Below are positions 1-64,000 of a DNA stretch of 64,000 nucleotides, one piece after another. Numbering within the stretch: position 1 is the stretch's first letter; each line of letters starts with the position of its first letter. This DNA is from Mesostigma viride. Taxonomy: Eukaryota; Streptophyta; Mesostigmatophyceae; Mesostigmatales; Mesostigmataceae. The notes under the pieces are model-generated. The model did no database searches. It was not told the DNA's origin and saw nothing but the letters and a program-made list of their open reading frames with translations. A program made the translations under genes and the position numbers. The DNA is taken from positions 395,808 to 459,807 of the forward strand of contig RPFO01000130.1 in assembly GCA_009746045.1 (NCBI GenBank), read 5' to 3'.

Positions 1-3000
1 CCTAGCAAGGTACTTAGCCTGAGCTTTTTGATACCCTGAGATCGCGTGGTCATGAGCAGTTTTCATTCTATCTAGTAAGGACTGTACACCTTCTACAGTA
101 TCTCGGGACACATCATCCTTGTCCCGTAGAGGACTAGCTAAGAGAGAGGTAGGGGTAAGGGGCTGTCTCCCAGTATCTAAGAAGAAGGGCGTATATCCAT
201 GCGCAGCTTGGGGACAATTGTTGAGGGAGAACTCTACCAAACATAAATAATCCTCCCAATCACTACCCGAGCCATTAACATAGTGCCTAAGCGCTTCTTC
301 TACTACTCTATTAAGACGCTCTACTAAATGAGAGGAGGAGGAGTGGTAGGCAGTACCGTAGGTAACCTTGGTACCGATGGCAGCGAAAAACTGCTGCCAA
401 AAATCTGAGGTAAATAATTTATCCTTATCACTAATAAACTGCCTACTCAATCCATGATATCTATATACATTATTGAGGTATAGGCGTGCGCAATCACGTG
501 CGGTGAGTTCTAAAGGACACGGCACAAGATGGCACATACGAGTAAAACGATCTATGAACACAAGGATTTGGGCATTGCCCCTATCATTCTTTCTAAAAGG
601 TCCTACAAAATCCATCATGATAGAATCCCAAGGCATGATAGGGTCAGGCAAGGTCCTAGGTTCTGCTATCTGTCCTACATTATTGGGTTTCATTTCCTGG
701 CAAGATTGACAAGTTCTAACATACTCATCCACATCCTTATAAAGGGAAGGCCAGTAATAAGAGCGGGCTACTAGGTCCCGTACCCGTTTACCACCCTGGT
801 GAGCAGCTAAGTCATGCAACTCAAAGAGCAAGGAGGAGCGACAGATAGGAGGGACATACAGGCGCCATTGAGGGGGAGAATCTGCTATCTGCACATATAA
901 AAACCCACCTACAAATTTACAAGGGTGCTTGCCTAATTGTTGGGGATGTGCAGCAATGGCAGCTAATGCTTCCGGCTCAGTGGCCGTAAATCTACTAATA
1001 AGGCGTTCAAGATCAGAGGTAGGCATCGCTACAGAAGTATCCAGAACAGGTTTAAAGAGATCTCCTACCGCCTTGCCGAAGAGAAGGGGAGGTCCTAGGG
1101 GGACTACGTTTTCATAAGACTTTCCTGACCTAGTCGCTATATGGCTAAGCGGTATAGAAATTTTATTTTTCCCCTCCCCCCCCACCGAGGCCACAGGAAG
1201 GGCCTCACACGGGAGAGAGAGTCCTACGTGAGAAAGGAGATCAGGCATGCGAACAGCTGTATGAAAGAGGTAGGCATAGGAATCATCATCAGGTAGTTCA
1301 CCATAAGGGGTTACACCCATAGTAGTAGGAACTAGAGTAATATTGAGAACATCAAGGTCCTCGAAGAAGGAATAGTCTGCACGACGAGAGAGTGCATCTG
1401 GTACTATGTTATCTACACCCTTGACATACTGAAGTTTAAAAGGGGAAAACTGTGCTAAAAATTCCATCCAGCGCGCTTGCCGAGGGGTAAGGTTGGGTTG
1501 GGAGAGAAGATGGGTAAGGGGACGATGATCCGTTTGGATAACTAACCTATAAGGATCTAGCTCACAGGGTTCATTCAGGCAGACATCAAATTGAGCACCT
1601 TTAAGGAAGTGCTGCCACGCGTGGCAACAATACACCACAGCTAAGAGTTCCTGCTGGTGGACGGGATAGTTACGCTCCGCAGGGAGCATTGTCCTAGAGA
1701 TATATTCAATTGGCTGTAAGCCCTGACCCTGATCCTGGAGAAGGACACCACCTATAGCTACTTTACTAGCATCTGTAGCCACAACAAAGGGTTTAGTAGT
1801 ATCCGGTAGGATGAGTACAGGAGGGGAAAGGAGTAGGGATTTTAGGCACTGAAAAGCAGACTGACACTCACTACTCCAAACAAAGGGGATATCCTTCTTT
1901 AATAAATGATTAATAGGGGCTGCTATAGTGGCGAAACGCGGGATAAAACGCCTATAGTAAGAAGCAATTCCTAGGAAACTACGTACACCTTTAACGTCGG
2001 TAGGAGTAGGCCATTCCTGAATTGACTTAGTTTTATCCGGGTCGGTAGCGACCCCGGCATCTGACAGAACGTGCCCTAAAAATGGGACACTCCTACCCGA
2101 ACGCACTTTAGCACGGCGCGCCCACAAAGAATTTTCAGCCATTATTTCTAATACTTTCTTTAAATCACGTAGGTGCGTTTCAAAATCAGGAGAGTAAATA
2201 AGAATATCATCTAAGTAAGCTTGAGCACAAGAACGGTCATGCTCAGATAAAGAAACAGAGGAGAAGGAGGGATCCTTTAGATCAGAGGACACCTGAGGAA
2301 GATGAGAATTTCCCATAACAGGTCTAAGCACTTCATTCATTAACATTTGAAAAGAGGCAGGCGAGTTACAGAGTCCCATAGCCGCTACTCTAAACTGGTA
2401 ATGACCAAAAGGGGTAGCAAAGGCGGTTTTATGGCAATCCTCAGGAGCTATCCGCAACTGCCAAAAACCATCCGCACAATCCAGTACTGTGAAACAAGTG
2501 GAACCTTTAACCTTATTAAATATATCGTCAATACGAGGTAGAGGGTATTTAGATTTCACAGTAATATCATTCAACTTCCTATAATCAGTAACTAGGCGAA
2601 ACTTGCCATTTGGCTTAGGAACTAACAGGACACCAGCTGAGTAGGGGGAGTTACTAGGCTCTATCAATCCTGCTTCTAATAATGACACTAAAATCTGTTT
2701 TAGTTCCTTTAACTCGGTAGGGCCCATTCTATACATCGGAGAGTGCGTAGGAACTGCACCGTCCTTGATAACTACACGGTGTAAAACAGAACGAGGAGGA
2801 GGATAAGAAGGAGTCTTTTCTTCAAATACTTTTGAGGAATCTATCACAGCCATGTATCTTACTATTTCATTTTCAGTAAATCCTACTCCTATTGTATCCA
2901 CTGTATTTACATCTATATCCACACTATTGTTAGTGATAGGTATCTGTTGTACTTCTAACTGAAGGAACATACATAATAGGTATCCATTTTGCTTTAATTC

Positions 3001-3711
3001 AGAACGTAATTCGTCATTTGACATTATTACTTCAGGTATAGGTCTTACAGGAGGATCAACAGGTGTAGGAGGAGTAATATCTACCAAGGATAAATTTTCC
3101 AATCTATAATGACGTTCAGGTACCCAGTAAGAGCTATCTGGAAACCAAATGACCATGGTATCATAATTAATAGTAATCTTATTATCCTGGTGCCAATCTA
3201 ATCCTAGTAATACATCAGCGGTAGTGATAGGGCCTATAGTGGCCGTCAGGTTGACAGTACGTCCTTGTATAACCATGGGAAGGGACACCGTACCCGGGGA
3301 ATGACTGGTGCGACCATCAGCATAATGAACAGTAACGGGTTTGGTGTGAGGGGTAGGGACTAGTCCTAAACGTCTAACTAGGGCCTCGCTCACAAAGGAG
3401 CTAGCCGCACCGCTATCTACCAACACAGAGACATTCAAGAGTTCATCAGCATGCAAGAAGGGGTCTACAACAGTGTGAGGGACGGTTAAACCACCATTCA
3501 AGAACATAAGAGGACGCACACGTAGTGGTAGGGAAGATTCAGCTCCTACAGAGGTTATAAAAACAGGCAGGCAAAAATTTTTATCTGGGGTACTATCTAA
3601 GGACCTGTCCAGGTTACCCCCGGCTGACAGGCCTACTGTTCCCCCTCCCCCCCCAAATCCATAGGAACTAACCCCGAAGAAGACCCTGGCGAAAAAGCCA
3701 CTGCTGGAGGG
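1..3711 (-). CDS. pol: Gypsy-1 Pol: protease, RT, RNase H, integrase (partial)
   Basis: I read this frame codon by codon; the only stop is at 3712-3714, upstream, and it runs off base 1. It has no useful ATG of its own and lies -1 to gag, so it is probably made as a Gag-Pol fusion. Seen in order: aspartic protease with VDSGA (about 3406-3420) and LLGLDW (about 3200); RT with the motif VPKPNGKFRLVTDYRKLN (about 2570-2620) and YLDD (2206-2217); RNase H ending in TDHRPL (about 1516-1533) and DNIVPDALSRR; integrase with an H-x4-H/CQSC zinc finger (about 700-816) and a catalytic triad at 610, 427 and 319 with D-x35-E spacing. The RT has an extra stretch of about 30 residues just before YLDD. It would copy the RNA and insert the cDNA in the nucleus. 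All catalytic residues I checked are present. Confidence 0.95.
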
Positions 3712-5360
3712 TCACGAGGGAGCGAAGAGGGTGCGGGAGCCTGATTATCATAGGGGAACCCTGGGGATCCTGTCTGCACAGCATTCAGCCTACTAGGGGT
3801 AGCTGAAGGGATGCGTCCTGAAGTAGGACGAATAGGAGCACGCTGAGGGGTACGAGGAGGGCGAGCGTCGGGATGAGGGGGAGCACCCGAAAGGAACTTG
3901 GGGCACTCACGTTTAAGATGACCTACTTCCTTACAATGATAGCATGTGATATGAGAGACATCAAGGGCTGAAAGGTCAGTAACACAGATATCTAATTCTT
4001 CTACATAGGAGTTCTCCTCCTCAGGGGTAAGGATAATATTATTAATACGGGAACGGGTAGGAAGAGAAGGGGTGGTGAAGAAATCTGCTACACGCAAGAG
4101 ATGCTGGCGCACATGCTTGAGGGGCAGATCAGTAAAACGGTAGGCAGAGAACTGGCGCTTGACTTCACGTAATAAGGGTCTACTGAGGCCTTGGAGGAAG
4201 CGAGCACGTACTTCTGCACCCGACAAATCCCTAATTCGTACCATCTGAGCATCAAACTCTTTCATATACTCCTTAAATGATTTGGTACCCTGCTGCAAGG
4301 TACCAAAGGCTAATCTATCCTGCCAATCTGAATCAGGAGGGACTAAATGGTTCTCTAAACGCTTAAACAATTCTGCTACAGAGTTAGGGTAGGCATGAGA
4401 GGCCAAAGACTCACACTGAATGAGGTTAGCAAGCTCAGGAGTAATACAGGTTGTGAGATAGTGAGGAACTAATACAGCATCAGAAAGACGCCATCTATTA
4501 TGATTCTGCCACGACTCCGTGTTCTGTGTAAGCAACATAATAAAGGTGAAAAACTGTTGAGGGGTAGACTTGACATCCAGCTTGGGAAGGTTAGCAAAGA
4601 GGGGAAGAGCAGGGGGCTTAGGGGGATTAGAAGAGTCAGTTTTTCCCATAGGGCCACTAGCTTCCACTGCTACATAAGCGGGATAGAAGGAAGGAAGAGG
4701 AAAAGTCTTGGGTAGGGGTCTAGACGGGGCCACCGTTTCAGGCTGGTGCCCATAAGAGAAGGGGACAGTATATTGCTCACGAAGAGAGGAATAGGCAAAA
4801 TGATCATAATTTCTGTCATCTAAGGGCATGGTACTGAAATCACTATTAACTTCTAAATCAGCCACACGGGTAGGGACCTGGGCTGCCTCATAGGCCGTCT
4901 CAGGGTAGGACCAGGAAGCAGGTGGGTAAAAGGGAACTGCACTAGGGCGCCCAGAAGGACCGACAGGGGCAGAGGCACGACCCGTGTTAAGAGCAGGCAT
5001 GGGAGGAACAGGGTGGGAAGGAGGCCTAAAAACATTGTTAGTTAGTGAGGACCTGCTGGAGGGTTGAGCCAAGGTTGCAGGAGGGGCAGGGGCCTGGTTC
5101 AGGGTAAGGGAAGGGTCATCACTAAATCTGACTTGCATACGTTGACGTTGTTCATAGGTAGGAGGGGTAAGTGAGGGACGACGGCGACCATCAGCAAGAG
5201 GAGAAGGAGGTGAGGCACGAAGATTACCTTGAGGAGTGAGATGGTGTACCGTTTCAAGTGAGTCCCGTCGGTTACCCCGATTGTTGTTATGGTTGTTATT
5301 ATTATTCATAGTAGGAGTATTGGTAGGTATAGGCGACAGATTATCACCCACTGGATCCAT
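3633..5360 (-). CDS. gag: Gypsy-1 Gag
   Basis: 575 residues starting at an ATG. The first ~200 residues are low-complexity and rich in P, S and N. A retrotransposon-gag-like region follows (about 250-420; motif SFKEYMKEFD). A single CCHC zinc knuckle, CYHCKEVGHLKREC (C-x2-C-x4-H-x4-C), sits near residue 475, then a Pro/Arg-rich tail. It would form the cytoplasmic virus-like particle and bind element RNA. It overlaps pol by about 75 bases in the -1 frame. Confidence 0.92.
   Translation of the reverse strand: MDPVGDNLSPIPTNTPTMNNNNNHNNNRGNRRDSLETVHHLTPQGNLRASPPSPLADGRRRPSLTPPTYEQRQRMQVRFSDDPSLTLNQAPAPPATLAQPSSRSSLTNNVFRPPSHPVPPMPALNTGRASAPVGPSGRPSAVPFYPPASWSYPETAYEAAQVPTRVADLEVNSDFSTMPLDDRNYDHFAYSSLREQYTVPFSYGHQPETVAPSRPLPKTFPLPSFYPAYVAVEASGPMGKTDSSNPPKPPALPLFANLPKLDVKSTPQQFFTFIMLLTQNTESWQNHNRWRLSDAVLVPHYLTTCITPELANLIQCESLASHAYPNSVAELFKRLENHLVPPDSDWQDRLAFGTLQQGTKSFKEYMKEFDAQMVRIRDLSGAEVRARFLQGLSRPLLREVKRQFSAYRFTDLPLKHVRQHLLRVADFFTTPSLPTRSRINNIILTPEEENSYVEELDICVTDLSALDVSHITCYHCKEVGHLKRECPKFLSGAPPHPDARPPRTPQRAPIRPTSGRIPSATPSRLNAVQTGSPGFPYDNQAPAPSSLPRDPPAVAFSPGSSSGLVPMDLGGEGEQ
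3647..3654 (-). promoter_or_regulatory. Probable -1 ribosomal frameshift site between gag and pol
   Basis: The minus strand has a run of eight G. In the gag frame it reads TTG GGG GGG, a perfect X XXY YYZ heptamer (G GGG GGG), 12 to 18 bases before the gag stop at 3633-3635. Slipping by -1 here enters the pol frame, which is open from 3711 downwards. Seen: heptamer and frame relation. Inferred: that slippage takes place. I did not identify a downstream pseudoknot. Confidence 0.6.
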
Positions 5361-5484
5361 TTTTGTTTAAGTAAATGATCAAAAATCTAACTGAAAGCAG
5401 CAAGGATAAAGGACAAGGCCTAATATAAGGCAAGGAAAGAAAAGGAAAAGATTTTAATGGTTTAAAAGAAAGGAACAATTTAAA

Positions 5485-5877
5485 TCAGTCCTTTTTAACA
5501 ACAGTAATGGATAGGGAACCGAATTCCAAGGTGAGAGGAGTATCTAAGCTAGATGAGGATGCAGCCCTATTAGGGGGAGACGAAGGAGGGGTAGCAAAAT
5601 CTAGAGCTTCTACAGGAGGGCGACCATGAGGAGTAGAACGTACGTGTAGGCCTAGATCTGATACGCTATGGTCTATAAGGAATTGTTGAGCTTCCTCGAA
5701 GGTAACAAATTTCTTATACCTAATTACATTATATGTACGGTTTTGCACTATCTTCCTAGCATCTGACCAAGAGAGGAAAATGGCTGACCATTGAGGGGTA
5801 ATAACTACGTAATACTTAGCTAAACTATTATCACTAGATGAATGGGAAGGCGCAGTAAAAACACGACGTTGACTCAT
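5485..5877 (-). CDS. Accessory ORF with RNase H1 hybrid-binding / viroplasmin-like domain
   Basis: 130 residues from an ATG, upstream of gag in the same orientation. Residues about 21-67 match the N-terminal RNA:DNA hybrid-binding fold of eukaryotic RNase H1, also used by the caulimovirus VI protein: KYYVVITPQWSAIFLSW, then RYKKFVTFEEAQQFL, which carry the aromatic, SW and KKF-T-EEA-FL positions of that family. The rest is Ser/Pro-rich. Inference: it could bind the RNA:DNA intermediate or act in translation. Domain assignment is by eye. No RNase H catalytic domain is attached; the element has its own in pol. Confidence 0.65.
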   Translation of the reverse strand: MSQRRVFTAPSHSSSDNSLAKYYVVITPQWSAIFLSWSDARKIVQNRTYNVIRYKKFVTFEEAQQFLIDHSVSDLGLHVRSTPHGRPPVEALDFATPPSSPPNRAASSSSLDTPLTLEFGSLSITVVKKD

Positions 5878-6410
5878 GATAACTCACCTGGCGTGTCTTG
5901 TGATGTCAAGCTAGACGAGGTAGGGGTAGGCGACTTAGCTTGACGATCTGGATCACCGAAAGAAGAAGGAGGGCGGGAGTTTCCAGCTCTCGTCCTAAGT
6001 CAGCGGCCGGATATCCCAGCGCTCGTCCTAACACAGCGCCCCGTAACTCTGCGGGTGCGGCCGTCTAATAAAGCAGCAGCACAAGGAAAAAGGTGTAGGT
6101 ACTGCGACGCTAATCGTCTCCGAACAGTAATACTCCCCTATCTAAAGCAGGAAACAACCGTAAGCAGGAAAACAAGGCGAAGGACAGGCTAACTACGAAA
6201 GGATTTATCCGCTGTGAGCAGGTCTAGCTTCTAGGTAAAGCGTGTCCCGAAACGGGCAGCACGACGCTCCTAGCTTGAAGGCGACCCGCCCATTACCTAT
6301 CAAGGAAGTGTCGACTTCTTGTTCCTGGACGCGGAAGGGGTCTTGAAAAGGTGTATGTGGCAAGGGATAGTCGTCTCGTTCACTACCTACTGAAGTTCCT
6401 CCGGAACCAT
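5878..6410 (-). other. Gypsy-1 leader between candidate LTR and first ORF
   Basis: No recognised domain. A 124-residue open frame (6205-6579) is rich in Arg/Gly/Ser, resembles no family I know and overlaps the candidate LTR edge, so I do not call it a gene. On the minus strand a possible primer-binding site beginning TGGTTCCGG follows the candidate LTR directly, but I could not match it to a tRNA 3' end. Confidence 0.35.
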
Positions 6411-6983
6411 TGTTACGCCGCGGATATCTACCTCCACCTCTACCTCTAATGGGCCTGATACTACCTAAACTGGTCAGGCCTCCTCTACTTAACCCTCTGG
6501 CGAAAGACGAACGTGACGGAGCTGATCTCAATGCATTAACGTAAGTGTTACTATAATACGCCATACAACCATTTATCAAAACCCGTTTACTCCAGGAATA
6601 GAGGAAGGAAACACAACTACACTGCCGTGACCCAAGCCTAAATGTGTCAATTCACTTAACACACGCCGAGTGCACACACAAGGGGTAGAACGCGCATAAA
6701 TGGTCACCAACGGTCCAACACGCTCGGGCCGACATGGCCCTCGCCTACAGGTGCACGCTGGTCCACTAAATCTACTGATGCACGCTGGTCCACTACATTC
6801 TACCACAGGATCAGGACCACTAGTAAAGTACGCGGCGCGGCGCCCAACGGCACCCAATGTACCACAGTACTGTTACGAGGACAATAATGTCCCGGTAGGA
6901 GCCTGAACGTAAACCTAGGGACAACCGAGGCAAAGGACCTAATTTACGTCCGTAACTACAACGAATTGTTACGCGACGTAACA
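6411..6983 (-). repeat. Candidate 5' LTR of Gypsy-1
   Basis: On the minus strand this stretch starts TGTTACG and ends CGTAACA, a 7-bp inverted pair with TG...CA ends. It lies upstream of the element's ORFs and has a plausible LTR length (573 bp). The partner LTR is off-window, so this is inference from end structure and position only. Confidence 0.3.
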
Positions 6984-8233
6984 GTCTAATCCGAAAATCT
7001 GGCCGCACATATTAATTTAGAATGCGTGCCTGTGACGGTAGAATTTAAGATTTGTGGGTTATATTGATGCAGGAAGAAGCGTTTAGTAATGGAAACCGTG
7101 AAAACATCCTAAGCGGCTTCGATTTGCGGCCATTTCCCGTCATTTCTGAAATGATATCGTTCAGGCCTGCGCGATCCGCGGTCAAGCCATCCATGGATGG
7201 CTGGCTGTCTCGCGCGCCTGGGTAGGAAATAAAGCCGGCCGTGGTACGTTCATTTGCCGCATGTCACCGCCCTGTCTGTTTGCGCTCTAAATGTTCCTGG
7301 CATGAAGCTTTGGCGCCGACTCCGGGTGTTCTTGCTATTATTTTGTTCGCCACTTGTTGCAGTTGCGCTATCTGTTTTCGCAGGTTTCAATGTTTTGCCT
7401 TATGCTGCGTATGCCATGCTTCTTAAAGCTAGCAAGCGTTGATCGGGCAGTTTTGCGGCTCTGCTTCACTTTCTTTTATGGAGTTTTTCATATATGGTAG
7501 ACATTGTATATTGCGTAGTCAAGGACCCTAGCTGCCTGGGAGCGGCATCAACGTTGCAAGGAGCTGGCGAGCTCATAAACGCTTGTCTTGGCTCTTCAGC
7601 ATGCTGGAAAACAAGGTGTGAAGTTGTAGGGAAGGTGAGCATGTGTTATATAGTTATCTCCTTCCAATATGTTTTGCTTCCATTACACATGGCTGGGGCT
7701 TCCTAGATGATAAGGATCAGGTGCTTATTATGACAATATTAAAGGATGGCCCTTTTATCCTTTAGCATCATGACTGGGTGTTAGCTATGAGGTGATTCCC
7801 GCAAGTGGTCATGCCTGCTTGCGTAATGATTTTGTCGGTGGATGTCTTCTTCAAGCATCTAGCATTTGCTTTACGTGCTTCTGCCCAATTTGCAGGGGGC
7901 AAGCTTAGGAATGTGCTTATGGTGTCCCTCATGCCACAGTGTACCAAGCATGCAGGGTGGCAGCTATAACATGATGTACTATGGGCAAACTAGGTCAGAA
8001 TGACCTGTAATTTGGTGGCAAGCTTTATGATACATTTTATTAATTAATTGCACCTGGTTTGCCCCAGTTAGTGGTTGGCTAGGGTGTAAAAGGGGTGTTG
8101 TTTGTGCTCATAACCCGGATTTTCTGTCATTTTTTTTTTGCATGTTTACACCCATCAACATGAGTAAACGTGCTCAGAATGAGCTCAAACTTTGTGAGAG
8201 TGAAATTCCCACCCTAGGCCTAGTATAAATGTC
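6984..8233. other. Non-coding stretch between Gypsy-1 and the PAT-like element
   Basis: No domain, repeat copy or RNA gene recognised. The only notable item is a 46-residue ORF at 7302-7442, listed separately. Confidence 0.5.
7302..7442 (+). CDS. Possible small membrane protein, function unknown
   Basis: An ATG-started ORF of 46 codons. After a basic start (MKLWRRLR) comes a hydrophobic stretch of about 30 residues (VFLLLFCSPLVAVALSVFAG and onward), then a basic end (LLKASKR). This would suit one membrane helix, but an ORF this short can arise by chance in non-coding DNA. Confidence 0.15.
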   Translation: MKLWRRLRVFLLLFCSPLVAVALSVFAGFNVLPYAAYAMLLKASKR

Positions 8234-8368
8234 ATTCTATTAACCGTGGAACTCCAAGGTAACCAGACTCTTTATTAAAACAATAAGTAGAGCACATCGG
8301 GAAGTGGCCCTCAACTGGCCATCCTTACCCATGGGAACACTTTATGTCCAAAAAGGCTAGCCTTACCC
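8234..8368 (-). repeat. Split direct repeat B2 (3' terminus)
   Basis: A 135-bp sequence that recurs, as far as I can see without change, at 8780-8914. In the minus-strand sense this is the outermost 3' repeat of the PAT-like element. Confidence 0.85.
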
Positions 8369-8401
8369 CCAAACAGGCAACACACAGGGAGGGCGGGTGG
8401 G

Positions 8402-8779
8402 AAAACAAAAGAGACCGCCATGAGCTAGGTGAGCAAGCTTTTTTCGTGTTTCAAGGCCAACGGCTCTCTACCAACGGCCAGATCCGGCAACGGCCTCTAA
8501 ACAGTTTTAGCCGTCAAGTTTTACTTCAGATATTGCTTGTTGCAAACCCGTCCGCAATCACAGATCTGCTAGGAGAACCTAGACGCAAAAATCCGTCGTC
8601 AAGGTACTCAGCACACCGTCAAGGTATGGGCCGCAACAATTAGGCCATATCATCCGTAATACTCGTACACTAGAAGCCTAATCAACCTTATTACGATCAC
8701 ATCCCCCAGCTCTATTTCACCTAGCATCAGCGGCTCCCCTTCCGTATCACTATAAAGAAACTATGTTCGGAGAACCCCG
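8402..8779 (-). repeat. Split direct repeat A2
   Basis: About 378 bp, nearly identical to 30421-30800. It lies between the two B repeats, with 33 bp of spacer to B2. In the other copy the same sequence sits upstream of gag, so it is the repeat shared by the 5' end and the internal 3' position. A 99-residue open frame across it is not considered coding. Confidence 0.85.
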
Positions 8780-8914
8780 ATTCTATTAACCGTGGAACTC
8801 CAAGGTAACCAGACTCTTTATTAAAACAATAAGTAGAGCACATCGGGAAGTGGCCCTCAACTGGCCATCCTTACCCATGGGAACACTTTATGTCCAAAAA
8901 GGCTAGCCTTACCC
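8780..8914 (-). repeat. Split direct repeat B1
   Basis: A 135-bp direct copy of 8234-8368, placed right after the RT-recombinase ORF and abutting repeat A2. In the PAT/Ngaro model, B1-A2 templates restore the circle junction during replication. Confidence 0.85.
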
Positions 8915-8990
8915 TTACATCCCTCCCTGGCGACCCAAGCCAGGGGCAAAACAAAAACCGGTGGACGCATAAGACAAGAATGAAGGGAAC

Positions 8991-11900
8991 TTAAGAGGAA
9001 GGCAGAGAAAAGACGCTCCGCCAAATGCGCGGGGGGCAGGCGGCGATAGCCCGAACCAGGGCGTCAGGAAGGGTGAGGGCCAAGCTCCGGTGCAATCCCA
9101 CATAGTGGGCGACAGTTTTGCTGCTGCGCCAGCGACCCCGATGCTGAATATCAGCCATGCTGCGCTGCCGCAAAAAATCATAGGTAGCCCCCCCATGCCG
9201 CAGCCCGTGAATGGTAAACACCGTGTCGACCCCCAAAGCTTGCGTGGCCTGATGCCAAACCCGGCTGAACTGGGCATAATCGTAAGGGTACACCCGCTCC
9301 CAGGCCGCCTTGCCACGCATACAAGCCCGCAAGAGGGTCTCAGTCATGACATCCTCGATCACCACAGACTGCACCTCCCCCTTAGCCGTCTTAGCTGACA
9401 TCAACAACAAGGCGCCCCGCTGCGAACCCCGCAACCGAACATCAGGCTGCAAGCGCACATGGCCGACCAACAGGTTGAGCGCCTCCGAGACCCGCAGGTA
9501 TTGTTGGAAAATAACGATGACCATCATAGCCGCACGAGGCTGCCGCTGGAGCACCACAGTACAAGCAAGCGCAAACGCAGCCTCCCATGGAATGGGGGGG
9601 GGGGCACGAGGGGGGGCCAACGTGCGCCAGCCAGCCAAAACACTTCGTGCCAAGGCCCAATCCCGCACCTCCCGGGGAAAGTACAAATTCAGGCCCATAA
9701 GCGCATTGACACACAACTGGCGGCTGTAACACCGTGAGTGCGCCCAAGCGACATACTCGCAATAGTATTCCTCTATCGTCAAGCCGCGCAACAAGCTGCC
9801 AGCCCGACCCCGCCGGCTCGCCCACCATGCGAAAAAGGACCTAAGGCCCCGATGGTAAACCATCAAAGTAGCCGGCTTCACCTTGCCCTCAAGAAGGGTC
9901 AAGTAGCTAGCGCCAAGCCGAGGCCCGGGATTGGGATGAACACCCTCGCGAGTCAAATCGCGGACCCACCCGGCCACCGAGGCAGCCATGGAAAGCCCCC
10001 GCGAAGGCCCATCCGCAGGCTGAAGCTCACTTGGCGTCCAGACCCATTGGGAGCGGCTGCCGGTGACCAACGTAAGAGCGCACAACCGGCGGCACTGCTT
10101 GTTTAACCGGTAAGAAGAGGAACGCCCTTTAGCCAAGCAGCCCAAAGCGGCAGTGGAGTCCACTAACCTCACCACCCGCTTACCCCATGTTCCGAGGTTC
10201 CGGGCCGAGCGCTCCACCCCCTTCACAGCGGCCCGCACTTCCTTCTCGTTGATGTGCATGGTCGAATCGCGCCAGCGACTCTTGATCCCTACGCGCCATC
10301 GCCCGTGGATGATGGCTCTTTCCGCGGCCTTGGTCAAGGGTCTAGGCCCGGCATACATGGCCTCACCTGGGGTGAGGAGGGTTGGGTAACCCCGCACCTC
10401 CCGGGCCCGAGCTAATTCCGTCACCTCAGCTGGGGCCATCTCAGCGTAGACAACCCCCTGCCCAAAACTAGACGCATCCGAGGCCACCACCACCGGAGCC
10501 AGGGCAGCCCCCCGGTCCACACGGAGCATGGGGGCCAACGCCATGGCACACTCGAGCTCATCGCGCACACCTTGCCACAAAGGTCGCGTTCGCTGGCCCC
10601 ACCCCTTGAGGTTGATGAACTTAAAACTCTGCTGCCATATGGACAAGCAAGTGCGGCTGAGCATCTGCAGCCACACCCACCGGCCCACGACGGCCGCCAG
10701 CGCCTCAGCGGTAGCGCGTTCCCTCTCGAGGAGTACACGAGTGTGCGCAACCACAAGGGTGAGCTGCTTAGCTGTCGGCTCCAACACCCCATCCCGCCGG
10801 TGAACAACACCCAGAGCTTCTAGCTCGTCCTCCCCCTCCGGGCTAGCCATGATCGTCTTGTCCTTGGAGGGCACAAGGTTGTTAGGCGCGTACCCGTCTT
10901 CAATAGCACTCGTGATTAAGCGATTCACCGCCTCGCACGTGCGCCCATTGCTGACCACCAGGTCATCAATAGTGATGGATACCATAGGGGCAGGGGGGTC
11001 CTCAAGGTCGATTTGCATCTCCCTCGTGCTCTCCTCCTTGTACTCGATGGCTAAGGCGGTTGGGTTACCCCATGCATTCCGAAGCACGGTCAGCTCCCCT
11101 ACACTTGTGAGGCGGTTCACCTGCCGTCTAGGATCCAAAGCGCCCGTGGCATAGAGGACCATCTCATGGATGGCTTCCCCTAGCGCTACAGCGTGGGAGT
11201 GCCCCATGGCCAGCACTTTCAGCACTGGCCACACCCTCCTCCGCCGCCCCGGCAGCCCGACATCGGTGGACCACACATCAGGTAGCCCTTGATAATCCCA
11301 CCACCACTCCGGCACTTGGATGGTATAGTAATACGAGACCAGATCGCTCTTGGCCGTGTAGCACCGACCCTTGATATAGACCTCCGAGTATATGCCCAGG
11401 TGGGGTAACACCGTCTTAGGGGGGTCCACCCACAGTGCGTTCCCCAACTTCTTATTCACAATGAGCCTTAACTCCCCCACTCCTTTGGCCACCCCAAAAC
11501 ATCCGTCTACCCACTTTGGCCGCGTCTCTCGGAACTCCACCATCCCCACGTCCGCTGCCCTCCCCATCAACTTGCCCCACTCCGCCATGGTGCACCCTCG
11601 GCTGGGGGCAGGTACATTCCAATACCTCGCACTGGCAGCCACCTCCGGCTTGATGCAGTTGGCCTCGCTGGCGTACACCTCTCGCCAACTAGGTCGTAGC
11701 GCCAGCAAATCCAGCAGCTTCGCCTTTCCTGCCACCTCGCGCTTCGGCAGACTCACCCGCTCCGCCACAAGTTGTTCATACTTGTTACATTTCCCATAGA
11801 TTAGATCACTTCCTTTTGCGGGGCCTGTCGCAACGCCGGCTACGCGGCGACTGTACCACTCACAGTGCTTCTTGACCCTTTTCAGGGCCTCCGCCGTTCC

Positions 11901-12068
11901 TCTGGAGCACGCGCCTCCAGATTTAGGCGGAGGGTCTGCCCCCCCGTGCCATAGCCAATTCAACCACGTAATCACCTTGTGTTGTAGAGTGAAGGTCCGG
12001 CGGCGGCGAGTTGCACGCTGGCGTCTGCGTGCTGACCTCACTCTCCCCCACGTAGTGCTTAGAGGCAT
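8991..12068 (-). CDS. PAT-like polyprotein: RT, RNase H, 2A-like motif, tyrosine recombinase
   Basis: 1025 residues from an ATG, no internal stop. RT spans about 150-470, with ELRLIVNKKLGN and the catalytic box ITIDDLVVS. RNase H follows (about 520-700): VVASDASSFGQGVVY, HINEKEV, LVDSTAALG, ELQPADGPSRG. Next comes REGVHPNPGP (about 726-735), which resembles the 2A ribosome-skipping consensus. The C-terminal part is a tyrosine recombinase with its catalytic set in order: Arg in YLRVSEAL, HGLRHG, HRGRW, and Tyr in VAHYVG. It would reverse-transcribe the RNA and integrate a circular DNA by recombination, not by a DDE integrase. The full catalytic set suggests a recently active copy. Confidence 0.95.
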   Translation of the reverse strand: MPLSTTWGRVRSARRRQRATRRRRTFTLQHKVITWLNWLWHGGADPPPKSGGACSRGTAEALKRVKKHCEWYSRRVAGVATGPAKGSDLIYGKCNKYEQLVAERVSLPKREVAGKAKLLDLLALRPSWREVYASEANCIKPEVAASARYWNVPAPSRGCTMAEWGKLMGRAADVGMVEFRETRPKWVDGCFGVAKGVGELRLIVNKKLGNALWVDPPKTVLPHLGIYSEVYIKGRCYTAKSDLVSYYYTIQVPEWWWDYQGLPDVWSTDVGLPGRRRRVWPVLKVLAMGHSHAVALGEAIHEMVLYATGALDPRRQVNRLTSVGELTVLRNAWGNPTALAIEYKEESTREMQIDLEDPPAPMVSITIDDLVVSNGRTCEAVNRLITSAIEDGYAPNNLVPSKDKTIMASPEGEDELEALGVVHRRDGVLEPTAKQLTLVVAHTRVLLERERATAEALAAVVGRWVWLQMLSRTCLSIWQQSFKFINLKGWGQRTRPLWQGVRDELECAMALAPMLRVDRGAALAPVVVASDASSFGQGVVYAEMAPAEVTELARAREVRGYPTLLTPGEAMYAGPRPLTKAAERAIIHGRWRVGIKSRWRDSTMHINEKEVRAAVKGVERSARNLGTWGKRVVRLVDSTAALGCLAKGRSSSYRLNKQCRRLCALTLVTGSRSQWVWTPSELQPADGPSRGLSMAASVAGWVRDLTREGVHPNPGPRLGASYLTLLEGKVKPATLMVYHRGLRSFFAWWASRRGRAGSLLRGLTIEEYYCEYVAWAHSRCYSRQLCVNALMGLNLYFPREVRDWALARSVLAGWRTLAPPRAPPPIPWEAAFALACTVVLQRQPRAAMMVIVIFQQYLRVSEALNLLVGHVRLQPDVRLRGSQRGALLLMSAKTAKGEVQSVVIEDVMTETLLRACMRGKAAWERVYPYDYAQFSRVWHQATQALGVDTVFTIHGLRHGGATYDFLRQRSMADIQHRGRWRSSKTVAHYVGLHRSLALTLPDALVRAIAACPPRIWRSVFSLPSS

Positions 12069-12115
12069 TGTAGGAAGAGGCAGTGGGAAGGGGGAGCGGT
12101 TTACCCTTTCGGTGT

Positions 12116-12280
12116 TTACTTGGTTTGCTGGGCCTTGCCCAGCTTCTCCATCATCGTGGCGCTTTGCAGGGCCATCTTCATGGCCGGGTTGCTCACCAAG
12201 GAGGCATCCTCCTTGAGAGCAAGGAGGTGGCCATGTCGCGTTTGCGTGCCATTATATCCTAGCCTATCACTTGGAATCAA
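12116..12280 (-). pseudogene. C-terminal remnant of a gag-like ORF
   Basis: A minus-strand frame open from 12280 to a TAA at 12116-12118, just upstream of the polyprotein ORF. It contains ALKEDASLVSNPAM and ends MMEKLGKAQQTK. Position and composition suit the end of gag in a two-ORF PAT element, but it does not match the end of the gag at 29348-30349. The frame is cut at a TAG in a short duplicated stretch (12270-12302). Confidence 0.4.
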
Positions 12281-13734
12281 CTAGTCATCTTGGAATCAAC
12301 TAGTCTCTTCGAGTAATGAAAAGAGGGCTCTCAGCCGAGGACAAGGAACTGTCCCTCGCGCCTGATGACCCCTTCTTGATCCCCTTGTGTACCGTCGCGT
12401 GCCGCGTTTGAATATCCTTGCTGGGGCGTTAGCTAGACGCTCCAACTACTCTAATTGCGACAATATGATGGTGCAAGAGGGTGCTTTTGCCTCCCCTGCT
12501 ATAGAACAATGCTTTCACAACACACACTTTGCACAGTCTGATGATGAAGCCGCACATGCGGAATTTATTGAGAAAGTTAATACAATTACAACACGTTGAT
12601 AGTCTCAATATCGATGCACTCCATGCTCACGAGCCCGCAGTTAGGCAGCGCTCCATGACATGCTACCGGCCTTGCTCCCAAGGAAAGGGAGAAACACGAA
12701 GGCCACTAACGAGAGACTCGAAGAGACTACACGCTGCGTGAGAGTCCTCTTCGACTATGAACCAAACCATTCGTCATGCCACACGCATGACACACGCCAC
12801 ACTTGTCAGTCCAGCCAGGAATGCCAAAACTATCTTGCTGCCTGAACCATGCAAATAGAAACCGCATTCCAGTTGCCGTCCTGGCTTTCTACCACACATG
12901 CCAACAAAAGCAGGAAGGCATCCCGACAAATCTAAATTGCTACCCTGTTGCCGATCTCATCTCCTAGAGGCTCCGGCATTTCTGTCCCTGGGAATGTCCG
13001 ACATTGAGTCACGTCCAGCAAGGTCGAAGCATAATATCCTTCAGACAATCTGCACGCTCACACCTTGCGTGTGAGTGGCCCAGCAAACATTGCGTCTAAT
13101 CGTTCCTTTCTAGAAGAAATCCCTTTGTAGGGCTGCCAGCGATTTCGCATTCATTCCAGCGATCTGGCTCCGCACCGCAAATTGTCCTTTTCCATTTTCT
13201 GTCCAGTCCTCATAACGTTGACCCGCTATTCTACACCACAAAGACACCTGGCCTGTCAATAGCCTCGGCGCTGTTGAAGTCCAGCAGTCCAGCTTCAGCT
13301 CCAGCTGTCCACTAACACGCGTATGATCCTCTCGACGCTGCGCACTTGTGCTGCCGTCCGCTCAAGTCAGTGCTGCGCGCCCAGCTGTGCCTGGCCCGGC
13401 GCGCGTGCACGTACACTTTCGTCCGCTCTTATGCTGCAAGTGCTAGTGTCCCCCCCGGTCACTAGCCTTTGTCGAAAATGCGTAGAAAACAAATTCCTTG
13501 CGCACGTCACCGGTCTTGTGCATAGTGGGCGCCGCCCGGATGACATAGCTCGCGTCCGTGACAGCTGTCGCGTCTGCGTGCCACAATCTCCGGCGCCACC
13601 ATGGCGGCTGGCCACTCAGCTTAATTTGGTAAAACCCAAATGAGCTGAGCTGACGTGCCTGCCTTAACTGCATGCCCTGTGGGGTGGGCGAGGACCTGTC
13701 CCATGATTCCCCCCCTCGCTGGCGACCGGCCCCA
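12281..13734. other. Region between PAT-like element and Gypsy-2; probable Gypsy-2 3' end
   Basis: No recognised coding domain. A near-exact 16-bp tandem duplication (TTGGAATCAACTAGTC) lies at about 12271-12302. GACAGCTGTCGCG lies near 13561, a palindrome core also found at 42046-42063 and 45849-45862. The 3' LTR of Gypsy-2 should lie here, and a polypurine run GAGGGGGGGAA follows the PHD ORF on the minus strand, but no second LTR copy was found to define it. Confidence 0.4.
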
Positions 13735-14211
13735 TCACGAAGACAGCGATCGTACCAAGACAAGGGCAGCGGTGACCGCAGTCAAGCTGCGGGAGGTAAA
13801 CTGCGCAGCGGTGCACACTGGACAAAACCAATCCCCCTCCGGAATGCTGGTGACCACTGGCTGCAAGCACTGCATGTGCCAACCACAGTTACACTGATCA
13901 CACAATAACATGGACTCCGCCTGATCGACCCGGTGACAAACCTGACACTGGGCGTCCTTGACTCGGCGAGACGTGTGCGGTTGGAGGTCGTGGACCAAAT
14001 TGGGCAGCGAGCAGGGACTGAGATTGCTGAGGTTGTCAGTCGTACGGCTCCCGTCGGCGCCCTCCAAAATTGCCACTCCCGATGGTTTGATAGCCACAAT
14101 GCGCAAAATGGTGGGCCCCGCCTCCACATCCAAAGTGTGCTTCAGCTGAGTGCGCAGGAAAACATACTGCCCTGGCCTAAACCGCAGCTGGCGAGCCATG
14201 TATGCCCCCCC
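13735..14211 (-). CDS. Integrase C-terminus with PHD finger (frameshifted part of Gypsy-2 Pol)
   Basis: This frame continues the integrase after a 7-base G run (14205-14211); one base fewer would join the frames. It starts ARQLRFRPGQYVFLRTQ, the GPY/F-like end of Ty3 integrases. It then has a C4HC3 PHD finger: CQVC, MLLCDQC, GWHMQC, DWFCPVC, with all eight zinc ligands present. PHD fingers read histone H3 tails; at this place many gypsy elements carry a chromodomain. Inference: it steers integration to particular chromatin. Whether the shift is decay or recoding is unknown. Confidence 0.85.
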   Translation of the reverse strand, partial: GGAYMARQLRFRPGQYVFLRTQLKHTLDVEAGPTILRIVAIKPSGVAILEGADGSRTTDNLSNLSPCSLPNLVHDLQPHTSRRVKDAQCQVCHRVDQAESMLLCDQCNCGWHMQCLQPVVTSIPEGDWFCPVCTAAQFTSRSLTAVTAALVLVRSLSS

Positions 14212-15526
14212 GGCGCTGAGCGTAGCGCAGGGAGTCCCTGTGCTGAGCAATGAACAAGTTGTTCATCGCGATGGGCATGACCTTCTTAAAAGTCTCTGCC
14301 CTGGCCAGCACCTCAACCAAAAATTGCTGAGCGTTGTCGAAGGCCATGGGTTCGGGGTGCGCAACCTGTGCCTCCGTAGGCAAAAGAGGATTACGCCCGA
14401 ACAGAAGGAAATACGGGGAGAAGGTAGCGAGAGACTCCTGGGGAGACATGCGATAACCCATGGCAATCCATGCCAACTCGCGATCCCACCTGGCCGACTC
14501 CGGCACCTGCAGGCTCCACTTGCGCAGCGCCTGCTTGACGGTCTGCACCAATCTCTCAGCCAAACCATTGGCCTGAGGATGCTCCCGAGAAGTGCGACGG
14601 TGATCAATAAGACATCCATCCAGCAACTCCTGGAACTCACCCCTGAACTCACCACCCTGGTCCGTGACTACCTCCGCGGGAGCCCCAAACCTGGTGATGA
14701 TGTCTGCAAAATGCTTCGCTGTGGTAGCGGCATGCTTGTCAGCAATGGGGATCAACTCAACCCATTTGCTAAAGCTCTCCACGCATACCATGACATAGAG
14801 GTTGCCGTCAGGGCTCTCCTGAAACGGCCCGCACAGATCGACGTGCCAGCGATAAAACAAGCCCTTGATGGGAAGCGACATCAGCTCCTTGGCACCATGA
14901 TCTGCGCTAAAGTTAGCCTTGGTTCGAGCACACGGGACACAGCTGGCCACTACCTGGGCCACTGTGTGTCGCATGTTATTCCACCAATAGCTGGTCCGTA
15001 CGAGGCTGAGCGTGCGATTGCCACCCAAGTGACCATACCGCTCGTGGTACGCCTGCACTATAGCAACGCGCTTGTCAGGCGGTGGGACGACCACCCTACG
15101 CTTGCCCAACAGCTTGTACAAAACCCCATCTTCCCAACCATAGGTTGCAGCCCTGTGCTGCACCCTGTTCAACTCCGTCGCCTTCTGAGCAGGAGTCCAA
15201 TCGACTGGAGTAGGAGTCAAGACAGCACCCTGCACTTGCTCCAAAACTCGACCATCTAGCCAGATATCAGCGGTGTAGCAATCAGCAAGAGAGCTACGCG
15301 CTAAGAGAGCCTGCACAGCGATCAGCTGCTGCAGAGAAGGATCAATGTCAAAGGACAGAGACCTACCCTCTTCCATAGCGCACACAGCTTTGGATGGCGT
15401 GAATGGCGACGGCCGCACCGGGTCGTCGCTGATGATGCCGAAGTCCGCCACAGAGTACTCGACACTGCGCCACCACGCCTCCTCCTCATCGTCGGCCGCA
15501 TACCCAGCAGCGTTCACAAAGACCAC
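14177..15526 (-). CDS. Gypsy-2 integrase
   Basis: 449 codons. An H-x-x-x-x-x-H...C-x-x-C zinc finger is visible (YHERYGHLGG; CVPC), then the DDE core: WHVDLCGPF, VVTDQGGEF and HPQANGLAERLVQ. All three acidic residues are present. The frame starts inside the end of the RT/RNase H ORF (overlap 15514-15526, -1 relation) and ends at a G-run frameshift, after which the PHD-bearing frame carries on. Confidence 0.92.
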   Translation of the reverse strand: MVFVNAAGYAADDEEEAWWRSVEYSVADFGIISDDPVRPSPFTPSKAVCAMEEGRSLSFDIDPSLQQLIAVQALLARSSLADCYTADIWLDGRVLEQVQGAVLTPTPVDWTPAQKATELNRVQHRAATYGWEDGVLYKLLGKRRVVVPPPDKRVAIVQAYHERYGHLGGNRTLSLVRTSYWWNNMRHTVAQVVASCVPCARTKANFSADHGAKELMSLPIKGLFYRWHVDLCGPFQESPDGNLYVMVCVESFSKWVELIPIADKHAATTAKHFADIITRFGAPAEVVTDQGGEFRGEFQELLDGCLIDHRRTSREHPQANGLAERLVQTVKQALRKWSLQVPESARWDRELAWIAMGYRMSPQESLATFSPYFLLFGRNPLLPTEAQVAHPEPMAFDNAQQFLVEVLARAETFKKVMPIAMNNLFIAQHRDSLRYAQRRGGIHGSPAAV

Positions 15527-17367
15527 AGAACCGACGAGCCCTCGGCACCCATGGCCCGGGCTCCAGTGTGGTCAACAGTGGTAGGCATGGCGTATCGGGA
15601 TAGCACATCGGCGTTGACATGGTCCTTGCCGGCCCGATGCACAATGGTCATGTGGTACTCCTGGATAATCATGGCCCATCGGGCGAGCTTACCCGTCAGG
15701 TTGGTGTTGGTCATTAGCCACTGAAGCGGCTGGTGGTCTGTCACCAGAGTAAACACGCGCCCAAATAAATACGGGCGAAAGTGCTTGATGGCCCACACCA
15801 CAGCCAGTGCCTCCCCCTCATAGGAAGAATACCGGCTCTCCGCTGGGTTGTTGCTGCGACTAGCATAAGCAATAACGTGCTCGCGCCCATCACCATCCTT
15901 TTGCGCCAAGACCGCACCCAGTCCTACCTTGGACCAGTCGGTATATAACACAAATGGCAAAGCATAGTCAGGGGCGCGCAGAATCGGTGCCGACGTGAGC
16001 TCCTGCTTGATTGTCTCGATGGCGCGTTGCTGTGCGGGACCCCACGCCCACACGCACCCCTTCTTGAGTAACTCGGTCAAGGGCTTCACCTTGCTGCTGA
16101 AGTTCTCAATGTAACCTCGGTAATAGCCAGCCAAACCCAAATACGCCCGCACCCCTGAGACATCCGTGGGTACGGCGGCCTGCGCAATGGATTCGACCTT
16201 GGCGGCATCAGGCGTCCGGCCACCCGGCACAATCTGATGACCAAGGAATGAGAGGGTCCGCTGGGCGAACTTGCACTTCTCAGGGTGCAGCCGCATATTA
16301 TGCTCCTCGAGAGCCAAGCGAACCTGCTCCAAGTGCGCCAGGTGCTCCTCAAATGTCGCGCTAAAGACGATTACATCATCAATGTAACAAGCGGCGAAAG
16401 GAAGACCTGCAAGCACTTTGTCCATAGCTCGTTGGAAAACAGCACTAGCGTTGCGGTGCCCAAAGGGCATGCGCACCCACTCATACAAATTGCCGCCCCC
16501 CCAGAATGCAAGCTTCCGCTGATCCTCCGGCGCAACTGCGATCTGATGAAAGCCGCTACGCAGGTCCAGCGAGGACACAAACTTCACATGAGGAGATATC
16601 TTATCCAGGACATCATCCACACGTGGCATGGGGTAACGGTCCACGGGTGTGTGTGCATTCAGCAACCGCAGATCGGTGGCCATGCGCATACCCGTCCATG
16701 CCCCGGTGATAGCGTCCTTCTTGGGCGCAACGACAACGGCAGCAGCATAGCTGGAGGAAGATTGCCTGATGATACCGGCATCCTCTAACTCCTTGCATTG
16801 CTCGGCTACAAAATCCAACTCGGCCTGACTCAGGCGATGCTGGCGTCGGAACAAAGGAGTGTCAGTGTCCAATGGAACACGCATGGTCCCACCATTGAAA
16901 CACCCCAGTTCATCACTTGTGAAAGCGAAGGCCCCCCTTGCAGTGCCTAGCCACTTTAGCATGGCTGAGCGCTGCGCATCAGAAAGGTGTTCGCCAATAG
17001 CCCAGGGGTGCGTATCCGCGGGATCACCCACAGCTACCGCATGTGCCTCAAGATGCGGCGCCCTAGCCGCATCGTCGTGGAACAAGGAAAAGGCTGCCAC
17101 ACCTGGTGTGACACCCACCGCCGGAGCCTCGCGTGCCGCACGGTGTATTACCCGATGCAGCGTGGGCTCGCCGGCCAGCACGGTGCTGGTCAGCAGGGCG
17201 GTCATGAGAATGATAGTCCACACCTGTCGCAGACGCCACCCCCATGCTGATGAAGTCCCCGTCGCTGCAGGGCGCTTCAGTTTGGCTGCGCGCCTCAACC
17301 TGCTGAGGCGGATTGGCTGGGGACGCCCCCCCAGACTGGCGCACGGCAACCGATGCAAGCAGCACAT
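15514..17367 (-). CDS. Gypsy-2 reverse transcriptase and RNase H
   Basis: The RT is typical Ty3/gypsy: GMRMATDLRLLNAHT, SSLDLRSGFHQI, MPFGHRNASAVFQRAM and the catalytic CYIDDVIVFS. RNase H follows with LYTDWSKVGLGAVLAQKDG, YEGEALAVVWA, LVTDHQPLQWL and NADVLSRY. The first ~70 residues include a hydrophobic stretch (VWTIILMTALLTSTVLAG) that is probably methyltransferase-linker sequence read in another frame. The methyltransferase C-terminus lies in a different frame immediately upstream, so the original polyprotein is frameshifted between about 17063 and 17367. The first ~80 residues given by this frame may not be native. Confidence 0.93.
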   Translation of the reverse strand: MCCLHRLPCASLGGRPQPIRLSRLRRAAKLKRPAATGTSSAWGWRLRQVWTIILMTALLTSTVLAGEPTLHRVIHRAAREAPAVGVTPGVAAFSLFHDDAARAPHLEAHAVAVGDPADTHPWAIGEHLSDAQRSAMLKWLGTARGAFAFTSDELGCFNGGTMRVPLDTDTPLFRRQHRLSQAELDFVAEQCKELEDAGIIRQSSSSYAAAVVVAPKKDAITGAWTGMRMATDLRLLNAHTPVDRYPMPRVDDVLDKISPHVKFVSSLDLRSGFHQIAVAPEDQRKLAFWGGGNLYEWVRMPFGHRNASAVFQRAMDKVLAGLPFAACYIDDVIVFSATFEEHLAHLEQVRLALEEHNMRLHPEKCKFAQRTLSFLGHQIVPGGRTPDAAKVESIAQAAVPTDVSGVRAYLGLAGYYRGYIENFSSKVKPLTELLKKGCVWAWGPAQQRAIETIKQELTSAPILRAPDYALPFVLYTDWSKVGLGAVLAQKDGDGREHVIAYASRSNNPAESRYSSYEGEALAVVWAIKHFRPYLFGRVFTLVTDHQPLQWLMTNTNLTGKLARWAMIIQEYHMTIVHRAGKDHVNADVLSRYAMPTTVDHTGARAMGAEGSSVLWSL

Positions 17368-17823
17368 ACCCGACCTGCAACACCGACATAGCCTGGCCTA
17401 TCAAAGACCAGCGCTCACTCTCGAGCACGCCCGGCAGCGCCGAGGCCCCGACATGAAAACCCATGCTGGCCTCACGAAATTCTGCGGGTGGCTGCACCAA
17501 CAGACCGGTGGTAGTGTCCCAAACGAGACCCTTACCCCGATCACGGTATGCTGTCGACCCTTGGTAACTGACCAGGGTCGGCAGTGCATACATGGGGCTC
17601 CCGACCCGGTTGACGCGTGCATACGGTGGGCGATCCTCGCTATCCACCTTCTGCGTGACTAGGTGGGAAGGCAATGCTACCTCCGCAGACACACTCGGAT
17701 GCTGCCTTGCTACGGCCCCCAAGACCGCCTGCACACCGGTCGCACACGCCACGTTGGTCCAATAGGCACGCAAACGATGCCACCCCTGATGCAGCTTTCG
17801 CTTTAAGCGCCTGAGCACGCCAC
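17335..17823 (-). pseudogene. C-terminal half of Gypsy-2 DNA methyltransferase
   Basis: In the frame open at 17063-17959 the minus strand reads QGWHRLRAYWTNV (motif VIII region; compare HRxRxYWTN), then a target-recognition-like stretch, ALPTLVSYQGSTAYRDRG, PPAEFREASMGF (motif IX region) and ERWSLIGQAMSVLQVGYVLL (motif X region). These are the parts missing from the half at 27322-28386. The upstream edge is not exact; I place it where the reading leaves the Copia-A tail. Confidence 0.75.
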
Positions 17824-18205
17824 AAGGCCGTGACCGTTGAAGCCAGGTCCCTAGGTGGGCGAGGCGCATGGGCAGGACCCTGACCCTCCGGCGAGGCCAC
17901 GCTAGGCGGGCCTCCCACATTATCCGTGGGTAGCACAGGAGGTGAGTCACTACGTGCACTAGGTCCCGTCAAACCCACCCCATCCTCATCCCACCCATCC
18001 ACGGGGTCATATTGGGGCCCAGGGGAGGGGGGGGGTGTAGCTGTGTCTGCCCCTGGGAGCGACCCGTGGGGTACCACCTCAGATGCTACGACAGGCGCAT
18101 TATCCTTCACTACCCACCCCAGTGCCCTGTTGGCTGCCAGCTCACTCTCCATGCTATCCCCTTGCTTATAGCCTGCCACCGATGCCCATGGTACCCTATA
18201 TACAC
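17824..18205 (-). pseudogene. Frameshifted continuation of Copia-A Pol
   Basis: At about 18196-18205 a TA duplication (GTGTATATAGG) shifts the frame. The native frame appears to read RVPWASVAGYKQGDSM, paralleling RVYHVSWHRIKPV of Copia-B, and continues as a Pro/Asp/Gly-rich linker to about 17830. The 881-residue ORF instead ends in an unrelated tail. Confidence 0.55.
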
Positions 18206-20755
18206 CCGATCATTCCACTCTATGTCTATGACCCGCAGCGGCCAGTCTAACTTTGTGATGGCCCCAGGCCCCTGCATGGTGCCCCGTTTGCCGCTGGGCG
18301 AGCTCTCCTTGTGGAACATGACCAACTGCCCGACCTCAAAAGCACTAGACAAATCAGGCAGCGTGGCATCCTTGAGCCGCAGCTTGGCGGCGGTATCCTG
18401 TAGATGCTGTTGGTATGCCTCTACTACCTCGGGTGAGTAGGTGCCCGCTGACAGCCCCCGAGGCGTGACTAGCCCAAAGCCCTTGACATCAAGCACGTGC
18501 CTATGGTTGCACACATGCATGAGCTCCTTGCACCACGCCGTCTTGACCGCGTAGGACTTGCCATGTGGGTTATCCTGTCGCTTGGCTGCCACAGTCTTGA
18601 CATAGCTTACAGTGCGATCTATCATGCCCATATTGCCGTGATCCTCACGCCCCACGATGACCACGGCCTCCATCCCCGGCAGACCTTGCACACAGCGGAA
18701 CTGCTGGTCTAGCATGAGCTCCACTACGGGATGAAAGAAAGCCAGGCTGATCTTGATAGCCCTGTGCAGGTCAGCCTCAAACATGTGAGGCAGCGGCTCA
18801 ATGTAGGTGGCCTTGCTGAACCTATCCTTGACTATGAAATAGGTGTCCCCCCCTTCCATGTGCATGACATCCCCCACAAGGTACCCTCGCTCCAAGGGTG
18901 GAGTCTTGGCATGACGTCTACGCGACTTCTTCCTGATCTTGATGCAGGCAGGACACTGAGCACGCACATTCTTCAGCTCGTTGTATAAAGGTGCCCCTAA
19001 CATGTGTGCCCCCTCTACCTCGGCTTGGGCCTCATGCCCGTATGCACGGTGCATCTGGTATGCTAACAGTTTCAGGGTGACAGCCTGAGGTGCAGTGGCA
19101 TTGTCAGGATTCTCAACAGGTGGGGTGACTACTGGGGTAGTGACATTGGCTAACTGGGCAGCTTCAGAGGCTGCACGAAAGGCCGCCCTTGTGAGCACCT
19201 TGCCAATGTGAAGATCCACACTAGGGTGGTGTGTACCGAGAACATCTGCCCGCCCAGCATTCTCTTGCACTGTCACAACATTCCTCATAGGCCCAACCGC
19301 CCCAGTATCTAGCTGGGGTGCTGCAGTAGTGCTTGGTCGCTCGGCGTTGTACACACCCGACCTAGAAGACACCACATTGCTTAGGTCACGCATTGTAGAC
19401 CCGTGCTCAGGAAGCACGTGATCCTGGCGCGACAGAGCCAGAGCAGCATCAACGGATTGCGTGAGCACATCACGGAATGAGACAGAGGATGCAGTCACGT
19501 TGCTTTTAGGAACGACATCAGGCTCTACGACAGCCCGGTTCAGCGTGACGCATTGAGCAAAAGAAGGGGTATCGAGCGTGCTCTCACCTGACTTTCGTGC
19601 TGCCCGTCGCTCTGCCCACTCCTCGCGTGTGCCGTGGACGACGATGCGCTTGGCCTTGCACGCCTCCACGCTGTGACCACGCAGAACGTCGTGGCACTTG
19701 CGGCAAAGGTTGTCCTCGAGCTCCAGGTCCGGGCGAACTCGGCAGTCATCCCTGACATGGCGACGTCCGAAGCAGCGCTCACAGCGTTGCTTGCGGTCAG
19801 TAGACGCCCCCTGCTGCCGCTTGGCCGGGGGATGATCACCCTGCTTGGCGTCGCCACCATGCCCGCGCTTGCGCCCTCGCTGGCCCCCGTTGTTGCCGTG
19901 GCCGACGACCTTTTTCAGGATGGCCGTAAGCTCCGACCGCGTAATTGGAGCCTCTGCGCCTGAAGAAGAGGACGCGCCGGCATCCACCTTGCGCAGGGAT
20001 GGCAGAGCAGCCGAGGCAGCCGGCTTGGACTGCGCACTCTTGAAGCATGAGATCAAATACAGCATGCCCTCGTCGAAACTGACGGCACTCTTCTTTTTGA
20101 GTTCCGTCGCTATGGTCAGATGCACATCCGACGACAGGTCGCATTTCTTGAGAAATCGATTGCACAGAAAAATGGGCTTGAGAGTATCTAGCAGCTTGTG
20201 CTTGTGCACGAAGACCTGGAAATCACGTGCAGCCCCGGGCAAATTTGCCTTATTAACTGCATAGCCCTCGAAGTCATTGAAGGCTTGCTCGTCGGCCTCT
20301 TCCTTAGACCGCGACAAGTGGGCATCTAGACCGTTGTAAAAAACTTCCCAGGTTTGTTTGTTGTCGTCCGCAATGCGAACTAGATTGGCAATGTTTGGGT
20401 GCTTTGTTGTACTGCAGAATACTGCACGGAACTTGCCAATCAGCTCCGAATCCTTGTCTGCGCGTCCATCGCGCAGACGCTTGAGAGCAGCTAGAAAATC
20501 TGCTGCGTCGTCCGCCGTATAGTCGGCCGGTAGATCTGCGGGCACCTCCGTTTGCTTGAGAGGGCCGCGATTTAGTGCATCGTCAGCAGCAAGCATCAGG
20601 TGCTTGAACTGCTTGGCCAGTTCAGGTTGCGCCACGAGGGTTTGCATCAACCTCGTGGCCTCGTCCGCACTAAAGCGTGGCAGGACGGACCCTGCGGCCT
20701 CGCCACTTGGCGTATCTGTGTGTTCGCCCGTGCGGCTCCGTGTACCGGAAGCCAT
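18110..20755 (-). CDS. Copia-A Gag-integrase polyprotein
   Basis: 881 codons from an ATG. The N-terminal ~300 residues are gag-like. Two zinc knuckles follow: CERCFGRRHVRDDC (C-x2-C-x4-H-x4-C) and CRKCHDVLRGHSVEAC (C-x2-C-x6-H-x4-C). From about residue 560 there is an integrase: H-x4-H (MHRAYGHEAQ), CPAC, KTPPLERGYLVGDVM, LMLDQQFRCV and VIVGREDHGNMGMID. Its C-terminal part (RGTMQGPGAITKL) resembles a GPY/F module. Gag and integrase are fused without protease between them, as in Copia-B. The last ~30 residues are out of the native frame. Confidence 0.85.
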   Translation of the reverse strand: MASGTRSRTGEHTDTPSGEAAGSVLPRFSADEATRLMQTLVAQPELAKQFKHLMLAADDALNRGPLKQTEVPADLPADYTADDAADFLAALKRLRDGRADKDSELIGKFRAVFCSTTKHPNIANLVRIADDNKQTWEVFYNGLDAHLSRSKEEADEQAFNDFEGYAVNKANLPGAARDFQVFVHKHKLLDTLKPIFLCNRFLKKCDLSSDVHLTIATELKKKSAVSFDEGMLYLISCFKSAQSKPAASAALPSLRKVDAGASSSSGAEAPITRSELTAILKKVVGHGNNGGQRGRKRGHGGDAKQGDHPPAKRQQGASTDRKQRCERCFGRRHVRDDCRVRPDLELEDNLCRKCHDVLRGHSVEACKAKRIVVHGTREEWAERRAARKSGESTLDTPSFAQCVTLNRAVVEPDVVPKSNVTASSVSFRDVLTQSVDAALALSRQDHVLPEHGSTMRDLSNVVSSRSGVYNAERPSTTAAPQLDTGAVGPMRNVVTVQENAGRADVLGTHHPSVDLHIGKVLTRAAFRAASEAAQLANVTTPVVTPPVENPDNATAPQAVTLKLLAYQMHRAYGHEAQAEVEGAHMLGAPLYNELKNVRAQCPACIKIRKKSRRRHAKTPPLERGYLVGDVMHMEGGDTYFIVKDRFSKATYIEPLPHMFEADLHRAIKISLAFFHPVVELMLDQQFRCVQGLPGMEAVVIVGREDHGNMGMIDRTVSYVKTVAAKRQDNPHGKSYAVKTAWCKELMHVCNHRHVLDVKGFGLVTPRGLSAGTYSPEVVEAYQQHLQDTAAKLRLKDATLPDLSSAFEVGQLVMFHKESSPSGKRGTMQGPGAITKLDWPLRVIDIEWNDRVYIGYHGHRWQAISKGIAWRVSWQPTGHWGG

Positions 20756-21094
20756 CGGGATTTTTATGAATACAAGTTAAAGCCCGACCGGCTCAGCTAT
20801 GGCGGTCGGTCACGTTGAGCTTGGGATAAGGTGAACACAGAGAACTGCCTTCGGAGCTAGCCCACCACTGGTTTATGTCTTAGCCAGCAAACCCTATCCG
20901 GTTAGCCGTAACCGTGGGACAAGCTAGCCGTCCGTACTGACCCGGATAAGGCCCCGGACTGGGGCCTAGGTGGCGCCGGCCCTAGGCGCCGCCCTTAGAC
21001 CGGTCGCCCGCATCGGACCGCCGGATTATAGCCGGCGGCTGAGCGGACGCTAGCGGAAGGCGTGCGGACGGACATGGGGAACTCAGAGCCAGAT
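20756..21094 (-). other. Copia-A leader and LTR remainder
   Basis: Lies between the gag ATG and the Copia-B insertion. On the minus strand it has a TATA-like GGCTATAATCC, palindromic GC-rich blocks around GGCGCCTAGGGCCGGCGCC (about 20970-20990), and a short AT-rich stretch before the ATG. No second LTR copy is available, so the LTR end is not defined. Confidence 0.4.
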
Positions 21095-21099
21095 CCTAG

Positions 21100-21555
21100 A
21101 GTTGAGCCAGGTGGCTCATATGCAATGGATGCCACTATAATACAGATTAGTACAGCGTTGAAAGAATTAGTATTGGCATCCGCATAACAGTACAGTAGTA
21201 GAAGCCAGTCAGCTGCTAAGGATCGGAATATGTCCTTGGTAGTTGTGCTGCTTCTGGTGCGACGTCAGAATAACCTACGCCGTACAATCGTATCTAGCGC
21301 AAAGTCTTTGTATGCGCCAAGTATCTGCAGTACCAAATAGTTGGTTGCTGCAAGTGTTTCTAGAAGGATCTATTCCACGTAAGTCATTGACGTGGATTCG
21401 TTGACGCAATCAATTGCGCGTTGACGAGAGTGAAAGCGAACGCAATATATTCAATTGCTGTGCGTAAAGTCATTAACGAAGTTGAATACGAAAGCAAAGA
21501 ACATATGTGTGTGTGTTTTCAATTACAAAGCATCAAAACTTGTTCCAGCATAACT
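21100..21555 (+). repeat. Copia-B 5' LTR
   Basis: 456 bp, preceded by CCTAG at 21095-21099. The termini AGTT/AACT form a 4-bp inverted pair. It should carry the promoter; no clear TATA box stands out. The base after the LTR begins TGTATTGAG, the expected place of the primer-binding site, which I could not match to a tRNA. Confidence 0.95.
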
Positions 21556-21614
21556 TGTATTGAGATTTGTGTTTACACCATCGACATAACATCGCCTACT
21601 TTTCAATTTTTTCA

Positions 21615-22700
21615 ATGGAGTCTGATCGTCGCTCTTCTAGCCCTGCTGACAGTGGTGACGAAAAGCGTAGACACCACCGGCCTTCGGACAGTGATGAGGA
21701 AGGGCCAGAAAAAAAGCGGGCGGAAAAGATATCAAATCTCAAGGCGATGCACGACTTGCGAGGCAACATACCAGCTCCTATTTCTAGACGCCCCTCGCTG
21801 AACGAGCGGCAGGCTTTTGTACATAAGATGGTGGCCCTGGTGGAGCTGATGGAGGAGTTGAAGATAGAGAAGCCGCTGGAATTTCTTCGGTCCACGCGTT
21901 TGTACGACTCGTCAGCAAACCTGAGGTTTTTCAAGCTGCTCGAGAGGGGAGCAAACAACAAGGCGCCCCTCGATTGGTTTCTGAAGGAGGTAATTCGTCT
22001 TTTCCAGCCGAAGCAGGAGGATTTACTGATGGAGCACCTCGGTAATTTCGTCGGCTGGATGTGCCCTCCGGGGTGTGATCGCTTGGAGAACTTCCGGGAG
22101 TACTGCGATATGCTGGACGAGAGTATAATTCCGTGGGATCCGGCAGTCCAGCTTATTCAATGGGTCCGGGCGGCGGATTTTAGCCCGGAGGAGCGGACGT
22201 GCGTCATGTCCCAGTTGAGCGGTTGCTTGGCTGACCTGGTCGAGGGTCGTCGTCGCTTGGAGACGCTGTTGAGCGGATCGAAGCTGGCCGATCTGACTGC
22301 CAGAACTGCAAAGGTAAGCAAGGTGAGTGAGTCCCCTGCTAACATGCAGTCTTTGGCAGCCGAGGTCAACCGTATGCACACGTTGCTGGGTCGCTTGTCC
22401 GTTCCTGCTCAAGGGTCGCAGCTGGCTGTGTGCACTTTTTGCGGCAAGTCTGGCCATGCAGCAGCTGTGTGCAGGTCAAGACAGAAGCAAGCTGGCTGCA
22501 ACTACTGTGGAAAGCCCGGTCATATGGAGGACGTGTGCAGATTCAAGAAGAGGATCATTCATCCAGTTTCCAACAACCCGGCGGGTCGCCCACCTGCTCC
22601 TCAAGGGCGGGCCTGCTGGAAGTGTGGTCGTCTTGGGCATCTCTCCAAGAAGTGCCCCAGCCACAAGAATCCCAGCCCCAAGGATGAGCAGAAAAATTAG
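21615..22700 (+). CDS. gag: Copia-B Gag
   Basis: I start at the ATG at 21615 (MESDRRSSSPADSGDEKRRH); the frame is open upstream, but without an ATG. 361 residues. A charged N-terminus is followed by an alpha-helical capsid-like region and three CCHC knuckles: CTFCGKSGHAAAVC, CNYCGKPGHMEDVC and CWKCGRLGHLSKKC, each C-x2-C-x4-H-x4-C. Three knuckles are more than the usual one or two. It forms particles and packages RNA. Confidence 0.93.
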   Translation: MESDRRSSSPADSGDEKRRHHRPSDSDEEGPEKKRAEKISNLKAMHDLRGNIPAPISRRPSLNERQAFVHKMVALVELMEELKIEKPLEFLRSTRLYDSSANLRFFKLLERGANNKAPLDWFLKEVIRLFQPKQEDLLMEHLGNFVGWMCPPGCDRLENFREYCDMLDESIIPWDPAVQLIQWVRAADFSPEERTCVMSQLSGCLADLVEGRRRLETLLSGSKLADLTARTAKVSKVSESPANMQSLAAEVNRMHTLLGRLSVPAQGSQLAVCTFCGKSGHAAAVCRSRQKQAGCNYCGKPGHMEDVCRFKKRIIHPVSNNPAGRPPAPQGRACWKCGRLGHLSKKCPSHKNPSPKDEQKN

Positions 22701-25700
22701 ATGCCCTGTCAAGTCCTGATGTGACTGTGCCTTGCACCGGGCTTGCACAGGAAGATGTTACAAATGCGGACGAGGTCCAAGGGGGGCCCCATGGGGACGG
22801 GACCCCATATGTATCACAGCCTGAACTGATCTCAGACAAGCAATGTTCTTGGGCACATGGGAACCCTTATGCTGTACTCTGTCACGATGATGATGACTCA
22901 ACCAAGGGAATACTGGCTGAGGTGAATGAACCAGCTGGTGCTGCAACAGCTGATGATCAATACTGCTTGCCTGAATGCAATAATAACAAAATAAATAATT
23001 TTCCAGTCCTGGCTGATTGTCAGGCTGAAGGGATTGACATTTCCCACACTGAGTTGGCCAAGAAATTGCATGTTATTTGTGGCCATGGGTCTAATGCCTT
23101 GCCCCTGTGTGCTAAGTTGAGAAGCAAGGGGTTGGTAAGTGCATTGAGGCAAGTTATGGCCAAGTGTGGATGTACCCAGCTGGCCAATAGACCACCTCGT
23201 TATCACACGAAAACCCCACCTGTGGAGAGAGGACATATACAAGTGGATATCCTCTTCTTCTCAGGATGGAAGCACTTGCCGTATATCATGGCAGTGGATG
23301 AGTGGTCTAGATATAAGGCCTTAGAGCCTATGGTCTCCATGCATAAAGAACACTTATATGTGGCTATGCAGTTAGTGCTAGCACATTTTCCTGTGATTAC
23401 CCACGTGCAAACTGACCTTCAATTCAGGCCCCTTCAGCAGGTGGCCGGATCTTCTGGATTGGAGTTCCTTGTGTTCGTGGGCCGAGAGGATCATGAGGCT
23501 CAAGGGAAGATCAATAAAATGGCCAGTGAAGTCAAGAAGTTACAGGCATCCGGTGACTACCCGGGGTTGCTCAAAACTAATTACCTGGATAGGACGGCTG
23601 CTTGTAGGGCCCTTGAATCAACTTTAAATGAGGGCAGAGTGTTGAGGATCCCATTTACTGATCTATGGGTGACTCCTAAGGGCCTGAATTATTCTTTGTA
23701 CCCTGAATCCACGATGAAAGCCTGGAATCAATATTTAAATGATGAGCATCTCAGGCTGAAGAGAAAAGATAGATATCGGGGTTCCATGAATTTTAACCAA
23801 GGTCAGGCTGTATGGGTCTATAAGGAGGGACCTCCTCTCAAGAGGGGGAAATGGGAAGGCCCTGCTGTTATTAAGGACCTCCAGGTAGACCAGAAAACTG
23901 CTGATGTGGAACGTGATGGAAGGGTCTACCACGTATCTTGGCACAGGATCAAACCAGTCTTGCCCGATGTAGATGTGTTGGGCCCAAATAATAAGAACAA
24001 TCCGGGCAATGAAGAACTGGTCGTCCCATCAGTACGTCAAGAGGTAAACCAAGCGAAGCCAAGCCAAACCCAACTCGGCGGTCTGCTACCCACATGGCAA
24101 GAGGCAATGCAGGGGGGACCATCTGAATCTGATCTGACCGGTGTACAACGGGATGACGAACAGATGAGGGTTGCTTTGTCCTGCCCTATGACTGCATCTC
24201 ATGGAGGGAGTTTTGTAGAGCCGGGGTGTGGCATTGCACTCCCTGCGGGGGCCACAATAGGTGAAGAGGCAAAGCTAAGTGAGGCTGTATCTCTTAAGAG
24301 GAAGGTTATGGATTTAACCCCTGGTGAGCCACAGTTGGCTAAGAATTCAGCCAAGTGTGAATGCCCGATTGCAACTCCTCCTTATTGCAATCAGGAAGGA
24401 GCCATCAATGGTTCTGCCCCAGAACATGGCCCATTGGGTGGACTGCAGCCATCCAAGAGGCAGAAATTCTCTCTGTCTAATGTTGTTAAGTATTTGCAGC
24501 GCCCTAAGGTGGCATTGTTAAATGTCCCTAAGGAAGATATCCTTCTTATCAACGGGTTCGCAGTGGACAGCCAGGCAGAGGTATCCATTATCAGTCCCGA
24601 AGATATAGAGGGTTATACTATCCTTCCCAGTAAATGGAAACGTATACAAGATTTTAATGGGAAAGTTGCCTACCCCGTGATAGGTGAAATCCATGTCCCT
24701 CTACTTGGTACCTTAACTCCTATTTGCGTAATAGAGGGATATGATGGACCAATCATTATTGGTCAGCCGTTTCTCCTGCAAAAGGGTGTCAGTTTGTATG
24801 AAGGGAAGGAGCTCCGTCGGGAGGGATGTAACCCAATTCCCCTCAATAACTTTACCTGCCAATTGCCATTGGCGCGTGTGGCGGATGCTATGTGGAGCTC
24901 AACCCCTAAGGTGGCATCAATAGCAGGAAGTAAGTGGGCTAAGGTTCCCCCTGCCAAGGAGCTTATTACTCCTACTGCTTTGGACCCGTCTTCGCTTGGC
25001 TTGAGTTTCCATAGTTTGGCAAACAAAAGTCAAGTGAAGTGGCCGCAACTCTGTGAGGAGTGCTCTACTTATGAAGGATTGGAAGGGTGGAGATCAGCCA
25101 TGAATAAAAGCTTGGACGAATGGTTCGAGCTTAACTGCTTTGAGCCCACTAATGAAATGCCTCCAGATGCACAAATGCTTCGCCTCAAACTCACCTTGAA
25201 GAAGAAACAGGTGAAAGATGAAAAGCCGATCCCTCATGTGAGACCAGTCTTGAACCAATTTCATGGAACGAGTGACATGACCAAGGAAGAGTTGTATACC
25301 CCAGGTCTGTCGCACATAGCATTTAGGCTGGTACTCTGTATTTTACTGGGTGCCTTGAACAAGGGCCTAGCATACCTGGCTGCAGTAATGGACTTTACCA
25401 GAGCGTTTCTGCACAGCAGTCAGAAGGTGGCTGAGAATCTCTGGAAAGGCCACAGACCCCTCTTCGTAAGGACGCCAAAGTTCTGGCTCCCCGAAGTTCA
25501 TGCCAAGTATATGAAGATCCTAAAAGGGGTAGAAGGTCTGACCAGTAGTCCAGCTATCTGGAGGAAGACATTGGAGCCATTCCTGACAGGATTGGGCTTC
25601 ACTGTGAGTACATTATGTCCTAGCCTGTTCGTAAGAAAGGCTAAAGGAAATCCTGCAGTGCTAATGCTACATGGGGATGATACCTTCCATATGGGAGAGG

Positions 25701-26593
25701 CAGACTGGGTTCACAATATTCATGCCCAAGCTAACGCAACCTTCCCCGTTGGAAAAAGAATAGATCTAACATTTCGGCAATCTGTACCCTACTGTGGCAT
25801 GGATCTAACCCTGTTCAAGAACGAGACAGGATGGCATCTTAAGATGCAACTTTCTAAGGCTTATAAGGATAACCTTCTTAACAGCCTTAAAGAGTTGGGA
25901 CGCCTTACGCCCAATGATTGCCCCAAGTTACGGGGAAAGCTGGGCTGGATGGCAGTTACCATAAGTCCTGACTTGGCGGTCATTGCTCGAATGCCTGATG
26001 ACATTTTAATAAAGATGGGGGTTAAGAATCTGATAAAATACATTGAGAACTCACCTCCACTTGTATTATCAGGCATTGACTGGGAAAAACCCATTCAAAT
26101 TATCACATACTCTGATAGCAGCCAAGAATCTCGCAAGATTGACAAACTCAGGGCGAGGGCTGCTGGGGTCGTGACCGTCGCTAATGCTGCAGGTGTTCCC
26201 TCTGTGGTGGCCTGGTATAGCTATCTGCAGAGAAGAGTCTTTGAGGGCATTGATACTGCAGAATGCAGGGCCTATGCTGAGGCTGTTCGCACATCAATGT
26301 ATGTTCGCGAACTCCTTCATTGGATTCTTCAAGCCACAACTGCTCTGCAGTCTTCTATCACTGTCCTATGTGATAACTTGCATGTGGTCAGCTTCATGAA
26401 CAAGGACAGTGCTGCCAGCCCTGACTTAGACTACATCGTAGCCAAGGAACTGAGCCAAGGCGTCAAAACCCAGCACATCGAGGGTCGACTCAATGTTGCT
26501 GATGCCCTGAGCAAAACCTTTACCAAGGCTGTGGCAGCCTATGGTCTGCTTAGGGAGCTCATGAGTGGGCGTGGTCCCCTTAACATGGGCTAA
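22688..26593 (+). CDS. pol: Copia-B Pol: integrase, protease, RT, RNase H in that order
   Basis: The frame is -1 to gag and open from 22688. It has no early ATG, so Gag-Pol by -1 shift at GAAAAATTAG (22691-22700) or a reinitiation is needed. Residues counted from 22721: integrase about 100-420 (LHVICGHGS, KTPPVERGHIQVDILFF, VQTDLQFRPL, FVGREDHEAQGKI, GKWEGPAVI); aspartic protease about 600-680 (FAVDSQAEVSIISP, PIIIGQPFLL; DSQ in place of DSG/DTG); RT about 780-1080 (VMDFTRAFLHS, and LHGDDTFHMG in place of the copia YVDD); RNase H about 1125-1280 (TYSDSSQE, AECRAYAEA, VLCDNLHVV, VADALSKTF). Protease after integrase differs from both the copia and gypsy orders. Confidence 0.93.
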   Translation, partial: AEKLDALSSPDVTVPCTGLAQEDVTNADEVQGGPHGDGTPYVSQPELISDKQCSWAHGNPYAVLCHDDDDSTKGILAEVNEPAGAATADDQYCLPECNNNKINNFPVLADCQAEGIDISHTELAKKLHVICGHGSNALPLCAKLRSKGLVSALRQVMAKCGCTQLANRPPRYHTKTPPVERGHIQVDILFFSGWKHLPYIMAVDEWSRYKALEPMVSMHKEHLYVAMQLVLAHFPVITHVQTDLQFRPLQQVAGSSGLEFLVFVGREDHEAQGKINKMASEVKKLQASGDYPGLLKTNYLDRTAACRALESTLNEGRVLRIPFTDLWVTPKGLNYSLYPESTMKAWNQYLNDEHLRLKRKDRYRGSMNFNQGQAVWVYKEGPPLKRGKWEGPAVIKDLQVDQKTADVERDGRVYHVSWHRIKPVLPDVDVLGPNNKNNPGNEELVVPSVRQEVNQAKPSQTQLGGLLPTWQEAMQGGPSESDLTGVQRDDEQMRVALSCPMTASHGGSFVEPGCGIALPAGATIGEEAKLSEAVSLKRKVMDLTPGEPQLAKNSAKCECPIATPPYCNQEGAINGSAPEHGPLGGLQPSKRQKFSLSNVVKYLQRPKVALLNVPKEDILLINGFAVDSQAEVSIISPEDIEGYTILPSKWKRIQDFNGKVAYPVIGEIHVPLLGTLTPICVIEGYDGPIIIGQPFLLQKGVSLYEGKELRREGCNPIPLNNFTCQLPLARVADAMWSSTPKVASIAGSKWAKVPPAKELITPTALDPSSLGLSFHSLANKSQVKWPQLCEECSTYEGLEGWRSAMNKSLDEWFELNCFEPTNEMPPDAQMLRLKLTLKKKQVKDEKPIPHVRPVLNQFHGTSDMTKEELYTPGLSHIAFRLVLCILLGALNKGLAYLAAVMDFTRAFLHSSQKVAENLWKGHRPLFVRTPKFWLPEVHAKYMKILKGVEGLTSSPAIWRKTLEPFLTGLGFTVSTLCPSLFVRKAKGNPAVLMLHGDDTFHMGEADWVHNIHAQANATFPVGKRIDLTFRQSVPYCGMDLTLFKNETGWHLKMQLSKAYKDNLLNSLKELGRLTPNDCPKLRGKLGWMAVTISPDLAVIARMPDDILIKMGVKNLIKYIENSPPLVLSGIDWEKPIQIITYSDSSQESRKIDKLRARAAGVVTVANAAGVPSVVAWYSYLQRRVFEGIDTAECRAYAEAVRTSMYVRELLHWILQATTALQSSITVLCDNLHVVSFMNKDSAASPDLDYIVAKELSQGVKTQHIEGRLNVADALSKTFTKAVAAYGLLRELMSGRGPLNMG

Positions 26594-26850
26594 GTCACGA
26601 CCAGCCGTGGGCCTTGCCTAATGCCCCTGCGGATAGGTTTTTATCCCTTGAGGTTTTCCCTATCAACGGTTTGGCCGTCTCCTCCTGGACTAAGGTTTTG
26701 CATTCCAGAAGCGTGCCGAAGTCCAGTTCAGGAAAGCAGCTTCACTAGATGTGAAAATAAGCCCGTCAATTGATGCGGCCGATAGGGGTTTAAACACCTC
26801 TCAATACATCACATTTGCCGGTCTTATTTCACACTTGAAAAGTGGGCTGG
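26594..26850 (+). other. Copia-B 3' untranslated region with polypurine tract
   Basis: 257 bp between the pol stop and the 3' LTR. The purine-rich GAAAAGTGGG shortly before 26851 is the likely plus-strand primer. A dyad GAAATAAGACC/GGTCTTATTTCAC-like pair flanks the middle (about 26750 and 26820), possibly a hairpin in the transcript end. Confidence 0.5.
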
Positions 26851-27306
26851 AGTTGAGCCAGGTGGCTCATATGCAATGGATGCCACTATAATACAGATTA
26901 GTACAGCGTTGAAAGAATTAGTATTGGCATCCGCATAACAGTACAGTAGTAGAAGCCAGTCAGCTGCTAAGGATCGGAATATGTCCTTGGTAGTTGTGCT
27001 GCTTCTGGTGCGACGTCAGAATAACCTACGCCGTACAATCGTATCTAGCGCAAAGTCTTTGTATGCGCCAAGTATCTGCAGTACCAAATAGTTGGTTGCT
27101 GCAAGTGTTTCTAGAAGGATCTATTCCACGTAAGTCATTGACGTGGATTCGTTGACGCAATCAATTGCGCGTTGACGAGAGTGAAAGCGAACGCAATATA
27201 TTCAATTGCTGTGCGTAAAGTCATTAACGAAGTTGAATACGAAAGCAAAGAACATATGTGTGTGTGTTTTCAATTACAAAGCATCAAAACTTGTTCCAGC
27301 ATAACT
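26851..27306 (+). repeat. Copia-B 3' LTR
   Basis: 456 bp, the same as 21100-21555 wherever I compared, followed by the second CCTAG (27307-27311). Confidence 0.95.
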
Positions 27307-27321
27307 CCTAGGGCTCTAGAG

Positions 27322-28386
27322 TTACTCAACTAGCCCACCCAGCCCTGCGTTGTCACACACGATGGGCTCCCCCAGGAGTGCCACGATTGTAGCCCAGTCC
27401 TCCCGCACCGCCTGATGTGGGCTGTCACCCGCCACAACGTTCTCAAACAGATACGCAGGCGGATGGGGCTGACGCGACTGCAACAGTCCCACCACACGCA
27501 ACAGTTCCCAGAACAGCGCGCTACGTGGATCGGCTAGCCCCCGCCCTTGCCCTGCCTGGCTCAGGCCCTGGCACTCCCAACCCGCAATTACCAAGTCGAT
27601 GGCATGATGCCTGCGCAACAACTGCTGCACGTGCACCTCACCGATGGCTCGGATATCTTGAGGACATTCCCCAAACGGGTCACGCCATGCTGATGGCGGA
27701 AACTGCGCGGGATACTCTCGCGACAACACGCCACAGTGACTGAAGTACACCTGACGCGCCTTGTGCGATGGCTCTACCGCGATGAGTTTACGGCACACGC
27801 CGCCTGCGGCCAAAAAGCCTGCAATGCCCCCTCCGATCCCCGCAAACAGTTCCAACACTACCGCACCCTTGGCAAAATCAGGGGCCTGCGGTAAAATTGC
27901 AGCAGAAAAATTACCTTGGGCCTCAGAGACACCCGGTTGCACCAAAGTGAGGCCATGGCTGGCCATCTGAGGAATGGTGATGACGGCTTCAGTCACCCGC
28001 TTGCGCATAGCCAGCTGCCGCGTGGACGTCACAGCATCCAGCGACCACTGCGTGCGCATCTTGGCAATGCTCGCCGTTGGCTGAGGCAGCACCGTCCGAT
28101 GCTTGTCCCACGCCGATGAGCCCGCCGCCCGTACTTCCACCATGCTGACCTCCACCACGCCCGCAGCCGCGGAAGGGTTGAGGCGTGCAGCCCCGGCTGA
28201 AGAACTGAAGCATGAGACCGGCACACTGGCCCGCTTCAGGCCAGCCCCATCCCAATCAGGGATGTAAGATGCCTCCTCCGCCCTATAGTCCACCTGAACC
28301 ATGGCGCGAGCAAGGACATCCACCCCGAGTAGTGCGGAATATCCACACTTGTTGACTAGTTGATGAAAAATCCTGTGTGATGCAGG
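27322..28386 (-). CDS. Gypsy-2 protease end fused to N-terminal half of a C5-cytosine DNA methyltransferase
   Basis: The frame is open from 28386. It begins with a retropepsin-like end (CGYSALLGVDVLARA; compare LLGxDxL), then a linker of about 120 residues. The methyltransferase core follows: motif I LELFAGIGGG, motif II AVEPSHKARQ, motif IV AGWECQGLSQAG with the catalytic Cys (ECQ where PCQ is usual), and motif VI FENVV. The frame stops right after CDNAGLGG, before the motif VIII arginines, where Copia-A begins. The enzyme would transfer methyl from S-adenosylmethionine to cytosine. This copy is inactive because it is split. Fused methyltransferases are known in retrotransposons of dinoflagellates and charophytes. 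Confidence 0.9.
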   Translation of the reverse strand, partial: PASHRIFHQLVNKCGYSALLGVDVLARAMVQVDYRAEEASYIPDWDGAGLKRASVPVSCFSSSAGAARLNPSAAAGVVEVSMVEVRAAGSSAWDKHRTVLPQPTASIAKMRTQWSLDAVTSTRQLAMRKRVTEAVITIPQMASHGLTLVQPGVSEAQGNFSAAILPQAPDFAKGAVVLELFAGIGGGIAGFLAAGGVCRKLIAVEPSHKARQVYFSHCGVLSREYPAQFPPSAWRDPFGECPQDIRAIGEVHVQQLLRRHHAIDLVIAGWECQGLSQAGQGRGLADPRSALFWELLRVVGLLQSRQPHPPAYLFENVVAGDSPHQAVREDWATIVALLGEPIVCDNAGLGGLVE

Positions 28387-28439
28387 TCACGGACATACTT
28401 GGCCGCCGACCTCATGACAGGCAATTCCGTAGCCAGCCA

Positions 28440-28935
28440 GGTGTAGAATAAAACCATGATGCTTTATATATTTGGAAAGCAACCAAACCATTCACATTTA
28501 ATTTCAAAAGACATCGACAAGAATACAAGTGTTGTCTAGTCGTATAATGTCGTACTTGTGCGTCACTGTCCAAATAAGGCTAAGCGGTTCTTGATAACCT
28601 AGCAGGCCTCGGGTGACGCCACACTGCTCCGCTTGGCTTACGGCTGGCAGTGTCCTTTAGCGCCCCCTATCCTGTCTACCTATCCCGCTTACCCCAGCTA
28701 TGGCTCACTGGCCAACGACGACCGGGTTCCTTCCCGAGTCTCGCCCACAATACACACATCATCTTGACGAAACCAAACAGTTATCACTTCCGTCAACCAA
28801 TCTCATGACAATTACTCATTGCAACCACTCTCGGGGGCTGCTCCGGATTGTTCCACTATTAAACCCCTTGACGACAACACCAAGTTGTGAGGGAGAGTAA
28901 CGAGCGAACAACGACCACCATGGCCGCTGCTGTGC
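28440..28935 (-). repeat. Diverged copy of the Q repeat family
   Basis: The minus strand shares with 41096-41609 and 42526-43043 the start CCATGGTGGTCGTTGTTCG, then CTCCCTCACAACT, GGAGCAGCCCCCG, GTCGTCGTTGG and a TTGGTTGCTTT/ATAAAGCAT end. It is clearly diverged. It marks the point where Gypsy-2 is lost on its 5' side. Confidence 0.75.
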
Positions 28936-29347
28936 TCCTAAATACCTCCAAAAATCCCGGCATCCATGCGCTGTCGCATTTGCCAGCAAGCCGCCTGACG
29001 TGCAGTTAGATTGCCAGCAAAATGCAGAGCAAGTCTGTTCGACAGCCACGTGCGAGCCAGCACACCGCACACTACGATCTGCGTATCTAGCTTTGTCCGA
29101 TGGACTGAACATCATTCCGTCTGGACAATACAACAGATTCGTAACTGCCAAATGTCACGCACCGGAATATTGCGCAAGCCACCAAGGCTTTGCGCCCCAA
29201 AGTCTTGCGCCTAAACCTAAGTCAGGTCACCTAAGACTGTCACTCTAGAAATTCAGGCCTTTCCGGCGCGGCGCTCCACACCGGCCCAAGGAACAAAGCC
29301 TGCGGCCTACTGAATCGGAACCAACCAAACGTCGGTAACGATTCCGA
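28936..29347. other. Non-coding, probably U3-like part of the Q-family copy
   Basis: No domain seen. On the minus strand a TATA-like GGTATTTAGGAG lies about 20 bp before the Q start, the same relation as in the 42-kb copy. It differs in sequence from region P (33595-34079). Confidence 0.4.
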
Positions 29348-30349
29348 TTACGGCAACCGCGTAACTTCTTGAGTGTACGGACGTAAATGATCACGGACGT
29401 GACAGCCAGCCACCTTCCACCCTCCTGACCCCTGGCTCTCCACTAGGAGCATTGCTGCCACCACCCTCATGAGATACTCTACCCCAGCCAACTCCCCGGC
29501 TGCCGGCCCCAACTCCTTGAAGAGTGTGTCCATGGCCAGGGCGATGTTCATGACCACCTTCCTGCTTTCCTGGTTCCTCCACCCCCCTTGGCGAGTAGCC
29601 ATGATCCAACTCTTTATCCCCCCTCCATTGTCGTTGGCATCCTCGAGCACCTCGGGGAGCACTCTCTCTTGCACCCTCCAATTCACCACTTGTGCTCGAG
29701 TGGGCAGCGTCACCCCTTTGGTCTTTTTCGGCTTCCTGGAAGCCCCATCTGCCCCGGCCAGCGCATCCTTCAATTTCGTCAGGAAATCCTCTTCCTCGGA
29801 CTCCTCCTCCTCCTCCTCTACTTTGCCCGCCTGCCCCTGCTTGCCAATAATAGCCGCCAGCTCCAAGAGCTGCTCCCTCACATCCCCCGCGGCCTTTCCC
29901 TTGCTCGGGGCTGGGCTTCCGACTTTTTTCGTCCCCTTTTTCGCCCCTTTCGTGGGCCGGCGTGGTGGCTGCATCTCCTCTTCGTCCGAGTCCGCCAAGT
30001 CCCGGGCGCTTTGGAGGGCTGCCACTAGCGCTTCGTTTGGGTCCGCTGCTGCCAGAATTTCAGGCCCGTCCACGTGGTCGACCAGCAGTCCAACGACGGA
30101 CTCCAGCTGGGTCGCAGACCACCGGCTGACAGTAGTTACCCAGTCGGTCCCGAGGACCGCCTCAAAGGCAGCGCACACTTCAGGCAGGCCCGAGCAAGTG
30201 GAGAGCTCCTGATGGAGCCTTTTCTTCTGCGTCGGCCAGCCTAGTCGGCCCTTTCCCGTCTGTTTAGTAGCTGTCGGCACCTCGGGATTAGCTTTCGGTA
30301 ATTGCTTCCCAGCACCTGTCGAACCTGGCTTCCGCCCGGGCTTCGGCAT
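29348..30349 (-). CDS. Gag-like ORF of a second PAT-like element
   Basis: 333 residues from an ATG (MPKPGRKPGSTGAG). Basic N-terminus, an acidic low-complexity stretch (EEEEEESEEED) near residue 185, then a helical C-terminal region (VMNIALAMDTLFKELG). No zinc knuckle. It follows, on the minus strand, a copy of the A repeat found at the 3' end of the PAT-like element, which places it as the first ORF of that family. The RT-recombinase ORF of this copy is absent. I recognise no domain; the gag call rests on position. Confidence 0.6.
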   Translation of the reverse strand: MPKPGRKPGSTGAGKQLPKANPEVPTATKQTGKGRLGWPTQKKRLHQELSTCSGLPEVCAAFEAVLGTDWVTTVSRWSATQLESVVGLLVDHVDGPEILAAADPNEALVAALQSARDLADSDEEEMQPPRRPTKGAKKGTKKVGSPAPSKGKAAGDVREQLLELAAIIGKQGQAGKVEEEEEESEEEDFLTKLKDALAGADGASRKPKKTKGVTLPTRAQVVNWRVQERVLPEVLEDANDNGGGIKSWIMATRQGGWRNQESRKVVMNIALAMDTLFKELGPAAGELAGVEYLMRVVAAMLLVESQGSGGWKVAGCHVRDHLRPYTQEVTRLP

Positions 30350-30420
30350 CCCAGCCGCTTTGCAGAAAGGAATTCCGGGCGTCAGCTACGCTGCCCCTGA
30401 CCCCTGTCGCCGCCTTCGTT

Positions 30421-30800
30421 AAAACAAAAGAGACCGCCATGAGCTAGGTGAGCAAGCTTTTTTCGTGTTTCAAGGCCAAAGGCTCTCTACCAACGGCCAG
30501 ATCCGGCAACGGCCTCTAAACAGTTTTAGCCGTCAAGTTTTACTTCAGATATTGCTTGTTGCAAACCCGTCCGCAATCACAGATCTGCTAGGAGAACCTA
30601 GACGCAAAAATCCGTCGTCAAGGTACTCAGCACACCGTCAAGGTATGGGCCGCAACAATTAGGCCATATCATCCGTAATACTCGTACACTAGAAGCCTAA
30701 TCAACCTTATTACGATCACATCACCCAGCTCTATTTCACCTAGCATCAGCGGCTCCCCTTCCGTATCACTATAAAGAAATTATGTTCGGAGAACCCCGAT
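30421..30800 (-). repeat. PAT-like 5' repeat A1
   Basis: About 380 bp nearly identical to 8402-8779 (a few substitutions seen, such as CCCAGC/ACCCAGC near the end). Placed upstream of the gag-like ORF, it completes the A1-gag...B1-A2-B2 plan when both loci are put together. Confidence 0.85.
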
Positions 30801-31183
30801 CACTGAAATTTTTGCATGTGTCTACTATTTGATTTATTTTTTTAGGACCAAAAAAATACGTGTTTTGGGCTAAACCCCATCAAATAGTCTAAACGTGCTT
30901 ATTTTGTGGTCCTGAGTAGCCAGATTTATTTGCGAGGGTGGGGATTTTAGGAAAATATGTGGTTTGGTCACTTTTGGTCTGCCCAGTCTCCTAGGAAAAA
31001 TCGGCCAAAAATAGCGTCTTTTTCTATTTTTAGCTCATAACTGGGTCATGCTGGGGGGTAGTACCACCCCCAAGTGGCTGGAAATTTTTTTTTCACATAT
31101 TTATGGTTCCCAAGCATAACTGGATTTTTATCCCATGCACAGGTCTGTTTTCCAGAAAAGTGCACTTTCAATGTGTCATGTCC
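30801..31183. other. AT-rich non-coding stretch
   Basis: Contains an imperfect inverted pair (GTCTACTATTTGAT at about 30821 and ATCAAATAGTCTAAAC at about 30879) and homopolymer runs. No gene seen. Confidence 0.4.
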
Positions 31184-31528
31184 CCTTAACTTGGGTGCTC
31201 GGAAGTGGTTATTCCGGGCAAAATAGTGTGACGGACCGATTTGCCTCAGTGGGCAAAAAGGTTCCGGCACTATTGAACCTAACTAAAACCTGTGCACCTT
31301 GGAGGTCAGGGGTTCGAATCCTCACTGAGGCAGTTCCGGCGCAATATTATTTGCGTGCTCAGCGGCCCAGGCGGATGTCTCGGGCTCTTCGTCCCCCCTC
31401 CACGAGGCCAGGTTTTAGTTAGGGCCGAATTAACTTGGGTGCTCGGAAGTGGTTATTCCGGGCAAAATAGTGTTCCGGCCCGATTTGCCGCAGGCGGTAA
31501 AAGGTTCCGGCACTATTTAACCTAACTG
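31184..31528 (+). repeat. Two direct copies of a foldback repeat with a tRNA-like insert
   Basis: TTAACTTGGGTGCTCGGAAG followed by TGGTTATTCCGGGCAAAATAGTG occurs at 31184 and again at about 31429. Each copy ends with GGTTCCGGCACTATT and AACCTAACT. Each has inverted halves (AAATAGTG...GGACC and GGTTCCG...CACTATT) around TTGCC...GGCAA. A third, inverted copy lies at 43717-43775. Confidence 0.65.
31285..31332 (+). other. tRNA-like 3' half (probable tRNA-derived fragment)
   Basis: GGAGGTCAGGGGTTCGAATCC looks like a variable loop plus T arm, and TGAGGCA (31326-31332) could pair with TGCCTCA at 31242-31248 as a 7-bp acceptor stem 91 nt in total. A normal D arm and anticodon arm are missing, so this is not called a functional tRNA. 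Confidence 0.35.
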
Positions 31529-31804
31529 ATGAGGCTGATCAAACCCTAGGGCAGCTTGTTCTAGCTGCGACTCCAAGGACCGTCGCCTGCCGTTGTGCGT
31601 AACCTCGTGTGGATGCACTGGATCTTTGGGACCCTTGGGAACCGTGACTGGACGTGCTCGCCACTTCCTGCTGTTCTTCCCTAACGTCCTTTGGGGACAG
31701 CCTAGGGTCCTTTGGGGACCGTGTGCCACCTGCACCTTTCTTCTTAGCACGTCGTACGTCAAAACTCAGTCCTAAAAATAGGACTGAGTATGCCAACTTT
31801 GAGA

Positions 31805-32113
31805 TCATGTAGCGGTAAGGGTAGGGGGGTACCCCATATGTTTGATATGCATCAGAGCACTCAATATCATGCTAATGCTTGGGCATATGCCTAAAAAATC
31901 ATATGTTGACCAAATCATGTAAAATTTTACAAGGGTGTCAACCCATGCTCGCGATTTGGCAATTTTCTGTGGAAGGACGAGTTGGGAAAATTCAATAAAA
32001 TCCATATGCATGTTGAAAAAATATAGGCGTGTAAACAATATAGTTCTTGAAACATGGCAAAAAACTGGGCTCAATTTGGCCACAGCCTCTACCTGAAACT
32101 CACCAAAAACCAC
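31805..32113 (-). CDS. X1 putative 3' exon, unknown protein
   Basis: The minus strand has a conserved acceptor TTTCAG at about 32091, then an open frame with VEAVAKLSPVFCHVSRT and HMDFIEFSQLVL. X2 keeps the same frame at 46106-46336 with changes (VAVAKWSPVFCHASRT). No family recognised. The preserved frame could reflect simple repeat kinship, so coding status is uncertain. Confidence 0.3.
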   Translation of the reverse strand: MVFGEFQVEAVAKLSPVFCHVSRTILFTRLYFFNMHMDFIEFSQLVLPQKIAKSRAWVDTLVKFYMIWSTYDFLGICPSISMILSALMHIKHMGYPPTLTAT

Positions 32114-32484
32114 CAGCCCTAAGAATGGGTTTCGAGGTTGCTAGCAATGTGCAAGCATGTAAGTGCGGTCATACTACACACCACCGTGGCAACCAACCAT
32201 GCCAATCAACTCATTTCCCTTCTAGCATAACAGGAAAACATACTTGCATCATCATATTGCAGTTATATTATACCTTAGTATATGTGTGAGAGCCTATGCA
32301 CGCACGTAGGGAATGGGCATTGATACCTACCTACAAAGGGTTTTATTATGAGACTTAACCACCAACATAATGGGTAGGTTAAGCATATTTCAATTGTTTT
32401 TAACAAGAATAGAGATGGCTAACACTGTTTTGCCTTGCCATGGCATGGCCAACATACTTGCTGGCACATGATGACAGTGGTTTA

Positions 32485-32901
32485 TCACCAAGATTCTTCA
32501 CTCACCCGTATAAGCTTGAAAGCACGCTGGATGCAGCCCATGGCCATACAATCACGCAGTATGAACGTAGCAAAAGAATAACTAACATCTATGAAGGTAT
32601 TTAAACCCATACAGCGCCTAAAAAACTGCAAAAGTACACTAGGGTAAGGCAAATGCCTGGTAACATCATAAAAAATGGGGGGTTTAGAGAGGGGCAGGCA
32701 ACGGTCAAGAAAGCGCATCAAGATTCGAAACTGACAGCGCCTTGCAAGCTCAAACTCATGTAAGAACATAACAAAACGATGAGGTGACGATATTTCAGCT
32801 TTACCGTGCACGGATGGCGTTATCTTGGCCCAGGCGGTGCCCGCAAAAGTGACACTTGCGGCACACAAACCATGACATGACAGAGTGGTCGAAATCATCA
32901 A
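32485..32901 (-). CDS. X1 putative exon(s): Cys/Arg-rich unknown protein
   Basis: 138 codons in one frame; residues include HEFELARRCQFRILMRFLDR, CLPLSKPP and RDCMAMGCIQRAF. It ends at ATACGG|GTGAGT, a strong splice donor also present in X2. In an alternative frame at about 32813-32895 the strand reads VCRKCHFCGHRLGQDN, a zinc-binding-like cluster, ending at a GTAAAG donor. X2 has the same protein with a one-base frameshift. Suggests a spliced gene, perhaps a transposition protein, but I recognise no transposase family. Confidence 0.4.
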   Translation of the reverse strand: MMISTTLSCHGLCAASVTFAGTAWAKITPSVHGKAEISSPHRFVMFLHEFELARRCQFRILMRFLDRCLPLSKPPIFYDVTRHLPYPSVLLQFFRRCMGLNTFIDVSYSFATFILRDCMAMGCIQRAFKLIRVSEESW

Positions 32902-32993
32902 ATCTTTACTGCCACTGACTTAATTCTACACACATGCATGATAATAAGTAGAAAGAAGCATATAAACCCTTGGAACTGCACCGTAAAGTAAAT

Positions 32994-33167
32994 TTAGTCA
33001 TCAATTCCGTCAACCTGCCTGGTCGCAGTTTTTTCCAGCAAGAGCAGTGCCGACACCTGGTAAATCGCATCCCCGGGAGCTAAAAATTGGTTTGTGTCAT
33101 CTTTAGGACATATAAAATCTATTTCCTGGGTTTTACCAGCTAAATCGTCCGCAAACGTAAACTGCAT
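32994..33167 (-). CDS. X1 putative 57-residue ORF, unknown
   Basis: From ATG: MQFTFADDLAGKTQEIDFIC, then ALLLLEKTATRQVDG, ending in TAA. The X2 counterpart (about 47210-47400) keeps most codons but has two in-frame stops, which fits decay of a once-coding sequence. It could be a first exon or a small protein of its own. Confidence 0.35.
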   Translation of the reverse strand: MQFTFADDLAGKTQEIDFICPKDDTNQFLAPGDAIYQVSALLLLEKTATRQVDGIDD

Positions 33168-33594
33168 GCATGGGCGCAAGCCGCCATGGCTAGGTCGTGC
33201 ATTTCCGGAACTCACGTTTCACGTGAAAAAGTACCCTTACCACCTGTACTTTGACCGTACATTTAGCCGCCCAAACAAAATCCAAAAAAATCGCAAAAAT
33301 ATGTCTAAGAAAGGTCATTTCACGTAGTATTTGAATAAATTTTGAGGGAATTTTTTGGACAAACATTCCGACTTGGGCGAATTTTCTACGAAACCCAAAA
33401 ACTCAGTCCTAAGAATAGGACTGAGTTGAACTCAGTCCTAAGAATAGGTGCAGTGACGAACGACGTGTTAGGGGGCTTTTGGGCCCACGTACCTCACCAG
33501 CACCTTACTAGGTACACAATACAGAGTACCTCCCCAAACACAGGATGAAGCGGGGAACCTGTCGGACCTAATTAATCGCCTCGCGAGGTAGATA

Positions 33595-34079
33595 TGTCGC
33601 GTCCGTGATCTATCACGTCCGCAATTCAGATTTTAGCGTAATTCTGACGTCCGCAGCCTTGTGCGGGTTGCTATACCGCGGCCCGGTACTGACGCCGCGG
33701 ATCTCAATTGTACTCACGCGCCAAGTCCGCTGAATTTGCTGACGGAACTTTTGGGCGGACCTGAATTTCACTGACATTCGTCACAAGGGCAGTTTGCCGA
33801 ATGCTGGTACGCAGCAAGCCGGCGAGGCACTGAGCAGATGTGCAATTTCAGGATTTCAACGTGGGACACCAGACACAAATGCAAGGAAGCCCCAGGCGGT
33901 GCCTGGCATAGCCGACAGATTTGCCCTTGTATATTTGTGTTCGCTTGACAGATAAAGCTTGAAGTTTAGCTTGTTAATTAGACAAGGAAATTAGACAATG
34001 TTATGATTGGCTGATGTCTAAAGTGGCGCTAGTGGCGCCAGCCGCCAGGCTTGCTTGAGCTTTGAGCAGTATAGAAGGA
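33595..34079 (+). repeat. Region P of unit I (U3-like)
   Basis: Starts TGTCGCGTCCGTGATC and ends with a TATA-like GAGCAGTATAGAAGGA. Repeated at 42056-42525 with a ~15-bp deletion near TTAATTAGACAAG. The TATA-like box sits at the very end, so this is promoter-like sequence. Confidence 0.75.
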
Positions 34080-37000
34080 CAAGATCGGGGGCTCCGCCCC
34101 CGAACCCCCGCTACTTGGCAGATTCTGTGCCTCAACGGCTTTTTGTGCCTCAACGGCGAGTACCAGCACAGCCGTACACTCCCGCTTACACAGCCCGCCC
34201 ACTAGCAAGACAGCCGAACCTGTACGGCCGGCCACAGCCTGTGATTCCATGGATTACGCCACGATTCCATGCAAACTCATGGTGCCGGACGGGTTGCTGG
34301 CCTATTTTGGGAAGCCGGTGGCTGAACCGAACCGCAACTAAACCTGGTATGTCAGCACGTCAGGTCCGTCCGTCAGATTCCTCACTTTTTGCCAGCAACC
34401 GCCAAATACCACTTGAATCGGTCCTCTCCTCGCCGTTTTCCTCGCCAATTTCCCTCGTCCGGCCCAAACGCCTAGGCCAATTTCAAGCTGAACTTGGCAC
34501 GCATCGTCGTCGATAGCTACGGAGCTTAGAAACTCGGAGTTCTGGACCGTTACGCGCAGGTAACGGCCGTTTTAGTCTGTTTTACTGACTACTACTGTCG
34601 TCACGGGGTATTTGTTTGAGTTCCCGTCTTAGAAGAGTTTGGGTGCCGGACGCTACGCGGTGACAGGCCGCTAGAAAGCCTACGGACGCGATCTGCTGAA
34701 AGATTTTGTGGAAACAAATTGTGCGTTCGGATTTTTGCGCTACTCGTGTACGGACAACGTTTGCCGGAAGAGTTTGCGGAACAATTGGGCCGACCTAAAA
34801 GTAGTATATAAGGGCAAAACAAGATCGGGGGCTCCGCCCCCGAACCCCCGCTACTTGGCAGATTCTGTGCCTCAACGGCTTTTTGTGCCTCAACGGCGAG
34901 TACCAGCACAGCCGTACACTCCCGCTTACACAGCCCGCCCACTAGCAAGACAGCCGAACCTGTACGGCCGGCCACAGCCTGTGATTCCATGGATTACGCC
35001 ACGATTCCATGCAAACTCATGGTGCCGGACGGGTTGCTGGCCTATTTTGGGAAGCCGGTGGCTGAACCGAACCGCAACTAAACCTGGTATGTCAGCACGT
35101 CAGGTCCGTCCGTCAGATTCCTCACTTTTTGCCAGCAACCGCCAAATACCACTTGAATCGGTCCTCTCCTCGCCGTTTTCCTCGCCAATTTCCCTCGTCC
35201 GGCCCAAACGCCTAGGCCAATTTCAAGCTGAACTTGGCACGCATCGTCGTCGATAGCTACGGAGCTTAGAAACTCGGAGTTCTGGACCGTTACGCGCAGG
35301 TAACGGCCGTTTTAGTCTGTTTTACTGACTACTACTGTCGTCACGGGGTATTTGTTTGAGTTCCCGTCTTAGAAGAGTTTGGGTGCCGGACGCTACGCGG
35401 TGACAGGCCGCTAGAAAGCCTACGGACGCGATCTGCTGAAAGATTTTGTGGAAACAAATTGTGCGTTCGGATTTTTGCGCTACTCGTGTACGGACAACGT
35501 TTGCCGGAAGAGTTTGCGGAACAATTGGGCCGACCTAAAAGTAGTATATAAGGGCAACAAGATCGGGGGCTCCGCCCCCGAACCCCCGCTACTTGGCAGA
35601 TTCTGTGCCTCAACGGCTTTTTGTGCCTCAACGGCGAGTACCAGCACAGCCGTACACTCCCGCTCACACAGCCCGCCCACTAGCAAGACAGCCGAACCTG
35701 TACGGCAGGCCACATCCTGTGATTCCATGGATTACGCCACGATTCCATGCAAATTCATGGTGCCGGACGGTTTGCTGGCCTATTTTGGGAAGCCGGTGGC
35801 TGAACCGAACCGCAACTAAACCTGGTATGTCAGCACGTCAGGTCCGTCCGTCAGCTTTCTCGCTTGAAGGTGGGTCCTCTACACAAAAGGAGGGTCCTCT
35901 ATCATATGGCCCCGTTTGTTAGTAAGATGGTGGGGTGGGTCCTCTACAAGAAAGGAAGGTCCTCTATCATATAGCCCCGTTTGTTAGTAAGATGGTGGGG
36001 TGGGTCCTCTTGACGTCTGAACTCGTTTTGTTCACTGAGCAAATGTTCGCTGTGTCAGGTCCGTCCGTCAGATTTCTCACTTTTTGCTAGCAACCGCCGA
36101 ATACCCCTTGAATCTGTCCTCTCCTCGCCGTTTTCCTTGCCAACTTCCCTCGTCCGTTCCAAACGCCTAGGCCAATTTCAAGCTCAACTCGAAACGCAAG
36201 GCTTAGGCGCTTAGCTACTCGGAAAAATTAACCGTTACGACGCGGTTACGGCCGTTTGCACTCGAAACGCTTTTACTGATTGTCGGTTGGCACGCATTTG
36301 TTTGGCTACTCGTCTTAGAAGAGTTTGGGCGCCGGACGCTACGCGGTGACAGGCATCGTCGTCGATAGCTACGGAGCTTAGAAACTCGGAGTTCTGGACC
36401 GTTACGCGCAGGTAACGGCCGTTTTAGTCTGTTTTACTGACTACTACTGTCGTCACGGGGTATTTGTTTGAGTTCCCGTCTTAGAAGAGTTTGGGTGCCG
36501 GACGCTACGCGGTGACAGGCCGCTAGAAAGCCTACGGACGCGATCTGCTGAAAGATTTTGTGGAAACAAATTGTGCGTTCGGATTTTTGCGCTACTAGGG
36601 TACGGACAACGTTTGCCGGAAGAGTTTGCGGAACAATTGGCGGACCATAATCGTAGTATAAAGGGCAACAAGATCGGGGGCTCCGCCCCCGAACCCCCGC
36701 TACTTGGCAGATTCTGTGCCTCAACGGCTTTTTGTGCCTCAACGGCGAGTACCAGCACAGCCGTACACTCCCGCTTACACAGCCCGCCCACTAGCAAGAC
36801 AGCCGAACCTGTACGGCCGGCCACAGCCTGTGATTCCATGGATTACGCCACGATTCCATGCAAACTCATGGTGCCGGACGGGTTGCTGGCCTATTTTGGG
36901 AAGCCGGTGGCTGAACCGAACCGCAACTAAACCTGGTATGTCAGCACGTCAGGTCCGTCCGTCAGATTCCTCACTTTTTGCCAGCAACCGCCAAATACCA

Positions 37001-37390
37001 CTTGAATCGGTCCTCTCCTCGCCGTTTTCCTCGCCAATTTCCCTCGTCCGGCCCAAACGCCTAGGCCAATTTCAAGCTGAACTTGGCACGCATCGTCGTC
37101 GATAGCTACGGAGCTTAGAAACTCGGAGTTCTGGACCGTTACGCGCAGGTAACGGCCGTTTTAGTCTGTTTTACTGACTACTACTGTCGTCACGGGGTAT
37201 TTGTTTGAGTTCCCGTCTTAGAAGAGTTTGGGTGCCGGACGCTACGCGGTGACAGGCCGCTAGAAAGCCTACGGACGCGATCTGCTGAAAGATTTTGTGG
37301 AAACAAATTGTGCGTTCGGATTTTTGCGCTACTCGTGTACGGACAACGTTTGCCGGAAGAGTTTGCGGAACAATTGGGCCGACCTAAAAG

Positions 37391-37404
37391 TAGTATATAA
37401 GGGC
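37391..37404 (+). promoter_or_regulatory. TATA box at the end of array unit 4 (one of nine)
   Basis: GTAGTATATAAGGG, 16 bp before the next unit's GC hairpin. Same element at 34801, 35541, 38129, 38867, 39605 and 40343. Variant TATAAAGG boxes are at about 36655 and 41082. Its position fits transcription starting inside the first bases of the next unit. Confidence 0.55.
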
Positions 37405-37575
37405 AACAAGATCGGGGGCTCCGCCCCCGAACCCCCGCTACTTGGCAGATTCTGTGCCTCAACGGCTTTTTGTGCCTCAACGGCGAGTACCAGCACAGCC
37501 GTACACTCCCGCTTACACAGCCCGCCCACTAGCAAGACAGCCGAACCTGTACGGCCGGCCACAGCCTGTGATTCC

Positions 37576-37668
37576 ATGGATTACGCCACGATTCCATGCA
37601 AACTCATGGTGCCGGACGGGTTGCTGGCCTATTTTGGGAAGCCGGTGGCTGAACCGAACCGCAACTAA
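37576..37668 (+). CDS. First ATG ORF after the array TATA box, 30 residues, unknown
   Basis: MDYATIPCKLMVPDGLLAYF and ten more residues. It is repeated in every unit with only one residue change in the third. It is the first ATG ORF downstream of the TATA box. Longer open frames (96-133 codons) run through the units in several frames but start with TTG or cross the TATA box, so I do not call them. Coding is doubtful. Confidence 0.15.
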   Translation: MDYATIPCKLMVPDGLLAYFGKPVAEPNRN

Positions 37669-40600
37669 ACCTGGTATGTCAGCACGTCAGGTCCGTCCGT
37701 CAGATTCCTCACTTTTTGCCAGCAACCGCCAAATACCACTTGAATCGGTCCTCTCCTCGCCGTTTTCCTCGCCAATTTCCCTCGTCCGGCCCAAACGCCT
37801 AGGCCAATTTCAAGCTGAACTTGGCACGCATCGTCGTCGATAGCTACGGAGCTTAGAAACTCGGAGTTCTGGACCGTTACGCGCAGGTAACGGCCGTTTT
37901 AGTCTGTTTTACTGACTACTACTGTCGTCACGGGGTATTTGTTTGAGTTCCCGTCTTAGAAGAGTTTGGGTGCCGGACGCTACGCGGTGACAGGCCGCTA
38001 GAAAGCCTACGGACGCGATCTGCTGAAAGATTTTGTGGAAACAAATTGTGCGTTCGGATTTTTGCGCTACTCGTGTACGGACAACGTTTGCCGGAAGAGT
38101 TTGCGGAACAATTGGGCCGACCTAAAAGTAGTATATAAGGGCAACAAGATCGGGGGCTCCGCCCCCGAACCCCCGCTACTTGGCAGATTCTGTGCCTCAA
38201 CGGCTTTTTGTGCCTCAACGGCGAGTACCAGCACAGCCGTACACTCCCGCTTACACAGCCCGCCCACTAGCAAGACAGCCGAACCTGTACGGCCGGCCAC
38301 AGCCTGTGATTCCATGGATTACGCCACGATTCCATGCAAACTCATGGTGCCGGACGGGTTGCTGGCCTATTTTGGGAAGCCGGTGGCTGAACCGAACCGC
38401 AACTAAACCTGGTATGTCAGCACGTCAGGTCCGTCCGTCAGATTCCTCACTTTTTGCCAGCAACCGCCAAATACCACTTGAATCGGTCCTCTCCTCGCCG
38501 TTTTCCTCGCCAATTTCCCTCGTCCGGCCCAAACGCCTAGGCCAATTTCAAGCTGAACTTGGCACGCATCGTCGTCGATAGCTACGGAGCTTAGAAACTC
38601 GGAGTTCTGGACCGTTACGCGCAGGTAACGGCCGTTTTAGTCTGTTTTACTGACTACTACTGTCGTCACGGGGTATTTGTTTGAGTTCCCGTCTTAGAAG
38701 AGTTTGGGTGCCGGACGCTACGCGGTGACAGGCCGCTAGAAAGCCTACGGACGCGATCTGCTGAAAGATTTTGTGGAAACAAATTGTGCGTTCGGATTTT
38801 TGCGCTACTCGTGTACGGACAACGTTTGCCGGAAGAGTTTGCGGAACAATTGGGCCGACCTAAAAGTAGTATATAAGGGCAACAAGATCGGGGGCTCCGC
38901 CCCCGAACCCCCGCTACTTGGCAGATTCTGTGCCTCAACGGCTTTTTGTGCCTCAACGGCGAGTACCAGCACAGCCGTACACTCCCGCTTACACAGCCCG
39001 CCCACTAGCAAGACAGCCGAACCTGTACGGCCGGCCACAGCCTGTGATTCCATGGATTACGCCACGATTCCATGCAAACTCATGGTGCCGGACGGGTTGC
39101 TGGCCTATTTTGGGAAGCCGGTGGCTGAACCGAACCGCAACTAAACCTGGTATGTCAGCACGTCAGGTCCGTCCGTCAGATTCCTCACTTTTTGCCAGCA
39201 ACCGCCAAATACCACTTGAATCGGTCCTCTCCTCGCCGTTTTCCTCGCCAATTTCCCTCGTCCGGCCCAAACGCCTAGGCCAATTTCAAGCTGAACTTGG
39301 CACGCATCGTCGTCGATAGCTACGGAGCTTAGAAACTCGGAGTTCTGGACCGTTACGCGCAGGTAACGGCCGTTTTAGTCTGTTTTACTGACTACTACTG
39401 TCGTCACGGGGTATTTGTTTGAGTTCCCGTCTTAGAAGAGTTTGGGTGCCGGACGCTACGCGGTGACAGGCCGCTAGAAAGCCTACGGACGCGATCTGCT
39501 GAAAGATTTTGTGGAAACAAATTGTGCGTTCGGATTTTTGCGCTACTCGTGTACGGACAACGTTTGCCGGAAGAGTTTGCGGAACAATTGGGCCGACCTA
39601 AAAGTAGTATATAAGGGCAACAAGATCGGGGGCTCCGCCCCCGAACCCCCGCTACTTGGCAGATTCTGTGCCTCAACGGCTTTTTGTGCCTCAACGGCGA
39701 GTACCAGCACAGCCGTACACTCCCGCTTACACAGCCCGCCCACTAGCAAGACAGCCGAACCTGTACGGCCGGCCACAGCCTGTGATTCCATGGATTACGC
39801 CACGATTCCATGCAAACTCATGGTGCCGGACGGGTTGCTGGCCTATTTTGGGAAGCCGGTGGCTGAACCGAACCGCAACTAAACCTGGTATGTCAGCACG
39901 TCAGGTCCGTCCGTCAGATTCCTCACTTTTTGCCAGCAACCGCCAAATACCACTTGAATCGGTCCTCTCCTCGCCGTTTTCCTCGCCAATTTCCCTCGTC
40001 CGGCCCAAACGCCTAGGCCAATTTCAAGCTGAACTTGGCACGCATCGTCGTCGATAGCTACGGAGCTTAGAAACTCGGAGTTCTGGACCGTTACGCGCAG
40101 GTAACGGCCGTTTTAGTCTGTTTTACTGACTACTACTGTCGTCACGGGGTATTTGTTTGAGTTCCCGTCTTAGAAGAGTTTGGGTGCCGGACGCTACGCG
40201 GTGACAGGCCGCTAGAAAGCCTACGGACGCGATCTGCTGAAAGATTTTGTGGAAACAAATTGTGCGTTCGGATTTTTGCGCTACTCGTGTACGGACAACG
40301 TTTGCCGGAAGAGTTTGCGGAACAATTGGGCCGACCTAAAAGTAGTATATAAGGGCAACAAGATCGGGGGCTCCGCCCCCGAACCCCCGCTACTTGGCAG
40401 ATTCTGTGCCTCAACGGCTTTTTGTGCCTCAACGGCGAGTACCAGCACAGCCGTACACTCCCGCTTACACAGCCCGCCCACTAGCAAGACAGCCGAACCT
40501 GTACGGCCGGCCACAGCCTGTGATTCCATGGATTACGCCACGATTCCATGCAAACTCATGGTGCCGGACGGGTTGCTGGCCTATTTTGGGAAGCCGGTGG

Positions 40601-41095
40601 CTGAACCGAACCGCAACTAAACCTGGTATGTCAGCACGTCAGGTCCGTCCGTCAGATTCCTCACTTTTTGCCAGCAACCGCCAAATACCACTTGAATCGG
40701 TCCTCTCCTCGCCGTTTTCCTCGCCAATTTCCCTCGTCCGGCCCAAACGCCTAGGCCAATTTCAAGCTGAACTTGGCACGCATCGTCGTCGATAGCTACG
40801 GAGCTTAGAAACTCGGAGTTCTGGACCGTTACGCGCAGGTAACGGCCGTTTTAGTCTGTTTTACTGACTACTACTGTCGTCACGGGGTATTTGTTTGAGT
40901 TCCCGTCTTAGAAGAGTTTGGGTGCCGGACGCTACGCGGTGACAGGCCGCTAGAAAGCCTACGGACGCGATCTGCTGAAAGATTTTGTGGAAACAAATTG
41001 TGCGTTCGGATTTTTGCGCTACTAGGGTACGGACAACGTTTGCCGGAAGAGTTTGCGGAACAATTGGCGGACCATAATCGTAGTATAAAGGGCAA

Positions 41096-41609
41096 TGAGC
41101 AACGAACCATGGTGGTCGTTGTTCGTCCGTTTCTCTCCCTCACAACTGGTTTGTTGTCTTCATGGGGTGAAATAGTTCGAGCAGCCCGGAGCAGCCCCCG
41201 TGAGTGGTTGCATGCAGTCAGTTGCCATGAGGATGGACTGACGGATATGACAATGTATTGGTTTTGTTAAGAATGTGTGTAAGACTGAGAACGAGACAAG
41301 GGACAGGGCCTTCGGGCACCCTGGTCGTCGTTGGCAAGAATGCCAGTAGGAACTAGGTCGGGAACACACGCGCACTGCCGCCACAAGGGGCCTGCAGTGG
41401 CGTCAACCAAGGGACCTCACAGCTGCTCTTATAACTACAACATTACAACTCGACACTCTTTGTAATTCGTCATGTATCTCATTGGAATTGAAATGTCTTT
41501 TGGTTGCTTTAATGATAAAGCATGGTCTCAAGAATCGGCTGGTTGGGCCGGATTGCCTGTCATGAAGGTGGCGGTGCCATAAAGGACCGCACCTTTCATT
41601 CTCATTTTA
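41096..41609 (+). repeat. Region Q of unit I (R-U5-like)
   Basis: Starts TGAGCAACGAACCATGG directly after the last array unit's TATA box. Copy at 42526-43043; diverged copies on the minus strand at 28440-28935 and 45120-45470. Contains TTTGTAATTCG, a possible TGTAA polyadenylation signal. Confidence 0.8.
41109..41270 (+). CDS. Short ORF at the start of region Q, 53 residues, unknown
   Basis: MVVVVRPFLSLTTGLLSSWG and onward; first ATG after the TATA box, same in the 42.5-kb copy. In the 28-kb copy it is cut to about 18 residues, so selection for protein is not evident. It includes CCCC|GTGAGT, a possible splice donor. Confidence 0.15.
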   Translation: MVVVVRPFLSLTTGLLSSWGEIVRAARSSPREWLHAVSCHEDGLTDMTMYWFC

Positions 41610-41958
41610 AACGGACAAACAACCCATGATGGGACGTTCAGTCCGGCCAGCCTGGATGTTCCTCCTGCTTCACCCAGGGAAGCACAAGGAAGAGGTTATT
41701 GCTTAGCCTTCAAAAGCATCTGAAGAGGTTAGGCTTTTCCCGGTAAAAAGCCATTGAAGCGGTTATTGCTAAGCCTTTAAAAGCATGCATGTTAAGGTTG
41801 TTGCTGATCCTGGAAAAGCATCTTGGAGCAGCTGGATTTTTTTTTTCCTTTTTGCTGCTGCCTGGAATGACGCCCTCTTTGGGCTTCCTTCTTTCGTGTG
41901 AGATGCCTTTCTTTCACTTTTTGCTCTCCCGTTGTTGTGAGCTAAATAGTGGGGGGGA
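41610..41958 (+). other. 349-bp segment present only in unit I
   Basis: Lies between Q and R; absent from unit II, where Q joins R directly at 43043/43044. It has repeats of the AAGCATnTGAAG / GGTTATTGC type (41695-41800). Its borders are not GT...AG, so loss by deletion fits better than splicing. Confidence 0.6.
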
Positions 41959-42053
41959 GGTGGCATATCTCACACATGATTACTGCTGATAGTGGATGCA
42001 TTCCAAGTAGCGGTAATGACCAGTCCAGGATGATATGGCACGCAAACGCGACA
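41959..42053 (+). repeat. Region R of unit I, ending in the inverted tip
   Basis: Starts GGTGGCATATCTCACAC and ends GGCACGCAAACGCGACA. The same 95 bp close unit II at 43044-43138. The tip pairs with the TGTCGCGT start of region P. Confidence 0.8.
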
Positions 42054-42055
42054 GC

Positions 42056-43138
42056 TGTCGCGTCCGTGATCTATCACGTCCGCAATTCAGATTTTAGCGT
42101 AATTCTGACGTCCGCAGCCTTGTGCGGGTTGCTATACCGCGGCCCGGTACTGACGCCGCGGATCTCAATTGTACTCACGCGCCAAGTCCGCTGAATTTGC
42201 TGACGGAACTTTTGGGCGGACCTGAATTTCACTGACATTCGTCACAAGGGCAGTTTGCCGAATGCTGGTACGCAGCAAGCCGGCGAGGCACTGAGCAGAT
42301 GTGCAATTTCAGGATTTCAACGTGGGACACCAGACACAAATGCAAGGAAGCCCCAGGCGGTGCCTGGCATAGCCGACAGATTTGCCCTTGTATATTTGTG
42401 TTCGCTTGACAGATAAAGCTTGAAGTTTAGCTTGTCGGAAATTAGACAATGTTATGATTGGCTGATGTCTAAAGTGGCGCTAGTGGCGCCAGCCGCCAGG
42501 CTTGAGCTTTGAGCAGTATAGAAGGATGAGCAACGAACCATGGTGGTCGTTGTTCGTCCGTTTCTCTCCCTCACAACTGGTTTGTTGTCTTCATGGGGTG
42601 AAATAGTTCGAGCAGCCCGGAGCAGCCCCCGTGAGTGGTTGCATGCAGTCAGTTGCCATGAGGATGGACTGACGGATATGACAATGTATTGGTTTTGTTA
42701 AGAATGTGTGTAAGACTGAGAACGAGACAAGGGACAGGGCCTTCGGGCACCCTGGTCGTCGTTGGCAAGAATGCCAGTAGGAACTAGGTCGGGAACACAC
42801 GCGCACTGCCGCCACAAGGGGCCTGCAGTGGCGTCAACCAAGGGACCTCACAGCTGCTCTTATAACTACAACATTACAACTCGACACTCTTTGTAATTCG
42901 TCATGTATCTCATTGGAATTGAAATGTCTTTTGGTTGCTTTAATGATAAAGCATGGTCTCAAGAATCGGCTGGTTGTTGGGCCGGATTGCCTGTCATGAA
43001 GGTGGCGGTGCCATAAAGGACCGCACCTTTCATTCTCATTTTAGGTGGCATATCTCACACATGATTACTGCTGATAGTGGATGCATTCCAAGTAGCGGTA
43101 ATGACCAGTCCAGGATGATATGGCACGCAAACGCGACA
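42056..43138 (+). repeat. Unit II, compact P-Q-R copy (1083 bp)
   Basis: P 42056-42525, Q 42526-43043, R 43044-43138. TATA-like GAGCAGTATAGAAGG at 42511-42525 right before Q. TG...CA ends with GATA directly after. Best read as an LTR-like unit lacking the array and the 349-bp segment. Confidence 0.75.
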
Positions 43139-43263
43139 GATATTGGACATTCCCGGGATAATAATATCGAATCAGTAATTCGATATTGAATTAGTAATTC
43201 GATGCGGAAGAAAACCCTGGTCAGGGAGCCGCTTAAGATTTCGCCCCAATGCGCAAGGTATTA

Positions 43264-43418
43264 AGTTGTACAAGCTACTGCTTATACTTTTTATGCGCAA
43301 ACCTTTTGGCCAAGGTTAACGTATACTCTTACATCATGCGCAGGATGTAAGAATATATGCGTTCACCTTGGCCAAAAGGTTTGCGCATAAAAAGTATAAG
43401 CAGTAGCTTGTACAACTC
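43264..43418. repeat. 155-bp near-perfect foldback
   Basis: The first 53 bases (AGTTGTACAAGCTACTGC...CCAAGGT) are the exact reverse complement of 43366-43418. The inner ~24 bases also pair with a few mismatches (CTTACATC/GATGTAAG), leaving a loop of about 8 bases. A transcript would fold into a stem of about 75 bp. It could be a MITE or a small-RNA hairpin. Confidence 0.85.
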
Positions 43419-43716
43419 CTGCCCCGCTTCCGGGCCAAGGGTTGGATGTACGTGGCAACCCCACTCCGCGTGCCGCTGGCCGGCCGTATACTTGTGACAC
43501 ATTCGGGCCGCGTCAGTGTGCCCATCGTTGGCGTGGCCGTGAGATTTGTCACGTTTGCCTCTGGCCTGCCAATGTTGAGCTGCTGCTTGACCTGTTCTTT
43601 TCGACGGCCATGCGAGTCAGCCGGTGTATACCACCGTCAGTTTCTTCGGGCCAGCCAGGCTATGCATGCTGGCTGTTGAGCCGTTCCTCCACTTGTTTGC
43701 CTGTGGCTCTCTCGAC

Positions 43717-43775
43717 TAGAGTTATTGTAAATAGTGGCGGAACCTTTTGCCACTCGGGCAATTAGGTCCGTCACT
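43717..43775 (-). repeat. Third copy of the foldback repeat (inverted)
   Basis: On the minus strand it reads TAAATAGTGACGGACC...GGTTCCGCCACTATTTA, matching the units at about 31223-31276 and 31466-31518. Arms of about 17 bases with few mismatches surround GCC...GGC. Confidence 0.65.
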
Positions 43776-43857
43776 ATTTATCCGGCGAAACCCCCTCACC
43801 CGTATCTATTCCGCGTTAAGCTCGATCACGTGAACGTGGCGTAACACCTGGGCAGCC

Positions 43858-44077
43858 ATGCTGATGAACCACACCACCACCACCACCTCCGCCATCGCCG
43901 CACAGACGCTCGACCTCAGCAAGGAGGCCGAGCTCGACAAGCGTAGCGAAAAAAAATGTCATCGTCAAGCACTTCGACCTGCAGGAAGTTGAGGACTCCG
44001 AGAAGCTTGTTCAGGAGTTTGAGGACAAAATCCTTGCCCCCATAGCCTGGCAGTTAATAAGGGTGGGAAGAGGATGA
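43858..44077 (+). pseudogene. Gene fragment with frameshift, unknown protein
   Basis: From the ATG: MLMNHTTTTTSAIAAQTLDL, then SKEAELDKRSEKK, then after an A8 run the +1 frame continues VIVKHFDLQEVEDSEKLVQE. Codon-like composition on both sides of the A run suggests a real coding sequence broken by one base. I do not recognise the family. Confidence 0.35.
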
Positions 44078-45110
44078 GTGGTGCGTCACAGCATGCACCC
44101 ACTCTCCGTGCTAGGCTACCTAGTCTGCCCGATGAGAGTCATCCTTGCTTTTGTTAAAACAATAAATTATTCTGACGTTAAAAGAATATATCAATTTATG
44201 GAGTGGCAATCATGTCAGCGGTAGCAGTAAATCTGACGAGTATTTTCTACTATGGAAATTATCCAGACCTCATGTCAGTCAGTAAGATGACCGTTGGAGC
44301 TGTGCAGCAGTAACAAAATTATGTTTGACCGAGATTTTAATGTTCGACAGTAATATTTTGGGCCCATGATCGATACTGTGAGGGCTACGTATCTGTATGT
44401 TCGACGGGATTAAAACGCACGAGGTAGTGGCTCGCGCGACATTTGTGCAGACTAGGGTACTTTGCCGTTCTCTAGGACTTGTGCGTTTTTACCTACTTTG
44501 GATTTTCTGTGCCGTTTGTGTTTTTGGCTAAGTACTAGCTGTTGCAATGTCTTCAGGGATCCGCGCTTCGCGCGGCATATCTTGGACTGTACCGTTATAT
44601 AGAAAAGTGTACCCTTGCGTAGGCGCGTTGCGCCACACCTTCTATGTTTTTGATTCTCAGTGCCTCAGTGGAGGCGCCGCGACCTTGCTCCGGCATATCA
44701 TACATTGCAAACCACTAGTCCTGATCTGGTACGCCGCGCCACCTTCCAGTGTGAGCGCCGGCACTTGTGGTGCTCCGCACTGATATATTGTATGAGCCGT
44801 AGATTTTATATCGACGGTGAAAAGTGCTCAGTCGCCGCACACGCACCTTGGACAAAAGTGATGCACCTGTACATGATTCTCTATTCTCATGTAATTTATG
44901 CCACTGGATTCCAGCCATGGAATCTGGGGTTTGTTAGTCTCGGAACGATTGCAAATAATGCGTTTTAATATACGACATTATTTTTATAATTGGAAGATCG
45001 TTCCTCCAATACCTTGGTTGCTCGACAAATCATCACATGAAGAAAGACTGGTTCAGCCAATTCCGAATTCCAGCCAATGGCCTATCTATCTAGTGCTTGA
45101 GCTAGCTGGC
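44078..45110. other. No gene recognised
   Basis: AT-richer, mostly unique sequence; open frames here (up to 102 codons) show no domain or conserved motif. Confidence 0.4.
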
Positions 45111-45119
45111 AGTGTCTGA

Positions 45120-45470
45120 CATAGCCGACCTTGGCCATTCACGACCTGCCCGCTCCCGCAAGAGATGGGAGGAGACCTATTTCTCAGCCCCCCAAACCAG
45201 CCCGGCTACATGAACCCTAGAATCCTCACCAACGTTGTGTGGGTATCCAACCCAAGCACACGTCCTTAGATGACACATTGCCCCGACTCTTTCCATCATT
45301 GAACATGTCCCTCTCATGACAAGAACCACAAATGCGACCATGTCGGAGGCCGCACCCGGGTTGTTCACCTAGTGCATCACATGGCGACAACATAAAACTA
45401 CGTTGTGAGTGAAGAACTGAAACGAACAACGTCCAACAAAGCTGCTCGTTTCTCCTTTTATAGCCTAGCC
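45120..45470 (-). repeat. Diverged Q-family copy with TATA box
   Basis: On the minus strand CTATAAAAGG (about 45455-45464) is followed by GGAGAAACGAGCAGC, GGACGTTGTTCG and CTCACAACGTAG, the same order as in the 42-kb copy. About 390 bp upstream (45849-45862) lies GCGACAGCTGTCGC, the junction palindrome seen between units I and II. Confidence 0.6.
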
Positions 45471-45982
45471 AGCCGTCATGCAAGACGACAAGCTGTGGGC
45501 AGTGCCGACATTCACAAATCGGCACATAATGCATTGCTGTCAATTGTCAATTTGCTGGAAGTACTATTACAGCCAAACCATTGACGAACCGTACGTCATC
45601 ACGCGTCGCACAAGCCAGTGTGACACAACCTGCTGATGACACACACGGTGCAGACTGTCCATACTGCCAAAAGTGCCGTTGAGCAACAATCCAAAGCCAC
45701 GCGTGCTGTCAAAATCTCAGCAGATCGGGCACGGACCAATACAACCTCCGCCGCCAATTCCAAGTGGACGGCACTCCACAAATATCTCACAATGCCTCGG
45801 ACAAAAAGGCACATATCTCCGCCTCAGTCAGAGGTTATGGTACGGTGTGCGACAGCTGTCGCGTTCCATTCCAAAGTATCTCAGCCACCCAGGCTTGACA
45901 TGTAGAACTGTGACTGCATTCCCAATGCAATGACATGTAACACTTCCATCATCCATGGCTTTGATGTCTCTCTAGCCCTTAA

Positions 45983-47700
45983 CTCGTCGTCTGTCCCAAC
46001 TCAGTCCTCACAGGAGGACTGAGTTGACAATTTTCAACCGCGTGTAGCGACTAGGTGGGGGGTCCATCCCAAATGTTTTGATGTGGATCTGGGGTGTACT
46101 AGATATCATTTTGTTGGCAAAAATACTGCATATGTGAAAACTTGACCCGAACACCTGAAAATTACACGGACGTTGGGCGCCCCTCGCGAATTTGCATTTT
46201 TCGGGATAAGAACGAGTGGGAAAAATTCAATCAAATCCTGGTGCATGAAGAAAAAATATAGGCATGTAAACAACATAGTTCTTGAAGCGTGGCAAAAAAC
46301 TGGGCTCCATTTGGCCACTGCAACTGCCTGAAACAATTAAAAAACTCTCAGTCCTCAGGAGAGGAATGGGGCTTTTGCTAACTTTGCTAGCATGTAAGTG
46401 CGGTCATACTACATCACCGTGGCCACCAACCATCCCAATCAACTCATTTCCCTTCAAGCATTACAGGACAACACACTTGCATCATCATACTTCAGGTATA
46501 TCATACCTTATCATGTAGTGAGAGCCTATGCATGCATGTAGGGAATGGGCTTGGATACCTACCAACAAAGGGTTATGTTATAAGTGTCAACCACCAATAT
46601 AATGGGTAGGTTAAGCATATTTCCATTGTTTCAAACAACAATAGATATGGCTATAACTGTTTTGCCTTGCCATGATGTGGCCAACATAGTTGCTGGCACA
46701 TGATGGCAGTGGTTTGTCACCAAGACTTTTCACTCACCCGTAAAAGCTTGAATGCACCCTTGACGCAGCCCGTGGCCACACAATCATGCAGTATGAACGT
46801 AGCAAAACAATAACTAACATCTATGAAGGTGTTTAAACCTGCACAGCTCCTAAAACCCTGCACAACTACACTGGGTTAAGGCAAATGCCTGCTAACATCA
46901 TCTGAAAAGGGGGTTTTAGAGAGGGGCAGGCAACGGTCAAGAAAGAGCATCAAGACTTGAACCTGACAACGCCTCGCAAGCTTAAACTCATGTACGAACA
47001 TCAAGGAACGAAGAGGCAACGATTATCCGGCTTTACCTGGCACGGCTGGCGTTACCTTGGCCCAGGCGGTGCCCGCAAAAGTGGCACTTTGCGGCACATA
47101 GACCATGACGTGACAGAATGGTCGAGATCATCAAATCTATACTGTCACTCAATATATTCTAATACAATTCATGTTAAAATGTAGAAAGAAACCTATCAGC
47201 CATTGAAATTGCGCCGGAAAGCAAGCGCAGTAATCAATTCCGTCGACCTGCCTTATCGCAGTTTTTTCCAGCAAGAACAGTGCCGACACCGGGTAAATCG
47301 CATCCCCGCGAGCTAAAAATTGATTTATATTATCTTTAGGGCATGTTTAATCTATTTACTGAGTTTGGACGGCTAACTCGTCCGCAAACGTAAACTGCAT
47401 GCATGGGCGCGAGCCGCCATGGCTAGGTCGTGCATTTCCGGAACTCGCGTTTCACGTGGAAAAGTACCCTTACCACCTGTACTTTGACCGTACAGTTAGC
47501 CGCGCATACCAAATCCAAAAAAATCCCAAAAATATGTCCAAGAAAGATCTTTTCACGTAGTATTTGAATAAATTTTGAGAGAATTTTTTTGTCAAACATT
47601 CTGACCGGGGCGAATTTTCTACGAAACCCAAAAACTCGGTCCTCTAGAGAGGACTGAGTTCAACTCAGTCCTCCGTAGAGGACCAGGGACAGACGACGAG
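45983..47700. mobile_element. TTAA-type element X2 (1718 bp), inserted at the edge of X3
   Basis: TTAA on both sides (45979-45982, 47701-47704). Perfect 15-bp inverted repeats CTCGTCGTCTGTCCC ... GGGACAGACGACGAG. Hairpins CTCAGTCCTC-ACAG-GAGGACTGAG (left) and two at the right. The interior is homologous to X1 but more decayed. Confidence 0.9.
46106..47400 (-). pseudogene. Decayed X2 counterparts of the X1 ORFs
   Basis: Same order as X1. The 57-residue ORF has two in-frame stops. The Cys-rich exon has an extra A near the CRKC cluster and a one-base insertion after SRHLP. The GTGAGT donor and TTTCAG acceptor are kept. Confidence 0.5.
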
Positions 47701-47704
47701 TTAA

Positions 47705-49399
47705 ACCGTAGCAACTCAGTCCTAAAAATCGGACTGAGTTGCACATCTTCGCACATATGTTTCTCTATGGCCTAAAAACAATTTCTGGCTACCCCTTGGT
47801 ACCAAGCATGCATTTATGTTGAATTTCTTTGGGGACATGCCACTGGTCCCATATCTTTGACTTTGGGGTGCTATAAATAGCGCCAACCCCAGGGGGGTAC
47901 GGAAAAATGGGATTTGAGACATACATCATGCAATATGGACCACTTATACAAATATATAGGCCCTGGAATTTCAAAGGCAGTTAGTTTATATCACAGGCAT
48001 GCCATCAATGCATTCACAACATGACATGCTACAGAACTGCACAAGCTAGCTAGCAAAAATCCCAAAATAGCTCAGTCCTAAAAATAGGACCAAGTTTTTT
48101 TGGGGGGGTTGGCTAGCACTCCCGTTTTGGTTTCCTTTCCCAACGTGGCACAAAACATCATAGCTGGCCACACATGCATCCTCCAACACATTTCCAGCAT
48201 ATAAAACAGCAGCTCATGCTATATAATATTGAAAATCTAGTGCCATTGGGCATAAAGCACGTGTAGAAGGCACATGCAAGGAGCTTACTACCAATGTACC
48301 CTACACGCTAAAAACAACTTCAAAATACAAGGAAAAAGGAAAGAAACCAAATAAGCAACTTGCTGATGCTTCAATGCAAGCAGATCCCAGGCATCTCTTC
48401 TATGTCTCTAACACACAGCAAACTCACAAAAAGAAGGCGGACTTGGCCAGCATGCATGCCTAGAACTGGGCAGAAAAACACTCGCCCTGAGTTGTTTAAG
48501 CAACGGAAAGCATCGTATCATCACAATAAACATTATTACAAACGATATCTGTCGTTATACCGACATTCATGTTGTAGCATACGCTAAAAGCAGTCAAAAC
48601 TCGTCCAAAATCTGGCCGAGGTAACATTACTACCCAACCATCACAAGCCTATGCACAGAAGCAATAAAACAACAAAAAGACAGCCATAAAGCCTCGATTA
48701 TAGCCCCAAGACTGGTATCGAAACAATATATGACACATGCGCGGTCACTGAGACATGATAAAAGGCTAAAACGTACCTGGTCGAAACCACAGATTACCTT
48801 GTTTGCAGGAGCTAGCACGCCTACCCCATGAACGTAGCCGCAAGCATGCCCTGGCCGCCATTGATGATCGACTGTGCTAGGAACGACGTAACTAACTCAT
48901 CCATGCGCAAAAATCCGAACATTTCCTACCGAGCAACAAGTACAGCTTGCACTGTCATCGCCTGGCCGCTCACGCGATTTGCTGCGCCGCCACATAACCT
49001 CGAGACATATCTAGGCATTTGTAAATGTTGCACGGCTACGCATATAGCATTTACAAGACCTAGGGATGATGCCTACAAAGTTTCAGTCGAATACGTCAAG
49101 CCATGCTCTCGCCCCAGTCAGTTGTTTGTGCCACCATAGCCGCGGACGTGAATAATTTTTATTCACGTCGTCCTCGTTTGGCCATGGTACCCCCCCTACT
49201 TTCCTTGACCGTAGGTCCCTGTCCAGGTGTCCAAAAGTAGTAAACCAGGGGTGTACGTGAAAGTACAAATCTAGATCTCGAATCTGGTCCAAACAGAATA
49301 TTCAAACGTTTGCTAGAATTATAGCTAGTTCTGCCACAAACTCGGTCCGATTTTTAGGACTGAGAAAAACTCAGTCCTTCAAATCGGACCGAGTACGGT
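47705..49399. mobile_element. TTAA-type element X3 (1695 bp)
   Basis: Right TTAA at 49400-49403; its left TTAA is shared with X2. Ends ACCGTA...TACGGT. Hairpin at the left (CTCAGTCC...GGACTGAG, 47714-47737) and two at the right (about 49340-49394) whose sequences are near reverse complements of each other. Similar length and design to X1/X2, but I see no interior homology and no convincing ORF. The outer flanks TCTCTAGCCC and GGGCTAGAGA are inverted, so the original TTAA sat in a palindrome or these are outer terminal repeats. Confidence 0.6.
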
Positions 49400-49403
49400 T
49401 TAA

Positions 49404-50205
49404 GGGCTAGAGAAAGAAGGTCCGAGCCACACTAGGCATCCCTTTCCCCCCCCCCCCCTCGCTAGTAGCCTAACCACTAGCGAGAACCAGAAGGGATGTC
49501 AAAAGTCACAAGAGTTGCGCAGGTGCAACATGCGCACTCTTAAGTACACAGAAAAAAAATTTCCGGTGAAACTCCAGGGCCGGTACTGGGCACCACCCCA
49601 GCGCCAAGCTGGATGCCGCAAAAATTCAGGTACCATGTAACACACCAGCCTCGAGCTGGTATAGGTCGTAAGACATAGTGCGTAGAGCCATGCTGTCACT
49701 TCTGGCCAACATCTTTATTGCCAGCGAAAGAAAACAAGCAGGCAGTCCGTGTCGACAGAAATGCTCAAAAATTTGCAGGCCGCGCCACTGAAAAGGACGC
49801 GTCACTCAATTTTGTAGCCCGCACCACGCCAGCCGACGTCTGCTTCACGCCACAGATTGATGCGCAGGTCACTAGGACAGAAAAGGAAAAAAAATCTGCT
49901 CCCAACTAGAACCAGAGCCTTGACCTCGCCGTGCGGGGCTCAACGCCAGGCTGCGCCAGCCCACAGCAAACCCAACGCTTGACAGATCCGCTGACACATA
50001 TATTAAAAATATAATTACTTACAGCAGAGTGAAATCACGGCAAATCAAAGCAAACGCCCAGCTATAAACCTATATACAGAGCCATGTCAAAGCTCTATAC
50101 TACGATAAGACCAATGGAAACTCCTAACGGGAGGAACCTAATAGCCCTGCTGCACCGCAAAATCAGCCCGCGTACGGCGGAGCATGATGTCAGCCATGGC
50201 CCGAG
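49404..50205. other. No gene recognised; likely 3' flank of the non-LTR element
   Basis: Contains a C-run at about 49448-49459. No domain in any frame. The 3' end of the minus-strand non-LTR element should fall here, but no tail was identified. Confidence 0.35.
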
Positions 50206-50694
50206 TCAGCGCCACCGACAAGCGCTGACGCCAATATGACGTCCAGGTCCGCGCCGACCATCATTGGGGCCCGCTGGCCCTCCACTGAGGTCCAGTCGGT
50301 CCTCCCGGAGCCGGCAACACTCCTTGAAGAGGGCGGAGGTCAGGGGCCCCATGGCCCCAAACTCCTCCAGGACAAAGGGCACCACACGATGGTGCCCGAC
50401 GTCGCCGTAGGCCAGGAGCTTGGCCCGCTCCGCCCGGTCCGCCGTGTAACCTGCCGTGAGGGAGGCCCCAGCCACGTGGCTAAGAGCCAAGGGCCGCGCC
50501 ACTGAAACGTCAATAAGCAGATGCCGGCCACCCCCCTCAAAGTCCAGCACCACGATGTCAGGCCGGTGGTAATTGGGGGAATAGAAGGCAGCGCCATCCG
50601 CATCCTCGGACCGGATGTTCGCGTGGGGGAAAACCGACCGAACCATGGCGAGCACCACCGTCAGGAGGACAGTACGTGCAAAAACAAATACCAA
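50206..50694 (-). pseudogene. Non-LTR restriction-like endonuclease domain
   Basis: Key stretch RPDIVVLDFEGGGRHLLIDV followed by SVARPL: a PD...D...(x)-type nuclease core as in R2-group elements, though the Lys of the classical motif is not obvious. Joined to the CCHC part by a frameshift (overlap 50661-50694). It would nick target DNA for target-primed reverse transcription. Confidence 0.7.
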
Positions 50695-51366
50695 TTCTGA
50701 TTCTGTTGGCCCCCCATCATGCAGGCAAGGTAGTGAGTCCCCGTGGGATCCAGCGGCTGCCCACAGCTACCACAAGGCCGCCCGGCCGGAACAAGAGGCT
50801 GCGGGGCAAATAGCTGGTGCCGGAGCGCCACCGAGTAGTGGCTGGGAGCTAAGGCGAATGGGGGGGCCATGGGAAGAGCACGAAGGTACGCCGAGCCCAC
50901 ACTCCGCCATGAAAGCGAGAACAGCCACGCACGTCCCTGGGCGTTGAGGGCCGCGAAAAGAGCCATCCAATCAGCCGTGTGCAGAATACCCGCGTAGGTT
51001 TTCTGGTGTTTATCGATGACCCGAGCAGGGAAGTGCGGCGCCGGGGAGATTGAACGGAGGCGACCGAGGTCGAGTGCCGCGAGGGAGGCGGCGCTGTACC
51101 GCCTGAGCGGCACGGACGGGAGAAGAGGCCTGCTGGATCTCAGCATAGGCCTCCTGGATGGCGGTGACGAAGGGCAAAGGGCTGCTGGGGTCCAGGAGGT
51201 CAGGCGCTGCCGTTGCCAAAAGGGGCAGGAGCCGGCAGCTCTCCGCCCACGACTGAGCGACGGAGCCCGAAAATGCTGCTGGGGCCAGCCGGGCGGCAGG
51301 AGTCAAACCACAGCCACCCATCCGTGCAGGCAGGGAGGCAACAATGCGAATAGCATGTGGCGGGAG
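50661..51366 (-). pseudogene. Non-LTR C-terminal region with CCHC finger
   Basis: Starts after the SINE-like insertion. Frame 51321-51010 (GGCGLTPAARLAPAAFSGSV) shifts into frame 51146-50661, which has CGSCGQPLDPTGTHYLAC (C-x2-C-x8-H-x4-C), the finger found just before the endonuclease in R2-type proteins. Confidence 0.75.
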
Positions 51367-51753
51367 TCACTGTCGCTAAGGCAGCCATGCCTAGAATGTT
51401 TGCCTAGCTGTGCCAACAAACCTAGTCACGTGCCGCCAACGCACGGTACACAACCAGCCATAGCCTTAGCCTAGTTCTAGTACAGCCATGCTACGCCCTG
51501 GCTATGTTCAGATTACTTGCCCACGCTCCTTGCTATGACATGCTCACATGGGTCTTATTGCACCCACAGTTTGCCGGATCGTTAGCCTGTCCTTTTAGCT
51601 AGCCGCGCCCGATTGCAGCTGTGGCATGCCTTTGGCATGAAGGAGACTGGGGGTCTCTGCCCTTTCTCCTGTAGTGCACACACAGGGATTAAAAGCACTT
51701 CGGTGCTCCGTGACTCCCCAACGGGAGCACGAGTTTAATTAATTAATTAATTA
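51367..51753 (+). mobile_element. SINE-like insertion with 12-bp target duplication
   Basis: 387 bp flanked by ATGTGGCGGGAG at 51355-51366 and 51754-51765. It ends in a (TTAA)n tail. The right ~280 bp recur at 56615-56907. Internal hairpins include AGCACTTCGGTGCT. When skipped, the RT frame resumes. The variable-length duplication plus simple tail point to target-primed insertion. I found no RNA polymerase III A/B boxes. Confidence 0.8.
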
Positions 51754-52543
51754 ATGTGGCGGGAGGTCGGGGCCCGGGACCAGCTGCGCCAAGGCCGACT
51801 GGATGCGTTCGCCGTGGCCCTCGGCGGCCAGCCGGACCTGAGCCGGAAGAGCGCCCCGGAGCCAGTGAACGACGCGAGGGTGAGCGCAAAACCACAGAAG
51901 CAGACCCTTGGCCTGCGAATCATGAAGGCGCGCAATCAAGGGCAGTACCTCAGTGCGTGCCTCGAGGGCGGCCCGCAGAGCATCGATGACAAACTCGGGG
52001 TCGCCAACCGGAACGCCGAGGACATCCAACCCATGGAGGCGCTCGTCCCGGCCCAAGAGCTGGGGCGGAAAGCCGGAGCAATCACCTTGGGGCGAGTACA
52101 CCGCGCACTTGGCCAGGGTCAACTGGAGGTTGATGTCGGCCACCGCGGTCTGCAGCGCCAGCAGAGCCGCGGTGGTGTCCGGCACAGGGCCCATGAGGTA
52201 GATATCATCCAAGTAGGCCTGGATAGCTACCGCCGGGTGGGCAGCATGGACCGCTTGGAGGCAACCCTGGAGTGGGGCGGCAAAGTACAGGGGTCCCAGG
52301 GGTTCCCCTTGCTGGGTGCCCGACCGCGACAGTAGGCCGCCGCGAGTGCCGTCCTCCATGATGTGAACCAGTTGGCCGGGCTGGCCGTAGCACACGGCTG
52401 TCCAAGCGTACAAGTCCTCGAAGGACTCCATGACTGCCGCAAACATGCTTGCGCGGGACAGACTGTTGAACGCGGTGTAACAGTCGACCTTGACGACAGC
52501 GTCACTGGGTGGGGTGGGCCTCGAGGTAGGCCTGCACCGAATG
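51751..52543 (-). pseudogene. Non-LTR reverse transcriptase core
   Basis: Open from the ATG at 52446: SGTQQGEPLGPLYFAAPLQG and AYLDDIYLMG (catalytic YLDD), then QLTLAKCAVYSPQGDCSGFP. Upstream, the strand reads VVKVDCYTAFNSLSR and, after a one-base loss in a C run (about 52505), HSVQAYLEAHP. It ends at the SINE tail (LPPH, stop). Confidence 0.9.
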
Positions 52544-52599
52544 CACTATACTTTTCGTCCGAGGGTAGTAAAAATGATCCGAGGCGTAAATTACGAGGT
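52544..52599 (+). repeat. CACTA left terminal inverted repeat
   Basis: 56 bp, exact reverse complement of 63478-63533. The next ~200 bp hold looser TTACTACCT / CGAGG motifs. Confidence 0.93.
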
Positions 52600-52905
52600 C
52601 TTATCTTACTACCTAGATACGAGGCGTGAGATCCAACGCCGTAATCATTACTACCTATCATCCTACGTAGTAATTTTACTAGCCGTAAGTAAGAGTAACG
52701 TTACGACTGCACATCTTTGGTAGTACATTACCGACAGAGTAAATTACCGCGACGGGTCTTGGTTGGTAATCTACCACCTGTAGATTAGGTGCCAGTGATC
52801 CGATGCTGTAAGATACGTTTCAGTAAGTTACTTCGGGGATCTTTGCCTGTACACGGCCAGATGGATAATTATATTGTAATGGAGAAGTGGGAGAACGTGC
52901 GTGTC

Positions 52906-53051
52906 TATTAGCAAATGCAGCGAAATATAAAAATGTAGTTATCAGCCTTTTTCGCCTATTCAGCAGTTGTCGTTGTCGGCCGTTGTCAGTAAGCGGCTAT
53001 AGATTATGTGTGCTGGGGCCGGTGAAAAGACGCTAGCAAAGTTCGTCTGAA
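52906..53051. other. Upstream region of the first CACTA gene
   Basis: AT-rich, with AAATATAAAAATG at about 52922, a possible TATA element, about 120 bp before the first ATG ORF. Confidence 0.25.
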
Positions 53052-54161
53052 TGGCGTCCAATAGAGGGGATTTTATTCTTAGTGGATTGTTGGACGAGGA
53101 GAAGGCGAGGTTGCTGGCGGAGAATGCGAAAGAGCAGAGGGAAGCAGCGGAAGCCGTGCGTGGAAGATGAGGTAACGGGATGGAGTGTGGGCCCTGGCTT
53201 CTGGTTATGAAATGATGGCGGTTGCAGGCCAGCCGTGCTCGCTGGTAATGGGTGCGTGGTGTTGAAATCCAAGTTCTGCGCGTATTCTGTTTTTTGGTCA
53301 ATGATTGAAGGGATGTCGCCTTGTTTTATTTTTGTGCATCTGCGTCCCGTCGTGACTGCCTCGTCATGGACGCCCAGGGGTAGAAGTTCGAACGAGGGAA
53401 TGATTTTTCAAACGCCTGGATATGTTATGATAGTACGAATAAATGGTAATGGGTAGAGGCGGCCAAAATTTTGTTGGAAGTGTGCCAACGCCGCACATAC
53501 GACTTGAACAACCCTAGGTATCTTAGGAAAAGGAAACACGGATACGTCGGAGTGGAGGAAGAGGAAGACGATGACGATGGTGAAGACGGAGAGGTTTACA
53601 ATGGAGGCCTTGAGAATGGGGAGACATTGAAGCAGGAGAGCAGGGTAGCGGTGAGTGGCCCGTCATGAATTACATTGTGGTTGCAGTTGTTAGCGAGGCG
53701 TGTTGATTGCTTCTTGCCGCGGGTAATCGCTAGCGTGCATAACCTTCTTTTTTCAACAGGTGTTCTGGTGCATTGACTGCCGCAAAGCAATTAATGGGAC
53801 TGATTATGTGCCTATCATGCCGTTTGGGAATCATACATTGCCAACATTTCGTGTTTAGAAGGCGCGCCTTCAGAAGCATATTCAGCACCGCACGAGCCAG
53901 GTGCTGAAGGCGTGCTTGGAGAGGAAGGGGTATAAAGTGCGCATGACCGCATCGAAGAAGAAGAAGCAGCAGGAATCGGGCAAGACCATGATAACCGAGC
54001 CAGGATTGGCTTTCGTGCATGCAGTACATGGTGCGGCGCAGGCAGTGAATGCTGCATCGATTGCAGCGGTGCAGCCTGTGGCCATGGCGGTGCAGGGCGC
54101 GGGTCCTGAAGTGTGGGCGTTGGCGAAGCAGATTCACGATGCTGTCATGGCCACGTTGTGA
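53052..54161 (+). CDS. Putative multi-exon gene inside the CACTA element, unknown function
   Basis: Exon 1 candidate from ATG 53052: MASNRGDFILSGLLDEEKAR, helical and charged; possible donors GCC|GTGCGT or GAG|GTAACG, the latter after a TGA. Exon 2 at 53459-53650 (after GGGTAGAG): AAKILLEVCQRRTYDLNNPR then an acidic run EEEEDDDDGEDGE, donor GCG|GTGAGT. Exon 3 at 53760-54161 after a fine acceptor TTCTTTTTTCAACAG: VFWCIDCRKAINGTDYVPIM, a lysine run KKKK, and a hydrophobic AAVQPVAMAVQGAG tail. A TAG at 53856-53858 breaks exon 3 or marks a further splice. Strong splice signals but no known domain. Confidence 0.45.
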
Positions 54162-54234
54162 AGCCAAGGAATGGGTGTTGGTTCCAGTCAGGTGCCTCGC
54201 CCGGAGGAAGCTTTTCTGCTGTAAGCAGAGGTGC

Positions 54235-54326
54235 GGCATCAAGCATTTGCAATCGCCATGAGAGCAGTGGAGATGTCAGCGGCATGAAGCATTTGCAATC
54301 GCCATGAGAGCAGTGGAGATGTCTGC
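54235..54326 (+). repeat. 46-bp direct duplication
   Basis: GGCAT(C/G)AAGCATTTGCAATCG and the following GAGAGCAGTGGAGATGT occur twice back to back; the start of a third unit follows. Confidence 0.8.
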
Positions 54327-54946
54327 GGCATTGGGAGATCTGCAGACAATTGCAGGAGGACATTGTGCGGTACGCTTGTAGGGTGTATGCTGTGTTGTTC
54401 CGCTCGCTAATGGACATGTGCCCCTGTAACCTCTTCCAGGCTAGTATCTGCTATCCACCTCTTCAGGCTTGAAAAGTAAATTGCTGTACGGTTCACAATT
54501 GGCATGGCTTGACATGCACGCGTCCTTGACTGTGGTCTGCATGGGTTTGGGGTTTAGCGGTTTACATCAGACTCTGCTGTGTGTCTGCTTAATCAGCCGA
54601 CGTGTCACATGGGGACAGCAACGGCGCTGGGATGCAGCCCGGTGTGAATGCGAGTAAGGTACGCGCTGTCATGCATGGCGGATGGGGCGTGGAAGCCACG
54701 ACCCACGTTTTTGTGTGTGCACGGGGGGCTAGGGGGCAAGTCGTTGTGTTGCTGCCATCCATATGGCCATGGATATGCGGGAAGCTTTCCCTGTACCCAT
54801 ACTTAATGATGCATGGACTGGTTGTGACAGCCAAGGGTTTAGCTGTCGTGGGTTTGCTGAGTGATCATGGCAGTCTGCTAGGCTGGTGCTAGAACAGCAA
54901 TAGCGCGGTTACTGCTATGTCTTGCCCGTGCTAACTGATGCTGCAG

Positions 54947-55075
54947 CCATGCGTGGAGCGCGAATCGTCCCGAGAGGAGAAGGAGGAGGCGGGGCCGGTG
55001 CACCCATGGGCAGGGCCGGAGAAGAAGGACGCGGAGCACCCAGTGTGGGAGAAGGAGAAGGCGGGGAAGCACTGA
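54947..55075 (+). CDS. Putative terminal exon, charged, unknown
   Basis: After GATGCTGCAG: PCVERESSREEKEEAGPVHP, ending EKEKAGKH and TGA; exactly 43 codons. An earlier candidate exon ends at GCGAGTAAG|GTACGC (about 54657). May belong to the gene starting at 53052. Confidence 0.3.
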   Translation, partial: PCVERESSREEKEEAGPVHPWAGPEKKDAEHPVWEKEKAGKH

Positions 55076-55357
55076 AGCTCCACCCCATGTCAGGCCTCTA
55101 GTATAGGTGCCAGTTAACTAAACCCATGCACGTGCAGGTTGTAGCTCAGAATGTATTTAAAATCATATGCCCCTTTTCAGGTATATGTGTAACAGTGACT
55201 CCCAACGGATATATGTTCCTAATTTATTAAATTCTTACTGAATAATTGTTGTCTTTATGAACCCATGAAGAGCAAAGCCCGGTGGGGAGTACATGTAACG
55301 CATTACCACGAGAAGGGGTCCCCACACCGCATTTCTTCGCTCTCTGTTCCTATGCAG

Positions 55358-55477
55358 AACAAGAAGAGGTGGAAGACCAATGTCCCGGCTCACACGCCAG
55401 CCCATGTGGGTAAGCCCCCTCCCCCAAAGCGGAAGGGGCGCTTTGGGGAGAAGTGTAGTGAGGATTTTGTAGACTAG
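55358..55477 (+). CDS. Putative terminal exon, basic, unknown
   Basis: After a pyrimidine tract and TATGCAG: NKKRWKTNVPAHTPAHVG then PPPPKRKGRFGEKC, stop at 55477. KRKGR resembles a nuclear localisation signal. Confidence 0.3.
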   Translation, partial: NKKRWKTNVPAHTPAHVGKPPPPKRKGRFGEKCSEDFVD

Positions 55478-55712
55478 ATAGCACTAACTTACTTACACCA
55501 GACCTGGCAATAAACAAGCATTGATGGGATGGACCCAGCGATACATAATGGGCGTGCATGCGTAAAAAATATACACTATGCATGGCCCAATGGGCATGCA
55601 TTCAAATAATTACAAATGAAGGCCGCCATGAGAGCACTGAAGCTAAACCAGACCGGGCCACAATTAACCCTCCAGCACCAAAGTTCCACTGCATCATGTA
55701 AGACAAGCCTGA

Positions 55713-56604
55713 CATCCATCCATCCATCCATCCATCCATCCATCCATCCATCCATCCATCCATCCATCCATCCATCCATCCATCCATCCATCCATCCATC
55801 CATCCATCCATCCATCCATCCATCCATCCATCCATCCATCCATCCATCCATCCATCCATCCATCCATCCATCCATCCATCCATCCATCCATCCATCCATC
55901 CATCCATCCATCCATCCATCCATCCATCCATCCATCCATCCATCCATCCATCCATCCATCCATCCATCCATCCATCCATCCATCCATCCATCCATCCATC
56001 CATCCATCCATCCATCCATCCATCCATCCATCCATCCATCCATCCATCCATCCATCCATCCATCCATCCATCCATCCATCCATCCATCCATCCATCCATC
56101 CATCCATCCATCCATCCATCCATCCATCCATCCATCCATCCATCCATCCATCCATCCATCCATCCATCCATCCATCCATCCATCCATCCATCCATCCCAT
56201 CCATCCATCCATCCATCCATCCATCCATCCATCCATCCATCCATCCATCCATCCATCCATCCATCCATCCATCCATCCATCCATCCATCCATCCATCCAT
56301 CCATCCATCCATCCATCCATCCATCCATCCATCCATCCATCCATCCATCCATCCATCCATCCATCCATCCATCCATCCATCCATCCATCCATCCATCCAT
56401 CCATCCATCCATCCATCCATCCATCCATCCATCCATCCATCCATCCATCCATCCATCCATCCATCCATCCATCCATCCATCCATCCATCCATCCATCCAT
56501 CCATCCATCCATCCATCCATCCATCCATCCATCCATCCATCCATCCATCCATCCATCCATCCATCCATCCATCCATCCATCCATCCATCCATCCATCCAT
56601 CCAT
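55713..56604 (+). repeat. (CATC)n microsatellite, about 890 bp
   Basis: About 223 uninterrupted tetranucleotide repeats, except one extra C at about 56196-56199. Long open frames across it (IHPS or DGWM repeats) are a by-product. Confidence 0.99.
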
Positions 56605-56614
56605 TGATCGGGGT

Positions 56615-56907
56615 ATAGTCCTAGTACAGCCATGCTACGTCCTGGCTATGATGAGATTACTTGCCCACGCTCCTAGTGTTATGCCATGCTCACATGGGTC
56701 TTATTGCACCCACAGATTGCCGGATCGTTAGCGTGTCCGTTTAGCTAGCGTTCCCGAATGCAGCTGTGGCATGCCTTAGGCATGAAGGAGACTGGGGGTC
56801 TCTGCCCTTTCTCCTGTTGTGCACACACAGGGATTAAAAGCACTTCGGTGCTCCGTGACTCCCCAACAGGAGCACGTGTTTAATTAATTAATTAATTAAT
56901 TAATCGG
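56615..56907 (+). repeat. Second copy of the SINE-like repeat
   Basis: Matches 51473-51753 from TAGT(C/T)CTAGTACAGCC to the (TTAA)n tail with scattered differences. It directly follows the microsatellite. Another degenerate copy of the last ~50 bp follows at about 56908-56985 (GCTCCTTGACTCCC). Confidence 0.85.
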
Positions 56908-56985
56908 GGTTAGCTAATGCTCCTTGACTCCCTAATGGGGGCATGAGTTTAATAAATGAATTAAGTAGTTAGTTAATTAATCAGG

Positions 56986-58629
56986 TTGATTCAGATGAGG
57001 TCTGTGCTGGTTCCTTGTGGACTGGCCAGCCAGGGAGATATCTTCTTACATGGTCAGGCCCTTGCCGACCATGTAAGAACCTGTTAGGCGACGCAGTGGC
57101 CAACATTGGACATACCGCCATATCAAAGAGACAACCACGCAGGCCAGAAATCGGGAGAATCCGGACCATGGTAGCTCGAGCCTGCCGTTATCTTTTCCGC
57201 GTTTTCGAGTCGTTCAGGATGATGAAGATGAATGGTGATGGAAATGTGTATCCTTGTGCATTGAAATTATGGCTGGCTTACGTGTGGAGCGACTAGATGA
57301 CCTAGACGGTGGGGCCGGAAACAGCATGCTTGATCAGGGCGTGTGTTTCTAGCCTAACTGGCCGGGAGTGTCTAGTGGTGAGCACCATTGCTGCGATCGC
57401 TCTCCCACCATTTACGAGGAAATACCCGCAAATGGAAAACCACTGAAAAGGTCTAGCTAGTCAGTCATCACGTTAGCCATGCCGTGATTCCAAACGTCCA
57501 AGAACTGCACACGGTGCAAAGGCAAAAAGCCGGAGGACAGCACTTTCAAATGTGCGGCGGGAACCAAAAGCCCGCGGATGCCAGAAAACATCGTGTTGCG
57601 GCAGCGACGCGACGATGTGGACAACGAATCCAGTGCCAAGCTCGGAACGGCCGCAAAGGAGATCTGGCATCACATATGTTTGTCTCCGCGATATGATTTT
57701 AGCTGACATGCAGAGCACAGACACTGTTGGCGTCATCCGCTCAACCCCTCTTATTCAGACATGGGACCTCGGATGTGTAGGATTAGTAGCGTTGCCCAGG
57801 CGGACATTGTCAAAGACTACGACCCCCCAGTTGTGGGTCCTAGGAAATTTAACAAGCATGATTGTCTCCTTGTTGATAGGCATTAATTAATCCTTGATGA
57901 TAGGCATTGCTTGCGTGCAAGATTAGCTCGAGGCCCATATTTTAGACTACTAGCTGAGCTGTGGACATACATGTTGTTATTGACGTCTTGACGGATATTG
58001 ACGTCTTGGGGTGACTTCCACTATATCTTCTTTGGGGAATTCAGAGATCCCGGTCCCCCAACATGGACATGAGACTAATTAAAATCAATTAATCAATGTC
58101 ATGAATAGAGCGCGTTCATGACGTTCAGTCATGAACAGAGCCCTAACCTTAAACACATAAGAAAACAATTATGGCGGGCCATGTGACCAATGTAAGAAGC
58201 TTAGCCCCCAAACATATTGTTGTCTCACGTAATGAATCACTTGCTGATCAACAAATCGATGGTTATCTCATAGGCACAATGTACCTCTGACCATCATTGC
58301 TGGCCCATGCATGCATGCACCAATGGCAGCCTACATGACACATACATCGCTTATTTGCCATGTAAAAAATGCGACAAAGTGTCCATATAGGTACTCATAG
58401 ATTAGCACAAATTCCTTAGCACGATGTGGACAACTTTACTTAACGGTGAAAGCCTGTCTCGCCCTTATTGCCTTGAGGGTTCCCGGCGATAGGTCCTGTC
58501 TGTTGGTCGACATTTTTCTTTTGCAGCTGGCCATCGTCGGTAGGTATGAATGATCTCGATGCTAGCAATTACGATGATGATACCCGAGGTAGTCTATACC
58601 TAGGATCGAGAGCTTCTTCTTGTATGGCA
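56986..58629. other. CACTA interior without recognised gene
   Basis: Small palindrome CTTACATGGTC...GACCATGTAAG at about 57047-57079. Open frames of 60-112 codons show no known motif. No convincing exon signals. Confidence 0.4.
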
Positions 58630-59345
58630 ATGCCGGCAGTTAACTATTACTCCGAATAAAGAGTTAAGAGGTTGGCCCTCGGCAGTCGGCATGGCGATCA
58701 CGGAGCGATGACGGGGCGATGACGGGGCGATGACGGGGCGTTGACGCGCGTGATGAATAGGATCTGTTTGACAGGCGGCGGCTATTGGTAATATAGATTG
58801 TTGATTAAGAGAAGAGTTTAGATGTTGGCCCGTGGGCGATGACGGTGACGGCGTCACCGTCATCGCCCTCGACGGGCGTCATGAATACGACCTTTTTGAT
58901 ATGCGGCGGCTATTGGTAATATAGGTCGTTGACTACTACTCCGAATACAAATGTAAAGAGTTAAGAGGTTGGCCCTCGGCTGGCTCGGCATGGCGATCAC
59001 GGGGCGATGACGGGGCGATGACGGGGCGTTGACGCGCGTGATGAATAGGATCTGTTTGATAGGCGGCGGCTATTGGTAATATAGATTGTTGATTAAGAGA
59101 AGAGTTTAGATGTTGGCCCGTCGAGGGCGATGACGGTGACGACCGTCACCGTCATCGCCCTCGACGGGCCCGATGAAAAACCGATGTTTGATATGCGGCA
59201 GCTATTGGTAGTATAGGTCGTTGACTATCACTCCGAATAAACAGTTAACAGGTTAAGGCCCTCGGCCGGGCGATGACGGGGCGATGACGGGGCGTTGACG
59301 CTCGTGATGAATAGGACCTGTTTAATAGGCGGCGGCTATCGCTAA
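58630..59345 (+). repeat. ~300-bp tandem repeats with strong cruciforms
   Basis: About two and a half units built from GGCGGCTATTGGTAATATAG, GATGACGGGGC short repeats and AGAGTTAAGAGGTTGGCCCT. Two contain palindromes: 58827-58880 and 59115-59169, the latter with 26-bp arms (GCCCGTCGAGGGCGATGACG...). Confidence 0.85.
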
Positions 59346-59355
59346 TATATAGGTC

Positions 59356-59812
59356 GGATATTTGTGTAGCACCCCCCTCCTTCCCACGGCAGGTACGCAG
59401 CGACTCGCTGTTGTGCTGGCTGCAGTTGTGTACCACCTGTACGGTTTTTGTGTACCACCTCCCTCCTTCCCACGGCAGGTACGCAGCGACTCGCTGTTGT
59501 GCTGGCTGCAGTTGTGTACCACCTGTACGGTATTTGTGTACACCCCCCTCCTTCCCACGGCAGGTACGCAGCGACTCGCTGTTGTGCTGGCTGCAGTTGT
59601 GTACCACCTGTACGGTTTTTGTGTACCACCTCCCTCCTTCCCACGGCAGGTACGCAGCGACTCGCTGTTGTGCTGGCTGCAGTTGTGTACCACCTGTACG
59701 GTATTTGTGTACCACCCCCCTCCTTCCCACGGCAGGTACGCAGCGCCCGGCTGTTGTCCTGGCTGCAGTTGTGTATGTACCACCTGTACGGTATTTGTGT
59801 ACCACCACCCTC
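59356..59812 (+). repeat. 85/86-bp minisatellite, about 5 units
   Basis: TTCCCACGGCAGGTACGCAG recurs at 59381, 59467, 59552, 59638 and 59724. Units alternate GTTTTTGTGTACCACC and GTATTTGTGTAC(A)CCCC forms, giving a 171-172-bp dimer. Long open frames here follow from the repeat. Confidence 0.95.
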
Positions 59813-60916
<1,104 letters not shown>

Positions 60917-61071
60917 TCCCACCCCCGCTCTCTTGTCCCTCCCGCACCCCTCCTCTCTCTTTCCCTTTTCCTTGGCTGTTGAGAAGGACTGGGGTGAAAA
61001 CTCCAGACCGTTGGTGGCTGCCTTCAAGCAGGAAGTTTCAAGGATCAACAAGTTTTTGTGAGCTGTCTGAT

Positions 61072-61523
61072 ATGGTCACTGCTGCGACAAAGGTGAGTTA
61101 TCTTGTTTTTCATGTAATTTTTTTGCTGTAGCTAGGTAAGCCGGCCATTTTGTACTCCCCTTTCTTTTGCTCTCACGATTTATTCTTGTTGTGGTTTATA
61201 TGGTCCCGTTAAGTGGCATGCATTATCATTATCCACATTAGTGTGAGAAACCATCCGCAGTGTTGTAGCTTGCATCTATAACAACAGTTTTTGCTGCCGC
61301 CGCCACTGCTATTACCAACATTAAGTCATTCTTGCTTTCTAAGCACTCTTTTTCCTCTTAGGCTGTTGGTTGGGATACCAGCCACCCTTGCACGCATAAA
61401 TTCAAGCACCGGGTGCATGTGAAAACACAACCAAGGCAAGAATGTCCCCCTCTCGCAATATCCCACCCACGCAACGCACCCAATGCAGCAAGAATGGGAC
61501 CACCTTGTTGCCATGAGCTCTAG
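61072..61523 (+). CDS. Possible small two-exon gene, unknown
   Basis: Exon 1 61072-61092 (MVTAATK) with donor AAG|GTGAGT; exon 2 61362-61523 after TTTTTCCTCTTAG, phase kept: AVGWDTSHPCTHKFKHRVHV, ending CCHEL and TAG. 61 residues in all. Splice signals are good; no known domain, and exon 1 may have non-coding or coding sequence before it. Confidence 0.25.
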
Positions 61524-61638
61524 CACCGTTGCCACCCCTAGCTTTCTACTGTTCCCGTCCATCCTTATTTACACTGGCTGCTTTGCTTGCATTTCTGGCT
61601 CAGTGCCAGTTTGCACTTGCTAGCTTGCTAAGACAATA

Positions 61639-61938
61639 ATGCAGCTTGCAAACGGCAAGGGCAAGCACCCGGGTAAGAGCAAAGGCAACCGCACGAGCAA
61701 AGGAAAGGGAAACTGGAAGAGCAAGCACAAGGCCAAGGAAAGGACAAAGGCACTTGTGCTTGCCAAAAGGGCAGGCTCAAGGGAAATGACAAGGGCAAGG
61801 GCAGGGGCAGGCACAAGGGAAGCGGATAAGGGCAAGGGCAGGCGCAAGGGAAAGAGATTAGGACAAGTCAAGCACGAGGGAACGGACAAGGGCAAGGGCA
61901 GGCACAAGGGAAAAGATGAAGACAAGGGCAGGCACTAG
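61639..61938 (+). repeat. Degenerate GGGCAAGGGCAGGCACAAGG minisatellite, open as a Lys/Gly-rich frame
   Basis: 99 codons from ATG (MQLANGKGKHPGKSKG...KGKGRHKGKDEDKGRH). The repeat continues past the stop to about 62040, so the frame more likely follows the repeat than the reverse. I do not call a gene. Confidence 0.6.
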
Positions 61939-62284
61939 GGAAAGGATGAGGGCAACGGCAAACACTGGGGATCAAAGGATAGGGGCAAGGGCAGATGCTA
62001 GGGTAACAGTTAGGGCAAAGGCAGGCACAAGAGAAGAATAAGGGGCCGTGAAGTATAAGTGGAAATGCGGGTGGCGACATGGGGTTCGATCGGGCCTGCT
62101 GATGCAAATGCAGATTTCAACTGCAGTGACAAACACAAGCGTAGACATAGGCAACGACAAATTCCTTGCATGCGTGCCTTGCTCTTCACCGGCTGGCTCG
62201 TTTGCTAGTTGTCTAACAGTTTCACCGATAAACATCACTTGCCATTGTAAGGTCTGCCTTGCTGCCGTGCTAGTGGGTAGCTGG

Positions 62285-62505
62285 GTGATCGTGCTTGTTC
62301 CTTGTCAAGGGAGGGATGCATGTGGAGTAGGTGGGTGGGTGTGCTTGTTCCTTGCCAAGGAAGGGATGCACAAAGGTTAGATAGGTGCACGTGCTTGTTT
62401 CTTGTCAAGGGAGGGACGCACAAAGGGTAGGTGGGGGCACATGGTTGTGCCTCGTCAAGGGCGGGATGCACGAAGGGTAGGTGGGGGCATGTGGTTGGTC
62501 CTTGT
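62285..62505 (+). repeat. ~50-56-bp minisatellite, four units
   Basis: Units with CTTGTTCCTTGTCAAGGGAGG, GGATGCA and GTAGGTGGG, with scattered changes. Confidence 0.85.
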
Positions 62506-62706
62506 CTTTTCACCGCCCAAGCGATGGCGATGTAGCATGCATTATACATTTATTCGTGCATTAAAAATCACTTTCCTTACAAGCGGCCTTAGCCGACTCC
62601 ATCTGCCGTTGCCATTTCTCCGTATTGCATTGTCCGGACACGGTTTTTGTGTCGCAGGTCTTCCCCCGTAAAGGCACAAGCTGCCTGCGCGCGGAATTAT
62701 GTGCAG

Positions 62707-62895
62707 ACACCTCGGTTTCCAACACGACGGCTTCCCGCACATATCGAGCTCTGGATGTACAACATCTTCCCCCGGCGCACTTGCTCCCGGATGGAGCTTC
62801 TGTGCGGTGCCGACATCCCCGGAGCTGTCCTAAGCACCGCATGGAAACAGTATTTCAAGCCACGAAGAGAAGCCACGAATTTGATATTGACTTGA
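62707..62895 (+). CDS. Putative terminal exon, unknown
   Basis: After ATTATGTGCAG: TPRFPTRRLPAHIELWMYNI then CSRMELLCGADIPGAVLSTA and WKQYFKPRREATNL, stop at 62895. Globular-looking composition and an acceptor make it the most protein-like stretch in the right half of the CACTA element. It might be the end of a large spliced gene, possibly a transposase, but nothing identifies it. Confidence 0.35.
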   Translation, partial: TPRFPTRRLPAHIELWMYNIFPRRTCSRMELLCGADIPGAVLSTAWKQYFKPRREATNLILT

Positions 62896-63224
62896 TATTG
62901 TCGTCAGAAGACTTGATATGCTATTTTCTGTGAAGGCGTTGGATTTTTGTGCATGACATGTAATCCTGCATTTAATAATGAAATTTTTTATGAAATAGGA
63001 ACTCGTCTTGCATGAGCCTTGCTGCAAATGCCATTCATTTTTTTCCCCCGGGTAAATGGGTGTTAGGGGTTAGGTTGACCGAAATGATAAGTGAAATCAA
63101 AGTGAAATTCTGATAAGTGACATGCGTACTGCAATTCAGAACGACATAGCGACATGATTGTAGTACCGGTAGTGTACGCGAGAAGCATACGACGTCGTAA
63201 CCTACGGGACCGAGTACCGGGATC
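62896..63224. other. Inner flank of the CACTA right end
   Basis: AT-rich; possible AATAAT polyadenylation-like signal near 62976. No gene. Confidence 0.35.
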
Positions 63225-63400
63225 GTAAATTACCAACTCGTAAATTACTACCTCGCAAATTACTACCTCGTACCTTACTACCTCGTAAATTACTACCTCG
63301 TACATTACTACCTCGTACATTACTACCTCGTAAATTACTACCTCGTAAATTACTACCTCGTAAATTACTACCTCGTAAATTACGACGTCGGATCTTACCT
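63225..63400 (+). repeat. CACTA right subterminal repeat array
   Basis: About eleven copies of a 15-mer of the form TAAATTACTACCTCG, some with ACC or ACA in place of AAA. Such arrays bind transposon proteins in CACTA elements. Confidence 0.9.
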
Positions 63401-63477
63401 CGGATCTAACTCGTAGCTTACGAGAAAGATCCGAACTCTTATACAAACGGTATACGTAGTCTGTGCCGTAAATTACC

Positions 63478-63533
63478 ACCTCGTAATTTACGCCTCGGAT
63501 CATTTTTACTACCCTCGGACGAAAAGTATAGTG
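63478..63533 (-). repeat. CACTA right terminal inverted repeat
   Basis: 56 bp, ends GTATAGTG followed by TG at 63534-63535. Exact inverse of 52544-52599. Confidence 0.93.
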
Positions 63534-64000
63534 TGGATGAGGATATCCGCCCCGCCTGGAGTCGTCACCCCCAGCTGGGCCGCCACCGAGGTCTCACCCG
63601 CTGCGAGGGGCGGGCAGAAAAAGGCACGGAGCTCGGGCACCTTTTGGCGGCAGATCACTTTGCCCACGAGCTTGCGGAGCACCTCACCGCAGGCGATCGG
63701 GCGCACCTTGCCCTCCGTCGGGGGGGCAAGACACCCTTGAGCAGAGCGAGGAGGCGAGCGCCCGCTAACCACTCGCGCGCAGCGGGAGGAACGCGACCAG
63801 CCGCCAGGTCAATGTGGGTGTCAAAGAGAATGTCCTCGCCCCCATGCCCCACCAGGACCTCCAAGTGCTCGTAGCGCCAGCCCGACGGCCCGGTAGAGGA
63901 AGCCCGCGGGACCGCACCGTCGCATCACCTCCAGGAAGCAGTCGCGGTCCAGCCGGAGGGGGGCCGGCAGGGGGTCCGACACGCGGGGCAGCTGGAATCC
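63534..64000 (-). pseudogene. Non-LTR reverse transcriptase, N-terminal part
   Basis: Minus strand: GPSGWRYEHLEVLVGHGGED, then LLALLKG, a frameshift at a 7-base G run (63720-63726), then TEGKVRPIACGEVLRKLVGK, ending GGADILIH at the CACTA insertion. These are the fingers/palm start of non-LTR RTs. Continues beyond the window. Confidence 0.88.

Follow-up and report, generated by a model that had tools for sequence, protein, structure and literature searches.

Features of the locus

We analyzed a 64,000-nt window of the Mesostigma viride genome (GCA_009746045.1, contig RPFO01000130.1, positions 395,808-459,807 of the forward strand). Pfam matches confirmed the observation that the window holds parts of a Ty3/gypsy retrotransposon together with a methyltransferase and a PHD finger, all on the minus strand, and the domain matches in the window were far beyond chance. 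The repeats of a DIRS-like element (30800-8234), missed in the preliminary description, enclose this whole stack. The features are as follows, in the order of the minus strand.

30421-30800, minus strand: repeat A1 of the outer element, with 3 mismatches in 380 bp relative to 8402-8781
29348-30385, minus strand: lysine-rich ORF of 345 aa immediately following A1, by its position likely the outer element's ORF1/gag
27322-28386, minus strand: N half of the methyltransferase, motifs I-VI (Pfam DNA_methylase, 2.1e-12)
21096-27306, plus strand: young copia element nested in an older insert, recognized by its identical LTRs and its domains
18110-20776, minus strand: 888-aa gag/integrase-like ORF of the older copia-like insert, recognized by likeness to copia integrase
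17384-17779, inside ORF 17063-17968, minus strand: C half of the methyltransferase, placed by alignment to two Closterium proteins and holding what we take to be motifs VIII-X
15514-17397, minus strand: gypsy reverse transcriptase (RT) and RNase H (RVT_1, 6.8e-28; RT_RNaseH, 3e-39)
14177-15571, minus strand: integrase with H2C2 zinc domain and DDE core (Integrase_H2C2, 2e-17; rve, 9.9e-12)
13735-14262, minus strand: C-terminal domain of the integrase and, after it, a C4HC3 PHD finger (PF00628, 4.8e-10), in a frame different from that of the integrase core
12300-13715, minus strand: probable 3' UTR and 3' LTR of the gypsy element, read by eye, with the end not fixed
8991-12251, minus strand: 1086-aa ORF of the outer element, with a C-terminal tyrosine recombinase (Phage_integrase) and a probable divergent RT-RNase H before it
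8780-8914, minus strand: repeat B1, identical to B2 over 135 bp
8402-8781, minus strand: repeat A2, the counterpart of A1
8234-8368, minus strand: repeat B2, identical to B1

The order of the Pfam matches, RT-RNase H followed by a DDE integrase, and the RT tree place the element in Ty3/gypsy. The copy is broken, with split frames and a missing 5' end; the methyltransferase C half and the RT, the RT and the integrase, and the integrase and the PHD finger lie in different frames in each case. Of the protease, just the C-terminal end is left; searches of the window with the related proteins P0001 and P0050 did not find the rest of it, N-terminal part included. A comparison of 7-base words revealed no gypsy LTR pair within the window. 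By eye, the putative 3' region shows a purine tract near 13715 and an AATAAA near 12569, and no second copy of the putative 3' LTR region was found in the window. Since neither the LTR pair nor the 5' end was found, we filed the gypsy parts as a fragment and not as an intact element.

In the RT tree, the window RT fell into a clade of 10 rows with sequences from Klebsormidium, Calypogeia and Closterium (support 100/97). The clade takes in two methyltransferase-bearing Closterium proteins, as well as P0138, which carries RNase H, integrase and PF00628. A methyltransferase is visible in two of the nine relatives; the other seven gene models are uninformative on its presence because they begin inside the RT or at most ~110 residues upstream of it.

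The integrase and its PHD finger

The window integrase shares 53% identity with Klebsormidium P0073 over the aligned part. The preliminary description held that this integrase ends in a C4HC3 PHD finger, and the relatives bear this out as a single protein, while in the window the two occupy separate frames. Among the 120 listed integrase relatives (of 264), 82 align to both the integrase ORF and the PHD ORF, and the alignment reaches the finger itself in 68, with Klebsormidium and a liverwort represented among them; PF00628 was found on 70 of the 120 and the full C4HC3 pattern on 61. Because relatives align across the integrase ORF into the finger, we rejected the PHD as a chance neighbor. Judged by these alignments, integrase and PHD are one protein in the relatives, and the finger is common among them, not a private capture.

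All eight zinc ligands of the C4HC3 finger are kept in the window PHD, and the AlphaFold model of the ORF (13735-14262) has a mean pLDDT of 84.7. In sequence the finger is closest to those of the BAZ2A/B and KDM5 types, with BAZ2B (4.5e-15), Lid, BAZ2A, CHD4, WSTF and ATXR5 as the nearest solved chains. In fold it matches BAZ2A in complex with unmodified H3K4 (47-49% identity, 1.2-1.4 Å), although the nine matches ranked highest by fold are to large chains of several domains and superpose poorly (12-15 Å). The finger has the Glu of the acidic wall, a position set by the BAZ2B alignment, and Gly instead of Trp two residues before the zinc His, which we take to be the position of the methyl-lysine cage. 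One source gives an acidic wall without a methyl-lysine cage Trp as the rule for H3K4me0 recognition (PMC5415848), and in a survey of 31 H3-binding PHD readers, 18 preferred H3K4me3 and 10 H3K4me0 (PMC6979384). Because of the likeness to BAZ2A/B, the acidic-wall Glu and the missing cage Trp, the window PHD is predicted to bind the unmodified H3 tail. Alternatively, the finger might serve the integrase as a tail with a structural or DNA-binding role and not read the state of H3K4. The acidic wall is kept in 15 of the 62 PHDs examined, the window's included, and its loss in the other 47 would fit such a tail; however, the retained zinc ligands and the match in fold and sequence to histone-bound PHDs argue against it, and we regard it as rather unlikely.

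A methyltransferase in two pieces and the repeats around it

Motifs I-VI of the methyltransferase were recovered where the preliminary description had placed them (27322-28386). The in-frame stretch upstream resembles the C-terminal end of a retroviral-type protease, in alignment with P0001 and, by eye, with P0050, and the N half is 40% identical to Mesostigma P0001 and 34% identical to residues 231-397 of Closterium P0050. Motifs VIII-X had been placed at 17335-17823; the C half is indeed there, but its best placement is 17779-17384, with 34% identity to residues 404-538 of P0050 and 33% to residues 137-271 of Closterium P0054. By itself, the C half gave no match in Pfam, NCBIfam or PDB.

P0050 of Closterium NIES-54 is a single uninterrupted 890-aa ORF with both a methyltransferase and a gypsy RT (Pfam DNA_methylase 1.6e-5, RVT_1 1.9e-25, and a protease trace of 9e-4, below the cut-off). 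Its residues 231-397, 404-538 and 578-889 correspond, collinearly, to 27861-27346, 17779-17384 and 17082-16057 of the window, and P0054 is likewise collinear over the methyltransferase and RT. In these two relatives the methyltransferase thus lies inside the Pol ORF, and in the window the order is kept, but interrupted; Mesostigma P0001 carries the same methyltransferase behind a stretch that is protease-like by eye and has no Pfam match as a protease. The proposed position between gypsy protease and RT was borne out in its order, with the protease reduced to its C-terminal end. The matches to the N half and the C half lie only 6 residues apart in P0050 and 3 in P0054. Halves from different methyltransferase families, the outcome that had been named as speaking against a single enzyme, did not occur, the same two Closterium proteins matching both, and on this alignment evidence the two pieces are one split enzyme.

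Motif IV reads WECQG in the window, P0001, P0002, P0050 and P0054, where Pro is usual in place of the Glu. The methyltransferase piece of P0050 matched DNMT3A/B/C in 24 of 24 cases, P0001 had HhaI as its first match (0.0058), and the window N half matched 4onj/4onq, presumably DRM, and then HaeIII. Given such mixed matches, these methyltransferases are candidates for the Dnmt3 class. The common WECQG and the common position suggest that they may go back to one older capture. In viral contigs, the N half, the RT and the integrase alignment retrieved no relatives and the methyltransferase alignment one 31% match (L001); the latter retrieved none in GTDB contigs.

The ~9.5 kb between the halves consists of nested elements, as the preliminary description had it, namely a young plus-strand copia and an older minus-strand copia-like insert with a gag-integrase ORF. 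The copia LTRs (21100-21555 and 26851-27306) show no mismatch over 456 bp, CCTAG flanks the element at 21095-21099 and 27307-27311, and its domains include a zinc knuckle (1e-8) and RVT_2 (4.3e-6, below the cut-off). The 888-aa ORF had no Pfam match, and its integrase part is 33% identical to copia integrase over 302 columns (1.9e-37). The insert in the methyltransferase is bounded by a direct repeat of 6 bp, which is too weak to prove a target-site duplication, because 14% of random window pairs have such a repeat too. The copia-like insert broke the methyltransferase in two, and the second copia landed in that insert.

The repeats of the outer element have the A1...B1-A2-B2 arrangement of the split direct repeats of DIRS/PAT elements. 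The 345-aa ORF had no Pfam match. The tyrosine recombinase in the 1086-aa ORF matched Phage_integrase at 4.3e-6, with a score of 27.1 bits that lies exactly at the cut-off, and the RT-RNase H profile gave a weak collinear match (E 0.0098, probability 4%). Most simply, we infer, the gypsy element inserted between the two ORFs of the outer element. Alternatively, 30800-8234 could be one composite in which DIRS repeats and a tyrosine-recombinase ORF are combined with a gypsy Pol bearing the methyltransferase, DDE integrase and PHD; the repeats do surround everything, and the published KnitGypsy-Dnmt3 combines DIRS-type repeats with gypsy domains. However, within the outer element the gypsy part is missing its 5' end and finishes with a purine tract and AATAAA of its own, and the outer element without it has what we take to be ordinary DIRS/PAT size and order, making a composite improbable. 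If true, it would unite two integration systems, a writer of DNA marks and a histone reader (a PHD of the H3K4me0 type) in one mobile unit, with the Klebsormidium gypsy-Dnmt3 and its DIRS-type repeats as its relative.

We think it highly improbable that the methyltransferase is part of the outer DIRS-like element, in the manner of SymbioDIRS-Dnmt3, and merely lies beside a gypsy fragment: a Dnmt3 within Pol is already published for DIRS elements, and the N half lies between the presumed ORF1 and the recombinase ORF of the outer element, but an apparent protease end opens the N half, the C half is a neighbor of the gypsy RT, and the Closterium ORF joins methyltransferase and gypsy RT behind a protease trace. 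An origin of the two pieces from different elements joined by nested insertion, which their separation and the lack of a library match for the C half alone might suggest, is hardly credible, as both pieces occur in P0050 and P0054 with only a few residues between them, their order unchanged and an RT of the same type adjoining.

Pairing of the two domains and relation to known elements

Our results support one gypsy element that bore a C5 methyltransferase in the protease-RT interval and a PHD finger past the integrase. A single ORF running from protease to PHD, as contemplated in the preliminary description, was recovered in part, in that P0050 joins the protease trace, methyltransferase and RT, but none of 192 proteins combined the methyltransferase motif WECQG with the PHD pattern. 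Length limits and partial gene models made that result likely, and it is still a gap; the pairing is therefore supported by the adjacency in the window and by overlapping fusions in the sequences of relatives.

Capture of methyltransferases by retrotransposons, which the preliminary description had mentioned, is published for gypsy and DIRS elements, including gypsy elements with a Dnmt3-type methyltransferase in 2018 (PMC5890265). KnitGypsy-Dnmt3 of Klebsormidium nitens likewise has a C5 methyltransferase in the Pol ORF of an LTR-gypsy element of a streptophyte alga (PMC5890265). The K. nitens RT-IN protein P0090 is a member of the window RT clade, and the PHD-bearing integrase proteins P0073 and P0093 are relatives of the window integrase, all three coming from the species of KnitGypsy-Dnmt3. 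The window element has a PHD, a term with no occurrence in the main text on KnitGypsy-Dnmt3 (PMC5890265); the DIRS-type repeats of the latter are its own, whereas those in the window most simply belong to the outer element with its tyrosine-recombinase ORF. KnitGypsy-Dnmt3 produced no methylation in yeast, a result that the authors themselves regard as inconclusive (PMC5890265). Closterium P0050 and P0054 share the order, the WECQG methyltransferase and the RT clade with the window element; unlike the window copy they are uninterrupted, and their gene models stop short of the integrase end. SymbioDIRS-Dnmt3 also has a DNMT in a retroelement Pol, but it is of the DIRS type, with a tyrosine recombinase and without a gypsy integrase, and its enzymes carried out de novo CG methylation in yeast (PMC5890265).

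Chromoviruses likewise carry a chromatin reader as the last domain of their integrase, a chromodomain instead of a PHD, and the chromodomain-bearing Closterium P0024 lies elsewhere in the RT tree. Ginger1 elements are, to our knowledge, DNA transposons without RT or methyltransferase. They have a gypsy-like integrase, and at least one family, Ginger1-9_HM, is described with a C-terminal PHD and Ulp1 (PMC2836005). Among the publications listed by our searches, we found no account of the PHD integrase or of its pairing with a methyltransferase; to that extent the combination of writer and reader is non-standard, as had been proposed, although gypsy methyltransferases are published and the PHD is common.

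The matches and alignments demonstrate the order of the domains, one methyltransferase split in two, and an integrase-PHD protein in the relatives. We consider it likely that the locus holds a broken and interrupted Ty3/gypsy element with a C5 methyltransferase and an integrase-end PHD, whose intact form probably methylated itself and is predicted to have targeted H3K4me0. Against this reading weigh the Glu in motif IV, the mixed class matches, the yeast result for KnitGypsy-Dnmt3, the scarcity of acidic walls among the PHDs, the survey's majority for H3K4me3 and the missing gypsy LTR pair. By analogy, the methyltransferase may have been active on the element's own cDNA, an action proposed by the authors for DIRS-borne DNMTs (PMC5890265). 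In an intact element, it would mark the DNA copy, and the PHD would steer integration to chromatin with unmethylated H3K4. In DNMT3, it is the ADD domain that recognizes unmethylated H3K4. A reader of unmethylated H3K4 and a C5 methyltransferase, at the two ends of a polyprotein, would then together make up the de novo logic of DNMT3.

The element connects two separate observations, the capture of methyltransferases by gypsy elements and the existence of a wide family of PHD-ended gypsy integrases. It also extends the range of methyltransferases carried by gypsy elements beyond Klebsormidium, to Closterium, the genome of the window and probably Mesostigma (P0001). If intact elements target by an H3K4me0 reader and mark their own DNA, the logic of DNMT3 would have been rebuilt in a mobile element.

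Organization of the nested elements

The domains under study form a nest, listed from high to low coordinates.

Features of the nest
30800-30421, minus: 380-bp repeat A1, first part of the nest
30385-29348, minus: 345-aa ORF
28386-27322, minus: methyltransferase N half, C5 methylase match
27306-21096, plus: copia element
20776-18110, minus: 888-aa ORF of an older insert, copia-like gag-integrase
17779-17384, minus: methyltransferase C half, from alignment to P0050
17397-15514, minus: RT-RNase H
15571-14177, minus: integrase
14262-13735, minus: PHD ORF, starting with the integrase C-terminal domain
12251-8991, minus: 1086-aa tyrosine-recombinase ORF
8914-8780, minus: repeat B1
8781-8402, minus: repeat A2
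8368-8234, minus: repeat B2

Split direct repeats, those of a DIRS-like element that has the tyrosine-recombinase ORF, surround the whole nest (8234-30800). A1 differs from A2 at 3 positions in 380 bp and B1 is identical to B2 over 135 bp; this A...B-A-B order is typical of DIRS elements, according to passages of PMC5890265. The 1086-aa ORF matched Phage_integrase at its cut-off, and the RT-RNase H stretch before the recombinase gave a weak profile match (E 0.0098, probability 4%). On the simplest reading, a gypsy copy would be nested between both ORFs of a DIRS-like element. We kept in play the proposal that 30800-8234 is one composite element with DIRS repeats, recombinase and gypsy domains, since passages of PMC5890265 describe KnitGypsy-Dnmt3 of Klebsormidium nitens as combining gypsy domains with DIRS-type repeats; the missing 5' end of the gypsy opposes one integral unit, however, and we regard the proposal as very improbable.

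Within the gypsy copy, two inserts split the methyltransferase. The copia element has 456-bp LTRs with zero mismatches (the single mismatch in the 460-bp blastn match lies in flanking bases), is flanked by CCTAG at both ends and sits about 22 bp within the edge of the older insert. The 888-aa ORF of the latter (18110-20776, minus) has an integrase part 33% identical to that of the copia element and no Pfam match; neither an RT nor an LTR pair of this insert was found within the window, and it may be a shortened element. A 6-bp word is common to both edges of the insert, which is weak evidence because 14% of random window pairs also share one. In the copia pol (22688-26593, plus) the integrase comes first and the RT lies at residues 851-1010, with a protease-like stretch, seen by eye, between them; the order is unusual if real.

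Elsewhere, the window holds 9 near-identical units in tandem, spaced at 738 bp for the most part but with a single wider gap (34079-41073), a CATC satellite of about 223 copies with 99% match (55713-56604), a dispersed 1.5-kb direct repeat, 85% identical (31948-33470 and 46183-47703), and a reverse-transcriptase fragment (51751-52545, minus; RVT_1 3.7e-9).

One methyltransferase in two pieces

The proposal in the preliminary description that both methyltransferase pieces belong to one enzyme was borne out by relatives carrying it uninterrupted, the window itself containing no joining. Closterium NIES-54 P0050, found by RT search, combines RVT_1 and DNA_methylase within a single ORF; its residues 231-397, 404-538 and 578-889 align to 27861-27346, 17779-17384 and 17082-16057, and residues 3-133, 137-271 and 322-596 of P0054 (Closterium NIES-65) match the same three stretches. 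The N half matches C5 methylases and is 40% identical to the Mesostigma viride protein P0001, where this sequence continues directly into the motif VIII region. Upstream of the P0050 methyltransferase a protease matched weakly (9e-4, under the curated cut-off). P0001 has a protease-like stretch, visible by eye with no Pfam match, and the window N half opens with the corresponding end of it.

Against solved structures, the P0050 piece matched DNMT3A/B/C only (24/24 with an E limit of 0.1; lowest E 1.3e-4). A simple Dnmt3 label is nevertheless opposed by the window N half, which matched 4onj (1.1e-4) and 4onq (9.1e-4), both of which we take to be DRM, and HaeIII (0.001), and by P0001, which matched HhaI first (0.0058). 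Motif IV reads WECQG in the N half (27322-28386, minus) and in P0001, P0002, P0050 and P0054, so that Glu precedes the catalytic Cys at a position usually taken by Pro in C5 methyltransferases. A methyltransferase relative, 31% identical, is also encoded on an IMG/VR contig (L001:3202-3549). Passages of PMC5890265 report de novo CG methylation in yeast by the SymbioDIRS-Dnmt3 enzymes and none by the Klebsormidium gypsy enzyme, a result its authors call inconclusive because human DNMT3B failed too.

The RT tree comprised 72 rows, namely the two window RTs and 70 of the 83 proteins that blastp matched, the remaining 13 being left out because their matches were short. The window RT fell in a 10-row clade (support 100/97) whose other members are six Closterium proteins, including two that carry the methyltransferase, together with P0138, Klebsormidium P0090 and Calypogeia P0123; the branching of the window RT within this clade is less certain (88/87). 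The seven other relatives have no methyltransferase motif, but their gene models begin inside the RT or at most about 110 residues before it and are therefore silent on its presence. The start of one of these seven, P0035, resembles by eye the end of the P0050 methyltransferase. A second gypsy, cut by the window edge (1-5366, minus), has gag, protease, RT, RNase H and integrase, and Chara and Closterium proteins are the partners of its RT in the tree (6 rows, 98/95). These placements make a streptophyte alga the likely host.

The PHD finger and its probable pairing with the methyltransferase

The integrase ORF search found 264 proteins, and our counts cover the best 120. Among these, 82 align to both the integrase and PHD ORFs, 68 of these extend the alignment into the finger itself, 70 carry PF00628 and 61 have the full C4HC3 pattern (62/121 with the window), supporting the earlier assignment of the PHD to the integrase. 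They include Klebsormidium nitens P0073 and P0093 and the liverwort Calypogeia fissa P0075; many are metagenome proteins without organism names. RNase H also occurs on P0082, P0110 and P0138 (Pfam). In the window, frames differ between methyltransferase C half and RT, RT and integrase, and integrase and PHD.

A methyltransferase in gypsy Pol has been known since 2018 (passages of PMC5890265), besides which the titles listed in the literature searched included no other on methyltransferase-carrying retrotransposons. Among the titles listed from that literature, which covers sources other than subscription journals and Repbase reports, we found none describing gypsy integrases with a PHD or their pairing with a methyltransferase. 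"PHD" has zero occurrences in the main text of PMC5890265, and the searched portion of PMC3286476 has it for a neighbouring host gene only; one Ginger1 DNA transposon carries a PHD (passages of PMC2836005). The evidence for the putative pairing is that the domains are adjacent in the window and that overlapping fusions occur elsewhere. Of 192 fetched proteins, 4 had the WECQG methyltransferase motif and 61 the PHD pattern, with none having both. This count is compatible with pairing because searches took proteins of 0.55-1.75 times query length and gene models were often incomplete.

Among the best 60 of 106 solved chains, those nearest to the PHD were BAZ2B (4.5e-15), Lid, BAZ2A, CHD4, WSTF and ATXR5; PHF12, MLL3 and others came next. 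For the AlphaFold model (mean pLDDT 84.7, pTM 0.56), the top nine fold matches were large chains, PHF1 and UHRF1 among them, and superposed poorly (12-15 A); good superpositions included BAZ2B and BAZ2A (47-50% identity, 1.2-1.4 A), the BAZ2A chain being bound to unmodified H3K4. In the window PHD, the acidic-wall position is Glu, and the residue two before the zinc His is Gly instead of Trp. Among 62 PHDs, the window's included, Trp occupied this cage position in none and Asp/Glu the wall in 15. Passages of PMC5415848 report that wall Asp/Glu seldom occurs together with the Trp that methylated K4 requires (5/36). According to passages of PMC6979384, 18 of 31 H3 binders prefer H3K4me3 vs 10 for H3K4me0, and KDM5A/B PHD1, PHF21A and CHD4 prefer unmethylated H3K4. 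From the Gly, the wall Glu and the BAZ2-type resemblance, the window PHD is predicted to read unmethylated H3K4; of the two residue criteria, the absent cage is the surer and the acidic wall the less sure.
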